Source: an uncultured SAR86 cluster bacterium (GTDB lineage Bacteria > Pseudomonadota > Gammaproteobacteria > Magnimaribacterales > D2472). Taken from it: 64,000 nucleotides of DNA. Within the stretch, counting starts at the first letter, position 1; every line of letters begins with the position of its first letter. The stretch is taken from positions 1 to 64,000 of the forward strand of contig CABZRR010000004.1 of NCBI GenBank assembly GCA_902528215.1. Direction: 5' to 3'. The notes below the pieces were generated by a model that saw only the letters and a list, made by a program, of their open reading frames with translations, ran no database searches and had not been told where the DNA came from. Positions 1 to 64,000 of the stretch are shown here, piece after piece. Position numbers and translations under genes: made by a program.

Positions 1-368
1 CCCGGATTAATTCCACTTGCAATTCTAAAGATCTCTTTTCCGTGCATATCTCTGTAGGTAAAAAATCCATCAATATATCTTGCATCTAAATTTTTTAATA
101 ATGTATGAACTTGATTAATATCAAAATTTGACTTGTCCATTGAAACCAAATTTAAAATAATTAATTCTTGTTCCTGCTGAGGTGCATCCTCATCATTAAA
201 TCCAAAAGTGCTCTGCTCTAACTCACTTTCAAAAAGCAAAGATTTGGAATCATCAAGAGAATTTTGAATTAATGTGCGAGTAAAAATGGGTTTAAAAAAA
301 AAATATAAGAGAGTTAAGAAGATTACTGAGGCTACAAGAACTAACAAAATTTGCAAATTGCTAAGCAT
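1..368 (-). CDS. zipA: Cell division protein ZipA (partial, runs off the window start)
   Basis: Translated by hand from ATG at 368: MLSNLQILLVLVASVIFLTLLYFFFKP (N-terminal TM), short linker, then ELIILNLVSMDKSNFDINQVHTLLKNLDARYIDGFFTYRDMHGKEIFRIASGINPG, resembling the start of the ZipA C-terminal FtsZ-binding domain. Adjacent to smc, as in other gammaproteobacteria. Confidence 0.75.
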   Translation of the reverse strand, partial: MLSNLQILLVLVASVIFLTLLYFFFKPIFTRTLIQNSLDDSKSLLFESELEQSTFGFNDEDAPQQEQELIILNLVSMDKSNFDINQVHTLLKNLDARYIDGFFTYRDMHGKEIFRIASGINP

Positions 369-369
369 G

Positions 370-2568
370 CTATGAAGCAGCTAACTTTAGTGCTTCTTTT
401 ACATCCACTGACACAACTCGAGAAACTCCAGCCTCCTGCATTGTAATCCCCATCAAATGGTCACTCTTTTCCATAGAAATTTTATTATGAGTAATGAATA
501 TGAATTGCACTCTATCAGACATCTCTTCAACCATTGCTGCGAACCTTGAAGCATTTATATCATCCAATGGTGCATCCACCTCATCTAACAAGCAAAAGGG
601 AGCGGGGTTTAACTCAAATAATGCAAATACTAAAGACAGTGCCGTCATGGCTTTTTCTCCCCCAGATAGCTGAGAGATTGTTGCATTTTTTTTGCCTGGA
701 GGTTGTGCAACAAGAGTTATGCCTGAATTAAGTGAATCGCCATCTATTAATTGCAATGCAGCTTTACCCCCACCGAAAAGTTTAGGAAATATTTCTTGTA
801 TTTTTACATTCACGGAATTAAAACTATCGTCAAACTTCGTCTTAGACTCAACATCTATTTTCTTAATTGCACTTTGTAGCTTATCTAAAGCTTCATTTAA
901 ATCTTCTAATTGAGAATCAAGCTCTTCAATTCGTTGTGACTCTTCTTCAATTTCATCTGGTGCCGCTAAATTAATAGCTCCTAAAGATATGATAGACGAT
1001 TGAGTGGATGCCAAAGATGATTCTAGATTTAAAAGATTCATCTCTTCATAATCTTCATTATTTAGCTCAGAAACAGAGACTCCGGCCTTTTTCAACATTT
1101 GTGACGCATTATCTAAATTTACCTCAAATGTTCTTAAATCCAGTTTTAGGTTATTTAATTTTTCCTCTAAAGATCTCAGGTCTAAAGCGGCAAGAGATTT
1201 TTTATTTTCTGCATCTTGAATAGAAGCATCAACAACTGATTGTTTTTGACGAATTGAACTGAGCTCTGCTTCAGCATTAGAGCTCTTTTTTACTAACTCT
1301 GTTAAATCATTTTCTGCTTTGCTCTTATTTTCTTTAGCTCGACTTAGTTGCTCAGAAATTTCATTATGCCTAAGTGAATATTCATTAGTTATATTTTTAG
1401 ATTGTTCAGAAGTAATTTTTAAAATGCTTGTTAATAAATCCTTTAACTCATTAACTTTATTACGTATTGAATCAGCCGCCAAACCAAAATCTTTTAGACC
1501 CTCTAAAATACTTTCAAGCAATTTCATTGCTTTTTCTTTGGAGCTTATTTTCTCCAAGCTAGATTTATTATGCAGCGCCTCGGCATACCTATCTTTTAAT
1601 TTTGACAGATCCTCCTCATGTCCCAGAATTGCCTTATTAATATTTTGAAGATTAGTTTCAAGCCTGGCAATTTCTGAGCCAATCGTATAAAAGTTTTTTT
1701 GTGCGTCTTCGAAAGCAGATAAAACAGAAGAGTGCTCTGTCTTAATTTGGTCAATAGAGGTTTGATGAGTATCGACTTCAGTGGACTTAACAGTTATCTG
1801 ATTATCAAGCTTAGCAATTTTTGAACTCAAGGAATCTTTTTTTGCTTTGGCACTTAAGGTATTTAAAATTGAAATATTTAACTTTAATTCCTTCTCTTCA
1901 ATTTGAAGTTTTTTATACTTTTCTGCAGCCTTAGCTTGATTTTGTAATCTATTAATTAATCTTTGAATTTCGTCTCTAATATCTTTTACCCTAGAAAGGT
2001 TTTCTTTAGTTTTTTTAATTCTCTTTTCTGTCTCCTTTCTTCTTTCTTTGTATTTTGAAATGCCTGCTGCCTCCTCAATAAATACTCTCATTTCTTCAGG
2101 TTTGGCGCTTACTATCTTAGATACCATCCCTTGTTCTATGATTGCATAACTTCTCGGACCAAGGCCAGTTCCAAGAAAGATGTCTTGAACATCTTTTCGT
2201 CTGCATGAAGTGTTATTTATTGAATAATTTGACTGTCCATCTCTTGTCATCAATCTCTTAACGGATATTTCATTATATTTTGCATATTCACCACCCAATT
2301 TACCCAAGGAGTTGTCAAAAAGAAGTTCAATGCTGCATTGGCCTGAAGGCTTCCTTAAGTCTGAACCATTAAAGATAACATCTGACATAGAATCACCACG
2401 TAAGTTCTTTGCAGATAACTCTCCTAAAACCCATCTAACAGCATCGATAACATTAGATTTGCCGCAACCATTTGGACCAACAACAGCGACCATATTTGTA
2501 GGGAAGGATATCCTCGTGGGATCCACGAAACTTTTAAATCCAGCCAATTTAATGTGTTTAAGCTGCAT
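370..2568 (-). CDS. smc: Chromosome segregation SMC ATPase, short form (732 aa) without a recognisable hinge
   Basis: Walker A GPNGCGKSN, Q-loop region YAIIEQGMVSKIVSAKPEEMRVFIEEAAGISKYKERR, signature ISQLSGGEKAMTALSLVFALF, Walker B FCLLDEVDAPLDD. Only coiled-coil-like sequence lies between the two head halves. Confidence 0.93.
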   Translation of the reverse strand: MQLKHIKLAGFKSFVDPTRISFPTNMVAVVGPNGCGKSNVIDAVRWVLGELSAKNLRGDSMSDVIFNGSDLRKPSGQCSIELLFDNSLGKLGGEYAKYNEISVKRLMTRDGQSNYSINNTSCRRKDVQDIFLGTGLGPRSYAIIEQGMVSKIVSAKPEEMRVFIEEAAGISKYKERRKETEKRIKKTKENLSRVKDIRDEIQRLINRLQNQAKAAEKYKKLQIEEKELKLNISILNTLSAKAKKDSLSSKIAKLDNQITVKSTEVDTHQTSIDQIKTEHSSVLSAFEDAQKNFYTIGSEIARLETNLQNINKAILGHEEDLSKLKDRYAEALHNKSSLEKISSKEKAMKLLESILEGLKDFGLAADSIRNKVNELKDLLTSILKITSEQSKNITNEYSLRHNEISEQLSRAKENKSKAENDLTELVKKSSNAEAELSSIRQKQSVVDASIQDAENKKSLAALDLRSLEEKLNNLKLDLRTFEVNLDNASQMLKKAGVSVSELNNEDYEEMNLLNLESSLASTQSSIISLGAINLAAPDEIEEESQRIEELDSQLEDLNEALDKLQSAIKKIDVESKTKFDDSFNSVNVKIQEIFPKLFGGGKAALQLIDGDSLNSGITLVAQPPGKKNATISQLSGGEKAMTALSLVFALFELNPAPFCLLDEVDAPLDDINASRFAAMVEEMSDRVQFIFITHNKISMEKSDHLMGITMQEAGVSRVVSVDVKEALKLAAS

Positions 2569-2594
2569 TAAATAATTCCTTTTCTTATTTTAAA

Positions 2595-3383
2595 CTATTG
2601 TTCCCTTTTTAACCATTCATCAGTATAAAAAAATAACTCCTCTTGATTGTCTTGTGAATACTTTAAATCTATCGTTTTAAATGCTTCAAAAATAAAATTA
2701 TCGCATTCAGCTAAAGCCTCAATCTTGATAATTTCTTGCTGCATAAAAGCAGATGCAATATCAAAACCTCTTACGGTTGAATTAGATTTATCCAGCTTAA
2801 TAGGCCTTATAATATTTGGAGACAACAGCTCTACTGAAGCAATATTAACTCCTGGCCCATTTGGAATTGACACCCCCAGCTGTACTAACTGCAAAGTACA
2901 ATTAGCAGGGTTTTCAACGTTGATAATAAGGTTTGAATTTGCAATTTCAGGATATTTCTCATCTCTAAAATCTGCCAAAAGATTAAAAATAGGAACCTGG
3001 AAATTCTCAGAAGCAAATTCTACATTTAAATACTTGAGTATGCTTTCTGCTGAATTAAATGATTGTTCTTCTAAGGCTTTGTAGAAAACTTGTGAGCCCA
3101 TTATAAAAGATTGCTCCTCGGAGGATTGATCAAAAATATATTCATTTAAAAAAAACTTATCGAACTCTTCATCTCGTGAGATAGTCATCAGAATCGATTC
3201 AGATTGAGTAGCTTTAACCCAGGAACCTATCAATGGCTCTCTAGAGATAAAATTTAAAACAAATCCTCCAAAAACTAAAATGGTGACTAAAAAAATGAGT
3301 GATTTTTGATTAGACAAAGGCTGAAGCAAGTAAACAATTACAGGTAATAATAATATTATTGAAGAACCAATAATAAATATCAT
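2595..3383 (-). CDS. CcmI-like cytochrome c biogenesis protein (by position)
   Basis: 262 aa, two N-terminal TM segments then a soluble domain; start overlaps the end of ccmH. Assigned mainly from operon position. Confidence 0.5.
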   Translation of the reverse strand: MIFIIGSSIILLLPVIVYLLQPLSNQKSLIFLVTILVFGGFVLNFISREPLIGSWVKATQSESILMTISRDEEFDKFFLNEYIFDQSSEEQSFIMGSQVFYKALEEQSFNSAESILKYLNVEFASENFQVPIFNLLADFRDEKYPEIANSNLIINVENPANCTLQLVQLGVSIPNGPGVNIASVELLSPNIIRPIKLDKSNSTVRGFDIASAFMQQEIIKIEALAECDNFIFEAFKTIDLKYSQDNQEELFFYTDEWLKREQ

Positions 3384-3766
3384 TCGACTCTGCGTTTAAA
3401 AAAGAAGATTATCAAAATTAAAGAAAGGAAAATAAAAGGTCCAAACCAAAGTATATAGTTTGCTCCTTCGAGAGCCGGTCTATAATCTGAAAAATTACCA
3501 AACCTATCTGATACATACTTTTTGATTTCATCGTCAGAAGAACCATCAATGATTAAGTCATAAACCTTATTTTTTAAATCTCTAGATACAGGGGCATCAG
3601 AGCTAGCAATGCTGCCGCTGATACACTTTGGGCATCTAATTTCTGAAATTAATGAGTAAAATCTTTTTTCCTGAGCTATGTCTTCAAATTGGTATACTAT
3701 TTCACTAAAACTATAAATAGAAAAAATTAAAAAAGAAGATGCTAAAAAAAAATTACTTTTTATCAT
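3380..3766 (-). CDS. ccmH: Cytochrome c-type biogenesis protein CcmH
   Basis: RCPKC motif, SDAPVSRDLKNKVYDLIIDGSSDDEIKKYVSDRFG, C-terminal TM. Confidence 0.9.
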   Translation of the reverse strand: MIKSNFFLASSFLIFSIYSFSEIVYQFEDIAQEKRFYSLISEIRCPKCISGSIASSDAPVSRDLKNKVYDLIIDGSSDDEIKKYVSDRFGNFSDYRPALEGANYILWFGPFIFLSLILIIFFFKRRVE

Positions 3767-4284
3767 GTCTCGTTACTTGCTTTTTTAATTAGTGGATGAA
3801 AAATTGTTTCCCACTTTTTTGGGGTCATTTCTCCTTGAATGTGAGCTACAATCTGATTATCGATTACTAAATATGATTCAGGCGCTCCAGTTACACCAAG
3901 ATCAAAAGCCAAGTCTCCTCTTGGATCATATATTGAAAGAATATATGGATTACCATGCTTTTGAAGCCAAGCACTTGCTTTATTATTAGAGTCTTTATAA
4001 TTCAAACCAACTATTTGAATATTTGCATCCGATAGCTTAGTTAAAAAGGGGTGCTCGACAAGGCATGTGATGCACCAACTTGCCCATACGTTTACTAACT
4101 TTATTCCATCTAAATATTCGTACTTAACTGGAATTCCATTTAGATCATTCAGTTCAAATGATGGAAAATTTTTAGTATTGAATTTTAAAAATTTTCCATC
4201 TTCTTCAATCAACAATACATTAGCGAAGAATGTGAAAATAATAATAGGTACTAGGACTATTAAAAATCTTAGAGATTTATTCAT
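3763..4284 (-). CDS. ccmG: Thiol:disulfide interchange protein CcmG/DsbE
   Basis: Thioredoxin fold with WASWCITC motif; N-terminal anchor; between ccmF and ccmH. Confidence 0.9.
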   Translation of the reverse strand: MNKSLRFLIVLVPIIIFTFFANVLLIEEDGKFLKFNTKNFPSFELNDLNGIPVKYEYLDGIKLVNVWASWCITCLVEHPFLTKLSDANIQIVGLNYKDSNNKASAWLQKHGNPYILSIYDPRGDLAFDLGVTGAPESYLVIDNQIVAHIQGEMTPKKWETIFHPLIKKASNET

Positions 4285-6179
4285 GTTGCTTTCTTTTTAA
4301 AAATTGTAATTAACATGCCCATTACCATCAAAGAAGCAGAAAACCAGATCCACTTTATAAAATAATTTATTTTTAAGGCAAAAGTCCAACTGCCATTTTC
4401 TAACTGATCACCGATTGTGAGATATGTATCTTTCAATATAGAGGTATAGATAGAAGATTCTGTTGTAATTTGCCCCCTTGTAGCATATTTTCTTTTCTGA
4501 GGATTTAGAAAGATATTTTTTCCATCTTGTAATAATGACACTTCAACAGAAATAACATCATGATTTGAAGCTTTCAAAACTTTTATGTCATCAAATGAAA
4601 ATTCTTTTATAGACTCATTCACAAAAATAGATTCACCTGGAGCGAGATTAAGGTTTTTCTCATAACTTAAGATGCTATTTAAAGAAACTGCTAAAAATAA
4701 TAGACCCAAGCCAATGTGAGCGACAGCACTTCCTTTATTAATAAACTTTTTGTAGAAAAAATTATTAAGCACTCTTAATAAGTAAGTAAATAGAATAAGT
4801 GATCCAGAAAAGATTCCTATGTATGAAAGAATCGAGAAGGTTTCTGTTATGTGCCAAACAAAATAAGTAAATAGAATTGTTAATATTACTGGAAAAAATG
4901 TTTTGTAGACGTAGCTTTTTAGATGCTTGGACCTTTGCCATAAAGAATCTACAGAGGCCATGATAAATATAGCGGTAATAAGAATTAATGGCGTAAAAAT
5001 TGTATTGTAATAAGGAGGCCCAATACTAACTTTTTCTCCATTTATTGCTTCAATAATAAGCGGATATGTTACACCAAGAAAAATAGAGAAAATGCTCGTA
5101 ACCATTAATATATTGTTCATAGAAAGAAAAGATTCTTTCGAACCTGAAACTACAAATTTTGATCCATTCAAAGATGGAATTCTATATGCAAAAACTCCTA
5201 ATGCTAATAATGTAATTAGTCCAGAAAAAATTAAAAGATATAAGCCCCTTTGAGGATCATTTGCAAATGAGTGAACGCTATCAATGATTCCAGACCTAAC
5301 AATAAATGCTCCAAAAAGGCTCAGAGCAAAGATTAAAATCCCTAAAAACATAGTCCAAGTTTTTAGAACACTTGATTTTGAAGAGGCATACAATGAATGC
5401 ATAAACGCAGTAGCAGCAAGCCATGGCATCAAAGCAACATTTTCAACTGGATCCCAAAACCAATAGCCTCCCCAACCAAGCTCATAGTATGCCCACCAAC
5501 TTCCTAAGGTAATTCCAATCGTTAAGAAAATCCATGCCACCAGGGACCAATTCTTTATATCTTTTTCCCATTCTAATTCAAAATTACCGTGAAAAAGATA
5601 TGCTGTGATGTAGCTAAAGGAAATTACAAATCCTACATACCCCAAATACAACATTGGTGGATGAATAGCTAAGGCAGGATCTTGCAGAACTGGATTTATA
5701 TCTGCACCTTCTATAGCTCCAAATGGTAATACTCTCTCAAATGGATTAGATGTTAAAAGAAGAAATAATAAAAAGCCTAAAATGATTAAGCTAACCATCA
5801 ATAAGGTTGTTTTCTTTAAAGAGTGGCTATCATCAAGAGAATTTATAAAGAAGATACTCCATGCGGTTAAGAAAACTATCCATAGGAACATTGATCCCTC
5901 ATGTGCACTCCAAATTGAACTAATTTTATAAAAAATTGGTAATTGAGAGTTGGAGTGACTAGCTATATATGCAATTGAAAAGTCATCATTTACTGCAAGA
6001 TAAACATACATTGCAAATGAAATAAAAACCAGCCAACAGGCCTGATTGAAAAGCCTAATAGATAAACTTAATTGGTTGGGGTGAATCTTGCCAAAAAAGA
6101 AAAAGAAATTAAAAATTAAGATTAAACTTAATATAACAACTGCTGATAAAGATAAAAAATGTGATATCTCCCCTATCAT
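4281..6179 (-). CDS. ccmF: Heme lyase CcmF
   Basis: Multi-TM with WWAYYELGWGGYWFWDPVENVALMPWL tryptophan-rich heme-handling motif. Confidence 0.95.
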   Translation of the reverse strand: MIGEISHFLSLSAVVILSLILIFNFFFFFGKIHPNQLSLSIRLFNQACWLVFISFAMYVYLAVNDDFSIAYIASHSNSQLPIFYKISSIWSAHEGSMFLWIVFLTAWSIFFINSLDDSHSLKKTTLLMVSLIILGFLLFLLLTSNPFERVLPFGAIEGADINPVLQDPALAIHPPMLYLGYVGFVISFSYITAYLFHGNFELEWEKDIKNWSLVAWIFLTIGITLGSWWAYYELGWGGYWFWDPVENVALMPWLAATAFMHSLYASSKSSVLKTWTMFLGILIFALSLFGAFIVRSGIIDSVHSFANDPQRGLYLLIFSGLITLLALGVFAYRIPSLNGSKFVVSGSKESFLSMNNILMVTSIFSIFLGVTYPLIIEAINGEKVSIGPPYYNTIFTPLILITAIFIMASVDSLWQRSKHLKSYVYKTFFPVILTILFTYFVWHITETFSILSYIGIFSGSLILFTYLLRVLNNFFYKKFINKGSAVAHIGLGLLFLAVSLNSILSYEKNLNLAPGESIFVNESIKEFSFDDIKVLKASNHDVISVEVSLLQDGKNIFLNPQKRKYATRGQITTESSIYTSILKDTYLTIGDQLENGSWTFALKINYFIKWIWFSASLMVMGMLITIFKKKAT

Positions 6180-6589
6180 ATTTCGGCTGCCTCTATAGAT
6201 AGCTCTGGAGGCATATAATTCTCATCATGTTTAGCAAAAATCTCTTCTGCCTCAAACATTCCATCTAAAAAATATCCTAAAACTACTACTCCGCTATCCT
6301 CTTTAAATAAATCTGGGGGAATACCATCAAAAATGACTGGTACTTCTTTTACAAAATCAGTAGCAATAAATTTTATTTTTGTACCATCTCTTTTTATTGA
6401 ACCTGACTTAACCATTCCTCCTAATTTAATCCGATAGCCTGGTTTAATGTCAGCTTTCAACATCTCAGATGGACTGTAGAAAAGATCTAATTTAGAGTTT
6501 AATGAAAAAAGTATTAATAAAATTCCACCTGCAGACATAAAAAGAATGATAAAAAATTTCCAAAGACGATTTTTTCTAGCTTGGAGCAT
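6176..6589 (-). CDS. ccmE: Heme chaperone CcmE
   Basis: OB-fold protein with AKHDENYMPPE (heme-binding His region); N-terminal TM. Confidence 0.93.
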   Translation of the reverse strand: MLQARKNRLWKFFIILFMSAGGILLILFSLNSKLDLFYSPSEMLKADIKPGYRIKLGGMVKSGSIKRDGTKIKFIATDFVKEVPVIFDGIPPDLFKEDSGVVVLGYFLDGMFEAEEIFAKHDENYMPPELSIEAAEI

Positions 6590-6752
6590 TTTTTATTTTA
6601 ATTTTTCTTTTAACCCCTTTAATTCTATTTTTAGCAATCAGAAAACTAGCAACAATAATTGATATAGCAATTGAGTAAACCGACCAAACATATACACCAT
6701 GGCCATCCATAGCCAAGATTTCATTAAGATTATTAAAAGCTAAATCAAACAT
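6576..6752 (-). CDS. ccmD: Heme exporter protein CcmD (58 aa; not in ORF track)
   Basis: Hand translation: MFDLAFNNLNEILAMDGHGVYVWSVYSIAISIIVASFLIAKNRIKGVKRKIKIKNAPS*; MDGHGVYVW is typical of CcmD; overlaps ccmC and ccmE ends. Confidence 0.85.
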   Translation of the reverse strand: MFDLAFNNLNEILAMDGHGVYVWSVYSIAISIIVASFLIAKNRIKGVKRKIKIKNAPS

Positions 6753-7476
6753 ATTCTGAAACCCATTTTTTATTTTTTTCCCTACCCAATATATAGGAAC
6801 GACTACTCAAAATACCAAGGGAAATTAACGTAAAACCTAAACCAATTATTGAAATTAATAATGGATATAGCATAGATGGATCAATCGAACTTCCACCTGA
6901 AACTGATATTGAGGCTGGTTGGTGCAGTGTTGACCACCAATCAACAGATTTTTTAATAATTGGAATATTCACAACCCCAATTACAACAAGTATCGACATC
7001 AAGCGATCTGACTTTTCTAAGTTAGAGAAAGACCCATGTAAAGTTAAAATACCAAGATACATGATGAATAAAATTAAAGTTGAAGTAATTCTCGCGTCCC
7101 ATTGCCACCACGTTCCCCATGTCGGAATACCCCAAACTGATCCTGAGAATAAACCTATAAATGTAATCATTGCTCCTATTGGTGCAGCTGATTTAATTAA
7201 ATAAGCAGCTAACTTAACTCTCCATACAAGGTGCATTAACGCGCACAGTGCCATAAAGAAATAAATGAGCTCTGCAAAGATTACTGCAGGCACATGAAGA
7301 AAGATAATTCTATATGAATTTCCTTGAACGGCGTCTTGTGGGGCAAATAATAGACCCCATACCCATCCAACAATCAACATAGACAAACCAATAAAAATTA
7401 AAAAGGGATAAAGCGTCTTAGTTATTCTGACAAAACTTTTTGGAGATGAAAATTTGTGGATAAATGCTGAAATCAC
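6745..7476 (-). CDS. ccmC: Heme exporter protein CcmC
   Basis: Multi-TM with tryptophan-rich motif WGIPTWGTWWQWDARITS. Confidence 0.95.
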   Translation of the reverse strand: MISAFIHKFSSPKSFVRITKTLYPFLIFIGLSMLIVGWVWGLLFAPQDAVQGNSYRIIFLHVPAVIFAELIYFFMALCALMHLVWRVKLAAYLIKSAAPIGAMITFIGLFSGSVWGIPTWGTWWQWDARITSTLILFIMYLGILTLHGSFSNLEKSDRLMSILVVIGVVNIPIIKKSVDWWSTLHQPASISVSGGSSIDPSMLYPLLISIIGLGFTLISLGILSSRSYILGREKNKKWVSEYV

Positions 7477-7500
7477 ATCAGTATTATAAACCTAACTTGA

Positions 7501-8184
7501 CTAATCTATGTGTGTTTTTAGAGCTGTTGAAATAATTAGCGGCATGATAGCTGAAATCAAAAAACTCACACCAATCATCAAAGAACTAATTTCTAAAAAA
7601 CCATCTTCGTATTGAATGCTCCTTATTGCCGTTCCAAGCAAAATAATCACAGGTAACGCGAGCGGTAAGGTGGTTAAAACTCCCAACATAGCTCCTTTAT
7701 TAATTGACAATGCGTTCCCGAATGCAAATAAATTAAATAACAAAAGATTCGAGAGGCTGAGCAAAAAAAATACGTTCATAAAGCTTCCAATTGCAACTCC
7801 ATTCGCAAAAGAAAATATTGCACCAATAAAAGCAATTGGAACACCAATAAAACAAACGTATACGAATATTTTAGATAATACTATTTTATAAAAGTCTTTT
7901 TCCACAAGAAATTCTTGCTCAAGTGATCCATCTTCAAAGTCTTCCTCAAACATCCCCTCTGTAGCCAAGAATGAGGTCATCAATAACGAAACAACGATGA
8001 TTGAAAAATAAAACTTTTCTAGATCAAATTGTGAAATGTCGATGCTCAATGGAAAGGCTGTTAAAACAAGAATCATAATTAACATCGGCCCCAGCCAAGA
8101 CTTAAGTTTATAAAATAATTTAAAAGATTCTATTTTTAGGAATCTAAACATTTCTTTCACCCAGTGATATAACTTGACATTCAA
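7501..8184 (-). CDS. ccmB: Heme exporter protein CcmB
   Basis: Polytopic membrane protein between ccmA and ccmC, overlapping ccmA. Confidence 0.88.
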   Translation of the reverse strand: MNVKLYHWVKEMFRFLKIESFKLFYKLKSWLGPMLIMILVLTAFPLSIDISQFDLEKFYFSIIVVSLLMTSFLATEGMFEEDFEDGSLEQEFLVEKDFYKIVLSKIFVYVCFIGVPIAFIGAIFSFANGVAIGSFMNVFFLLSLSNLLLFNLFAFGNALSINKGAMLGVLTTLPLALPVIILLGTAIRSIQYEDGFLEISSLMIGVSFLISAIMPLIISTALKTHID

Positions 8185-8728
8185 AACTTGGATATATGTG
8201 TGAAGTAAGAATAATTCCGGTTCCCTCAGATAATTTTTGAATAAAAAAATTATTTAATAGGTCACTCGCAGCATGATCCAAGCCAACAAAAGGCTCATCA
8301 AGAACTATCAATTCTGAAGATTGAGCTAAAACTCTTATCAATGCTAATTTTTTTTGCTGACCAAAAGACAGATTAGCAGTAAGCTCATCTTGCATTTGAA
8401 ATAAATCTAATTTTTCTAGCCATTCAAATGCATTACTCAAAGTAGCATCATCAAATAATAACTCAAGGTTTTGAGAAGGTGTTAAGTAATGCTTAATTGC
8501 ATTTTTATGACCAAGGTAAGAAATCTTTAAATCTTTATTGTTGTACTCAATTGAGCCCTTTGTTATAGAAGTTATCCCTAAAAGAATCTTTATCAAGGTG
8601 CTTTTACCTGACCCATTACCTCCTTTGATATGAAGGCCCTCTCCTGAGAATACTTCAAATGAAAGATTATGAAAAAGCTTTTTCTCATTTATTTTATATG
8701 AGATGTTTTGAGCTGAAATAAGCATCAT
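8144..8728 (-). CDS. ccmA: Heme exporter ATP-binding protein CcmA
   Basis: ABC ATPase: Walker A GGNGSGKST, signature LSFGQQKK, Walker B LIVLDEPFVGLD; heads the ccm operon. Confidence 0.92.
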   Translation of the reverse strand: MMLISAQNISYKINEKKLFHNLSFEVFSGEGLHIKGGNGSGKSTLIKILLGITSITKGSIEYNNKDLKISYLGHKNAIKHYLTPSQNLELLFDDATLSNAFEWLEKLDLFQMQDELTANLSFGQQKKLALIRVLAQSSELIVLDEPFVGLDHAASDLLNNFFIQKLSEGTGIILTSHIYPSFECQVISLGERNV

Positions 8729-8734
8729 AAAGTA

Positions 8735-9250
8735 CTAATTTAGAATAGATTTTGCCCTTATTGTAAGGGATGGAAGTGGATTTTGTGGATCTAATCGAAG
8801 ATAAAATCTTTTTGCCAACTCAGAAAATGGATTTGAAGCAGTTTCTCCCAGACCGCCAACAGAAAAATATAATGATTTAGTAAAAAAAATTCCTTGCTCA
8901 ACTTGAGGTACTTTATTAAAAAAAGTGTTTAACCTTCCAATACTATTAAGCACTCCTTTAAATTTATTTCCAAAATGATACCAACCCCAAAATTGATAGC
9001 CACTTTTTGAAAAATGTAAAAGCTGTTTTCTAGCAACTTTTTTTGGAAAAGCGCCAGCAGGAATAATTGAAATTACATTAGACTGTAATTCAGCAATTTT
9101 TGAATCTAATAAAGATGGTAACTCTTCAACAGATGAAAAAGGGCAAAGTAAACATTCTACCCCTTCCTCAATTTGATAAGACTTAACTTTAGAGAGCCTC
9201 TCCTTTGAGCCAATAATTATGTAGCTAACATCGAGAAGTTCCTTAGACAC
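8735..9250 (-). CDS. Uncharacterised protein, possibly divergent glycosyltransferase-like (171 aa)
   Basis: ORF with weak resemblance to the QGIF...GG segment of small glycosyltransferase-like proteins; no firm motif. Confidence 0.35.
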   Translation of the reverse strand: MSKELLDVSYIIIGSKERLSKVKSYQIEEGVECLLCPFSSVEELPSLLDSKIAELQSNVISIIPAGAFPKKVARKQLLHFSKSGYQFWGWYHFGNKFKGVLNSIGRLNTFFNKVPQVEQGIFFTKSLYFSVGGLGETASNPFSELAKRFYLRLDPQNPLPSLTIRAKSILN

Positions 9251-9256
9251 ACTGAA

Positions 9257-10555
9257 TTATTCAGACTTTGAGAATGCCTGCTCAATATCTGCAATTATAT
9301 CGTCGATATGTTCAAGCCCAATCGATAGCCTAACATATCCAGGACTTACTCCAGCTGATGTTAACTCCTCTTCATTTAGTTGAGAGTGAGTGGTACTAGC
9401 AGGATGAATTGCTAAGCTCCTTGCATCACCAATATTTGCAACGTGATAGAGCATCTCAAGAGAGTTAATAAACTTTTTACCTGCCTCTAGACCGCCTTTA
9501 ATTTCAAAGCCTAAAAGTCCACCACAGCCATTTGATAGGTATTTGTCAGATCTTTCTTTTGCTAAGCCAGAAGAAGTTCCAGGATAGGCAACTCTCTCAA
9601 CCATTGGATGATTATCGAGATATTCAGCAACTTTTTGCCCGTTAGTAGAATGCTCTCTCATTCTAATATTTAATGTTTCTAAACCTTGAATAAACATAAA
9701 TGCGTTGAATGGACTCATGGCTGCGCCCATATCTCTTAGAAGAGTTGTTCTAGCTTTAAGAATGTATGCTATTGGACCTAAGGGTTTAACTGCATCTGTC
9801 CAAACCACTCCATCATAGTTAGGGTCAGGATTATTGAGCTTTGGCTGTCTCTCCGGATGAGCCTCCCAATCAAAATTACCACCATCAACTATAACTCCAC
9901 CAATTGAAGTTCCATGGCCGCCTATATATTTTGTTGCAGAGTGAACAATTATTGATGCGCCATGATCAAATGGCCTGCATATCAATGGAGCAGCAGTGTT
10001 ATCAACAATCAATGGAATACCAAGAGGTCTTCCAATATCAGCAACCTCTTGCAAGGGAAACACTTGAAAACTTGGATTTGGAAGGACCTCCCCATAATAT
10101 GCTCTGGTTTTATCATCTGTAGCATCAGCAAAATTCTGAGGATCAGATGGATCAACAAATCTTACTTCTATACCCATATCAGAGAAAGGATTTTTAAACT
10201 GATTGTATGTGCCACCGTAAAGTTGCGAGGAGGCAACAAAATTATCGCCGTGACTGCATAAATTTTGAATTGCATAAGCTGATGCACCCTGCCCTGATGC
10301 TAGTCCTAATGCAGCAACTCCTCCCTCAAGTGCAGCAATCCTGTCTTCAAAGACAGCATTTGTAGGATTCATGATTCTTGAGTAAATATTGCCTAATTCA
10401 CCCAATGCAAATAAATTTGCTGCATGATCAGTGCTATCAAATTGATAGCTGGAAGTCATATGAATTGGAACTGTTACTGAATTTGTTGTTTCATCTTTTC
10501 TCCAACCAGTGTGCAATGCAATAGTTGAAGGATTTGTATACTTTTTATCACTCAT
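9257..10555 (-). CDS. metY: O-acetylhomoserine (thiol)-lyase, PLP-dependent
   Basis: Cys/Met metabolism PLP family: HSATKYIGGHGTSIGGVIVDGG, NPTN, ALEGGVAALGLASGQGA. Confidence 0.92.
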   Translation of the reverse strand: MSDKKYTNPSTIALHTGWRKDETTNSVTVPIHMTSSYQFDSTDHAANLFALGELGNIYSRIMNPTNAVFEDRIAALEGGVAALGLASGQGASAYAIQNLCSHGDNFVASSQLYGGTYNQFKNPFSDMGIEVRFVDPSDPQNFADATDDKTRAYYGEVLPNPSFQVFPLQEVADIGRPLGIPLIVDNTAAPLICRPFDHGASIIVHSATKYIGGHGTSIGGVIVDGGNFDWEAHPERQPKLNNPDPNYDGVVWTDAVKPLGPIAYILKARTTLLRDMGAAMSPFNAFMFIQGLETLNIRMREHSTNGQKVAEYLDNHPMVERVAYPGTSSGLAKERSDKYLSNGCGGLLGFEIKGGLEAGKKFINSLEMLYHVANIGDARSLAIHPASTTHSQLNEEELTSAGVSPGYVRLSIGLEHIDDIIADIEQAFSKSE

Positions 10556-10776
10556 TAATTTCTCCAGTAGATAGGCCTAAAATGCAATTAAAACATTTTT
10601 TATTAATAACTTATCATTATATTTAAATTTGATAATTAATCTAATGAATTTAATTTCGTAATTAAACTACAAAATAAAATTTCTCAGAATATTAAATATA
10701 CAGCTAGTCTTTATTTGATTGACAATCTAATGGAAATATTTTTCAATGCACTACAGATTTAATTTTGAGGTTAATC

Positions 10777-11184
10777 ATGGCTAAAAAATATGTAAATTTT
10801 AGAGTAGGCGGATCTCCATACAAAGTTACTGACGATTATTCTGTTTGGACTAATGATCTGCTAGGTAAAATAATTGCAAGTAAAACAGTAATTCAACCAG
10901 GTAAATCTACTATCGGCCACAGACTGAGCGATTCAGATGTTGTTTACATAATTGTAAATGGTAGAGGCTTGATGGAAGTTATTGAATATATGAATTCAGA
11001 GGAAGGTCATGGTAGAGATCCAAGCCAGGGAATTGAACATCAAGACTCATTTGAATTAACTGCTGGAGATGTAATTCTTGTCCAGTCAGGTGACTTTGTT
11101 AAAGTCGTTAATGAATCAGAACATGACCAGCTTACTTACCTCAGGGTATTTGATAGAGAAGGTTGGAGAGTTGAGCCTAGTTAG
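10777..11184 (+). CDS. Cupin-fold protein
   Basis: MAKKYVNFRVGG...; TVIQPGKSTIGHRLSDSDVVYIIVNGRGLMEV and LTAGDVILVQSGDFVKVVNES are cupin-like. The ATG at 10777 is a likely alternative to the tracked start at 10765. Confidence 0.65.
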   Translation: MAKKYVNFRVGGSPYKVTDDYSVWTNDLLGKIIASKTVIQPGKSTIGHRLSDSDVVYIIVNGRGLMEVIEYMNSEEGHGRDPSQGIEHQDSFELTAGDVILVQSGDFVKVVNESEHDQLTYLRVFDREGWRVEPS

Positions 11185-13120
11185 GACTTTTAGATTCTTC
11201 TGATAATTTCGAAACTGCCTCGTCAATAGAGTAAGTATCTGTTTTATTTTCTCTTAAATTACGAATCGAAACTGTCTGAGCAGACATCTCTTCTTTTCCA
11301 ATAACAGCCATAAAAGGTACTTTGGCATTACTGTGCTCTCTGATTTTATAACCTATCTTTTCATTTCTTAAATCTAAATCAACTCGAAGATTAAACTCAT
11401 CAAACTTTTCCTTTAAAGTTTCAGCATACTCGTTTACTTCCTCAGTCACAGTCAAAATGGCTAATTGCGTAGGAGCTAACCAAAGAGGCAATTTACCAGA
11501 ATAGTTTTCAATTAAAATTCCAATGAACCTTTCAAAAGAACCAAGAATTGCTCTATGCATTAATACCGGTCTGTATTTTGAACCATCCTCGCCAATGTAT
11601 TCAGCATCCAGTCTATCTGGAAGATTAAAGTCCGCTTGAAAAGTGCCACATTGCCATTCACGCCCGATTGCATCAGTCAAAACAAAATCAAGTTTTGGTC
11701 CGTAAAAAGCACCGTTCCCAGCTTCTACTTTATAAGGTATGTCCAGTTTTTTTATTGCTGATTCTAAAGCTGCTTCTGCCTTATCCCAAACCTCATCATA
11801 GCCAACTCTTATTTCAGGTCTTGTAGATAATCTAATATCAAAAGATTCAAAACCAAGCTCACTGTAAATTTGTGACAATAAAGATATAAAATCGGCAGTT
11901 TCACTTTCTATTTGGTCCTCAGTACAAAAAATGTGTCCATCGTCTTGAGTAAAACCTCTAACTCTCATTAAACCATGCATTGTTCCTGAGGCCTCATACC
12001 TATGACAAGATCCAAACTCGGCAAGTCTAACAGGAAGATCTCTATAAGATTTTATGCCTTGATTGTAAATCTGAACATGGCAAGGACAATTCATTGGCTT
12101 AAGAGCATTCACCCTCTTTTCATTCGCATGCTCCTCATCAATTTCGGTAATGAACATATTTTCACGATACTTTTCCCAGTGACCAGAAGATTCCCATAGC
12201 TTTCGATCGACAACCATTGGAGTATTTATCTCTTGATAGCCATTAGCAATTTGCTTTTTACGAACGTAATTTTGCAATGTAATGTATATAGACCAGCCTT
12301 TTGCATGCCAAAAAACCATTCCAGGAGCTTCTTCCTGCAAATGAAATAAATCCATCTCTTTTGCAAGTTTACGATGATCACGCTTTTCAGCCTCCTCAAT
12401 AAGAGTTAAGTGTTTTTTAAGATCTTTTGCATTTTTCCATGCAGTCCCATAAACTCTTGAAAGCATTTCATTTCTTGAATCACCTTTCCAATAAGCGCCA
12501 GAAATTTTGGTAAGTTTAAAAGCTCCAACCTTATCCAAACTAGGCAAATGAGGTCCTCGACATAAATCTATAAAGCCTGTATCACCTTGGCTATAGATTT
12601 GAAAGCTATCTTCTTGATTAGATTCTTCAATTATCTTGACTTTATATTCTTCATTTATGTCTGCAAAGCTCTTAATCGCATCCTTCTTTGAATGAAATGT
12701 TTTTATTATTTCAGATTTTGAAGCAACAATTTTTTCCATTTCCTTTTCAATTTTCGGCAAATCGTCTATAGATACTCTTTCCTCAGATAAGAAATCATAA
12801 TAAAACCCATTTTCAATTGTTGGTCCTATTGCCAACTTTGCTTTTGGGTATAAATTTTTAATAGCGCGCGCCAGAACATGCGCTGCAACTGTATGACGCA
12901 TAATTTCTAGACCTTCATCTGAATCAAGTGTATATATAAAAATATCTGCGTCCTGATTGACAGTATCACTCAAATCCCTTTGATTGCCATTGACGCTGAA
13001 TGCAATAGCTGCTTTGGCAAGTCCTGCCCCAATCATGCTCACAATCTCGTGACCGCTTACACCAACAGGAGCTTGTTTCTGAGATCCATCAGGAAGTGTG
13101 ATTGTTATTTCTTTGCTCAT
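11177..13120 (-). CDS. thrS: Threonyl-tRNA synthetase
   Basis: TGS domain, PTIENGFYYDF, class II motifs MNCPCHVQIYNQGIKSYRDLPVRLAEFGSCHRYEASGTMHGLMRVRGFTQDD. Confidence 0.97.
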   Translation of the reverse strand: MSKEITITLPDGSQKQAPVGVSGHEIVSMIGAGLAKAAIAFSVNGNQRDLSDTVNQDADIFIYTLDSDEGLEIMRHTVAAHVLARAIKNLYPKAKLAIGPTIENGFYYDFLSEERVSIDDLPKIEKEMEKIVASKSEIIKTFHSKKDAIKSFADINEEYKVKIIEESNQEDSFQIYSQGDTGFIDLCRGPHLPSLDKVGAFKLTKISGAYWKGDSRNEMLSRVYGTAWKNAKDLKKHLTLIEEAEKRDHRKLAKEMDLFHLQEEAPGMVFWHAKGWSIYITLQNYVRKKQIANGYQEINTPMVVDRKLWESSGHWEKYRENMFITEIDEEHANEKRVNALKPMNCPCHVQIYNQGIKSYRDLPVRLAEFGSCHRYEASGTMHGLMRVRGFTQDDGHIFCTEDQIESETADFISLLSQIYSELGFESFDIRLSTRPEIRVGYDEVWDKAEAALESAIKKLDIPYKVEAGNGAFYGPKLDFVLTDAIGREWQCGTFQADFNLPDRLDAEYIGEDGSKYRPVLMHRAILGSFERFIGILIENYSGKLPLWLAPTQLAILTVTEEVNEYAETLKEKFDEFNLRVDLDLRNEKIGYKIREHSNAKVPFMAVIGKEEMSAQTVSIRNLRENKTDTYSIDEAVSKLSEESKSPN

Positions 13121-13242
13121 GGTAATAGCCCTTGCGCACTATTCTAATATTTTTAAACTTAAAGGTATATTTTAACTGTAACTTTTCATTACTGTGGCTT
13201 TAATTTAATATGTTGAAATTAGAAAATTTAGGAGAAAATCTC

Positions 13243-13536
13243 ATGACAGTTAGTGTTTTATTAGAAGGAACTTTAAAAGAGGGTCTAGCGGATCAATTTG
13301 AAGAAATTTGTACTGATGCATTCAAAGTGACTCGTGCTTTTGATGGTTGTCAAAATATTAATTTAACTTTTAATCTGGAAAATAAGCATAATTATGTTCT
13401 TACGGAAGTGTGGGATTCAAAAGAGCATTATGAAAAATATCTTGCTTTTAGAACTGAAGACGGAACTATTGCTGCTGTTACTGAAATGTGCTCAGAAGGT
13501 CCAGTAATAAGAATATTTGATATAACTAACGCTTAA
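13243..13536 (+). CDS. Antibiotic biosynthesis monooxygenase (ABM)-domain protein
   Basis: MTVSVLLEGTLKEGLADQFEEICTDAFKVTRAFDGCQNINLTF...EVWDSKEHYEKYLAFR; ferredoxin-like ABM pattern. The track starts at 13210; the internal ATG at 13243 is preferred. Confidence 0.65.
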   Translation: MTVSVLLEGTLKEGLADQFEEICTDAFKVTRAFDGCQNINLTFNLENKHNYVLTEVWDSKEHYEKYLAFRTEDGTIAAVTEMCSEGPVIRIFDITNA

Positions 13537-13542
13537 AAAACT

Positions 13543-13617
13543 GCCTTCTTAGTTAAACGGATATAACAACTCCCTCCTAAGGAGTAGTTCTAGGTTCGAT
13601 TCCTGGAGAGGGCACCA
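13543..13617 (+). tRNA. tRNA-Arg (anticodon CCT)
   Basis: Acceptor GCCTTCT/AGAGGGC, anticodon arm ACTCC-CTCCTAA-GGAGT, T-loop GGTTCGATTCC, encoded CCA. Confidence 0.93.
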
Positions 13618-13622
13618 TAAAT

Positions 13623-14198
13623 TTGAAAAGAAAACTGCAACGTCCAGCAAGAGACCAAAACTCTCTCATAGTTTCATTTCATCAAGTAATAACTCGTCAT
13701 TTAATAACCATGTCGCTCATAGCAGGAGCTTGCATTTTGTTATCCATTGATTTGATTGCAAGCAGCGTCTATTTAGAACCACTTAAATCTTCTCCTATTT
13801 TTTATTTATTTGTTCTATCTGCTCTGTTATTTTTTTTTATTTTCTTCTATTTAGTCAAAGGGCATAAAATTGAACGAATTCATTTAGCTTGGTTAACTTA
13901 CCTGCTATTAATTTCTATAGTTGAGGAATTTGCTTTCAGGATGCTATTACCATTTTTGTTAAGTGGTGCATTTGGGATGATGGCTGCGGTTCTGTTTAGT
14001 AATTTTCTTTTTGCAAGCATTCATTATATGACACTGCGCTGGAAATTTATAAATTGTTTTTTTGCTTTTGTCGGTGGACTAGGACTAAGCAAGTTACTAG
14101 AAAGCAATGGAGATATAACTATTCTTATTTTGGTACATTACTTTTTCACTTTTCTTAATACCCCTCTTCCTCCAGAGCGAAGATATTTAAGTTTATAA
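13623..14198 (+). CDS. CPBP-family intramembrane metalloprotease
   Basis: Multi-TM with EEFAFRMLLPFLL and SNFLFASIHY motifs; possible TTG start. Confidence 0.75.
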   Translation: MKRKLQRPARDQNSLIVSFHQVITRHLITMSLIAGACILLSIDLIASSVYLEPLKSSPIFYLFVLSALLFFFIFFYLVKGHKIERIHLAWLTYLLLISIVEEFAFRMLLPFLLSGAFGMMAAVLFSNFLFASIHYMTLRWKFINCFFAFVGGLGLSKLLESNGDITILILVHYFFTFLNTPLPPERRYLSL

Positions 14199-14257
14199 GT
14201 AATTTAATCTTATTTAGGCCTGATATAAATATCATAGGTGATAACCAGCATTTTAGT

Positions 14258-15232
14258 TTATTCTGAATAAAGATTTATTACTCTATCCCTATTCTTAATA
14301 TTTTTAATATTCTGAAAAAATAACTCAAATGCTCGGCCTAAAGATAATAATGAATGAGCTGAGTCGTGAGCTGAAATAAAACAATTTTTGGCCATCCAAA
14401 GAGAAGAATTAGTATCTAGAGGTTCAATCTTGGTGGTGTCTAAAGCTGCAGCGGCAATTTTTCCTTTATTCAATGCATCCGCTAAATCAACCTCATTAAT
14501 TGCAGTCCCTCGACCCACATTAATTATCATGGCAGAGGTATTAAGTTTTTCTAAAATATCTGCATTTATAAAGTCTCTTGTTTGAGGGCTATCTGGTAAT
14601 GCAAGTACCAAGTAATCAATTAAAGGCAGTAATTCCTCAAACCGATCCAACCCCAATACTTCATCAGCATACTCATCATCTTGCGGATTACGTCTGATTC
14701 CAGTTACCCTCATTCCAAAAGCTTTGCCTAACTTTGCAACCTGGCTACCAATGCCCCCATAGCCAAGAATCACTAGGGTTTTGTTAGTAAGCTCGCCATC
14801 TCCTGCTATAGGAGCCCAGTTTTTTGATTGCTGATATTCAATGTGATGATCGATTCTTTTGTTCCATCTTAGAATTTGTGAAAAAACATAATGGGCAATT
14901 GGAATGGCATAAACACTGCTCGCATTGGCAATGTGAACATTTTCAATTTTTAAAATGTTTTGTAGTATTGGTGCGTCCATGCCAGCAAAGCCACTTTGAA
15001 GAAATTTCATTCTTTTGGCCAAGCTCAATAATGCATCATGAATATCAGGGTTATCTCTAGCAGCAAACAAAAATTGATAACACATGAATAAAGCATCTGA
15101 TTCTGGGATAGTTTCCCAATCTGGATTAGTGCAGTCTCGGGGATTCAGTGCGATAATTTCCATTGAGGGATCAAACGCAAGCAACTCAGACTTATATAAT
15201 TTATTATTATCTTGAGAAATAACAATTCTCAT
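14258..15232 (-). CDS. D-2-hydroxyacid dehydrogenase (NAD-binding)
   Basis: LVILGYGGIGSQVAKLGKAFGMRVTGIRR Rossmann, MIINVGRGTAINEVDLADAL motif. Confidence 0.88.
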   Translation of the reverse strand: MRIVISQDNNKLYKSELLAFDPSMEIIALNPRDCTNPDWETIPESDALFMCYQFLFAARDNPDIHDALLSLAKRMKFLQSGFAGMDAPILQNILKIENVHIANASSVYAIPIAHYVFSQILRWNKRIDHHIEYQQSKNWAPIAGDGELTNKTLVILGYGGIGSQVAKLGKAFGMRVTGIRRNPQDDEYADEVLGLDRFEELLPLIDYLVLALPDSPQTRDFINADILEKLNTSAMIINVGRGTAINEVDLADALNKGKIAAAALDTTKIEPLDTNSSLWMAKNCFISAHDSAHSLLSLGRAFELFFQNIKNIKNRDRVINLYSE

Positions 15233-16791
15233 GAATCATCCTTTAAAAGGTATTTCATAATTTTTCCTGCAGCATTTGTTGGTAACTCCTGCACGAACTC
15301 TATGATCCTTGGGACCTTATAATTTGCCATATTTTCTTTTGACCACTTAATAAGGCTATCAGAATTTAAATCTTGATCAGGTTTTAAGACAACAAATGCC
15401 TTAGCAACTTCTCCCATTCTTTCATCCTCAATCCCAATAACAGCCGCTTGCGAAATTGAAGGATGATCACATAGAATATTTTCAATTTCAGCTGGATAAG
15501 CATTGAAACCACCAACAATAAACATATCCTTACATCTGTCGGTAATTTTTATATACCCATTTTCGTCAAGTATTCCTATATCCCCTGTATGCAGCCAACC
15601 GTCATCATCTATTGCTTCTTGAGTCGCCTCAGGATTATTAAAATATCCTTGAGTGATGTTGTAACCTCTTACTAAAATCTCTCCAGGTTTGCCAGCTGGA
15701 ATATCTTGACCATCTTGATTAACACATTTAACTTCTACATCTGCAATAGCAAAGCCTGAAGTTGTTGCAATAGTCTCATAATCATCATCAGGCGTGCACA
15801 TAGTTACCACGCCAGTACTTTCTGTAAGCCCATAGGCTGTTATAACAGTGTCAAAACCTAATTTTTCTTTCATATCTTTAATTAACTGAACAGGGATTGA
15901 TGCTGCCCCAGTGACTCCTAATCTCAATGAAGATATATCCATTGTTTCTATTAAATTGCTTGTAAGAATAGATTGATAGAGAGTTGGTGGACCAGGAAGC
16001 ATCGAGATTTTTTCTTTATTAATCATCTCAATGATCTTATCTGCATCAAAAACAGGACATGGATATGCAGTGGCACCTCTCATAATAGACGCAAGCCAAC
16101 CAGCCTTGTAGCCAAAAGTATGAAAAAAAGGATTAACAATTAAATACTGATCTTTTTCATTCAAGCCAATATAAGATGACCAATAATCAAAAACTTTAAT
16201 ATTTTGTAAATGAGTCGAAATTACCCCTTTGGGTTTACCAGTCGTACCGGAGGTAAATATTATATCAGCCATATCTGATTCTTTGATTTCAGGAAATTTA
16301 GCCTCTAACGCATCCTCTTTTAAGCTCTCGATAGATTTAATGTCACTAAGATCATTTTCATCAAATGAAATTTGATGTTGAAGATGAGGCAGTTCTTCGT
16401 TTTCCAATAATTTAAAGTAATTGGTTCCAAGAAAAGTTTTAACACTAAATAAAATTTTGGCCTCTGCATTATTTAGTATATATGCCGCCTCTTTGCCTTT
16501 CATTCTTGTGTTTATAGGTACTAAAACTCCTCCTGCCTTGTGTATTGAAATGCCTGCAAGAACCCAATCATTCATATTTGGGGCCCAAATAGCTACACGA
16601 TCTCCAGGCATAATGCCTAAATTTATAATGTGGGATGCAATGTTGGTTGATAATTTATCTAAATCTGAAAAAGTTAATGTTTCATCATCAGAAATCAATG
16701 CAGGCTTAGAAGAATAGTTCTTGGCTTGATGCCTAATAAGGTCAGGAATAGTAAGTTTTGTCAATGATTTCAATCTAGTATCCTCGCCCAT
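15229..16791 (-). CDS. Acyl-CoA synthetase, FadD3-like (candidate HIP-CoA ligase)
   Basis: ANL AMP-binding motif FTSGTTGKPKGV; NPFFHTFGYKAGWLASIMRGATAYPCPVFDADKII...LPGPPTLYQSIL resembles FadD3. Confidence 0.85.
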   Translation of the reverse strand: MGEDTRLKSLTKLTIPDLIRHQAKNYSSKPALISDDETLTFSDLDKLSTNIASHIINLGIMPGDRVAIWAPNMNDWVLAGISIHKAGGVLVPINTRMKGKEAAYILNNAEAKILFSVKTFLGTNYFKLLENEELPHLQHQISFDENDLSDIKSIESLKEDALEAKFPEIKESDMADIIFTSGTTGKPKGVISTHLQNIKVFDYWSSYIGLNEKDQYLIVNPFFHTFGYKAGWLASIMRGATAYPCPVFDADKIIEMINKEKISMLPGPPTLYQSILTSNLIETMDISSLRLGVTGAASIPVQLIKDMKEKLGFDTVITAYGLTESTGVVTMCTPDDDYETIATTSGFAIADVEVKCVNQDGQDIPAGKPGEILVRGYNITQGYFNNPEATQEAIDDDGWLHTGDIGILDENGYIKITDRCKDMFIVGGFNAYPAEIENILCDHPSISQAAVIGIEDERMGEVAKAFVVLKPDQDLNSDSLIKWSKENMANYKVPRIIEFVQELPTNAAGKIMKYLLKDDS

Positions 16792-17225
16792 CGATAATCA
16801 TATTTGTAATATTTTAATCCAATAGAGGATTCTGAAAATCTTACACCGGGCAAAGAAGAAATCTCTTCATATAGTACTTTTGAAAGCTTGGTGACATCCT
16901 CTGCAAGAATAAAAACCATTAGGTCATGACGGCCCAATAAAGTTGAAACAAACCTTACTTCTTTCATTTTTGAAAGAGCTTTTGCAACTGAATCTTTGGA
17001 GCGCGTTTCAACATCCAAACCAACAAAAGCCAAAGAAGGATTTTCTAAACGGTTAATGTTATTGATTACAGAAATTTTTATTACCTTATTTTGAATGAGT
17101 TTTTGAATTCTATTTCTAACAGTGCCCTCTGTAACTCCAATTACTTTCGCCATTTGATTATTTGACATTCTTGCATCTGCACCTAGCAATTGAACGATTT
17201 TTTTATCAGTTTGGTCAAGCTTCAT
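16770..17225 (-). CDS. Lrp/AsnC-family transcriptional regulator
   Basis: MKLDQTDKKIVQLLGADARMSNNQMAKVIGVTEGTVRNRIQKL winged HTH plus RAM domain. The track starts at 17264; internal MKLDQTD start preferred. Confidence 0.88.
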   Translation of the reverse strand: MKLDQTDKKIVQLLGADARMSNNQMAKVIGVTEGTVRNRIQKLIQNKVIKISVINNINRLENPSLAFVGLDVETRSKDSVAKALSKMKEVRFVSTLLGRHDLMVFILAEDVTKLSKVLYEEISSLPGVRFSESSIGLKYYKYDYRWARILD

Positions 17226-17682
17226 TTGCAAAGGGAGTCCAGTCAGTTTCAAATTTATACACACTAGATGCTATTGCAGGAGCAATACTTTTTATTCCAA
17301 CAATTGATGGCAATGTTTCATCTAAAAATATTTTTGTTTCATGTAAGCTTTTAGTTGCGCACAGAATTTCTATATCTTGTATTCCACTGACAACATTAAC
17401 ACTAAAAATTTCTTTCTGATTTGAAAGTATCTCGGCTACCTCCTCTAATTTATCGCCCTGTACTCTAATTCCTACAGGAAGCAAATAATCATAGCCAAAC
17501 TTTTCAAAATCAGCTATGGCTATAATTTTACAAAAACCTCCATCGATGATTTTTGATAATCTTTTACTCACAGTTACTTCGTTGATAGACAATTTTTCAG
17601 CAATTGATTTTGCTGGTGCACGACCGTCGAGCTCTAAGATTTCTAGGATTTTATGGTCAAGATCATCTAGCGAAACTTTCAC
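17215..17682 (-). CDS. Lrp/AsnC-family transcriptional regulator (second copy)
   Basis: MKVSLDDLDHKILEILELDGRAPAKSIAEKLSINEVTVSKRLSKI HTH; overlaps the first regulator. Confidence 0.87.
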   Translation of the reverse strand: MKVSLDDLDHKILEILELDGRAPAKSIAEKLSINEVTVSKRLSKIIDGGFCKIIAIADFEKFGYDYLLPVGIRVQGDKLEEVAEILSNQKEIFSVNVVSGIQDIEILCATKSLHETKIFLDETLPSIVGIKSIAPAIASSVYKFETDWTPFANEA

Positions 17683-17708
17683 TTTATAAAATGCTTTTTA
17701 GTTAAGAA

Positions 17709-18581
17709 TTAGAATTCTCTTTTTTTAAGATCCAATCCAGAGGGAATATCTGCTCTATTGACTAGAAACTGTCCATACCATTTTCTTAACTTTCTAAGTG
17801 GGCCATCGCCATCACATACTACTGGATCGGGTATATAGATCTTATTTTCCCAAATCGCAACATCTTGTCCAAAAGCATAATTATTTGCATCGACATATCC
17901 CTGAATAAAAGCTGCCTCATCTTCAGCTGACATACCAGGAACTTTTTTTACCATAACCCCAAAGTTAATTTGAAATGACGTCAATGTTAATGGAATGTGA
18001 GTTACTGCAAGCCTGCTCTCAACCTTCATGCCGTCATGCACTGCACTCATGTATGTTGTCATATAGGCTGGGCCCTCATAAGTTGCTTGTGAGAAAAGAT
18101 CGCGTCCGAGAATAGGACTGTCTGCTGTCATTTCTTGGGTGTAAGTATGGTCCTTAGCTTCATTCCAAAAGCCTTCGAATGGAGCCTGGTGCACAGGACC
18201 AAAATGACCTTTATCTGCCATATTGTCTATAAGTTCACGGCAATTATTTTTAACAAGAAAACTAGCCATTCCATAATCTGACCACTCATCGGAGTAACAC
18301 TCTTCTATTTTTTTTGGCAGATAATCAGGATCTCCCTTTTCAACATCATGCCAAACTAATACCATTTGATTCCTTTCCAAAACTGGCCATGATTCCCCGT
18401 CACCAACATCAATACTAATTCCATCATCTGTTCTAAGAACTTTAATCTTTCTGTTAAATCCTAATATATTTTTAGTCTCTCCAACAGGAAAATCTCTCTG
18501 ATGACCAAGCGCAAACCAGCCTCTAGGGAATCTATCAGGAAGGTCGCTGGTTAGAACATCTTCTTTAAAAACTGAACTCAT
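17709..18581 (-). CDS. Rieske-type oxygenase catalytic subunit, KshA-like, lacking its own Rieske cluster ligands
   Basis: Catalytic mononuclear-iron motif NNCRELIDNMADKGHFGPVH; N-terminus PRGWFALGHQRDFPVGETKNI...LVWHD resembles the edges of a Rieske domain, but no C-x-H...C-x-x-H is present. Confidence 0.82.
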   Translation of the reverse strand: MSSVFKEDVLTSDLPDRFPRGWFALGHQRDFPVGETKNILGFNRKIKVLRTDDGISIDVGDGESWPVLERNQMVLVWHDVEKGDPDYLPKKIEECYSDEWSDYGMASFLVKNNCRELIDNMADKGHFGPVHQAPFEGFWNEAKDHTYTQEMTADSPILGRDLFSQATYEGPAYMTTYMSAVHDGMKVESRLAVTHIPLTLTSFQINFGVMVKKVPGMSAEDEAAFIQGYVDANNYAFGQDVAIWENKIYIPDPVVCDGDGPLRKLRKWYGQFLVNRADIPSGLDLKKREF

Positions 18582-19014
18582 CTATTCTTTCTCCATTTAA
18601 ATCTGCAGAATTACCATCTCTATCAAACCAAACATAAATTGAGCCGTCAAGTTCATCCACTTCCCATGAACGAGTAACAGCTTTTGGAGGTATCCTCTTT
18701 GCATAAGGTACTTCATTGCATGGACCCTCTCCAGACCATCGCCACGCATGGAAAGGACACCTAATTCCATCTTCTTCAACCTCCCCGCAAGCCAATGATG
18801 CACCCATGTGTCTACAATATAAGTCGAGCGCTGATAATTGATCATCTTTGCCTCTCCATACTACGATTTGCGTAGGAAAATCATCCACTTGTATGGCCTC
18901 CATTGAACCTATGTCATTGCTATCAGCAACTTTATACCATCCAGGCTTCAGTTGAACTCTCTTTGGGTCTCTCTGTTCTGGTAAATCAGGTGCTATGAGC
19001 TCTTGATCAGTCAA
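18565..19014 (-). CDS. Stand-alone Rieske [2Fe-2S] protein, KshA N-terminal-like
   Basis: LYCRHMGASLACGEVEEDGIRCPFHAWRWSGEGPCNEVPYAKR: CRH and CPFH cluster ligands, close to KshA as remembered; stops before any catalytic domain. Confidence 0.88.
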   Translation of the reverse strand: MTDQELIAPDLPEQRDPKRVQLKPGWYKVADSNDIGSMEAIQVDDFPTQIVVWRGKDDQLSALDLYCRHMGASLACGEVEEDGIRCPFHAWRWSGEGPCNEVPYAKRIPPKAVTRSWEVDELDGSIYVWFDRDGNSADLNGERIDEFSF

Positions 19015-19100
19015 AATTTTCTCCCTATATCATCTAATCAAATAATTACTATTATATATATATTAAAATTAATCAACGAGTATCAAAGCAATCAAATTAG

Positions 19101-19988
19101 TCAATCGCTTGATTCTTGATTGAATTTAGATACCACCTCTTCTGCCATTGAAAGCTGACTAATATCCTTTGAAGTAGGGACTAACAGAGCATCTGTTGCG
19201 CCCAACTCTTTAATTTCAACTAAAAAATTGTATAGGTCGTTTTGATTTCCAGAAAACCCTGCTATTTCAGATAAATTTTTTGCAAGATCTTCGCCCATCC
19301 ATCCTAAATATCTTGTTAAGTGAGTCTTAATATCATCCCGACCCGTATCTCCCAATCCAAACCAGAAACTTGTTATTAGCCTTGGAGAAATTTTTTTCTG
19401 ACTAAACGCCTCTTTTACTCTGTTAAACGAATCACTAATTTCTTTTAGATCTGCATTAAATGAAAAACCTGCTAATCCCATTGCAAAATCAGCTGACATG
19501 GACATTGCCTTTGGTCCAACTGCGCCTGCTAGAATTTGAGGTCCAGCCTTTGAAAAGGTGTTTGGGCCCATTTCTTTATGATAATCTTTCGACCAAACTG
19601 ACTTCATGGTTTTCACATTCTTTGCAAGAGTTGCCCATCTTCTATCTGACCAATTAGAATTAATGGCAGTATAGTCCTCTTCTCTTCCTCCAACACCAAC
19701 ACCAAGAGTGAATCTGCCCTCTGCAAGCATATCAATTGTTGCAAATTGTTTAGCGCTAAGGATAGGATTATGCATTGTTAGAATAGACACCGTTGCAATA
19801 ATCTCTACTCGATTAGTCCAAGCTGATACGGCACTAAGAGTAGAAATAAATTCGGGATTTGGAAATAAAATTCTCTCTCCAAGAGCAATGTGAGACCAAG
19901 GACCTGTATCAATTTTTTTAGTCCATTTTTCTAGATCTTTTCTTGTAAGATCAGGCTCCATGACCGGGAGGGTCATGCCAATTTTCAT
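19101..19988 (-). CDS. Luciferase-like monooxygenase (LLM class) oxidoreductase
   Basis: [23 protein letters not shown] pattern and (beta/alpha)8-type sequence typical of LLM flavin/F420 enzymes. Confidence 0.82.
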
Positions 19989-21001
19989 GACTTAGATTTT
20001 TGTTTTATTAAATCAAGTGCAACATCGACAATCATGTCTTCTTGACCTCCAACCATTTTTCTTTTACCTAGCTCAATTAAAATTTCTCTGGTATCTAAAT
20101 TATAGGTCTCAGCCGCTGACTCGGCGTGCCTTAAAAATGATGAATAAACTCCTGCATATCCTAAGGTTAAAGTTTCCCTATCTACTCTTACAGGCCTGTC
20201 TTGCAAAGGCCTAACCAACTCCTCTGCCGCATCCATTAATTTAAATAAATCTGTTCCGTGCGGCCATCCAAGCCTATCAATGGCTGCAATAAAAACTTCA
20301 AGTGGAGCATTGCCTGCACCAGCTCCCATTCCAGCCAAACTTGCATCAACACGATTTGCTCCATTTTCGACTGCAACAATAGAGTTAGATACGCCCAATG
20401 ATAGATTATGATGAGCATGCATACCTGTTTGAGTTTTTGGATCTAGTGTATCTTTAAAAGCTTTAAACCTATCAGCGACGTCTTCCATGCTTAATGCGCC
20501 TCCTGAATCTACAACATAAACACATTCAGCTCCATATGACTCCATAAGCTTTGCTTGATTAGCTAAATTTGATGGTGAGGTCATATGAGACATCATTAAG
20601 AAACCAATAGTATCCATTCCCAACTCTCTTGCAAATTCTATATGTTGTTTTGAAACATCTGCTTCTGTGCAATGCGTTGCAACCCTTACAGATCTAACTC
20701 CAAGATCCCAAGCCCACTTGAGGTCTTCTTTTATAGCAATACCTGGCAAGATTAAAGTCGTTAGCTTTGAATGATCCAAATTTTCAGCAACAGCGCCTAT
20801 CCATTCTTTATCTGTATGTGCACCAAAACCATAATTAAATGATGATCCTGCTAAACCATCCCCATGAGCAACCTCAATAGCATCAACTTTTGCATCATCC
20901 AATGCCTTTGCAATTTCAATGACATGGTCAAGTCCATATTGATGACGGATAGCATGCATACCATCTCTTAATGTCACATCCTGAATATATAACTTTTTCA
21001 T
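19985..21001 (-). CDS. 4-hydroxy-2-oxovalerate aldolase (HsaF/BphI/DmpG-like)
   Basis: [34 protein letters not shown]; 4-nt overlap with the dehydrogenase gene. Confidence 0.95.
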
Positions 21002-21921
21002 GAATTTAACTTTATAAGCTCATGCGCTGTTCCCATTGCAGCTGAAGTCATGATATCTAAATTTCCTGCGTATGTAGGAAGATAGTGACCAGCTCCTTCG
21101 ACTTCAAGAAAAATTGAAGCTTTTAAACCTTCAAATTCACCATATCCAGGAATGGAACAAGGATTATTAGAACCAAATCTTTCAAATTGAACCTCTTGTT
21201 TAAGTCGATAGCCAGGTACATAAGATTGAACTCTTTTAACCATTGACTCAATGCTTTCTTTAACTAACTCCTGGTCAGTTGGATCACACAAAGTAAAGAC
21301 AGTATTCCTCATCAACAAGGGTGGCTCTGCTGGATTTAATACAATTATTGCTTTTGCTTTATCTGCACCTCCAACCTTTTCGAGACCAAGGGCTGTAGTC
21401 TGAGTAAACTCATCAATGTTTGCTCTTGTTCCTGGCCCTGCGGACCTAGAAGAAACTGATGCAACTATCTCAGCATATTTCACACTGGATACTTGATTTA
21501 CCGCAGCAACCATTGGAATGGTTGCTTGACCTCCACATGTGACCATATTTACATTCTGTTGCTTTAAGTGCTCAGACAAATTTACAACAGGCACACAGTA
21601 TGGACCAATTGCTGCAGGAGTTAAGTCAATCATCTGTTTTTTATCTTTTGCAATTAAATCATGATGAGTTTTATGCGCGCCTGCTGAAGTTGCATCAAAA
21701 AATATCAAGGTATCCTCATACTCCTGCATTTGCATAAATCCCTCTAATCCATCTGAGGAAATAGGAATATTTAAGGATTTTGCCATTGCAAGGCCCTCTG
21801 AGTCAGGATCGATACCAATGACACCATTCAATGTCAAATAGTCAGAGGTATGAATAATTTTAAGCATTAAATCTGTTCCAATATTTCCAGATCCTATGAT
21901 TGCGCATTTTGTCTTATTCAT
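20998..21921 (-). CDS. Acetaldehyde/propionaldehyde dehydrogenase, acylating (HsaG/BphJ/DmpF-like)
   Basis: [31 protein letters not shown] catalytic Cys region. Confidence 0.95.
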
Positions 21922-21923
21922 AG

Positions 21924-22709
21924 TTAAATAAAATTGATTCCACAGGTTCCAACACCTTTAAGATTCATTCTAAATTTATCTCCAGCTTGTGCAGGTTCTA
22001 ATGGCACCAATGAACCTGATAAAATAAATTCTCCTGTAAGCAATGGTATATCATATTCACCCAAAGTATTAGCTAGCCATGCAACAGCTTCGGCCGGATG
22101 CCCTTGAACTGCAGAACCCTTACCTGAAGAAAGAAATTCCTCATTTTTAAAAACCTCAACCTCTAGTTCATCCATTGCAAACTCATTTGGAGAAACTGCG
22201 CCCTCACCTAATACAAAAATTCCGCAAGATGCATTGTCTGCAATAGTATCTTGAATCTTAATTTTCCAATCATCTATTCTTGAATCAACTATCTCAAAGC
22301 AAGGAATAATTTTTTCTGTTGCCGAAATAACATCCTCTTTGGTAATGCCTGGTCCATGGAGGTCTTCTTTTAAAATAAAAGCAATTTCAGCTTCAGCTCT
22401 TGGTTGAATTAAATACTCTGAAATTAAAAAATTTGATTTATTTTTTACTTGCATTGTATTAGTTAAAAAGCCAAAGTCCGGTTGATTTACACCAAGCATT
22501 TCTTGCACAACCTTACTTGTTACACCAATTTTCTTACCAATAACTTTTTCTCCCTCAATCTCTCGATGAGAAAGGAATTTCTTAGAAATCTGATATGCAT
22601 CATTGATATCTATATCTGGATACCTATCAGTCAAAGGCTGAATCATTTTTTGCTTTTTTAATGCTGAAAATAACTCGAACGCAATATCAGCAATAGTACT
22701 AGGGTTCAT
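21924..22709 (-). CDS. 2-keto-4-pentenoate hydratase (HsaE/BphH/DmpE-like)
   Basis: [49 protein letters not shown]. Confidence 0.93.
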
Positions 22710-22712
22710 GCT

Positions 22713-23522
22713 CTAAGAATTTAAAAAGTTAATACAAGCGTTATTAAAAACTGTTTCCTGCTCAATCATAACCCAGTGTCCACATTGACTAAAAAGCATT
22801 ATCTGGGAATTTTGGCAACCATTACCTATTTTCATGGCGCCTGAAACTGGTATGAACTGATCATTCATCCCCCAAAAAGCCAGAACTGGTTGAGTAATAG
22901 ATGGAAGATCTGATTCCATATTGGGTATATCCATTGTTGCCATTACTTGAGAATTCATTAGCGGCAGAATTTCCATTCTCTCATCAATCATCTCTTTAGT
23001 TATTATTGATTTGTCATATGGAAATAGCTCAAGCAAGCCCTCTATTTTGTCTTGATCCATATCGCCACCTAAAAAATCAGAGAGTAATTTCTTAATCCCA
23101 GGCATTGAGTTATAAACTTCAAAATCCTCTATACCTCCTGGAGCCATCAAAATTAGCTTCTTAACTCTTGCAGGATGATCTAAAGCAAGACCAATTGATA
23201 ATGCGCCACCTAAACTATTTCCCAATAAAGAAAATTCCTCAATTTTAAGGGCATCAACAAACTCAATTAATTTTTTATTGAAATATTGTAATGAATATAT
23301 TTCATTATCTGGCTTGGACGAAAATCCATATCCAGGAAGATCTGGCAAAATTACTCTGAAACCTGCATCCTTTAAAGCAATAAAGTTATTTTTAAAATTT
23401 GTATGTCCAGATGCTCCAGTGCCACTTCCATGTAAAAGAAGAAGAACATGCCCGTCACCTTCATCATAATAATGAAATTTGAAGCCATCATTAACTTCAA
23501 TAAATGATCCTTTCGGAATCAT
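22713..23522 (-). CDS. Alpha/beta hydrolase, meta-cleavage product hydrolase (HsaD/BphD-like)
   Basis: LLLHGSGTGASGHTNF, GNSLGGALSIGLAL nucleophile elbow, C-terminal CGHWVMIEQ; next to the hydratase gene. Confidence 0.9.
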   Translation of the reverse strand: MIPKGSFIEVNDGFKFHYYDEGDGHVLLLLHGSGTGASGHTNFKNNFIALKDAGFRVILPDLPGYGFSSKPDNEIYSLQYFNKKLIEFVDALKIEEFSLLGNSLGGALSIGLALDHPARVKKLILMAPGGIEDFEVYNSMPGIKKLLSDFLGGDMDQDKIEGLLELFPYDKSIITKEMIDERMEILPLMNSQVMATMDIPNMESDLPSITQPVLAFWGMNDQFIPVSGAMKIGNGCQNSQIMLFSQCGHWVMIEQETVFNNACINFLNS

Positions 23523-23525
23523 GAT

Positions 23526-24875
23526 TTAAATCCTAGTAAGCGTTATTGGCAGGCCATCAATTGGACGAGGCAAGTGAACATGCTGAAAAGCAGGATTATA
23601 ATCAGATCTTAAATTGATCTTATAGTTTTTAAGTAGCCTAAATAAATATAATTTCGCATTCATCATTGCAAAGTGCATTCCAATACACTTATGCGCCCCG
23701 CCGCCAAATGGGACATAACTAAAACCATGTCTTTTATGCTCGGCTCGCTCGGGTGAAAATCTCATTGGATCAAAAGTATAAGGATCATCCCACCATTGCT
23801 CCATTCTATGAGTGAAAGGCGGGCTGATCATTACTACAGTGTTTGCAGGAATATCATAACCAGCAACATTCACGTCCCTTGTTGTTCGTCGGTTTAAGAC
23901 CATCACTGAAGGATAAAATCTTAAGGTTTCTTGAAATACATACTCAGTCAAATTCATTTCAGCTAGATCTTCAAAAGTTGGCATTTCGTTAGTAACACTG
24001 AAAATTTCATTTCTAACTTTATCTTGCCATTCAGGATTTTTTCCTAGGTAATAAAGAATATTTGTTAAAGCACTTGTTGTAGTATCAAATGCAGCAAATA
24101 GTAAAAATGCAATATGTCCATCAATATCAATATCATCTAAGTACTCCCCATCTTCATCTTTCGCGTTACAATATCTTGTAAACATATCCAAACCGTTGCT
24201 GCCCCTTCTTTTAGGAATATTTTCAATGAAAAACTGTCTTAGTTCCTCTCTAGCTTTGAGTGATTTTCTAAATTGCAGGAATGGAAGATCATAAGGTAGT
24301 GGAGTAATTAAACCCTCATTTATCTCTGAGAAAAGATATCCAAGTTTTTTTGCTTCAGGGCTTAATTCATCTAATCCGATAAAAACTCTTGCTGCAACAT
24401 CCATTAAAGTTTTTTGGATATTATCGTAAAAAATAAATTCTTCGTTGATTGGAAGATCTTGAATGCGCCTTTCTTGGATAGGAATTAACATATCTACATA
24501 TGTTTTCAATGCATCATTTTTGAATGCAGGTTGAGAAGCTCTTCGCGTCCTTTTATGCTTGGCATCATCTCTTGTTAACATTCCATCAGGATAAAGACCT
24601 CCCAAAGAGCTTGCATAGCCACCCGCAACACTGAAATTACCTTTTGGGTCAAACAATGTAGCTTCATTAAATTCTGGACCTAAACACATTAAAACTCTTT
24701 GATTTTTTACCATATCCAATCGGGAAACAGGCCCATATTTCTCATAATGTTTGTTGCACATGGCCAATGTATCTTTTACAAACTCAACGGTTTTGCCAAG
24801 AAAAGGAAGTCCATATTCACCTGGAAACATTGAGAGGTCTCTGTTATCTGGAGCTAATGTATTTAAATCTGACAT
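23526..24875 (-). CDS. Cytochrome P450
   Basis: I-helix AAFDTTTSAL, ExxR QETLRFYP, heme loop PFGGGAHKCIGMHFA. Confidence 0.96.
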   Translation of the reverse strand: MSDLNTLAPDNRDLSMFPGEYGLPFLGKTVEFVKDTLAMCNKHYEKYGPVSRLDMVKNQRVLMCLGPEFNEATLFDPKGNFSVAGGYASSLGGLYPDGMLTRDDAKHKRTRRASQPAFKNDALKTYVDMLIPIQERRIQDLPINEEFIFYDNIQKTLMDVAARVFIGLDELSPEAKKLGYLFSEINEGLITPLPYDLPFLQFRKSLKAREELRQFFIENIPKRRGSNGLDMFTRYCNAKDEDGEYLDDIDIDGHIAFLLFAAFDTTTSALTNILYYLGKNPEWQDKVRNEIFSVTNEMPTFEDLAEMNLTEYVFQETLRFYPSVMVLNRRTTRDVNVAGYDIPANTVVMISPPFTHRMEQWWDDPYTFDPMRFSPERAEHKRHGFSYVPFGGGAHKCIGMHFAMMNAKLYLFRLLKNYKINLRSDYNPAFQHVHLPRPIDGLPITLTRI

Positions 24876-24884
24876 AGTTTTACA

Positions 24885-25655
24885 TTATGAATTTTTTGCA
24901 ACTAATTTCCACCAATAATTTGGTAAGAATCTTCTTATCCTAGTTGCATATAAAGCTTCTTTTGTAGGATAGCAAATAATTTTATCGGTATGTAAATCTT
25001 TTTCTATTTGATCGACCACTTCCTCTGGATCACATAGCATGCCTTTTTCAACTGCAGTATTAATTACATTTGGTGCATCCGTCTCATCAACAAATCTCAT
25101 TAAAGGAGTATTGGTTTGAGCAGGACAAACTACCATAACTCTGATATTTGTGTCTTTGACCTCTTTAGCTAATATTTCACCAAAAATATTTACAGCTGCT
25201 TTGGAAGCGCAATAAGCAGACATATTTTCAAGAGGACACATTCCTGCAATTGAACCAAAAAGTATTATTTGCCCAGTATTTTTTTCTAGCATTGAAGGCA
25301 AAATATTACTCACGATATTTACAGTACCCTCATAATTAATTCTCATTAAATTATTTATAGAGGTTGAATCTAAGTCCTGAATTCTACCCATCGGCATTAC
25401 TGCTCCAGCATGAGTAACTCTATCGATTTGTCCTATTTGAGTATTTACCTCGTTAACCATTTCCTTGACAGCATTTGCATCTGCCAAATCACAATGAAAG
25501 GTTGAGATGTTATTGGACTCTTTTTTCAATTGATTAAGATTTTCTTCGTTTACATCAACTGCTGCTACATGAATTCCATCTGCTGCAAGTCGTTTTGCAG
25601 AAATCTTTCCCATTCCACTGGCTGCACCAGTTATTAAGGCATTTTTAATTTCCAT
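24885..25655 (-). CDS. Short-chain dehydrogenase/reductase
   Basis: ITGAASGMGK, YCASKAAVN motifs. Confidence 0.93.
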   Translation of the reverse strand: MEIKNALITGAASGMGKISAKRLAADGIHVAAVDVNEENLNQLKKESNNISTFHCDLADANAVKEMVNEVNTQIGQIDRVTHAGAVMPMGRIQDLDSTSINNLMRINYEGTVNIVSNILPSMLEKNTGQIILFGSIAGMCPLENMSAYCASKAAVNIFGEILAKEVKDTNIRVMVVCPAQTNTPLMRFVDETDAPNVINTAVEKGMLCDPEEVVDQIEKDLHTDKIICYPTKEALYATRIRRFLPNYWWKLVAKNS

Positions 25656-25680
25656 AATTATTTCCTTCCTCTGAAATTTA

Positions 25681-26373
25681 CTATATCACTAAATATCTAC
25701 TTGTTGGGATAACTTCAATTTTTGAAAAATCAATAAATTTGTTACAACTTTCCATCATAATTTGTAAATTTTTTTTCAACAATGTTGAGTTACCTTTGGC
25801 AGCATAGAATTCTTCTTGATCTAACATTGCTCCGCTGGGAAAACATTCTTCAATGATGGCAACAAAATTTGGGGATTTTTTGTTAAGTTTCCTTACAACT
25901 GTATTTTGCGTATAAATGAAATTTGATTGAGTTTCTATAGCAATTTCAGTGTGATGATGTGTCCAGTGATCAAACCAATCAAATATATCTATATTTTTTG
26001 GCTTTTCAAGGAAAACAATTTGGGAAAATCCATCGGTTCGCTTATTTAAATTCTTTGAATCATCAGCTTCAATAATCTTAGATTCGCTAATAATATAGCT
26101 AAAAAAAAATTTTACATGCGATTCAAAAATTGAAAGCTTTCGCTCAAAGTGAAAAAAACTTTTTACTTTTAAAAAGACAACAGCGTTTGGACTTGGTGGA
26201 TAACAAGATTGAATTAAGCCAGCTGCATCTTTAACATCTTTATCTGCCAAGTTTGCTTGATAGCTTGAAATATGATCTTTTAAAGAATGTGGAACTTCAT
26301 TAATGAGAAAGTTTTTGAAATCCTCTTCTTCGATATCTGGATTTTTCCAAAGTTGAATGGCAATTTTTTCCAT
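25681..26373 (-). CDS. EthD-like / dimeric alpha-beta barrel protein (function unknown)
   Basis: Two repeat-like halves with QLWKNPDIEEEDFKNFLI and EVPHSLKDHIS...; FDWFDHWTHHHTEIA. Weak similarity only. Confidence 0.45.
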   Translation of the reverse strand: MEKIAIQLWKNPDIEEEDFKNFLINEVPHSLKDHISSYQANLADKDVKDAAGLIQSCYPPSPNAVVFLKVKSFFHFERKLSIFESHVKFFFSYIISESKIIEADDSKNLNKRTDGFSQIVFLEKPKNIDIFDWFDHWTHHHTEIAIETQSNFIYTQNTVVRKLNKKSPNFVAIIEECFPSGAMLDQEEFYAAKGNSTLLKKNLQIMMESCNKFIDFSKIEVIPTSRYLVI

Positions 26374-27155
26374 CAGGCTTTTTGGGATGAGGCGGATACT
26401 ATTTCACCAGTCATATATGAAGATAGATCTGATGCAAGAAATAAGATGATATTTGCAATTTCCCAGGGCTCTGCTCCTCTTCCATATGCTTCCTTAGATT
26501 CGAGGTCTGCGATTAATTCATCTGAACTAGTTTTAGATAGGTGAGGATTAATTGCAAGACTAGGAGCAACAGCGTTAATTCTTATCCCATAATCTACTGT
26601 TTCCATTGCGACACACCTAGTTAATGCCATCACGCCTGCTTTAGCAGCTGCATAATGAGATTGACCAGCTTGTGCTCTCCAGCCCAAAACAGATGCATTA
26701 TTTACAATGACTCCTTGGGTATCTTTAAGAATGGGAATCGCTGCTCTCATAATTTTCATTGCGCCATTTAAAGTAACATCCAAAACTAAATTCCATGCCT
26801 CATTTGTCATGTTCTCTAGGAAAGACTCGCCACCTAATCCAGCATTATTGATAACGCCATCTAAATGAGAAAAACAAAAAATGGCTTTATTAAACATAAT
26901 TTCAATATCCTCATCACTCGTCACATTGCAAAGACAGCCCTCGACTTCACCAAGATTCATGTCTTTTAAATTTTTTATAGCTTCATCCAAACGAGCCTCG
27001 TGAACATCAGAGATAAAAACATTAGCACCCTCCTCAAGAAATCGTTTAGCTGAAGAAAAGCCAATTCCAGATCCTGCTGCTGCAGTTAAAAGTATATTTT
27101 TTCCTTCAAAGAGGTTTCTTCCTTCTGGATAATTTGGAGAAAATAAATTATTCAT
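26373..27155 (-). CDS. Short-chain dehydrogenase/reductase (steroid-cluster SDR)
   Basis: LLTAAAGSGIGFSSAKRF, YAAAKAGVMALTRC; MNNLFSPN start preferred over the tracked 27203. Confidence 0.9.
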   Translation of the reverse strand: MNNLFSPNYPEGRNLFEGKNILLTAAAGSGIGFSSAKRFLEEGANVFISDVHEARLDEAIKNLKDMNLGEVEGCLCNVTSDEDIEIMFNKAIFCFSHLDGVINNAGLGGESFLENMTNEAWNLVLDVTLNGAMKIMRAAIPILKDTQGVIVNNASVLGWRAQAGQSHYAAAKAGVMALTRCVAMETVDYGIRINAVAPSLAINPHLSKTSSDELIADLESKEAYGRGAEPWEIANIILFLASDLSSYMTGEIVSASSQKA

Positions 27156-28306
27156 GTGCAATTCTCTAAAATTGTTACGTTTGCTTGCCCGCCACCTTCG
27201 CACATTGTTTGTAAGCCATATTTAAGATTGCTTCTTTTCATTGTATGTATCATTGTCGTCATTAATCTTGCTCCAGTAGCCCCTAAAGGATGGCCAAGTG
27301 CAATTGCGCCTCCGTTGGGATTAATTTTTTCCATTGGATAATCCATTTCCTTTTGCCAAGCCATAACAACTGATGCAAAGGCCTCATTTATTTCAACTAC
27401 ATCAATATCATCCAAGGTTATTCCTGATTTTTTGATTGCATGCTTCGTGGCAGGCATCGGAGCTGTAAGCATCCATATAGGATCATCTGCTCTTACGCTA
27501 ATATGAGCAATCCTTACCAAAGGATTAAGATTATGTTCCTTTAGAACTTTTTCAGAGACAATTAATAGTGCAGATGAAGCATCAGCATTTTGAGATGAAA
27601 CTGCTGCAGTTATATCATGACCCTCAATCAAAGGATTTAAAGAAGCCATCTTTTCTAGTGATGTCTCTGCTCGTGGAGTTTCATCTTGAGTAAATTTTCC
27701 AATGGTTACTATTTCATCTTTAAAATGACCGTTATCAATTGCATTGATTGCTTTTTGATGACTATGATAAGCATAATTTTCCATCTCTGATCTAGATAAT
27801 TTCCACTTTTCAGCAATCATTTGAGCAGAATTAAATTGGCTAACATCCTGTGCTCCGTATCGCTTTACCCAACCTGATGAACCTGAAAATGGGTCATTAA
27901 ATCCTAGCGATTGGCCAGCTAACATTGCGTAAGAAATAGGAATCATGTTCATGTTTTGAACACCTCCAGCAATCACTACATCAGCTGTACCGGACATTAT
28001 TGCTTGAGCGGCGAAATGAACTGCTTGCTGAGAAGATCCACATTGCCGATCAACCGTTGTTCCTGGGACATGTTCTGGCAATCCAGCTGCCAGCCAGCAA
28101 GTTCTCGCAATATCCCCTGCTTGAGGCCCTACAGTATCTACACATCCATAAATTACATCTTCGACTAGATTAGGATCAAGATCTATCTTTTTAAAAGTAT
28201 CTGAAAGAACAATGGCACCTAAGTCTGCTGGATGAACTCCAGATAAGGAGCCTTTCTTTTTTCCAATTGGAGTCCTTAGAGCGCTAACTATAAATGCATC
28301 TTGCAT
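27152..28306 (-). CDS. Thiolase / acetyl-CoA acyltransferase (FadA6-like)
   Basis: DRQCGSSQQAVHFAAQAIMSG, NPNGGAIALGHPLGATGARL, CEGGGQAN. Confidence 0.93.
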   Translation of the reverse strand: MQDAFIVSALRTPIGKKKGSLSGVHPADLGAIVLSDTFKKIDLDPNLVEDVIYGCVDTVGPQAGDIARTCWLAAGLPEHVPGTTVDRQCGSSQQAVHFAAQAIMSGTADVVIAGGVQNMNMIPISYAMLAGQSLGFNDPFSGSSGWVKRYGAQDVSQFNSAQMIAEKWKLSRSEMENYAYHSHQKAINAIDNGHFKDEIVTIGKFTQDETPRAETSLEKMASLNPLIEGHDITAAVSSQNADASSALLIVSEKVLKEHNLNPLVRIAHISVRADDPIWMLTAPMPATKHAIKKSGITLDDIDVVEINEAFASVVMAWQKEMDYPMEKINPNGGAIALGHPLGATGARLMTTMIHTMKRSNLKYGLQTMCEGGGQANVTILENCT

Positions 28307-28316
28307 GGCTTATCCT

Positions 28317-29354
28317 CTAAAAAGTATATAAAACACCTAACTCTTCTTCTGAAGAAGTAAGTGTTTTATAAATTATATCTTGTTGTTTATCTTCATTCCC
28401 CCAGCACGCCATTAGAGACCATGCTTTCCTCATAAATATATGAAGATCCATTTCCCATGTATATCCCATAGCACCATGCGCTTGAATGCTATTTTTGCAT
28501 GCCAGTTCAGCTGCTTTTGCGCTCATATATTTTGCATGGGCACAGTGCAATGCAGACTTTGGATTGTTTTCAAATAATGAATGTGCTGCTCTAAAAACTG
28601 TTGGTCTTGCAAACTCTATCTTGACAGCTACATCAGCTAACATATGTTTTATTGCTTGAAACGATCCAATTGGTTTTCCAAACTGAGTTCTGTCAAGCGC
28701 ATACAAAGAACTCAGGTCCAACATTTTTTGAGCTAATCCGATTAACAAGCAACCTGACATTAAAGCACCACGAGCTGCAACAGCTGAATTGATTTTCTCA
28801 AATTCTTCACTCGATGAAACGGATTTTTTAATTGAGTTAAGCTTAGAAAGCTCTCTCGAAGGATCATTTGAAACCAGGGGTATAAAATCTATATCTTCTT
28901 TTAGAGCAAATTGATAAGAGTCTTCTTCAAATAAAAGAAGGCCTGCAGCATCATTTAAAAATAGAGGATTAGGGGACAATGGATGTGCTACTGAAATGAA
29001 GTTACCTCCAGTTTGATATGTATTTTTGATTTCTCCTTTAATTGAGTCTGGGAGAAGAGGCATCAAGTCATTAATTAAAAATATTTGTTCTGCTACTGGC
29101 TCCGGCAATGCTGCATAACCCATCTCTTCAACCATCAAGGAAAGTGCTACTTGATCAATCCCAAAACCGCCATCTTTTTCGGGTAAGTTGGAACTTAAAA
29201 CTCCAAGATCAGCTATTTTATTCCATCTGTCATTATTAAATGGTTTTTTAGCTGCCCAACCATCTCGAATTGAATCAGGAGTGCATTCATCTGCTAAAAA
29301 AGACTGAACTGTATTTTTAAATTGAAGTTGCTCTTCTGTAAAATTAAAATTCAT
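28317..29354 (-). CDS. Acyl-CoA dehydrogenase (IpdE2-like small partner)
   Basis: MNFNFTEEQLQFKNTVQSFL; RTQFGKPIGSFQAIKHMLADV; IQAHGAMGYTWEMDLH. Confidence 0.88.
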   Translation of the reverse strand: MNFNFTEEQLQFKNTVQSFLADECTPDSIRDGWAAKKPFNNDRWNKIADLGVLSSNLPEKDGGFGIDQVALSLMVEEMGYAALPEPVAEQIFLINDLMPLLPDSIKGEIKNTYQTGGNFISVAHPLSPNPLFLNDAAGLLLFEEDSYQFALKEDIDFIPLVSNDPSRELSKLNSIKKSVSSSEEFEKINSAVAARGALMSGCLLIGLAQKMLDLSSLYALDRTQFGKPIGSFQAIKHMLADVAVKIEFARPTVFRAAHSLFENNPKSALHCAHAKYMSAKAAELACKNSIQAHGAMGYTWEMDLHIFMRKAWSLMACWGNEDKQQDIIYKTLTSSEEELGVLYTF

Positions 29355-29356
29355 AA

Positions 29357-30509
29357 TTATTTAGGCAGTCCTAATAGTCTTTCTGCAATAATGTTCTTTT
29401 GAATTTCATTAGTGCCTGCATAAATTGGGCCACCATATGAAAACATAAACCCTTTGATCCATTGAGCTGCATCATGCTCTGAAGAATCAGCTAGCTCAGC
29501 ACTAGCTCCTAAAATTTTAAGAGCAGTTTGATGCATCATGTGGTCTAATTCAGACCAAAATATCTTACCTAAGCTAGATTCGGATCCAATTGATCCTCCG
29601 GCAAGCATTTTTGATGCAGTGTGATAAATGCTCAATGCATAGGATTCAGATTCAGCCCATGCTTCTACCACTTTTGATTGCAACATTGGTGAGCATTGAT
29701 CTTTATTTTTATAATATAGCTTAAGTAACTTTGCAGCAGTCTGTTGAAAACGTGCAGGACTCCTCAACATTAATCCTCTCTCAAAACCAGCTGTTGCCAT
29801 TGCAATTTTCCATCCTTCACCATCTTCACCCAACAGGTTTTCTCTCGGAACAATCACATCATCAAAATATATTTCAGCAAAGCCTGGTTCACCATCTAAT
29901 TGAGGTATGGGTCTTACAGTCACTCCTGGTGTATCAAGTGAAACCAAAATAAAGGAAAGGCCTCTATGTCTCTCAGACTCTAGATCAGTCCTGAATAAGC
30001 CAAATGTCCAATCAGCATATGCTGCTCTAGATGACCATGTTTTTTGACCATTGATCTTGTAATGATCGCCGTCCAAAACTGCTGTGGTTCTTATAGCTGC
30101 CATATCGCTTCCAGCTCCAGGCTCAGACCAGCCTTGAGACCAAATATGATCTCCAGTTGCCATTGCATTTAAAAATTTTGACTTTTGCTCATGGGTACCG
30201 AACTCCATCAATGTAGGGCCGAGAAGAAATACTCCATTTTGATTTACTCTTGTTGGAGCTTCAGCGCGATAGTACTCCTCTTCAAAAATTAACCAACGAA
30301 TTAAGTCTAGCCCTCTCCCGCCATATTCTTTTGGCCAAGTAACCATGGACCAGTTCCCAGAATTTAATGTTTTTTTCCCATTCTCTGTGTTGCTCAAATC
30401 CTTCTTTTGTATCCAAAGACAAGAGAGGTTTTTTTGGCACATTAACCTCAAGCCAGTATCTAACTTCTTCTCTAAATATATTTTGTTCTTTTGTAAAATT
30501 AATTTTCAT
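29357..30509 (-). CDS. Acyl-CoA dehydrogenase (IpdE1-like), interrupted by an apparent +1 frameshift in a 7-T run
   Basis: N-terminus MKINFTKEQNIFREEVRYWLEVNVPKK...HREWEK lies in the 30282-30545 ORF and continues as TLNSGNWSMVTWPKEYGGRGLDLIRW in the 29357-30451 ORF if one base of the T run at 30370-30376 is removed. Confidence 0.85.
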
Positions 30510-31260
30510 CTTTAAAATCAGCATCTCTTTTTTCAACAAATGCATCTCGGGCTTCTTGCGAGTCTTTCGATTTGTAGAGTTCTAGAGTAAAATTTTGTTC
30601 AGACTTATAATGCTCGTCAACATTTCCATGCTCAATTTCATTTAAAGCTTTTTTTGCAAGATTCATAGCAATTGGACTTTTTGAAGCAATATCATCAGCA
30701 ATATTAATAGCAGCCTCATGCAAAGAGTCAAAGTTAGGGTGCAGTGATTCAATAGATCCATATTCATATGCCCTTTGTGCTGAAATAGGCTTGCCGGTAA
30801 ACATCATTTTGCGGACTGCCTGCAAAGGAAATAATCTACTTAGATGTGCGCCTCCTCCAAGCGCACCTCTGTCTATTTCAGGTAAACCAAAGTATGAATC
30901 CTCGGTGGCTAATACAATATCAGCAGCACCAGCGAGGAGTATTCCGCCCCCTAAGACAAAACCATGACATGCAGAAATTACTGGCACATTGCAGACATGA
31001 ATTGCTCTGGCAGTTTTCCAGCAGCCGTCATTCACATCGGTAATTTTTGAGGAATCTTCTTGTAATTCCTTGATATTAGCTCCTGCGCAAAAACCCTTGC
31101 CTTTACCAGATAAAACTATCGCTTTTACTTCATCATTATGGGATAAATTATCAATATTTATAGCAAGATCTAACCATTCGGTTGAGGTCAAAGCATTAAC
31201 TGGAGGGCAATCCAAAATTATTTCAGCAACTCCGTTTTTAATTGTTGTATAAACACTCAT
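30499..31260 (-). CDS. Enoyl-CoA hydratase/isomerase family, EchA20-like ring hydrolase
   Basis: GKGFCAGANIKEL, FGLPEIDRGALGGGAHLSRLFP, close to remembered EchA20 sequence. Confidence 0.87.
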   Translation of the reverse strand: MSVYTTIKNGVAEIILDCPPVNALTSTEWLDLAINIDNLSHNDEVKAIVLSGKGKGFCAGANIKELQEDSSKITDVNDGCWKTARAIHVCNVPVISACHGFVLGGGILLAGAADIVLATEDSYFGLPEIDRGALGGGAHLSRLFPLQAVRKMMFTGKPISAQRAYEYGSIESLHPNFDSLHEAAINIADDIASKSPIAMNLAKKALNEIEHGNVDEHYKSEQNFTLELYKSKDSQEARDAFVEKRDADFKDEN

Positions 31261-32297
31261 TGTTTATCTCCCTCTAGCTTATTGAAATTTTCCGCTGCAA
31301 AAGAAAACTCATCCATAATCTGATCCACAAGCTGCTTGCAAGAGGGTAAATTAGAGATAAGGCCAGCTACTTGCCCAGATGGCATAGCCCCCTCATTTGG
31401 TGATCCCTCAACCATAGCTTTTTGAATTATTGCTGGACTATTTGCTGACATTATTGATTGAGATATTGTTAAATCGTCACCCTTTAACATTGCAAAAAAA
31501 GATTTTATTAAATCCGCATATGATGCCTTTGTTAATTGTTTGTATTTCCATGCTGAGATTATGGACATTATAAATAGGCTAATTGGATTAGAACGATCAA
31601 TTTTTTTAATGTAATTATTAAAAATTAATCTATGTGACATGCCATCAAATTTTTTGGTTATTTTTATATCCTCAACATTTGCAGATAAGTATGCTTCTTT
31701 AGTGTCATGAGGCACAGGACTCTCTTTTGTCATCATAAATCGAGTTCCCATTGCAATGCCGCAAGCTCCCCATGCGAGGGATGCTGCTAAACCAGAGCCG
31801 TCTCGAAATCCTCCTGCAGCAACTACTGGCAAATTTACACTTTCAAGTACTGAGCTTAAAAGAAGTGTGGTAGGTGTTGAGCCAGTGTGGCCGCCTCCCT
31901 CTGAACCTTGAATAACTATTGCGTCTGCACCAAGTTCCTCAGCTTTCACTGCATGTTTTAGAGCTCCAACAGTTGGGATACAAACAACTCCTGCTGCTTT
32001 GAATTCTTGAATAAACTCAGGTGTAGGAGATCTTGAATAACTGACTGCTTTAATTTTTTTATCAATAACAGCTTGTACAATTTCCTCGGCTCCAGGTTGA
32101 AACATATGAAAATTAATGCCAAAAGGTTTATTTGTTAGAGCTTGAGTTTCATCCATCATCTCAATTGCCTCTTTTGGACCTGCTGTTGCTAAGGCAAGGA
32201 ATCCAAAGGCTCCTGCATTTGATGAAGCAGCAACAAGTTCTGGTAAAGCCACCCAACCCATCGCAGTTTGAATAATTGGGTATTTACAACCCAGCAT
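31257..32297 (-). CDS. Nitronate monooxygenase-family flavoprotein (IpdC-like)
   Basis: IIQTAMGWVALPELVAASSNAGAFGFLALA, VIQGSEGGGHTGSTPTTLLL, VVAAGGFRDGSGLAASLAWGACGIAMGTRF. Confidence 0.88.
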   Translation of the reverse strand: MLGCKYPIIQTAMGWVALPELVAASSNAGAFGFLALATAGPKEAIEMMDETQALTNKPFGINFHMFQPGAEEIVQAVIDKKIKAVSYSRSPTPEFIQEFKAAGVVCIPTVGALKHAVKAEELGADAIVIQGSEGGGHTGSTPTTLLLSSVLESVNLPVVAAGGFRDGSGLAASLAWGACGIAMGTRFMMTKESPVPHDTKEAYLSANVEDIKITKKFDGMSHRLIFNNYIKKIDRSNPISLFIMSIISAWKYKQLTKASYADLIKSFFAMLKGDDLTISQSIMSANSPAIIQKAMVEGSPNEGAMPSGQVAGLISNLPSCKQLVDQIMDEFSFAAENFNKLEGDKQ

Positions 32298-32327
32298 ATT
32301 AGTTAACTTATTAATATTCGCGTCCTT

Positions 32328-33236
32328 TTATTTTTTTTTCTTTGGGGCAGCTTTTTTTGATGAATTTTTTTTTACTGCAGTTTTTTTCATATTCTTTCTT
32401 TGAGATTTAGCCATTTTTTTGGCATCAAAACCAGCAAGCACATTGCCAGTAGTAAGATCATTATGTGCATGAGAAAAATGATGCCATGCAAAGGCAGCCT
32501 CCATGCCATTTCTTTTTCCTTGCAGATCCTCAACATGATTAATTGCTTGTTTTGTTAAAGTTAAACCCAGTCTTGGCATTGCGGAAATCTTAGATGCCAT
32601 CTCCATTACAGAAGACTCCAACTCGGACAAAGGAACTACCTTATTTACCATTCCCATCTCATAGGCTCTTTCAGCAGACATCCTTTCTCCTAAAAATAAA
32701 AATTCTTTCGCAATTCTAGGATTTAATTCATAAGGATGAGCAAAATACTCGACACCTGGAATGCCCATACGCACAACTGGATCGGCAAAAAATGCATCCT
32801 CAGAGGCCACAATAAGATCGCAAATCCAAGCCAACATACATCCACCAGCTACACACGCGCCTTGCACCATTGCTATTGTTGGTTTAGGCATATCCCTCCA
32901 GCGCCTGCACATATTTAAATAGACCTCTTGTTCTCTAACGTATAAAAATTCGCCTCCTGGCTTATTTGTGTGGTCATACCATATAGATTTTCTGTCATAC
33001 TCAACATCAACATCTCTTCCAGGTGTCCCAATATCATGACCAGCTGAAAAATGTTTTCCATTACCTTTTAAAACTATTACCTTTACATCATCATCGTCTA
33101 TAGCTTTTTTAAAGAATTTATCAAGGTCATAAGTCATCTTTCCATTTTGAGCATTGTTATATTCAGGCCTATTCATAGAAATAATGGCAATTCCATCTTT
33201 CTTTTTATATGTAACTGTTAGTTTCGTTTTAGGCAT
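32328..33236 (-). CDS. Enoyl-CoA hydratase/isomerase with lysine-rich C-terminal tail
   Basis: GKHFSAGHDIG, VQGACVAGGCMLAWICDLIVAS crotonase motifs; tail KKMAKSQRKNMKKTAVKKNSSKKAAPKKKK. Confidence 0.9.
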   Translation of the reverse strand: MPKTKLTVTYKKKDGIAIISMNRPEYNNAQNGKMTYDLDKFFKKAIDDDDVKVIVLKGNGKHFSAGHDIGTPGRDVDVEYDRKSIWYDHTNKPGGEFLYVREQEVYLNMCRRWRDMPKPTIAMVQGACVAGGCMLAWICDLIVASEDAFFADPVVRMGIPGVEYFAHPYELNPRIAKEFLFLGERMSAERAYEMGMVNKVVPLSELESSVMEMASKISAMPRLGLTLTKQAINHVEDLQGKRNGMEAAFAWHHFSHAHNDLTTGNVLAGFDAKKMAKSQRKNMKKTAVKKNSSKKAAPKKKK

Positions 33237-33238
33237 TT

Positions 33239-33994
33239 TTATTCTCCAAAAATTGTATTGCGAATACCTTGAGGATCAAGAACCTCTCTTATTAAAACAA
33301 GCTCCTCACTTGATGGCATAGATGTAATACTGTCTGATTGGATTGCAATCTCAAATCCAGTGTTTGTAATAACATCATCTACACTTACATTTGGATGTAA
33401 AGATAGTAACTGCATGCAATTATTTTTTCCATTAAAGTCAAAAATGCCGAGATTTGTTATAACCCTCTTTATTTCAAATATTCCATTAGATAATTCTTTA
33501 TTCTTGTAGCCCATTCCAGACACCATATCAACCTCACCCTCTACAAAAGTTTTTATAGAATGATTTGGTATAAAAATTGAGTTTTTATGGTTAATAGAAT
33601 TTCCAGGAAATCCTCTGACACCCAGCAACTGAATTTTTGGTGAATCGTAGTTACCAATTACGCTTATGTTTGTTTGTCCAAAAGAATCAATTTGGGTAGG
33701 GGTAACCATTGCATGTCTTTTTCCTCCCCAAAGATTCTCAAATACACGGCTATAACTCATGTATCCCTCAACTTGATCTGCTGATGAGTCTCTTTTACCC
33801 ATTGGAGCAGGTTCTGAGATCAAGTACGTTTCTCCATCTGTCATCATTAAATCTGGATTATGTGTAAGTTTTGCTAAGCCTGCAGCTATTCTAGGAATCA
33901 GACCAATGCCAGTTGCAAGAATTTCTCCATCATCCTGCCAGGCTTTTGAAGCTTGGCTTATACATATCTCTGCTAATGAAATAGAGTCTGACAT
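33239..33994 (-). CDS. ipdB: CoA-transferase-family beta subunit (IpdB-like ring hydrolase)
   Basis: Adjacent to the IpdA-like gene; GTYLISEPAPMGKRD-type region and GVRGFPGNSINH, VITNLGIFDF motifs. Confidence 0.85.
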   Translation of the reverse strand: MSDSISLAEICISQASKAWQDDGEILATGIGLIPRIAAGLAKLTHNPDLMMTDGETYLISEPAPMGKRDSSADQVEGYMSYSRVFENLWGGKRHAMVTPTQIDSFGQTNISVIGNYDSPKIQLLGVRGFPGNSINHKNSIFIPNHSIKTFVEGEVDMVSGMGYKNKELSNGIFEIKRVITNLGIFDFNGKNNCMQLLSLHPNVSVDDVITNTGFEIAIQSDSITSMPSSEELVLIREVLDPQGIRNTIFGE

Positions 33995-33995
33995 T

Positions 33996-34865
33996 TTAAA
34001 ATTGTGGTAAAGGTATTTTCGTTATCTCTTCGGTGCCGCCAACAGATTCTAAGTAATCTTGATGAGTTTTATTCATATATTTATCAGCATAATCATTGAA
34101 AGACTTTGCTGAATCTGAATATTCTTTTAAATGCCTAATATCAAATCCATAGCTTGGAGAGCAAGATGTTGGATGTGCGCCACAGGGTGAATGAACCACT
34201 CCAGTTACAAGACTTCTCTCAAATCTATTGAATATAGCTCCATCCTTGCCGCCTAGCTCCTGGGTGGATAATAACTCTTCTGATGATACAAAAGTCTTCT
34301 CAGCCGCTCTAGCAAAAAGATCATCAAAAAAAGGATCTGGACCGATAATCTGCGTATTGCCTTTTTCATCAGATTTATTGACATGGAGTAATGCTATGTC
34401 TAATTTGATTGCTGGCATGGCAATGAAACTCTCTTTGTCTTTATAAGGTGATTTTACAAATTTTAATTCTGGATTATGAGTTAAAACATCTGTTCCAAAT
34501 CCAACTCTCGTAGGTAAAAAAGGAAGATTCATAGCAGCTGAGCGCAAGCCCCATTGAAGCATTCCCTCGTCTAACTCCATAACTTCAATTTCTTTATTTT
34601 GACGCGCTTGTCGAAAATGAGCCTCTAAGGGAATTAAATCCAAAGAAACAAATCCAAATATAAGTTTTTTTACTTTTTTATGAGCGCATAGCAAACCAAT
34701 GTCTGGACCACCATAACTCACAACAGTTAAATCTTTTATATCTGATTGGCATATCTCTCTAACTAAGGACATAGGTTTTCTTCTTGCGCCCCATCCTCCA
34801 ATACCAATAGTGGCATTGCTCTGAAGATGATCTAAGACATCTTTATGAGTTAATACCTTATTCAT
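33996..34865 (-). CDS. ipdA: CoA-transferase-family alpha subunit (IpdA-like ring hydrolase)
   Basis: IGIGGWGARRKPMSLVREICQSDIKDLTVVSYGGPDIGLLCAHKKVKKLIFGFVSLD closely resembles IpdA. Confidence 0.9.
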   Translation of the reverse strand: MNKVLTHKDVLDHLQSNATIGIGGWGARRKPMSLVREICQSDIKDLTVVSYGGPDIGLLCAHKKVKKLIFGFVSLDLIPLEAHFRQARQNKEIEVMELDEGMLQWGLRSAAMNLPFLPTRVGFGTDVLTHNPELKFVKSPYKDKESFIAMPAIKLDIALLHVNKSDEKGNTQIIGPDPFFDDLFARAAEKTFVSSEELLSTQELGGKDGAIFNRFERSLVTGVVHSPCGAHPTSCSPSYGFDIRHLKEYSDSAKSFNDYADKYMNKTHQDYLESVGGTEEITKIPLPQF

Positions 34866-34870
34866 TTATT

Positions 34871-35773
34871 TTATGCTTCGGGCATTTTAAACTCATGACC
34901 CCAATGACTTGGAGCTGGTGAATAAGTTGTTTCGTAATTATCCCAATCAGGCTGAATGCCATCATATCCAAATTCAAGCATAAAACCGCCTGGTGTCATC
35001 ATATAGAAAGAAACCATATTATCATTCATGTGTCTTCCAAGAGTTGAAGAGATATGGATATTATTTTCAATTGCTCTATCCATGGCATCAACTACCTGCT
35101 CAGCAGTCTCAACTTCAACCATTGCATGCACAAGTCCGGATGGGGGTGTGGGAGCTTGCATCATTGCAACAGTATGATGGCGCGGATTATCACAATGCAT
35201 AAAATATAAAACTGATTCAGGATCATTGGGATCCGGAGAAAATCTCATTCGCATAATATCTGAATCTCCAAAATTCATTACTTCTTTATAAAAGTCGTGA
35301 GCAGCTTCAACTTCAAGCGTTCCAAAAACTAAATGGCCCAAGCCCAATCCATGAGTAACAAATTTAGAAATATCTTGGGAAGACTTGAACTTATTTGTAT
35401 CTGTACTTCTTCCATAAAAAAGTTCTAGTTTGTTTCCTGCTGGATCATCAAAGCTTAAAAGCTCCTCAACACACCTTAGCGAAGCTAACTCTTTACTTTC
35501 GATTGCAACTTCAATTCCAAAATTACTAAGTTCTTTTTTTGCTTCTTCAAAAGCTTCCTTGTTTTCAAGTTCGAAGCCACCCCTCGCGTACCTATCATTA
35601 TCTCCTTTTTGTACCTGAAATCTGAATGGACTTTCATCCATTCGAAAGAATAAGTTTTTCTCATCGCTCAGATCATTATTCTTCATTAGCCCAACTACGT
35701 CTCGAGCATATGCCTCCCAGCTTTCTAGATTGGTTGATTCAATTAAAATATAACTTAGAGATTTTATTTTCAT
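34871..35773 (-). CDS. Type I extradiol ring-cleavage dioxygenase (HsaC/BphC-like)
   Basis: Two vicinal-oxygen-chelate repeats; ligands in HGLGLGHLVFGTLE, SGLVHAMVEVE and GGFMLEFGYDG. Confidence 0.93.
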   Translation of the reverse strand: MKIKSLSYILIESTNLESWEAYARDVVGLMKNNDLSDEKNLFFRMDESPFRFQVQKGDNDRYARGGFELENKEAFEEAKKELSNFGIEVAIESKELASLRCVEELLSFDDPAGNKLELFYGRSTDTNKFKSSQDISKFVTHGLGLGHLVFGTLEVEAAHDFYKEVMNFGDSDIMRMRFSPDPNDPESVLYFMHCDNPRHHTVAMMQAPTPPSGLVHAMVEVETAEQVVDAMDRAIENNIHISSTLGRHMNDNMVSFYMMTPGGFMLEFGYDGIQPDWDNYETTYSPAPSHWGHEFKMPEA

Positions 35774-35959
35774 TGCATGCCTCTTATTTAAAAATTTCTT
35801 ACGATTACTTAATAACTATATAAAATATATATTTAACTCTATATGTTTTCATTGATAATTCTATCATTCAATTTATTTATACATAATCATTCATCATTGA
35901 TTTACGAACTATATTGAATTACCTATACATGAATATACTTAAATTAGATAAAATAAATC

Positions 35960-36616
35960 ATGTCTAAGCTAAAATTTTTAATTCAACCTGTTACTCCTTT
36001 TCAACAAAATGCTCCTATTTTATATTGCGAAAAATCAAAAAAATGTGCTTTTGTAGACCCAGGCGGCGATATAGATGTTCTTTTGGGAATAGCAAAAGAT
36101 AACAATCTTATTCCAGAAAAAATTTTTCTTACTCATGGTCATATTGATCATGCTGGTGCTGCCACAGAACTTGCAAGAATGTTGTCTTTAGAAATTGAAG
36201 GGCCACACAAAGAGGATCTATTTTTATTAGAATCACTTGAAGAGCAAGGAAAAATGCTTGGAATGGAATGCGAAAACTGTGTTCCTGATAGATGGCTTGA
36301 TGAAGGAGATGAAATTAAACTTGCAAATGAGAATCTAAAAGTATTATTTACTCCAGGTCATTCACCTGGACACATAGTGTTTTATCATCCAGAATCCAAA
36401 ATAGTAATTATAGGTGACGTCTTATTTAGAGGATCAGTTGGGAGAACAGACCTTCCAGGGAGCAATCATCAAACTTTAATTAATTCAATTACTGAAAAGC
36501 TTTGGCCATTGGGAGATGAAATAGTATTCATTCCTGGTCATGGCCCTTTATCAACATTTGGTCAAGAAAGAAAAGATAATTCGTTTGTTGCAGATTCAGT
36601 AATTAATCAGTCTTAG
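35960..36616 (+). CDS. MBL-fold metallohydrolase (glyoxalase II-like)
   Basis: LTHGHIDHAGAA, FTPGHSPGHIVFY, IPGHGPLSTFGQE. Confidence 0.92.
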   Translation: MSKLKFLIQPVTPFQQNAPILYCEKSKKCAFVDPGGDIDVLLGIAKDNNLIPEKIFLTHGHIDHAGAATELARMLSLEIEGPHKEDLFLLESLEEQGKMLGMECENCVPDRWLDEGDEIKLANENLKVLFTPGHSPGHIVFYHPESKIVIIGDVLFRGSVGRTDLPGSNHQTLINSITEKLWPLGDEIVFIPGHGPLSTFGQERKDNSFVADSVINQS

Positions 36617-36849
36617 TCTACCCATAGCTTAACTAGCTTTCCTTTATCATCTTTCATGGATCCAGTTACTATTAAAATAAAATCTACGATCCACCATACG
36701 CCAACTCCTCCAATAGTGATAATAAACAAAATTGCTGATGCATAACGCCCTAAAAAAAATCTATGTGCTGCTAGCGGCCAGGATAAGACAATAAAAAGTA
36801 GAAATGTTGGCAAAATCTTTTTTTCAGAAATATTTGATGGCTCATTCAT
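36613..36849 (-). CDS. TM2-domain protein
   Basis: HRFFLGRYASAILFIITIGGVGVWWIVDFILI. Confidence 0.82.
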   Translation of the reverse strand: MNEPSNISEKKILPTFLLFIVLSWPLAAHRFFLGRYASAILFIITIGGVGVWWIVDFILIVTGSMKDDKGKLVKLWVD

Positions 36850-37639
36850 ATCTTCCTCCAGCTAAACTTGAACTCATTCTTATGACCAAGCTGGCTGGTA
36901 AAACATTACAAACAAAAGCTAAAAATTTATTTAATAATCCAGGAACCCAAACACTCTTGCCTTGCATCATCGCATTAACTGCTCCAACTGCAACACTTTG
37001 TGAGTCTTTTTTCATAAAAGCAGGCACCTTATCCATAGCATCTTGCATACCACTTGCAGTATGAAATTCAGTCACCGTGAATCCAGGACAGACGTTGATT
37101 GAAGTAATTCCTTTAGATCGATAATTAATATTAATTGCGTCTCCAAATCGATTAACAAAAGTCTTTACTGGTCCATATAAAGCCCCCCAACCTGAAGATG
37201 GAGGAGCAAATGAAGCTAAAGATGAAACAATCATAATCTTTCCATATTTTCGATCTAGCATTCCTGGAATAAATTTTTTAGTGAGCGCAATAACTGATAT
37301 ACCAAGCACGCGAAGAAAATTTTCTTCTTCATCTTCTCTGGTTTCATGGAATTTTTTATTTATGCTATATCCAGCGTTATTTACCAAAATATCTATTGGG
37401 TAATTTCTATCGGAACAAAACTTAAAAATAGTTTCTGGTGCAGTTATCTCAGATAAGTCAGCAACAACGTAGTCGCAATGAATTTTAAAATCCTCAATGA
37501 GTTGAGTTGATATATTTTTAAGTCTTTCCTCTCTTCTAGCAGTTAAGATAATATTATGGCCTCTTTCAGCCAACTCTTTTGCAATATCTAATCCTATTCC
37601 AGCAGTTGATCCTGTTACTAATGCATAATTTTTATTCAT
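36842..37639 (-). CDS. Short-chain dehydrogenase/reductase
   Basis: VTGSTAGIGLDIAKELAERG, NNAGYS, YGPVKTFVN. Confidence 0.92.
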   Translation of the reverse strand: MNKNYALVTGSTAGIGLDIAKELAERGHNIILTARREERLKNISTQLIEDFKIHCDYVVADLSEITAPETIFKFCSDRNYPIDILVNNAGYSINKKFHETREDEEENFLRVLGISVIALTKKFIPGMLDRKYGKIMIVSSLASFAPPSSGWGALYGPVKTFVNRFGDAININYRSKGITSINVCPGFTVTEFHTASGMQDAMDKVPAFMKKDSQSVAVGAVNAMMQGKSVWVPGLLNKFLAFVCNVLPASLVIRMSSSLAGGRYE

Positions 37640-37656
37640 TTTTTTTCCATGTTTTT

Positions 37657-38130
37657 TTATAAATCTCTTATATTTAATCTTATTTCATAGGGTATTGGGC
37701 CAGCTAGATCATGCTCTTTTTTTATAGCTAACACCTTTGTAAGTTTTTCTTGAGACATTGGAGCAATTTTTCGTAGGTTCATATCAACATGACCTTCTAC
37801 TGTTTCATACATTGCAGAAATAATGCCCTCTTTATCAAATAAGGCTCCAACTAAATGATAAAGTTTTTCATTAACATTCAATAGCCTAAATTTAGGAAAA
37901 ATCTTATCATCTAAAAGGAATTCTTTTTTAAATCTATAGTTATCCTCTAGAGTGAAACTAGAAAAACCCTCGTTAAAATAATCCTCATTAAAACCAAAGT
38001 CTGTATTAACGAAATCCCACCCCTGCTCAAAAACTTTTTTTATATAATTAACATTCATATGCCCATTAAAATCACACATATCTTTGGTTACTGTTACTGG
38101 CTCACCAACATAAGGAAATAAGTCTTTCAT
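37657..38130 (-). CDS. Acyl-CoA thioesterase-like hotdog protein
   Basis: TVTKDMCDFNGHMNVNYIKKVFEQGWDFV, hotdog/4HBT pattern. Confidence 0.75.
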   Translation of the reverse strand: MKDLFPYVGEPVTVTKDMCDFNGHMNVNYIKKVFEQGWDFVNTDFGFNEDYFNEGFSSFTLEDNYRFKKEFLLDDKIFPKFRLLNVNEKLYHLVGALFDKEGIISAMYETVEGHVDMNLRKIAPMSQEKLTKVLAIKKEHDLAGPIPYEIRLNIRDL

Positions 38131-38258
38131 AGTTTTTTATGGTAATTTAAAAGAAAGAATTGTGTATAAATAAAGCTAAATATGCAAACTGAAAGTTATG
38201 TTTTTGTGATGATATTTCGTACAATATATTTTTTTATTAAATAATTTAATCTTAGCAT

Positions 38259-39557
38259 TTGGATAAAACTTTAGCACCAGAAGATCTCAGATCGATTATT
38301 GTCTCGATAGATTTACTGAGTTCAAATCAAGATAATACAAATCATTTCAACTCTGAGGAATTTCTTCAACTAGCTTCCTCATCAGGACTGAAAGTTGAGC
38401 ATCATATTTTTTCAAAACAAAAATTTGTTTCTGCCAATCATTTTCTCACTAAGGGAAAAACTGTCGAGCTTAAGAATCTTGTAGAGTTGGAAAAAATAAA
38501 GCTTATCGTCTTAGATTGTGAACTTTCTCCTTCGCAAGAGAGAAATTTAGAAAAACTTCTTTGTGCAAGAGTACTTGATAGAACCGGACTAATCTTAGAT
38601 ATTTTTGCAGCCAGAGCACAAAGTGATATTGGAAAATTACAAGTTGAACTTGCTCAGCTAAGTTTTCTCTCAACGAGATTGGTAAGAGGATGGAGCCATC
38701 TTGAGAGGCAAAAAGGCGGAATTGGGTTGAGAGGTCCTGGAGAGACACAGCTTGAAACCGACAGAAGATTGATTGGTAACAGAATTAAACAACTTAAAAA
38801 AAGATTAAAGAAACAACATAATCAAAAGAACCTGAATAGATACTCGAGAAAAAAAAATAATAACAAGTTAGTAGCACTAGTGGGTTACACGAATGCAGGA
38901 AAAACTTCGTTATTTAATTTATTAACAGAGGGAGGCTTAGAACCAGAAGATAAATTATTTGCGACATTAGATACAACAACTAGGCGTGCAAACTTTAAAT
39001 TAAAAACAATTGATATAGTACTTTTTTCTGATACAGTCGGATTCATATCTAATCTTCCAACCAAGTTAATTGAGTCATTCAAGGCAACACTTGATGATTT
39101 AGCATCAGCAGATCTTTTAATTCATGTTGTTGATGCTTCAGATGCAAACAGGGATTACAAAATTAAAGAAGTCGATATAATTTTGAAAGATTTAGGCGTA
39201 ACTTCAATACCACAAATTAGAGCTTTAAATAAAGTTGATTTAATTGAAAATGAAGACATATGGCCATCAAATAATTTGTATCCTGAGCATAAAATTTCTA
39301 CTGAAACAGGTGAGGGTCTTGAGGAATTAAAAGATTTAATATCTGAAAGACTTTTTGGAAATATATTGAGTGGCTGGGTTGAATTCTCTCCAATTCAAGC
39401 TCCAGTTAGGTCTAAATTATTTGACTCTGGGTGTATATTAGAAGAAAAAATAGATGCTAATGGAAAGCATCAATCATTAGTTTCAATCTCACAAAGTATG
39501 TTCAAAGAATTTGAAGGATTAGAAATTTTTAATAATTTAAGGCCAGTTTCTTCATAA
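38259..39557 (+). CDS. hflX: GTPase HflX
   Basis: RGPGETQLETDRRLIGNRIKQLKKRL, GYTNAGKTSLFN, DTVGFISNLP; possible TTG start. Confidence 0.95.
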   Translation: MDKTLAPEDLRSIIVSIDLLSSNQDNTNHFNSEEFLQLASSSGLKVEHHIFSKQKFVSANHFLTKGKTVELKNLVELEKIKLIVLDCELSPSQERNLEKLLCARVLDRTGLILDIFAARAQSDIGKLQVELAQLSFLSTRLVRGWSHLERQKGGIGLRGPGETQLETDRRLIGNRIKQLKKRLKKQHNQKNLNRYSRKKNNNKLVALVGYTNAGKTSLFNLLTEGGLEPEDKLFATLDTTTRRANFKLKTIDIVLFSDTVGFISNLPTKLIESFKATLDDLASADLLIHVVDASDANRDYKIKEVDIILKDLGVTSIPQIRALNKVDLIENEDIWPSNNLYPEHKISTETGEGLEELKDLISERLFGNILSGWVEFSPIQAPVRSKLFDSGCILEEKIDANGKHQSLVSISQSMFKEFEGLEIFNNLRPVSS

Positions 39558-39563
39558 AATAAA

Positions 39564-39579
39564 GGCTGCAAATGCAGCC
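39564..39579 (+). terminator. Putative hairpin terminator after hflX
   Basis: GGCTGCAAATGCAGCC perfect inverted repeat just past the hflX stop; the following T-tract is weak. Confidence 0.45.
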
Positions 39580-39620
39580 ATTATTTAAATCTATTATTCA
39601 TCGGGAGGTATAATGAGCTT

Positions 39621-41216
39621 ATGCCAATCACTCAAAATTCAACGGATGCTATCATCATTGGAGGAGGACATAATGGACTTGTCTGCGCACATTATTTGGC
39701 TTCGCGAGGCTTGAAAGTAAACATATACGAAAAAAGATCTATCGTTGGAGGAGCTGCAGTTACTGAGGAATTTCATCCCGGATATAGAAATTCTGTTGCA
39801 AGTTACACAGTAGGTTTACTAAATCCAGAAATTATCAAAGAAATGAAACTCAAAGAATATGGTTTAAAAATTGTAAAGCGTCCAATTTCTAATTTTCTAC
39901 CAATAGATGATACAACATATTTAAAACTAGGAGGAGGATTAGAGAGAACACAGGAGGAGTTTAAAAAATTTTCTGAAAAAGATGCCGCTAGACTACCTGA
40001 ATACTATGATCGAATTGAAGCCGTTGCTGACTTTCTAAGAGAGATCTCAGTAAAGACGCCTCCTAATCCAAAACAAGGGATAAAGGCTATGCTAAATGCA
40101 GCATTGCAGCTATGGCCAATTGCGATCAAGGGAAATCAAGTACACAGAGATGTTTATGATCTCTTTACCAAAAGCGCTCGATCATTTCTTGATTCATGGT
40201 TTGAAAATGAACATATAAAAGCTGCTTTTGGTTTTGATTCAATAGTGGGGAATTTTGCAAGTCCAGATACTCCAGGTTCTGCATATGTTTTATTACATCA
40301 TGTATTTGGTGAAGTTGATGGAGAAAAAGGAGCTTGGGGCCATGCTATTGGAGGCATGGGTGCGATTACACAGGCCATGGAAAAAGCCTGTAAAAATATG
40401 GGAGTTAAGATTTTTACAGATGCACCTGTTAACAAAGTAATAGTTAAAGACAATGCAGCTGTAGGTATTGAGCTTGAGGGTGGAAGCTCGATCAAAGCTA
40501 AAAAAATAATTTCTAATCTGAGCCCAAAATTACTTTACAAAAAATTAATTTCTGAAAATGAACTAGAGCCAGAATTTAATCGCAGCTTGAATGGATACAA
40601 GTGTGGATCTGGAACTTTTAGGATGAATGTTGCGATCTCTGAGTTGCCAGATTTTTCTGCATTGCCTGGTAAAGAAGTAGCTGAACATCATCAAAGCGGT
40701 ATCGTAATAGCCCCAACATTAGATTATATGGATAAAGCTTACATTGACGCTAAGTTGCAGGGCTGGTCTTTAGAACCAATTGTAGAGATGTTAATACCAT
40801 CAACTATGGACAACACTCTTGCTCCAGACGGAAAGCATGTAGCATCTTTATTTTGTCAGCAATTTTCTCCCGCTATGCCAGATGGAAGTTCTTGGCACGA
40901 TCATAAATTGACCGCGGCAGATACCATTATCAAAACTGTAACAAATCATGCTCCTAATTTTAGAGAATCAATTTTAGGAATGATGATCTTATCTCCATTA
41001 GATTTAGAGGAAAAATTTGGACTCATTGGGGGGGATATTATGCATGGACAAATGTCTCTCGATCAAATGTGGGCCGCAAGACCATTAATGAATTACGGTA
41101 ACTATAGAGGCCCACTAAAATCATTATATATGTGCGGCTCTGGCACACATCCAGGTGGTGGGGTAACAGGTCTACCAGGGAAAAATGCTGCTAGAGAAAT
41201 TCTTAAAGATGTATAA
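39621..41216 (+). CDS. FAD-dependent phytoene-desaturase/PYROXD2-like oxidoreductase
   Basis: AIIIGGGHNGLVCAHYLASRGLKVNIYEKRSIVGGAAVTEEFHPGY; C-terminal CGSGTHPGGGVTGLPGKNAA. Confidence 0.9.
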   Translation: MPITQNSTDAIIIGGGHNGLVCAHYLASRGLKVNIYEKRSIVGGAAVTEEFHPGYRNSVASYTVGLLNPEIIKEMKLKEYGLKIVKRPISNFLPIDDTTYLKLGGGLERTQEEFKKFSEKDAARLPEYYDRIEAVADFLREISVKTPPNPKQGIKAMLNAALQLWPIAIKGNQVHRDVYDLFTKSARSFLDSWFENEHIKAAFGFDSIVGNFASPDTPGSAYVLLHHVFGEVDGEKGAWGHAIGGMGAITQAMEKACKNMGVKIFTDAPVNKVIVKDNAAVGIELEGGSSIKAKKIISNLSPKLLYKKLISENELEPEFNRSLNGYKCGSGTFRMNVAISELPDFSALPGKEVAEHHQSGIVIAPTLDYMDKAYIDAKLQGWSLEPIVEMLIPSTMDNTLAPDGKHVASLFCQQFSPAMPDGSSWHDHKLTAADTIIKTVTNHAPNFRESILGMMILSPLDLEEKFGLIGGDIMHGQMSLDQMWAARPLMNYGNYRGPLKSLYMCGSGTHPGGGVTGLPGKNAAREILKDV

Positions 41217-41221
41217 ATAAA

Positions 41222-42562
41222 CTATTTATAGGTATCTTTTTCTAATTTTGCAAAATACTCTCTAGCCTTATCAATAACTTTTGGAGCAAGCCAAACAGAC
41301 GAAATCAGTGTTGGTATAGCCATCAACGCAAAGGATATATCAATAATGTTGATAGCTGCCTCAATTGGAATAACGGCAAAGACAATTACAAATAATATAA
41401 TCACCCATTGATATATTTTTACCCCTTTTTTGCCAAATAAAAATTGGGAGCACGCAGAACCATAAAATGAATATGTAAAGATGGTACTAGCTCCAAAACT
41501 CACCACACATATAAATAAAACTGCATAGCCTAAGGGTCCAAGAAGTGAACTAAATGCTTCTGCGGTTAAAGTGACGCCAGTTGAATCTGATTCAAGCCAA
41601 ACGCCTGAGATTATGATTAACAATGCTGTAGATGTACACATTATTAATGTATCGAAAATAGGCCCAAGCATTGCAACCAAGCCTTGTTTTACTGGATCAG
41701 ATGTTTTCGCTGCGCCATGAACTAGTGTTTCGGTTCCTATTCCTGCTTCATTCGAGTGTGCGCCTCTTCTTACTCCCATTATAATTACAGCAATGACACT
41801 CCCTCCAGCCACTGCAGACCCAGTAAAAGCATCTTTAATAATTATTTTGAATGCTGGAAAAATCGAATCTAGATTTAACATCAAGGCAACTAATACCGAT
41901 CCAAAATACAAAATACTCATTAATGGAACAAGCCACTCAGAAACTTTTGCAATCCTTATAAGCCCTCCCAGAATGATCGTTCCTGTTACTCCAGCTAAAA
42001 TTATTCCTGCTATTAGATTGAAGTTATCAATCTGGAAAAATGGAAGATCGCCTATTATTTGTACCAACTGATTGCTCTGGAAGCCTGGTAATGCTCCAAC
42101 CAATCCAGCAGCTGCAAAAAAATATGCTAGAGGCATCATTGAAGTAGGAAGTGCATTTTTAATAACATACATGGGTCCACCTCGAACTGTCCCATCCTTT
42201 CCAACATCGCGATACATTACTGATAAAGTACAAGTAAAAAATTTTGTTGCTATGCCAACAACTGCTGTAAGCCACATCCAAAAAATTGCGCCCGGTCCAG
42301 CAAGTTGAATTGCAATAGCCACGCCCGCAATATTGCCAAGTCCAATAGTACCTGATAGGGCCGTCGTTAAAGCTTGAAAATGAGTAACTTCACCAACATC
42401 ATATTTCTTTGAGTGCTTTCCTAAAATCAACTCAAAAGCATGCTTTAAATATTTAAAGGGTTTTAACTTAGAATAAATTAAGAAGAATATACCAGAACCC
42501 ACGAGTATAGGAACGTTCCATGTCCATACAAATCCAGCAAGATAATTTATAAAGTTTTCCAT
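41222..42562 (-). CDS. Alanine/glycine:cation symporter (AGCS) family
   Basis: ALSGTIGLGNIAGVAIAI, GPGAIFWMWLTAVVGIATKF, RRGAHSNEAGIGTETLVHGAA. Confidence 0.95.
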   Translation of the reverse strand: MENFINYLAGFVWTWNVPILVGSGIFFLIYSKLKPFKYLKHAFELILGKHSKKYDVGEVTHFQALTTALSGTIGLGNIAGVAIAIQLAGPGAIFWMWLTAVVGIATKFFTCTLSVMYRDVGKDGTVRGGPMYVIKNALPTSMMPLAYFFAAAGLVGALPGFQSNQLVQIIGDLPFFQIDNFNLIAGIILAGVTGTIILGGLIRIAKVSEWLVPLMSILYFGSVLVALMLNLDSIFPAFKIIIKDAFTGSAVAGGSVIAVIIMGVRRGAHSNEAGIGTETLVHGAAKTSDPVKQGLVAMLGPIFDTLIMCTSTALLIIISGVWLESDSTGVTLTAEAFSSLLGPLGYAVLFICVVSFGASTIFTYSFYGSACSQFLFGKKGVKIYQWVIILFVIVFAVIPIEAAINIIDISFALMAIPTLISSVWLAPKVIDKAREYFAKLEKDTYK

Positions 42563-42597
42563 GAAGACGATTTTAAGATTTAGTAATTATTGTAGAG

Positions 42598-43905
42598 CTA
42601 TCCAAAGTGTTCTGCATGAAAATCTTGAATATCTGGATCAACAAGAGCATCTCGGACTTTCAACTCACGATATAAATTTATAGAATCTAATGTTTTGCAA
42701 CGACTTAATGCAACATAGGCTTGCCCTGTAGCAAAAGCTCCCTCTCCCAAATCCACAGAACAACTATCTAAAGTGAGGCCTTGAGCCTTGTGTATGGTCA
42801 CTGCCCAACCCAATTTAAGAGGGAACTGCTTAAAAGAAGAAACCACCTCCTCTTCCATTTCATCATTATATTCATCGTATACATAACGCACTTTGTTCCA
42901 TTCTTCTCGTTTAACTTTAAATACTTCATTATCAACTTTGACCTTGATCACTTTTTTATTTTTATCTGAGCAATCAATTACAACTCCTATGGTTCCATTA
43001 ACCCATCTACCATCTGGATCATTTTTAATAAACATTACTTTAGAATCCTCTTTTACACGGAGTTCTCTTGGAGCAGGTAAATCATTTTCATTTAATTCAC
43101 CATGTTCTTTTGATTTAGCGGCAGTAATAGGACCATCAATTCTACTTAACATCTCATCATTAATTTGTTCAGCTCGGTATTTTCTTGAAGTGATAATAAG
43201 TGATGACTCGGTATCAAATTCTGGATTATGACAAGTCTTGTTAATCATATTTATTGAACTTTCGAGATTTTTTCCAAGTCGAACATCATTCAGTAGGTTA
43301 TAAAACTCTTTATCATCTTGTTGTCTAAAAGAGCTTACGAGTTCAAAAAATATGGGTTTCTCAATAGCTTGAAAATTATCAGCACTAAAAAAATAAACAG
43401 ATCCGTATTTTTCAAAAATTGCACTTTCCTCACTCTCTTTTACTACTGGCGGTAGCTGAAATAAATCTCCGCACGCAAGCACATGAATGCCCCCAAATGG
43501 TTTGGATGAATTGCGATGTATTTGAAGAGTTTCAGAGATAGCATCAAGCATAGGAGCTCGAACCATAGAAATTTCATCAATAATTAATAGTTCTAGATTT
43601 TTTAATAATTTTTTAAAACGTGGATCTTTTGATTCTTGAATGACTGGAAAAGTATCAAAACCAATCCTGAAGGCTGAATTGATCGTGCTGCCACCAATAT
43701 TTAATGCCGCAACTCCAGTGGGAGCGACAACCATTTTTTTTAACAAGCACTCATCCTTAACACGCTCAATCAGTGTTGTTTTACCAGTACCTGCCGCACC
43801 AGTAAGATAGATAAAATGCTGAGCATCTTCTTCAAGTAATTCCAAAATATCCTCAAGCGTATTTTCAAATGCAGACTCAGGATTCTCAGAATTGGGTCTA
43901 TTCAT
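42598..43905 (-). CDS. Pif1/RecD-like ATP-dependent DNA helicase
   Basis: LTGAAGTGKTTLIERV, VVAPTGVAALNIGGSTINSAF, LLIIDEISMVRAPMLD, GDLFQLPPV, GWAVTIHKAQGLTLD. Confidence 0.92.
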   Translation of the reverse strand: MNRPNSENPESAFENTLEDILELLEEDAQHFIYLTGAAGTGKTTLIERVKDECLLKKMVVAPTGVAALNIGGSTINSAFRIGFDTFPVIQESKDPRFKKLLKNLELLIIDEISMVRAPMLDAISETLQIHRNSSKPFGGIHVLACGDLFQLPPVVKESEESAIFEKYGSVYFFSADNFQAIEKPIFFELVSSFRQQDDKEFYNLLNDVRLGKNLESSINMINKTCHNPEFDTESSLIITSRKYRAEQINDEMLSRIDGPITAAKSKEHGELNENDLPAPRELRVKEDSKVMFIKNDPDGRWVNGTIGVVIDCSDKNKKVIKVKVDNEVFKVKREEWNKVRYVYDEYNDEMEEEVVSSFKQFPLKLGWAVTIHKAQGLTLDSCSVDLGEGAFATGQAYVALSRCKTLDSINLYRELKVRDALVDPDIQDFHAEHFG

Positions 43906-43979
43906 ATAACTTAAAAATAAGAGAAATTTATAAAAATATTTTAACAGTAACTAAAATAATTATATTTATTAAAAATAGC

Positions 43980-44070
43980 TGGCGGAGAGTGAGGGATTCG
44001 AACCCTCGATACAGTAAACCCATATACCTCCTTAGCAGGGAGGCGCTTTCGACCACTCAGCCAACTCTCC
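43980..44070 (-). tRNA. tRNA-Ser (anticodon GCT)
   Basis: Minus strand GGAGAGT...ACTCTCC acceptor, anticodon arm CCTCC-CTGCTAA-GGAGG, long variable arm, GGTTCGAATCC T-arm, CCA encoded. Confidence 0.95.
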
Positions 44071-44114
44071 GATTTAGGTCACGAATTATAACGCTTTAGA
44101 AAAATAAAATAATA

Positions 44115-45449
44115 CTATCGGTCAAATTCTATCTGCATCCCAAAGGGTAAATTGTCAGATACTTTTCCTTCTTTAAAAGCAATATTTCCATTAACAATCG
44201 TCATGTATATCGAAGATTTAAAATTATGACCTTCAAATGGAGACCATCCACACTTATACAAAATGTTATCTTTAGAAACTTTGTAAGGCTTATCATGATC
44301 CAGAATCGCTAAATCAGCAAAACATCCCTCCCTAATAAAACCTCTATCTTTAATCTGAAATCTCTTGGCTACGTTATGACTAGTCTTTTCTACAATGGTT
44401 TCAAGGGAAAAAATATCCTGATGATAAAAATCCATTAGGATTTGGAGACCATGTTGAACTAATGGCAGACCAGCAGGTGCCTCAGGATATGGTTTGCTTT
44501 TTTCTTCCCAAGTATGCGGAGCATGATCTGTAGCAACAATATCTATCTTATTTTCTAAAAGGGCTTTAATCAGGGCTTGTCTATCAGATTCTTGTTTGAT
44601 GGAAGGATTGCACTTAATTTGGTTGCCAAGCTCAGCATAATAATAATTATTAAAGAACAAGTGATGAACACATACCTCAGCTGTAATTTTCTTTTGATCA
44701 GCCTCTCCTACAGAAAAATGTTCCATTTCTTTTTCTGTAGTTAAATGAAAAACATGAAGATCAGCATCATACTTTTTAGCTAAATTAATTGCTAAAGAGC
44801 TCGATAAATAACAACTTTCAACATCTCTGATTAGATGGTGATGTTCTGGTGATACCTCATCGCCGTATTTCTCATAAAATAATTGCTCATTTCTTTCAAC
44901 CGTTTTTTGATCCTCGCAATGAGTGACAACTATTAGAGGAGAATAGTGAAAAATATCATCCAATGCATCTAAGTCATCGACTAGCATGTGACCGGTTGAT
45001 GCTCCCATAAATACTTTTAAGGCTGCAGCTTGATTAATATCTGCCCTTTTAATTTCTTCAATATTGGTATTGCTTGCGCCCAAATGAAACGAGTAATTTG
45101 AAACAGATTTTGTACTCGCTAACTGAAATTTTTTTGTTAAATTCTCATTCGTTGTAGTCGTTGGATTGACATTGGGCATTTCAAAATAACTTGTAACCCC
45201 ACCCGCAAGACCAGCCTTTGACTCTGTTGCAATTTCACCTTTATGAGTTAATCCAGGCTCTCTAAAATGAACTTGATCATCTATTAGCCCAGGAATTACA
45301 TATTTACCATTTAAATCAACAACATTTTTAGACTCTAAGTCAATTGATGCTGCAATTTTTTCAATTCTATTTCCTTTAATGGCAATATCTGATTCAAAAA
45401 TTTTACCCTCATTTACGAGAGTTCCATTCTTCAATATTAAGTCAAACAT
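44115..45449 (-). CDS. pyrC: Dihydroorotase, class I-like
   Basis: VIPGLIDDQVHFREPGLTHKGEIATES, ATDHAPHTWEEK. Confidence 0.85.
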   Translation of the reverse strand: MFDLILKNGTLVNEGKIFESDIAIKGNRIEKIAASIDLESKNVVDLNGKYVIPGLIDDQVHFREPGLTHKGEIATESKAGLAGGVTSYFEMPNVNPTTTTNENLTKKFQLASTKSVSNYSFHLGASNTNIEEIKRADINQAAALKVFMGASTGHMLVDDLDALDDIFHYSPLIVVTHCEDQKTVERNEQLFYEKYGDEVSPEHHHLIRDVESCYLSSSLAINLAKKYDADLHVFHLTTEKEMEHFSVGEADQKKITAEVCVHHLFFNNYYYAELGNQIKCNPSIKQESDRQALIKALLENKIDIVATDHAPHTWEEKSKPYPEAPAGLPLVQHGLQILMDFYHQDIFSLETIVEKTSHNVAKRFQIKDRGFIREGCFADLAILDHDKPYKVSKDNILYKCGWSPFEGHNFKSSIYMTIVNGNIAFKEGKVSDNLPFGMQIEFDR

Positions 45450-46660
45450 TAGTCTCCTAAATTGAATGCTGCATGCAAGGTTTTAACTGCTTCATCTAGC
45501 TGATCAACAGCTATGACAATTGTTATTTTGATTTCAGAAGTGCTTATCATTTGAATATTAATACCAGCATCGGCCAAAGCATTAAATGCTGTACTTGCAA
45601 TACCAGCATGTGAACGCATTCCAACCCCCACTAGAGAGACTTTACCTATGGCTTCATTAATAATTAATTCGTCATAGGATATGCCTTGCATCTTTTCTTT
45701 TAATACTGATTCAACCTCATCTCTATCAGCTGTCCCAACTGTAAAAGTGAAGTCTGTTTTCCCAGAAACACTTACATTTTGGACTATAACATCGACCTCA
45801 ATACCTGCATCACTAACTGGACTTAAAATGCCTGAAGCAATTCCGGGAGTATCACCAACTCCATGCAAAGTAAATTTAGTCTGATCTTTTTGAGAAGCTA
45901 TACCTGTAATGACAGCATCTTCCATTGCGTTTTCCTCCTGCAAGATAAGCGTTCCTGAACCTGGCTCAAAACTTGATAAAACTCTAACTAAAACTTTATA
46001 TTTATTTGCAAATTCAACTGCGCGTATTTGCATAACTTTAGCACCCTGACCAGAGAGTTCCAACATTTCCTCAATGTAAATTGAATCCAGTTTTTTTGCA
46101 TTAGGCACAATTCTCGGATCTGTTGTGTATATTCCATCAACATCTGTATATATATCACAACGTATAGATTGAATTGAAGCTGCTATGGCTACTGCAGTAG
46201 TATCACTGCCCCCGCGTCCCATTGTAGTTGTATCTCCATCACTAGTTATACCTTGAAATCCAGTAATAATTGGGATGTATCCATCTTCAATAGTTTTAAA
46301 AATAACTTCTTTATCAAGATCTATTATCTTCGCACGAGAAAAATTAGCAGTCGTTTTCATGCCAATTTGTGCTGCTGATAGTGATTTTGCTTTTAAACCT
46401 AATTGATTTAAAGCAATTGCCACCAAAGATGCGCTGACCCTTTCACCTGTTGAAATAAGGGCATCAAATTCTCTTTTGTTTGGCTCATTACCAAAGGAAT
46501 TAGCTAGTTCAATTAATCGATTTGTTTCTCCACTCATTGCAGAGACCACGACCACAGGAGAGGCCTCGTCACAGGCTGTTTTTATAATATTTGCAACAGC
46601 AAAGATTCTGTCAGTTGAACCAACAGAAGTGCCACCAAATTTTAATATAATCGTTTCCAT
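45449..46660 (-). CDS. lysC: Aspartate kinase
   Basis: ILKFGGTSVGSTDRI, TGFQGITSDGDTTTMGRGGSDTTAVAIA, ACT domains. Confidence 0.95.
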   Translation of the reverse strand: METIILKFGGTSVGSTDRIFAVANIIKTACDEASPVVVVSAMSGETNRLIELANSFGNEPNKREFDALISTGERVSASLVAIALNQLGLKAKSLSAAQIGMKTTANFSRAKIIDLDKEVIFKTIEDGYIPIITGFQGITSDGDTTTMGRGGSDTTAVAIAASIQSIRCDIYTDVDGIYTTDPRIVPNAKKLDSIYIEEMLELSGQGAKVMQIRAVEFANKYKVLVRVLSSFEPGSGTLILQEENAMEDAVITGIASQKDQTKFTLHGVGDTPGIASGILSPVSDAGIEVDVIVQNVSVSGKTDFTFTVGTADRDEVESVLKEKMQGISYDELIINEAIGKVSLVGVGMRSHAGIASTAFNALADAGINIQMISTSEIKITIVIAVDQLDEAVKTLHAAFNLGD

Positions 46661-46678
46661 GTTTAATTAGCTTAAAAA

Positions 46679-49249
46679 CTAAGCGATGGATTGTACGATA
46701 TCAGGAATAGAATTAACAAATTCTTCAAAATTATCAGCCTCTCCTGCTCCTTGAGCAAAATCATTTCGGCCTCCGCCTTTACCATTGTGTAATTTTGCAA
46801 TTGATTTTATAACATCATTAGCGCTCAAAGAATTTTGCATGTCTTTCGTAACTCCGCAAACCATAACCACTTTAGTTTTTTGATGGCTGAAAATTAAAAC
46901 GCATTTATTTGTATGATCTTTTTTAGATTGATCAACCATGTTGCGTAAATCTTGAACATTGTGTGTATCTGCCTGAATAATAGCTAGATCAAAGTTATTA
47001 ATTTTATAAATTGTTTCTTTAAGATCAATTGAAGCTGATTTTTTTGTTTTGGTACCTTTTTTCAAGGCTTTGTTTTCTTTGATTAAATCTGCAACTTTAG
47101 AGCTAATTTGAGGTCCTTTGACATTTAGCATTCCTTGCAGATCTTGTAAATGATTATGAGCTTCTAACATCGATTGAACAGCACCTTGTCCAGCTAAAGC
47201 TTCAACACGTCTTACTCCCGAGGAAATGCTTGATTCACTTGTAACCGAAAACATTCCAATATCACCGGTTCTTCTAACATGAGTTCCACCACAAAGTTCT
47301 ACAGAAAATTCGCCACCAATATAAACAACCCGAACCTCATCTTCATATTTTTCTCCAAACATGGCTTCGGCTCCAATCTTAAGCGCATCATCAAGCTTCA
47401 TTATTTTAGTTGTTACCTCTGAATTATTTTGAATATGTTGATTTACAATTAATTCTATTTCCTTAATTTCAGCCTTGGTAACTGCCTTGGAATGTGAAAA
47501 ATCAAATCGTAACTTATTAGAATCTAATAGTGAGCCTTTTTGATGAACATGATCACCAAGAACATCTTTTAAAGCTGCATGCATTAAGTGAGTGGCAGAA
47601 TGATGAACCGAAGCAGCCTTTCTTTTGCTTTCATTTACGGATAATTCTAATTTGTCATTTTTTTTGACGACTCCTTTTTGAACTTTAATTCTGTGGAGAA
47701 AAATCTTACCTTGCTTTATACAATCTTGAACACTTCCATGACCTCCAGAAAAAGTAAAGCTTCCCTGATCTCCAACTTGCCCACCTGATTCTGCATAAAA
47801 AGGTGTTTTATCAACTGCAATGAAGCACTCATTTTGATCTGATGCATTATCTATTGCATTAGATTCATTCCATATTCCTAAAACCTTCCCCTTCCCGCAT
47901 AACTCTTCATAACCTAAAAACTTTGTTTCTTTAATCGAGGACAAATCTAATTGCAATCCTTTGAATTTACTTGCTGATTTTGAATTTTTTATTTGTTCAT
48001 CCATGCAACTATTAAAGCCCTCCTCATCTAAATCTAAATCTTGCTCTCGAGCAATGTCTGCTGTCAAATCGAAGGGAAAACCATATGTATCATGTAATTT
48101 AAAGATAATTTCTCCTGGAATAATCTTTGAATCAATAGAATTAATCTCCTTATCTAAGATCTCAATGCCTTTTTCTAAAGTTTCAAGAAATTTCTTTTCT
48201 TCTTCATAAACAATCTTCTCTGTGAATTTTTGATTGTCTACTAACTTAGGAAAGGCAGCACCCATCTCCTTAACTAAAGCTTTTACCAATTTATACAAGA
48301 AGGGTTTCTTAGCTCCAATTTTATATCCATGCCTAATAGCCCGTCGCATTATTCTTCGTAGCACATAACCACGACCCTCGTTTGACGGCAAAATACCATC
48401 AGAAATTAAGAAACTAATACTCCTTATGTGATCTGCTATCACTTTATGTGACGGCTCTCCAGGTGATTTGATATCTTTTTCAGAGGCTTTGATTAAATTT
48501 TGAAATAGATCTGTCTCATAGTTTGAATTTACACCTTGCATTACTGCAGCCACTCTCTCTAAGCCCATGCCTGTATCTACAGAAGGTTTTGGCAAGGGAG
48601 TAAGTTTACCATCGGCTCCTCTATTAAACTGCATGAAAACAAGATTCCATATTTCTACAAATCTATCTCCTTCATCTCCCGGTGTTCCAGGTGGAGTACC
48701 CTCATATTGATCGCCATGATCATAGTAAATTTCTGAACATGGTCCACAAGGACCTGTATCACCCATGGACCAAAAATTATCTTCTTCATCCATTCGCACA
48801 ATCCTTGCGGAATCAATGCCAATTTTTACTGACCATATTTCAGCCGCCTCATCATCATCCCTGAATACAGAAATCCATAATTTCTCTTTTTTTATACCCA
48901 ACTCATTAGTTAAAAAATTCCAAGCAAGTTGAATTGCTTCTTCTTTAAAATAATCACCAAAACTAAAATTACCTAACATTTCAAAAAATGTGTGGTGTCT
49001 TAGCGTATAGCCCACGTTTTCTAAATCGTTATGTTTTCCTCCCGCCCTAATGCATCGCTGTGTGGTTGTAGCTCTTTTGTAAGGACGCTTTTCAGACCCT
49101 AAAAAAACATCTTTAAATTGAACCATACCAGCATTTGTGAATAACAATGTTTCATCATTTGCTGGAATGAGAGGACTTGAATCGACTACTTCATGTCTAT
49201 TTTTTTTGAAATAGTTTAGAAACTTAGCTCTTAGTTCACTTGTTAACAT
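46679..49249 (-). CDS. alaS: Alanyl-tRNA synthetase
   Basis: RAGGKHNDLENVGYTLRHHTFFEMLGNFSFGDYFKEEAI; VELCGGTHVRRTGDIG; SATHLMHAALK. Confidence 0.98.
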   Translation of the reverse strand: MLTSELRAKFLNYFKKNRHEVVDSSPLIPANDETLLFTNAGMVQFKDVFLGSEKRPYKRATTTQRCIRAGGKHNDLENVGYTLRHHTFFEMLGNFSFGDYFKEEAIQLAWNFLTNELGIKKEKLWISVFRDDDEAAEIWSVKIGIDSARIVRMDEEDNFWSMGDTGPCGPCSEIYYDHGDQYEGTPPGTPGDEGDRFVEIWNLVFMQFNRGADGKLTPLPKPSVDTGMGLERVAAVMQGVNSNYETDLFQNLIKASEKDIKSPGEPSHKVIADHIRSISFLISDGILPSNEGRGYVLRRIMRRAIRHGYKIGAKKPFLYKLVKALVKEMGAAFPKLVDNQKFTEKIVYEEEKKFLETLEKGIEILDKEINSIDSKIIPGEIIFKLHDTYGFPFDLTADIAREQDLDLDEEGFNSCMDEQIKNSKSASKFKGLQLDLSSIKETKFLGYEELCGKGKVLGIWNESNAIDNASDQNECFIAVDKTPFYAESGGQVGDQGSFTFSGGHGSVQDCIKQGKIFLHRIKVQKGVVKKNDKLELSVNESKRKAASVHHSATHLMHAALKDVLGDHVHQKGSLLDSNKLRFDFSHSKAVTKAEIKEIELIVNQHIQNNSEVTTKIMKLDDALKIGAEAMFGEKYEDEVRVVYIGGEFSVELCGGTHVRRTGDIGMFSVTSESSISSGVRRVEALAGQGAVQSMLEAHNHLQDLQGMLNVKGPQISSKVADLIKENKALKKGTKTKKSASIDLKETIYKINNFDLAIIQADTHNVQDLRNMVDQSKKDHTNKCVLIFSHQKTKVVMVCGVTKDMQNSLSANDVIKSIAKLHNGKGGGRNDFAQGAGEADNFEEFVNSIPDIVQSIA

Positions 49250-49956
49250 TGCAAAAAAACTTCCTCTAAAAAATTACTCATTGCGATCCAAGATCGCCTG
49301 TCACTCTCTGAATTATAAACTGTGCCCATCTCAATATCGTTAGCTGCTGGATTCGTGAATGCATGATAAGTATTGCCGTAGCTAATAAACTGCCAATTAG
49401 CCTCTGATTCTGTCATTTCATCTTGCAATGCTAATATTTCCTCTGTAGAAACCATTGGATCTTTATCACCATGCAAAACCAATAATTTAGATTTTACCTT
49501 TTGAAATGGTTCGCTTGATTGATTTAAAAGTCCGTGAAAACTCACACATCCAGCAACTTCATATCCAGAACGAGCAAGCTCAATGGCAGCAAGTCCGCCA
49601 AAGCAAAATCCTATTAAAGCTATTTTTGATGAATCAACACCTTTGATTGTTTTGCCATATTCAACTGCACTGATAAGTCGTTTTCGAAATAGCTGTCTAT
49701 TGCTCACAAATGGTTCGATTAACGCTTGATTTTCTTCAACAGTTTGGCCATTTACACCCTCTCCAAAAATATCAATCGATAAAGCTGCATACCCTAAATC
49801 ATTGAGTGCAATTGCTTTCTGATCTTCAAATTCTGATCTGCCCTTCCATGTATGTGCTACCAAAATTAGCGGAACAAGATTTGATGATTCAGGAACAGAC
49901 AAAAAACCAATGCACTCTGTTGAGTCGTCATAATAATTTACTATTTTTCCTGACAT
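49243..49956 (-). CDS. Dienelactone hydrolase-family protein
   Basis: VAHTWKGRSEFEDQKAIALNDLGYAALSIDIFGEG; IGFCFGGLAAIELA; NTYHAFTNPA. Confidence 0.9.
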   Translation of the reverse strand: MSGKIVNYYDDSTECIGFLSVPESSNLVPLILVAHTWKGRSEFEDQKAIALNDLGYAALSIDIFGEGVNGQTVEENQALIEPFVSNRQLFRKRLISAVEYGKTIKGVDSSKIALIGFCFGGLAAIELARSGYEVAGCVSFHGLLNQSSEPFQKVKSKLLVLHGDKDPMVSTEEILALQDEMTESEANWQFISYGNTYHAFTNPAANDIEMGTVYNSESDRRSWIAMSNFLEEVFLQC

Positions 49957-49961
49957 TAAAT

Positions 49962-50477
49962 TTAACCTATTTGAGTCTTATATCTTTTATAATTTTCAAT
50001 GTAATGATGAGCATTTAGAGATGTAATAGCTTGTTCCTCCTTGGTGAGATCTTTTTTAATCTTACCTGGAACACCTAATACCATCGATCCATCTGGAACC
50101 TCCATCCCCTCTGTAACTAGTGCTTTTGCTCCGATGATACAATTTTTGCCTATTTTCGCACCATTAAGAATTACTGAACCAATGCCGATAAGAGTACCAT
50201 CTCCAATTTCACATCCATGAAGCATTGCTTGATGACCAACAGTAACAAACTTTCCAATTTTGCATACAAAGCCCGGATCGGTATGTATCACTGAATTATC
50301 CTGTATGTTAGTTCCTTCACCAATAATAATTGGTTCATTATCGCCTCTTAAAGTACAATTGAACCAAATACTAGAATCTTTTGCCATTTGCACATCTCCA
50401 ATAACAGTTGCATCTGGAGCTATCCAAAAATCATCATTCTCAGTGGTCAAGCTTTTATTATTGATATTTATAATCAT
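49962..50477 (-). CDS. Gamma-carbonic anhydrase-family hexapeptide-repeat protein
   Basis: Left-handed beta-helix repeats: WFNCTLRGDNEPIIIGEGTNIQDNSVIHTD, VGHQAMLHGCEIGDGTLIGIGSV. Confidence 0.92.
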   Translation of the reverse strand: MIININNKSLTTENDDFWIAPDATVIGDVQMAKDSSIWFNCTLRGDNEPIIIGEGTNIQDNSVIHTDPGFVCKIGKFVTVGHQAMLHGCEIGDGTLIGIGSVILNGAKIGKNCIIGAKALVTEGMEVPDGSMVLGVPGKIKKDLTKEEQAITSLNAHHYIENYKRYKTQIG

Positions 50478-51061
50478 TTCAATTCCCCTTCTAGTATCTC
50501 TATGTTCGCATCAAAACACACATTTAAAAAGTTTACTGTAATCATTGCAGTAAGACCCCATATCTTTTGATTTTTTATATTCCAAGTGGGTACCTGCCAT
50601 ATACTCCCATGTCTTTCGATGGCTTCCCTTTGGATATTTTCTTTATCTAGTAAAAAATTCAATGGGACTGTAAAAATATCTTGGATCTCTTCATTGGGCT
50701 TAAACGATTGCGGTTTGTCTATGGATGCTACAAATGGATTGACCTCTATTTTATGACGAGAAATTAGATAGTTTAATTTTCCTAATTTTGTAACATTTTC
50801 ACCATTTAAGCTTATCTCTTCAATGGATTCTCTCATAGCCGTTTCATATAAGTTCGAGTCAGTTTTATCTGCTTTACCCCCAGGAAAACTTACTTCGCCA
50901 GAATGAGTGGAAAGATTTCCTGAGCGTTGGGTATAAATTAATTCTGGAGCTTCAATAAATTTTCCATAATTTAAAATAGCTATCAAAACTGAAGCTTGCG
51001 GATTGCCACTTGGGTTTTCGGAATTATTTGAATTTAGTTTATACTTTAGTTTTTCGATCAT
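50474..51061 (-). CDS. NUDIX hydrolase, CoA pyrophosphatase-like
   Basis: GEVSFPGGKADKTDSNLYETAMRESIEEISL. Confidence 0.9.
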   Translation of the reverse strand: MIEKLKYKLNSNNSENPSGNPQASVLIAILNYGKFIEAPELIYTQRSGNLSTHSGEVSFPGGKADKTDSNLYETAMRESIEEISLNGENVTKLGKLNYLISRHKIEVNPFVASIDKPQSFKPNEEIQDIFTVPLNFLLDKENIQREAIERHGSIWQVPTWNIKNQKIWGLTAMITVNFLNVCFDANIEILEGELK

Positions 51062-51112
51062 TATGTAAGTTTAACTTCTTACGAAATTTAATTCTCTAAG
51101 AAAGGAGCACTT

Positions 51113-51649
51113 TTGAGATATTGTTCAAATTGCGGTAGCGATAAAATTGAATTTAAAATTCCTGCTGACGATAATCTAAAACGATATGTCTGTCCTGACT
51201 GTGGATCAATTTTTTATACTAATCCCAATCTAATTGTGGGCACCGTATGCATCAAAAATGAGAAAGTTCTTTTATGTAAAAGAAACATTGAGCCCCGCTT
51301 TGGTAAATGGACATTGCCTGCAGGGTTTATGGAGAATGCAGAAACGCTTCAAGAAGGAGCTTTGAGAGAAACCAAAGAAGAAACCCAAGCTATACCAATA
51401 ATTGTTTCTCCTTATACAGCATTCAGTTTAACTCATATCAGTCAGGTCCACTTTTTTTATTTAGCTGATTTAGGCAATGAAACATTTGGCCCTACTTCAG
51501 AAAGCTCTGAAGTTAAGTTGTTTAAACAAGATGAAATCCCTTGGGAGGAAATTGCATTTCCAACGGTTACTAAAACATTAAAATATTATTATGATGATGT
51601 AGATTCAGGAGAGTTTCCTTTTAGGGAAGAAGCTTTAAAGCTTTGGTAA
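51113..51649 (+). CDS. NUDIX hydrolase with N-terminal zinc ribbon
   Basis: CSNCGS...CPDCGS zinc ribbon, Nudix box GFMENAETLQEGALRETKEETQA; non-ATG (TTG) start likely. Confidence 0.9.
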   Translation: MRYCSNCGSDKIEFKIPADDNLKRYVCPDCGSIFYTNPNLIVGTVCIKNEKVLLCKRNIEPRFGKWTLPAGFMENAETLQEGALRETKEETQAIPIIVSPYTAFSLTHISQVHFFYLADLGNETFGPTSESSEVKLFKQDEIPWEEIAFPTVTKTLKYYYDDVDSGEFPFREEALKLW

Positions 51650-51657
51650 AAAGATAT

Positions 51658-54600
51658 CTATGATCCTTGACTAAATTTATAAGCATTTAAGAAGATTTGC
51701 ATCCAAGGAGAATATTCCTTCCAATTTGATGATTTCCAAGATAATTGTTGTGATCTGAAAACCCTTTCTGGATGAGGCATCATGATGGTTGCTCTTCCGT
51801 CAAGGGAAGTTAAGCCAGTGATACCCTCCGGTGATCCATTTGGATTCAATGGATATATAGATGCCACAGCTCCTTGGTTATCAGTAAATTGAACCGCTAT
51901 TTGATTGTGCTCTGAAAGTTTTTGTAATGCTCCTTTCTTAAATGAGGCTCGTCCCTCTCCATGCGCAACAGCTACAGGAATTTGCCATCCTGCCATGCCA
52001 TCAAACAAAACTGACTTCGATTTAGCAATGGTAACCTGAGATAAACGTGCTTCAAACTGATCAGAATCATTCCAGAGAAACTGTGGCCAATTTTCAGCAC
52101 CTGGAATTAGATCTTTTAAATTGGACAACATCTGGCAACCATTACAAACTCCAAAAGTAAAAGTTTCGGTTCGATTAAAAAAATGCTCGAATGCATCTCT
52201 TACAACTTTGTTATAACTTATGCTTGAAGACCAACCTCCACCAGCCCCAAGAACATCTCCATAAGAAAATCCACCACAAGCTGCTATACCTTGAAATTGA
52301 GAAAGTAAGTTTGAGTTGTCTAGGAGGTCCTGCATATGGACATCTAAGGCATCAAATCCAGCTAATAAAAATGCTGCAGCCATTTCATTTTGACCATTAA
52401 CTCCTTGCTCTCTAAGAATTGCTACCTTGGGCTTTAAATTGTTATTAATCGCTGGAAGTTCAGCAGAAAATTGGAAATTATCTATGGCAACCAAGCCTTG
52501 ATCGTCAAACCTTTCGATCAATTCATATTCTTCTTTTGCACAGGATGGGTTATCTCTAAGGGTTTTTACTGAGTAAGAAGTTTCGCTCCAAGCTTTTTCT
52601 AAATTTACTACTGAATCAGAAAATTGAATCTCATCATAATGAATGATTGAAATTTTTGCATTAGCGCTTTGAACAGCGCACTTTTGATATTGAAGATTTT
52701 TTTGATTTAGAAACTCTAATGCTTGGTCCTCAAAATCGCTATGAAATTGAATAACGGCACCTGTTTCTTCAGCAAAAAGATATTGCATCATTTCCTCATT
52801 TTGAACACTCTCTGGAATGTGAATCTCTATACCTGTCTTATTAGTAAAAGCTAATTCTGAAACAGTGGTAAATAATCCACCATCGGAAATATCATGCAAT
52901 GCAACTATCCAACCTCGATTAATTAGCTCTTGAATTGAATTAAATAAGTTTTTAAGCGATTCAACATCATCAATGTCAGGAACTTCTTGAATACTTGAAG
53001 AAGTAACCTCTTCAAAAATAGAGCCGCCTAATCTAGATCGGTTATTTAAAAATAAGTGATATAAATCCTTTGAACCATTTTCATAAAATTCAGTCGTAAC
53101 AGCCAATGATACGTCCTCAATTGGAGCCATGGCAGTAATAACACCTGATAAGGGGCTCTTTACTTCAAGCTCTTTGTTATCTTCGCTCCATTTTGTCTTC
53201 ATAGACAAAGAATCTTTGCCTACCGGAATAGCTATTCCCAATTCAATACATATGCTCGATAAGGCTTCAACTCCAGTTCTGAGGGCAAAATTTTCTTCCT
53301 CATCACCACACGCTGCCATCCAATTTGCAGAAAGTCTGACTAGATTTAAATCTTTCACAGGAGCAGAGATTAAGTTCATCAGTGCCTCTGCTAAAGCCAT
53401 CCTTAGAGATGCAGCAGGACTTTTAATTGCAAAGGTTGGTTTCTCACCAATTGATAAAACATCTCCTTCATTTCCAAGAAATGATTTTAAAGACATGGCA
53501 TAGTTTGAAGTAGGCACTTGGTATCTTCCCACTAATTGATCTCGAGCCACTAAGCCCCCAACAGATCTATCACCAATGGTAATCAAGAAAGATTTTGAAG
53601 CCACAGTAGGATGAGATAGCACTCTACGAATTGCTTCAGATACATCTATGTCTTTATTAATAAAATTAATTTTTTTGTCTACAGCTGGCTGACTAACCAC
53701 CATGTTGGAAATAGGTAAGTCACCAAAAAGCATTGATAGGGGAACATTTATTGGAAATTCATCTCTTTCAGGATCAAAAACTTCTACTGAATTAGATGAG
53801 GTAGTGTGGCCTACAAAAGCAACGGGGCATCTTTCTCTTCGACATATATTTTCAAAAATTTCTCTGTTAGATTTTTTTATCGCCAAAACATAGCGCTCTT
53901 GCGATTCATTTGACCAAACCTCCATAGGAGAGAGACTTGGATCGGCAACAGGTATTAAGCTTAAATCTATGTAGACTCCTAGATTACAATCTTTAGCTAA
54001 TTCTGGAATTGCATTTGATAACCCACCTGCTCCAACATCGTGAATAAATTCAATAAGGTTTGGAGACTCAAATGTACATTGATTAATAACCTCCTGACAT
54101 CTTCTCTGCATTTCAGCATTTTCTCTTTGAACAGATGCAAAGTCTAAATCTTCATCGCTTTCTCCAGAGGACATAGATGATGCGGCACCACCTCCTAAAC
54201 CAATTAGCATTGAGGGTCCACCCAAAACAACAACCAAGTCGTCAACTTTTGTTGGATTCTTAATACTATTTCTATCTTTTACTTCCCCAATGCCTCCAGC
54301 TAACATAATTGGTTTGTGATATCCAAATGATTGACCGTCAACGAGGGGTTGTTCAAAAACTCTAAAATAACCAATGGTACTCGGTCTTCCAAATTCATTA
54401 TTAAATGCTGCAGCGCCTATTGGTCCCTCAATCATAATTTGTAAAGGAGATGCAATTCTTGAAGGTTTGTGTTCTGGTCCTTCCCATTTACGAGGAAAGT
54501 CTTTTAATCTTAGATTAGAAACATTGAAGCCAACTAATCCCATTTTTGGCTTTGCCCCTGAGCCTGTGGCGCCTTCATCTCTGATTTCTCCGCCAGAACC

Positions 54601-55512
54601 AGTTGCTGCTCCAGGAAATGGAGAGATGGCCGTAGGATGATTATGAGTTTCAACCTTCAAAGTAGAATTAATTTTTTCAGTTGAAAAGCTATAAGTATTT
54701 TTTAAACTTCTATTAAGCGTCATCACTTCAGCACCTGAAATAACCGCAGCGTTATCTTTGTATGCTGAAATCAAATCAGGTTTACTCCCTTTACTAGTTT
54801 TTTTGATCAGATCAAATAAGGATTCATCTTGAGAAATAGTATCTATAACCCAATTTGCATTAAATATTTTATGTCTACAATGTTCAGAATTAGCTTGAGC
54901 AAACATCATTAGCTCAGCATCGGTAGGATTTCGAAGTACAGATGAATAAAAATGATCTAAGTAATTAATTTCCTCCTCAGATAGTGCCAATCCTAAATCT
55001 TGATTGGCTCTATTAAGTGAATCTTTTGCCGATTTTGAAATATCAATATTTATTAAAGGCTTCCTTTTTGGATCAGTACTCACTAAATCAATATCTTTGG
55101 CGGTCACAAAGACTTCCTGAGTCATGCGATCAAATAAATATGATAGATTCAAATCAGCAGCAGAAATGTTGTTATTAAAAAAGTAACCTAAATACCTTTC
55201 GATGCTTCGTACTCCCAGAATTCCAACATTATTAATAATTTCACCTGTCTTGGATGCCCATGGACTAATAGTCCCAGATCTTGGACCAATAAAAAAATCG
55301 GGTAAATTTGCAGGTTCCTTTGAATTCAATAATTCTGATAACTTTGCATGATCTGAAAAATCGTGAGTTATATCTACAGAATAAAACTCAAAGCTAGTTA
55401 ATGCTTTGATCGGAAAGTCATTTGCTAAATTGAGATAATCGTTGAGAGATGAAATTTTTGACGGCGAGAAACTGGAGGGACCTTGAAGCAGCAAATTAAG
55501 ATTTTTTGACAC
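51658..55512 (-). CDS. purL: Phosphoribosylformylglycinamidine synthase (long form)
   Basis: 1284 aa; QANSEHCRHKIFNANW, KVETHNHPTAISPFPGAATGSGGEIRDE, C-terminal glutaminase GVCNGCQMLSNL. Confidence 0.98.
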   Translation of the reverse strand: MSKNLNLLLQGPSSFSPSKISSLNDYLNLANDFPIKALTSFEFYSVDITHDFSDHAKLSELLNSKEPANLPDFFIGPRSGTISPWASKTGEIINNVGILGVRSIERYLGYFFNNNISAADLNLSYLFDRMTQEVFVTAKDIDLVSTDPKRKPLINIDISKSAKDSLNRANQDLGLALSEEEINYLDHFYSSVLRNPTDAELMMFAQANSEHCRHKIFNANWVIDTISQDESLFDLIKKTSKGSKPDLISAYKDNAAVISGAEVMTLNRSLKNTYSFSTEKINSTLKVETHNHPTAISPFPGAATGSGGEIRDEGATGSGAKPKMGLVGFNVSNLRLKDFPRKWEGPEHKPSRIASPLQIMIEGPIGAAAFNNEFGRPSTIGYFRVFEQPLVDGQSFGYHKPIMLAGGIGEVKDRNSIKNPTKVDDLVVVLGGPSMLIGLGGGAASSMSSGESDEDLDFASVQRENAEMQRRCQEVINQCTFESPNLIEFIHDVGAGGLSNAIPELAKDCNLGVYIDLSLIPVADPSLSPMEVWSNESQERYVLAIKKSNREIFENICRRERCPVAFVGHTTSSNSVEVFDPERDEFPINVPLSMLFGDLPISNMVVSQPAVDKKINFINKDIDVSEAIRRVLSHPTVASKSFLITIGDRSVGGLVARDQLVGRYQVPTSNYAMSLKSFLGNEGDVLSIGEKPTFAIKSPAASLRMALAEALMNLISAPVKDLNLVRLSANWMAACGDEEENFALRTGVEALSSICIELGIAIPVGKDSLSMKTKWSEDNKELEVKSPLSGVITAMAPIEDVSLAVTTEFYENGSKDLYHLFLNNRSRLGGSIFEEVTSSSIQEVPDIDDVESLKNLFNSIQELINRGWIVALHDISDGGLFTTVSELAFTNKTGIEIHIPESVQNEEMMQYLFAEETGAVIQFHSDFEDQALEFLNQKNLQYQKCAVQSANAKISIIHYDEIQFSDSVVNLEKAWSETSYSVKTLRDNPSCAKEEYELIERFDDQGLVAIDNFQFSAELPAINNNLKPKVAILREQGVNGQNEMAAAFLLAGFDALDVHMQDLLDNSNLLSQFQGIAACGGFSYGDVLGAGGGWSSSISYNKVVRDAFEHFFNRTETFTFGVCNGCQMLSNLKDLIPGAENWPQFLWNDSDQFEARLSQVTIAKSKSVLFDGMAGWQIPVAVAHGEGRASFKKGALQKLSEHNQIAVQFTDNQGAVASIYPLNPNGSPEGITGLTSLDGRATIMMPHPERVFRSQQLSWKSSNWKEYSPWMQIFLNAYKFSQGS

Positions 55513-55578
55513 CAGCTCTCTAGTAAAATATTGTAATAATTAATTATAAGGGTCTTTAAAATTAAAAAAATAAAAACA

Positions 55579-56271
55579 GTGAAATTCCTTACAAAAAACT
55601 CAATTTTTTTTATCCTTATATTTGGTTTCTATTCTTGCACAAAAGACATTTCGAAAACTCCACTCTCAGTTTATTGCAACATAATTAATGAAAAACTATA
55701 TTCATTCTCTAGGCTAAGTGATTTTGAAAAAAAGAAATTTGACGAATTAAAGCAATCAAGATTCCATAAATATGAAGATGATTTTCATGAAGCAGCAGAA
55801 AGATTTGGTATTGAATGGGAGCTTCTTGCTGCAGTAGCTTTTCAAGAATCTCAATGGAATCCAAAAGCACGATCAGCGACGCAAGTTAAAGGTATGATGA
55901 TGTTAACACTCCCCACGGCAGCTTCAGTAGGCGTAACAAATCGATTAGATCCAATCCAAAGCATTCATGGAGGAGCTCAGTATATTTCAGATCTTAAGTC
56001 TAATAATATCTATGGTACTTCCTCAGGTGACAAGATTGCATTCATATTAGCCTCCTATAACTTGGGCACTACAAATATAAGAAATGCAATAAACACAATT
56101 GGTAAAAAGCCTGTTGAAGTGACTTGGTTAGATTTGGAAGGATATTTACTAAATTTGAAAACCTCGATGGATTCAGAAAACTATTCTAGAGGCCAGCAAA
56201 CTGTTGATTTTGTTGAAAGAGTTAGAGACTATTATTATCTTTTGCTAGCTCAAAATTGTAATAATAGCTAA
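55579..56271 (+). CDS. Lytic transglycosylase, MltF-like lipoprotein
   Basis: Lipobox-like GFYSC; AVAFQESQWNPKARSATQVKGMMMLTLPTA catalytic Glu motif. Confidence 0.9.
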   Translation: MKFLTKNSIFFILIFGFYSCTKDISKTPLSVYCNIINEKLYSFSRLSDFEKKKFDELKQSRFHKYEDDFHEAAERFGIEWELLAAVAFQESQWNPKARSATQVKGMMMLTLPTAASVGVTNRLDPIQSIHGGAQYISDLKSNNIYGTSSGDKIAFILASYNLGTTNIRNAINTIGKKPVEVTWLDLEGYLLNLKTSMDSENYSRGQQTVDFVERVRDYYYLLLAQNCNNS

Positions 56272-56273
56272 AT

Positions 56274-58283
56274 TTAAGAATTAAGAAGTTGCCACTTTAG
56301 ATTTTTAATTTGATCTCTGCAAAATGCAGCCTTTTCATATTCAGTTTCTTTAGCATAGATGTACATCTGCTCTTCTAGTTTGTTAATTGACTCTGAAATC
56401 TTATCCTGGGATGTATTATTAATTTTAAAAGGTAGTTCTTTTTCAAAATACTGAGGTTTGGTTTTCTTAGCCTGCTTGGTGACTCTTGCTCCCTCCATAA
56501 CATCTTTAATATCTTTTACAATTGTTGTTGGAATTATGCTGTTATCTTTGTTAAATTTAACTTGTATTTTCCTTCTACGAGACATCTCATCCATTGCTCT
56601 TTGCATGGAACCTGTAACTTTATCGGCATACATAATTGCCTTGCCTCGAATATTTCTTGCTGCCCTTCCAACTGTTTGAATAAGTGTAACTTCTGACCTT
56701 AAAAAGCCCTCTTTGTCTGCATCTAAAATTGCAACTAAACTAACCTCAGGAATATCTAGACCCTCTCTTAATAAATTAATACCCACCAAAACATCAAAAT
56801 GTCCCAATCTAAGATCTCTAATAATCTCTGTTCTTTCCACTGTATCTATATCAGAATGCATATAACGAGTTCTAATTCCATTTTCTTCTAAGTAATCTGT
56901 TAAATCTTCAGCCATGCGTTTTGTAAGAGTTGTTATGAGCACTCTTTCTTTTAACGCTGCTCTTTCATTACACTCACCAATGACATCATCGATTTGAGAA
57001 GTAGCTGGTCTTACTTCAATCTCCGGATCAATTAACCCAGTGGGTCTAACAAGCAATTCTGCAACATTATCGCAATGCTCTAACTCATATTTACCCGGAG
57101 TTGCAGATACATAAATCTTTTGAGGAGTAACATCCTCCCATTCTTCAAACCTTAATGGACGATTATCCAGTGCAGATGGTAATCTAAATCCATAATCGAC
57201 AAGGGTTTCTTTCCTCGATCGATCACCCTTATACATACCTCCGATCTGAGGAACTGATACATGAGACTCATCCATAAAAACAATTGCATTTTTAGGTAAA
57301 TAGTCAAAAAGACATGGAGGTGGCTCTCCTGGATTTCGACCAGAAAGATAGCGAGAATAATTTTCAATTCCCTGACAATATCCAAGTTCCTGCATCATCT
57401 CTAAATCATAAGTTGTTCGCTCTTGCAATCTTTGAGCTTCAACCAATTTATTATTGTCCTTTAAATACTCAATCCTTTTTTTTAGCTCTTCACGAACGGT
57501 TTTAAGACAATCTAAAATCGTCTCTTTAGGTGTCACATAATGAGTTTTTGGATAAATAGTTGCACGAGGAGTTTCATTAATTACCTCTCCAGTTAATGGA
57601 TCTATCCATAAAAGACGTTCCACCTCATCTCCAAATAATTCAATCCTAAGAGCATCTTTTTCAGAATCAGCAGGATAGATATCAATAACATCTCCTCTAA
57701 CCCTAAAAGTTGCGCGTCTAAAATCAATATCATTTCGTGTATATTGCATTGAAGATAAACGACGCAAAATTGTTCTTTGATCTATTGTCTCGCCCCTATC
57801 TAAATGCAGAATCATATTCAGATAAGATTCAGGAGCGCCCAATCCATATATCGCTGATACAGTAGCAACAACAATTGTGTCATTTCTTTCTAATAAAGCT
57901 TTTGTTGCGGAAAGTCTCATTTGCTCAATATGTTCGTTAATTGAAGCATCTTTGGCTATGTAAGTATCCGATGTAGGTACATATGCTTCAGGCTGATAAT
58001 AATCGTAATAAGACACAAAATATTCGACAGAATTTTTTGGGAAAAAATCTTTTAGCTCTCCATATAATTGAGCTGCTAGTGTTTTATTAGGCGCCATAAC
58101 CACAGCAGGTCTTTGAGTTGACTCAATAATTTTAGCCATAGTATAAGTTTTACCTGATCCTGTTACACCAAGTAAAACTTGATGCAATAATCCATCATTT
58201 AAACCACTTACCAAAGTTTCAATTGCTTTTGGTTGACTGCCAGCAGGCTCAAATGGAGATGTTACTGTTAAACTTTTTGTCAT
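56274..58283 (-). CDS. uvrB: Excinuclease ABC subunit B
   Basis: [30 protein letters not shown]-terminal UVR motif. Confidence 0.98.
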
Positions 58284-58329
58284 TATCTTGTTTTACTTTA
58301 CGAATTTTAATTTATAATTTTCAACTTGT

Positions 58330-58404
58330 TCCCTGATAGCTCAGCGGTAGAGCAGTTGACTGTTAATCAATTGGTCCGTGGTTCGATCCCACGTCAGGGA
58401 GCCA
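58330..58404 (+). tRNA. tRNA-Asn (anticodon GTT)
   Basis: TCCCTGA/TCAGGGA acceptor, TTGACTGTTAATCAA anticodon arm, GGTTCGATCCC T-arm, CCA. Confidence 0.95.
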
Positions 58405-58584
58405 TTCTTTTAGCCAATTAATAATTTTAATATATTTGCCCAGCTTATGCATGACGAACTTATGGTGAACTATCTTTTTATTTAATGCTTTGTTTGAATT
58501 AATTTAATTACAAGTCTGTGAATAAAGGTTAAATCTTTGAAAACTTTATTTTTCTTTTCAGGATGTTTCAGTAATAATCATTGA

Positions 58585-59454
58585 ATGAAAAGATTACAAG
58601 ATAAAGTTGCGGTCATAACCGGTGCTGGAAGTGGTATTGGAAAAGAAACAGCATTATTGTTTTTAGAACATGGTGCAAAGGTTGTCTTAGCAGATATCAA
58701 TCAAGAGACTCTTGAAGAAACTTTTGAAATCATAAAACAAAAAAAATTAGATTCGGAAGCATGCACTTCTTTAACTGATGTTTCATCAGAAGCTAATATA
58801 AAAACTACAATTGAACAAGCAGTCGATCATTTCGGTGGTTTAGACGTACTTTTTAATAATGCGGGTATTGGTGGTGCAGTTGGCCCTATTACGCACATTG
58901 ATGCAGATGAGTGGGATAAATCATTTCAAATACTTCTAAAGTCAGTTTTTCTTGGTTCAAAATATGCAGCTAGAGTTATGAAAAAGAATGCCTCAGGCGG
59001 ATCTATTATTAACACTGCATCAATTGCCGGCATGGGAGGTGGATCTGGTCCGCTTGCTTATTCTGCTGCTAAAGCAGGTGTCATTAATTTTTGTAAAAAT
59101 GCTGCTATTGAGCTTGGCGAATTTAAAATTAGAGTTAATGCAATTTCACCAGGAACAATCAACACTCCTTTATTGGCAACTGCGATTGAAGATAGCAAGC
59201 TTGAACAACCCATTAAAGATTTTGGGATGCCAATTGATATAGCATATTCAGCCTTGTTCCTTGCATCAGATGAATCAAGATTCATTACAGGAATTAATCT
59301 GTGCGTTGATGGCGGCCTCACTCTTGATAACTCTGGATTAATGGTGGATGCAGCTGAGCATTATGCAAAAATGGGAATAGAAAGAGTGGTTGGAATGAAT
59401 ATGGGCTCAACAGGCATCGAATCTGTAATTACAGATTTGCAAGATGACGATTAA
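58585..59454 (+). CDS. Short-chain dehydrogenase/reductase
   Basis: VITGAGSGIGKETALLF, NNAGIGG, YSAAKAGVINFCK. Confidence 0.93.
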   Translation: MKRLQDKVAVITGAGSGIGKETALLFLEHGAKVVLADINQETLEETFEIIKQKKLDSEACTSLTDVSSEANIKTTIEQAVDHFGGLDVLFNNAGIGGAVGPITHIDADEWDKSFQILLKSVFLGSKYAARVMKKNASGGSIINTASIAGMGGGSGPLAYSAAKAGVINFCKNAAIELGEFKIRVNAISPGTINTPLLATAIEDSKLEQPIKDFGMPIDIAYSALFLASDESRFITGINLCVDGGLTLDNSGLMVDAAEHYAKMGIERVVGMNMGSTGIESVITDLQDDD

Positions 59455-60821
59455 GATTTCTTCCAGGTAGTTCTGTCACTGGAATCATCAAGTAAAATAC
59501 CCTTAGCTGCTAAATCATCTCTTATTTGATCAGCTCTTTTAAAATCTTTAGCCTCTCTTGCTATGTTTCTCTCTTTTATTTGAGACTCTATTTCCTCATC
59601 AGACAAGCTTGCGCCATATTGAAAGAAAACATCTGGGCTATCATTTAAAAGACCTAGAACCTCACCCAATTTTTTCATAGTAGATGAATACTTAGTTCTT
59701 TCTTGGACATCTTTACAACTATTAATTAACTTTGCCAATTTAAATAGAGTACTGAGGGCCTCAGGAGTATTTAAATCATCATTCATTGAGTCGACAAATT
59801 CTTTGACACTATCTCCGTCTAAATCTGATTCATCTGACGATGCAATCGAGAGGGCTTGATAGAGTCTTGTAAGAGCTGATCTCGCTTGATCTAATGATGC
59901 ATTATCAAAATTTAAAGCACTTCTGTAGTGACTAGAAATTAAATAGTAGCGAATAACTTCTGGATGATAAGAATTGAATAAATCTTTTAACATTGCAAAG
60001 TTACCCAAAGATTTAGACATTTTCTCACCATTAATTTTTAATAAACCTGAATGCATCCAATAATTTGCAAGCTTGCAATTTGATGCACACTCAGATTGAG
60101 CAATCTCATTCTCATGATGAGGAAATAATAAATCTGGACCTCCACCGTGAATGTCAAAATGCTCACCTAAATTTTCCAGTGACATTACTGAACATTCAAT
60201 ATGCCATCCCGGTCTTCCAGGACCCCATGGAGATTCCCATGATGGCTCATTTGGCTTACCGCTTTTCCAAAGTACAAAGTCTAAAGGATCTTCCTTTGAT
60301 TCATCCTCTTCAATTCGCGAACCAGGATTCAATTCATCAATATTTTTGTTTGATAATTTTCCATACTCAGGGAATGTTCGTACTGAAAAAAAAACATCCC
60401 CGCTTTTTGAATGATAAGCATTTCCTTTGTCAATCAAATCAGTAATCATTTTAATCATGCCTTCAATGTGATCAGTAGCTCGTGGTTCTTTGTTTGGTGG
60501 CTCCAATCCAAGTTTAAGAAAATCTTCTTGCATACTGGCTATTGTTCTTGCTGTTAGATCTTCAATCTTCTCTTTATTTTCATAAGCTCTTTCAATGATC
60601 TTGTCATCTATATCAGTAATGTTGCGAATAAAATTTACTTTATAACCTTGATATCGAAGATAACGTGCAAGTATGTCAAAAGCCATCATCGCCCTTGCAT
60701 GACCCAAGTGACAGTTATCATAAACAGTCATTCCACAAACATACATCCCAACCTCACCCTCACGAATGGAAACAAAGTCTTCCTTTTGATTGGTCAAGGA
60801 GTTATAAAACTTAATTGTCAT
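59451..60821 (-). CDS. cysS: Cysteinyl-tRNA synthetase
   Basis: CGMTVYDNCHLGHARAMMAFD, FPHHENEIAQSE, KMSKSLGN. Confidence 0.98.
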   Translation of the reverse strand: MTIKFYNSLTNQKEDFVSIREGEVGMYVCGMTVYDNCHLGHARAMMAFDILARYLRYQGYKVNFIRNITDIDDKIIERAYENKEKIEDLTARTIASMQEDFLKLGLEPPNKEPRATDHIEGMIKMITDLIDKGNAYHSKSGDVFFSVRTFPEYGKLSNKNIDELNPGSRIEEDESKEDPLDFVLWKSGKPNEPSWESPWGPGRPGWHIECSVMSLENLGEHFDIHGGGPDLLFPHHENEIAQSECASNCKLANYWMHSGLLKINGEKMSKSLGNFAMLKDLFNSYHPEVIRYYLISSHYRSALNFDNASLDQARSALTRLYQALSIASSDESDLDGDSVKEFVDSMNDDLNTPEALSTLFKLAKLINSCKDVQERTKYSSTMKKLGEVLGLLNDSPDVFFQYGASLSDEEIESQIKERNIAREAKDFKRADQIRDDLAAKGILLDDSSDRTTWKKS

Positions 60822-60882
60822 CTGTTATTTGATATACGAATCACTTATTATAAAGAACTTAACTGGAATGTAGGTTTTATTA

Positions 60883-61503
60883 ATGTCAAAAATACAAATT
60901 GCCGCCTTAATAACTATTGTAACCATTGTTGCATTAATCTTCTTCCCGTCACCCACTGATCAAAATGATCAAAATGAATATTATCCAGAGGAGGATCAAA
61001 TGTCACTTGTAACTATTTCTACTTCAGCCGGAGACATCCACTTAGAACTTGATGCAGATAATGCGCCCATAACTGTGGCAAACTTTCTAAAATTAGCCGA
61101 AGACGGTTATTACACTGGTACTATTTTTCACAGAATTATCGAAGGGTTTATGGTTCAAGGTGGCGGTCTTGACGAAAATATGGTCCCGAAGCCAACCAAC
61201 ACTGATCCTATTCAAAATGAGGCCAATAATGGATTAAAGAATAACCGTGGCTCAATTGCGATGGCTAGAACCATGGATCCTCATTCTGCAACCGGTCAAT
61301 TTTTCATTAACCATAAAGATAACGACTTTCTAAATCATACGGCTGAAACCTCTCAAGGCTGGGGCTATGCAGTATTTGGCTCTGTTATTGATGGAATGGA
61401 CGTTGTGGATCAGATTGCTCTGAGTATAACCTCCAATGTTGGGGGTTATGCTGATGCTCCTCTTGAACCAACAATTATTAATTCAGTTACAGTGAGTGAA
61501 TGA
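60883..61503 (+). CDS. ppiB: Cyclophilin-type peptidyl-prolyl isomerase, possibly membrane-anchored
   Basis: YYTGTIFHRIIEGFMVQGGG, SATGQFFINHKDNDFLN; N-terminal hydrophobic extension before the canonical MSLVTISTSAGD start at about 61000. Confidence 0.93.
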   Translation: MSKIQIAALITIVTIVALIFFPSPTDQNDQNEYYPEEDQMSLVTISTSAGDIHLELDADNAPITVANFLKLAEDGYYTGTIFHRIIEGFMVQGGGLDENMVPKPTNTDPIQNEANNGLKNNRGSIAMARTMDPHSATGQFFINHKDNDFLNHTAETSQGWGYAVFGSVIDGMDVVDQIALSITSNVGGYADAPLEPTIINSVTVSE

Positions 61504-62210
61504 AGTTAGGATTTATATCTGATCTTCATTTATCTGAAAATATGCCCTCTGTTACCGAGGGCTTTTTTAATTTTTTAAAAAATGCTTCGCATGAGCTATC
61601 TCATCTATACATATTAGGCGATCTTTTTGAAGCTTGGATTGGTGATGATGACAACTCTAAGCTCGCCACCAATGTCATGCAAAGCATTAACAATGCCTCC
61701 CAAAATGGCTTAGAAGTCTTTTTTATTCATGGCAACAGGGATTTTCTTTGCGATCAAGAATTTGCAAAAAAATCTAATCTTAAAATACTTCCTGATCCAT
61801 TTTTCATGAATTTCTTTGATTTAAAAATTGCTCTTTCGCATGGAGATGACTTCTGCACCAACGATTTGAAATATATTGAATTTAAAAAAGAAGTTAGATC
61901 TAAACAATGGCAAGATAAATTCTTAGAGAAATCATTAGATGAGCGCCTGAAAATTGCATCAAACATGCGTGACGTCAGTGAAGCTTTCAGTAATGATAAA
62001 GATATAAATATCATGGATGTTACCTCTAAGGCCATTGATCAGTTTTTTGAAGAGCATCACATAGATTTACTTATCCATGGTCACACTCACAGACCAAAAA
62101 TCCATCAATCTGATACTGGCACTCGAGTTGTTTTAGGCGACTGGCATAAAACTGGCTGGTGTTTTTTTCTTGATGATCAGCAACAAGATTTGAGAGAGTT
62201 TAAGTTATAA
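61500..62210 (+). CDS. lpxH: UDP-2,3-diacylglucosamine diphosphatase
   Basis: FISDLHLSE, LGDLFEAWIGDDD, HGNRDFLC, HGHTHRPKIH. Confidence 0.93.
   Translation: MKLGFISDLHLSENMPSVTEGFFNFLKNASHELSHLYILGDLFEAWIGDDDNSKLATNVMQSINNASQNGLEVFFIHGNRDFLCDQEFAKKSNLKILPDPFFMNFFDLKIALSHGDDFCTNDLKYIEFKKEVRSKQWQDKFLEKSLDERLKIASNMRDVSEAFSNDKDINIMDVTSKAIDQFFEEHHIDLLIHGHTHRPKIHQSDTGTRVVLGDWHKTGWCFFLDDQQQDLREFKL
61544..61568 (+). terminator. Intrinsic-terminator-like hairpin inside lpxH
   Basis: GCCCTC-TGTTACC-GAGGGC followed by TTTTTT (then AATTTTTT): 6-bp GC-rich stem, 7-nt loop, T tract. Confidence 0.55.
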
Positions 62211-62233
62211 AACTATTGTTTATTAACGAATAA

Positions 62234-62253
62234 TACTGTATAAATATACAGTA
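62234..62253. promoter_or_regulatory. LexA (SOS) box upstream of umuDC
   Basis: TACTGTATAAATATACAGTA matches the SOS consensus TACTGTATATATATACAGTA; 13 nt upstream of the umuD ATG. Confidence 0.9.
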
Positions 62254-62265
62254 TTTTAAAATCCC

Positions 62266-62697
62266 ATGACTGTTAATTATCTCGGTTTAATATCGGCAAA
62301 TGATCTGCCTGCAAGTTTTACAAAATTTTTTGTAGAGCCAGTTTCTGTGGGCTTTCCAAGTCCAGCAAATGATTACCTAGAAAGTCCAATCGATCTTAAT
62401 AAATATCTCATCAAAAATGGAGCAGCAACTTTTTTAGTGAGAGTTTCTGGAGATTCAATGCTCAATGCAAATATTGCTGATCAAGCTATCTTGATAGTGG
62501 ATCGTAGTCTTAAACCAAAGCATGGCAGTATTGTGGTTGCATCTTTAGATGGTGATTTTGTTTGTAAACGACTGCAACTCAAACCTCGGCTATGTTTACT
62601 ACCAGAGAATCCTAAATATGAACCAATTTACATTCAGCACGGTCAAGATTTAGATATCATGGGAACGGTAACTGCTGCCATTAATAAATTTGAATGA
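62266..62697 (+). CDS. umuD: DNA polymerase V subunit UmuD-like
   Basis: GFPSPANDYLESPIDLN, SGDSM catalytic Ser, FVCKRLQLKP catalytic Lys region. Confidence 0.93.
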   Translation: MTVNYLGLISANDLPASFTKFFVEPVSVGFPSPANDYLESPIDLNKYLIKNGAATFLVRVSGDSMLNANIADQAILIVDRSLKPKHGSIVVASLDGDFVCKRLQLKPRLCLLPENPKYEPIYIQHGQDLDIMGTVTAAINKFE

Positions 62698-63962
62698 AAT
62701 TTTTAGCATTAGTAGATTGCGATAACTTTTATGCTTCATGCGAAAGAGTGTTTCGACCAGATTTAAAGAAAGTGCCTATTGTCGTGTTGTCCAATAATGA
62801 TGGATGCGTCATCGCGAGAAGCAAAGAAGCCAAAGCCATGGGAATCAAAATGGGTGTCCCCTGGTTTAAAGTTAAAAAGGCATACTTAACTCAAGGAGGC
62901 AAAGTTTTTTCATCCAACTTTGCACTATATGGAGATCTCTCAAAAAGAGTAATGAATATTCTGGATGGAATGGTAAAAAAAATGGAGATTTATAGCATCG
63001 ATGAAGCATTTTTGGATCTGCAGCATATACAAAATAAGAATCAAGCATATGAATTTGGTATTTACTGTCGCAATACTATACGGCAATGGGTTGGCATACC
63101 CGTACGTATTGGAATTGCGCCAACAAAAACTCTTACCAAGGTTGCAAGCCATGTCGCAAAACATGCAAATGGTGGCATGGGTGTCTGCTGCCTCAATAAT
63201 CAAAAGGATATTGCTCATATTCTTAAAACACTACCTATTAGAGAGATTTGGGGAATTGGTAACAATCTCTCCAGGCAACTAAATCAGATGGGTATATATT
63301 CGGCCTATGAACTAATGCAAACAGACATTAGATTAATTCGAAAAAAATTTAGCGTTGTTTTGGAACGCACAGTTAGAGAGTTGAGAGGAGAATCATGTAT
63401 TCAGATAGAGGATCATGCTGATCCAAAAAAACAAATTGTTGTAAGTCGAAGTTTCAGGGGCAAGATTGAGAATTTAGAGGTGCTCAAACCATTGATTAGT
63501 AATTTTGCAGTACGAGCAGCAGAAAAGTTAAGACATGAAAAACAAAAGTGCTCTCAAGTTTCAGTATTTATTTCAACCAGCAGATTTAATAAACGACCGC
63601 AACATCGAGGGTTTAGTAGTTTTCAATTTCCTTATCCCATGGATGATACAAGGAGCATTTTGATGGGTTCAAAAAAAATATTAGCTAAAATATTCAAAGA
63701 AGGTTATCCATACTCAAAAGCAGGAATATTACTAAGTCATTTTTCGCATCCAACTTTTATACAGCAATCTCTTTTTCAATCAAAAGATCAACAGAATTTA
63801 AAACAAAATACAAACCTAATGGAGGCTATAGATGCCCTCAATAGCAATCAAACACAGATTTATTATGCAGCTCAACATCCTGCAGGATTATCACCAATAC
63901 AAAAAAGTATGGTTTCACCTAAATACACAACAAATTGGTGGGAATTGCCAACAACTAAATAG
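62694..63962 (+). CDS. umuC: DNA polymerase V catalytic subunit UmuC
   Basis: ALVDCDNFYASCERVFRPDL, VVLSNNDGCVIARSKEAK, YSIDEAFLDL; overlaps umuD by 4 nt. Confidence 0.96.
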   Translation: MKFLALVDCDNFYASCERVFRPDLKKVPIVVLSNNDGCVIARSKEAKAMGIKMGVPWFKVKKAYLTQGGKVFSSNFALYGDLSKRVMNILDGMVKKMEIYSIDEAFLDLQHIQNKNQAYEFGIYCRNTIRQWVGIPVRIGIAPTKTLTKVASHVAKHANGGMGVCCLNNQKDIAHILKTLPIREIWGIGNNLSRQLNQMGIYSAYELMQTDIRLIRKKFSVVLERTVRELRGESCIQIEDHADPKKQIVVSRSFRGKIENLEVLKPLISNFAVRAAEKLRHEKQKCSQVSVFISTSRFNKRPQHRGFSSFQFPYPMDDTRSILMGSKKILAKIFKEGYPYSKAGILLSHFSHPTFIQQSLFQSKDQQNLKQNTNLMEAIDALNSNQTQIYYAAQHPAGLSPIQKSMVSPKYTTNWWELPTTK

Positions 63963-64000
63963 AAAAATATCTTTGATAATGAACCTCAGAAAGCTCAAGA

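Follow-up and report, generated by a model that had tools for sequence, protein, structure and literature searches.

The locus studied here raises the question of what it means when the two halves of a KshA-type Rieske oxygenase lie on two short, adjoining reading frames: is this a broken gene, or are two proteins made that act together as one enzyme? The window, i.e. the whole 64,000-nucleotide stretch of DNA that was analysed, comes from a SAR86-cluster genome (G000; 1.18 Mb in 30 contigs, 81% complete) whose closest named relatives are SAR86 single cells. A sequence-only reading had picked out a 149-aa frame with a complete Rieske domain and no catalytic domain, overlapped by 17 nt in another frame by a second one carrying the catalytic iron site. 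The coordinates and the overlap (18565-18581, both genes on the minus strand) were confirmed; the two products are here called RSK and CAT.

19021..19025, minus strand: Shine-Dalgarno-like GGGAG of RSK
18565..19014, minus strand: RSK, a stand-alone KshA-type Rieske protein of 149 aa with a TTG start (PF00355, E 6e-21)
18591..18594, minus strand: Shine-Dalgarno-like GGAG of CAT, within the 3' end of RSK
17709..18581, minus strand: CAT, a KshA catalytic subunit without Rieske cluster, 290 aa (PF19298, E 3e-57)

Both frames were searched against Pfam. RSK matched the Rieske model PF00355 and no catalytic domain, as had been claimed for it; CAT matched KshA_C (PF19298) with 194 bits against a cut-off of 23, and the search returned no Rieske model (PF00355) for it. 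The domain content of the two proteins is exactly complementary. In relatives, too, the position of the RSK TTG has a start codon. The best PDB match of RSK is the crystallised R. rhodochrous KshA5 (4qdc; E 9e-33), to residues 28-142 of which it aligns; CAT aligns to residues 19-63 of the same protein and then to 121-354. The flanks of the Rieske domain therefore occur twice, in RSK and again in CAT. The residues and segments that matter for the argument are the following.

18748..18816, minus strand: Rieske cluster ligands C67, H69, C86 and H89 of RSK
18411..18539, minus strand: CAT residues 15-57, the first stretch of the basal Rieske sheet that CAT retains (RFPRGW...)
18396..18410, minus strand: excision scar DVGDG, CAT residues 58-62, from the alignment to KshA5
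18342..18395, minus strand: CAT residues 63-80, the closing strands of the basal Rieske sheet, running on into the catalytic domain
18189..18215, minus strand: bridging Asp D123 and iron ligands H126 and H131 of CAT
17862..17864, minus strand: iron ligand D240 of CAT (D304 in M. tuberculosis KshA)

In the alignment with intact KshA proteins, residues 69-120 of KshA5, which carry all four cluster ligands in a CxH and a CxxH motif, have given way to the five residues DVGDG in CAT. What lies on either side of this scar is well ordered in the AlphaFold model of CAT (pTM 0.81), where residues 20-80 form six strands, mostly with pLDDT 91-96: four in the first segment (21-27, 36-40, 45-51 and 54-58; pLDDT mostly 93-96) and two in the second (67-70 and 73-78; pLDDT 91-95). 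The model matches the KshA crystal structures with a TM-score, by query length, of 0.79-0.83 over about 330-340 alignment columns; in fold, the CAT chain resembles KshA end to end. Residues D123, H126 and H131 of CAT align with D178, H181 and H186 of M. tuberculosis KshA (PMC4064121), and these three and D240 are invariant wherever the bases are readable. The catalytic iron site claimed for the second frame is thus borne out by the PF19298 match and by the invariance of H126, H131 and D240.

Both genes are under purifying selection. The ratio pN/pS is 0.04 for the catalytic domain of CAT and 0.06 for the cluster region of RSK; in the base of CAT it is 0.13 (residues 15-50) and 0.07 (residues 65-80), and in the scar loop (residues 51-64), the least constrained part of the protein, it is 0.32. 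These are simple counts summed over close pairs, some with synonymous sites near saturation, and the ranking is clear. Since pN/pS is low in the base and highest in the scar, the remnant in CAT is not decaying; the scar alone is loose. The sequence-only reading had described this region as a Rieske-like edge joined to an exit segment with the core missing, and the repeated flanks (KshA5 19-63 and 121-354) agree with that; the N-terminal part is not a degenerate edge, however, but rather a constrained basal sheet that folds confidently in the AlphaFold model.

The same arrangement is found well beyond the window. When species-representative genomes were scanned, CAT was found at 28 SAR86 loci (77-99% identity), and RSK is the upstream frame at all of them but L056, whose contig starts inside CAT. 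In an order-wide search of 204 genomes the split CAT was present in 29, spanning two families and five genera. RSK was found in all 29 of these and is adjacent to CAT in 28; in the remaining one (G087) the two genes each lie at a contig end, so that RSK and CAT adjoin wherever both are on one contig. RSK also occurs in one further genome (G005), where it lies at the end of a contig. The pair with an identically placed deletion thus occurs in about 30 genomes, among them single cells, metagenome bins and the complete chromosome CP097973, down to 52% identity for CAT and 40-43% for RSK; the 52% is that of the distant family, where the deletion is still at the same place. The RSK proteins are 135-165 aa long and consist of the Rieske domain alone, and C67, H69, C86 and H89 are invariant in 22/22 aligned SAR86 sequences and also in the second family. 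Both frames are therefore kept in relatives, and a single-frame homologue spanning the junction was sought in close relatives and none was found. The intact KshA paralogs of some SAR86 genomes are separate genes of about 40% identity elsewhere in the genome. The split arrangement is conserved and natural, not a broken gene.

No split form was found outside the order when 369 sampled Gammaproteobacteria were searched with CAT, and in 399 sampled genomes of the phylum searched with the KshA_C model none of the other matches lay in an open frame shorter than 331 aa; apart from the split pairs, KshA is a single frame throughout the sample. Two candidates for further cases were set aside: a short KshA_C frame (L091) is cut by the contig end, and a lone Rieske frame in G163 is without the standard CxH ligand pair. 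The latter (L173:4515-4904; G163:C10) encodes a 129-aa Rieske-like protein with the motifs CPF...CPNH, possibly a Rieske fold that lost its cluster. Separately, a second, intact KshA_C-type Rieske oxygenase of 332 aa (L144:7463-8461; G000:C7) is present in almost every genome of the window's genus, even in some that gave no split pair; it lies next to genes for an amidohydrolase-like protein, an SDR and a sulfotransferase-like protein.

Two adjacent partial frames, in different frames, have the classic look of a frameshift, and could mean that an ordinary KshA gene was misread in sequencing or assembly or has lately become a frameshift pseudogene. Alternatively, programmed frameshifting or stop read-through could join the two into one fused protein, for which the 17-nt overlap in the window and the single in-frame TAA between RSK and CAT in one relative (L038) might speak. 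Across relatives, however, the junction is not conserved: between the stop of RSK and the start of CAT the frame offset is 0, 1 or 2, the genes overlap or lie up to 24 nt apart, several stops are frequent, and in some relatives RSK and CAT share a frame but are separated by stops. Because the junction varies in frame, spacing and stops, both sequencing error and recoding fail as explanations. An error or pseudogene is further at odds with the same layout in about 30 genomes, CP097973 included, with the repetition of the Rieske flanks in CAT and with the strong purifying selection; it is already refuted by the conservation, and we give it practically no weight. That a simple frameshift would not explain the pair had been claimed from the start, and the repeated flanks, variable junctions and conservation agree; further, no Rieske ligands of the second frame are hidden in another frame. 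As to a fused protein, CAT has its own GGAG-ATG, the GGAG being present in the window and in 6 of the 7 relatives checked, at variable junctions, and such a fusion would contain two basal Rieske sheets; it is highly improbable.

To see how the pair arose, one tree was built for the catalytic part and another for the Rieske part (52 rows each; support given as bootstrap/SH-aLRT). The split proteins are monophyletic in both (96/86 in the catalytic tree, 100/94 in the Rieske tree), and the sister group of either half is one and the same set of 14 intact KshA proteins; the two solved Rhodococcus KshAs and the intact SAR86 paralogs are among them. The join of the split clade with intact KshA is supported at 99/95 in the Rieske tree and moderately, at 91/79, in the catalytic tree. 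By these comparisons both domains share common descent with KshA. Mean identity to the base of intact KshA is 36-39% for the base of CAT, with 36% for its residues 15-57, and 26-29% for that of RSK. Since the RSK and CAT trees are congruent, they support the duplication and complementary degeneration that the sequence-only reading had proposed. A KshA gene, either whole or its N-terminal half, would have been duplicated in an ancestor of the SAR86-containing order, after which one copy would have been left without a catalytic domain and the other without the cluster-binding subdomain only.

RSK and CAT form the end of a minus-strand gene run whose content bears on their function.

19101..35773, minus strand: steroid-ring degradation cluster flanking RSK and CAT

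The run encodes an LLM oxidoreductase, an HsaF/DmpG aldolase, an HsaG acetaldehyde dehydrogenase, an HsaE hydratase, an HsaD-like hydrolase, an HsaC-like extradiol dioxygenase, a P450, SDRs, a thiolase and enoyl-CoA hydratases, together with acyl-CoA dehydrogenases and a CoA-transferase pair named by reading their sequences. It is a steroid-ring degradation cluster, in agreement with the pathway reported in SAR86 (PMC4810484). The passages of that paper on SAR86, KshA and Rieske proteins do not mention a split KshA, nor does any passage in it that uses the words split or truncated; it was the only paper found in the openly licensed literature on SAR86 and Rieske proteins or 3-ketosteroids, and an earlier notice elsewhere is possible. 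Gene order beside RSK and CAT is the same in another genus (L093) and, the LLM gene excepted, in another family (L090). The luciferase-like (F420/FMN-type) oxidoreductase at 19101-19988 of the window, minus strand, is flanked by HsaF and RSK both in the window and in L093 and is absent from that place in L090. Directly downstream of CAT are two tandem Lrp/AsnC-like regulators, again named by reading the sequence (16770-17264 and 17215-17682, both minus strand).

The gene structure, conservation, selection, phylogeny and predicted fold described above make it quite probable that RSK and CAT each form one kind of subunit of the same terminal oxygenase, which would be a split 3-ketosteroid 9-alpha-hydroxylase; it is from these observations that we infer complex formation, electron path and substrate. 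That the Rieske ligands are conserved in RSK and the bridging Asp in CAT strongly suggests that the [2Fe-2S] cluster would be supplied to CAT in trans, within a hetero-oligomer. In CAT, probably a trimer as KshA is, the steroid and O2 would bind at the mononuclear iron, and the cluster of RSK would hand electrons to that iron via the bridging Asp contact between the two proteins. In known Rieske oxygenases, KshA included, electrons travel between subunits via a bridging Asp, leaving the cluster in one and reaching the iron in its neighbour (PMC4064121, PMC12445004), the separation of cluster and iron being around 12 Å to the neighbouring subunit and around 45 Å within the same chain (PMC12445004, PMC4064121); the role of this Asp lies in coupling to a Rieske histidine (PMC4064121). 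Since the electron step in KshA already runs between neighbouring subunits, a separate Rieske chain fits the chemistry, and since D123 and the cluster tip of RSK are invariant, the D123 contact would still be used, now between two proteins.

The geometry is not simply that of KshA. Because CAT keeps its own basal sheet, the base of RSK must sit elsewhere than in KshA, and the obvious place for RSK to dock would be the gap left by the excised subdomain. When L038 was modelled as a read-through fusion, with the stop read as Gln, both parts were folded (pTM 0.71), and a fold search of this model against KshA gave a TM-score of about 0.4 and an rmsd of about 20 Å; in the model, RSK is probably not in the Rieske position of its own subunit.

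The source of the electrons was sought in the window's genome and seven other genomes of the SAR86 order (81-96% complete). No KshB-type reductase (FAD_binding_6, NAD and plant ferredoxin domains) was found in these eight, each of which has at most one match to PF00970 (FAD_binding_6). The match in the window's genome (L140, G000:C17) is NqrF-like, and those elsewhere, including G019, G026, G089, G088, G163 and G156, are in open frames of comparable length, 411-448 aa. Besides NqrF, the only plant-type ferredoxin domain found in the window's genome is fused to an IscA-like domain.

L149:1081-1800 (G000:C20): ferredoxin-IscA-like single ORF at an isc-type locus

It could be argued that RSK is instead a diffusible Rieske-type ferredoxin that takes electrons from a reductase and delivers them to CAT, perhaps to the neighbouring P450 too, without being a stable subunit. 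It is a free protein of 135-150 aa, as large as Rieske ferredoxins, and always lies beside CAT, and some carrier is needed where neither a KshB-type reductase nor, in the window's genome, a dedicated plant-type ferredoxin was found. Its origin, however, is that of KshA: it matches KshA with an E-value of 9e-33 but the ferredoxin CarAc with only 3e-4, it stays well short of the cut-offs of the NCBIfam ferredoxin models, and in a tree of Rieske oxygenases, which contained no ferredoxins, it joins KshA. Further, CAT has no cluster to take electrons, so RSK must deliver to the iron itself; therefore this alternative, which we think unlikely, differs from the subunit reading mainly in residence time. 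The two could also be combined, although this is speculative and we would not expect it to hold: RSK would be both the Rieske centre and a mobile carrier that parts from CAT, takes up electrons from a general reductase or a housekeeping ferredoxin, and returns. If so, these streamlined genomes would run a Rieske oxygenase without a dedicated KshB, and the basal sheet of CAT would be a docking platform for RSK. A different doubt concerns the substrate, which might be e.g. a steroid side-chain intermediate or a CoA ester; the split clade lies outside the intact KshA clade, so its substrate may differ, and some SAR86 genomes also carry an intact KshA-like paralog. Yet the adjacent genes for cleavage of rings A and B need a 9-alpha-hydroxylation step, and the window's genome, 81% complete, has only a 339-aa oxygenase of 29% identity to CAT and no other close KshA; the 194-bit KshA_C score also points away from another substrate, which seems doubtful to us.

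The SAR86 pair shares with single-chain KshA (M. tuberculosis 2ZYL/4QCK; R. rhodochrous 4QDC/4QDF) the catalytic domain, the iron ligands, the bridging Asp, the Rieske ligands, the cluster-tip motifs, the basal Rieske sheet and the steroid gene context. It differs in that KshA is one chain with a KshB-type reductase as partner, whereas in SAR86 the cluster-binding subdomain is cut from CAT, a whole second Rieske domain forms RSK, and no such reductase was found for the pair. The known precedent is NdmC, the 7-methylxanthine N7-demethylase of Pseudomonas putida CBB5, a catalytic subunit without a Rieske cluster that takes electrons from the Rieske domain of NdmD, in which that domain is fused to an FMN/plant-ferredoxin reductase; the GST-like NdmE is also needed, and a 3:3:3 complex of the three proteins has been reported (PMC4408171, PMC10380055). 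By analogy the SAR86 pair would work alike in principle, CAT being without a cluster and its Rieske domain lying on another protein, RSK. RSK is, however, free-standing and not fused to a reductase, and the pair arose separately, within the KshA lineage; a Pfam scan of ten adjacent proteins found no GST-like or reductase domain.

Stand-alone Rieske ferredoxins such as CarAc, BphF, HcaC and T4moC are likewise small single-domain Rieske proteins beside an oxygenase gene, but they feed oxygenases with a Rieske cluster of their own, which CAT does not have, and RSK is far closer to KshA than to proteins of that type. In heteromeric Rieske oxygenases (alpha3beta3, or alpha3alpha'3 in NdmA/NdmB) the terminal oxygenase is likewise built from unlike subunits; there, each alpha subunit has both metal centres and beta has none (PMC12445004), whereas the SAR86 pair has its metal centres on different chains.

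With the metal centres so placed, transfer within a chain is impossible, and the pair is a natural test of the rule that electrons pass between subunits. It further shows that the cluster-binding subdomain can be removed from a Rieske domain while the basal sheet stays, and a separable pair would let both metal sites be varied independently. Annotation pipelines likely call RSK and CAT fragments, and KshA, a marker of steroid degradation, may therefore be miscounted in marine data. In this abundant lineage of the ocean, the split state itself has persisted in two families.
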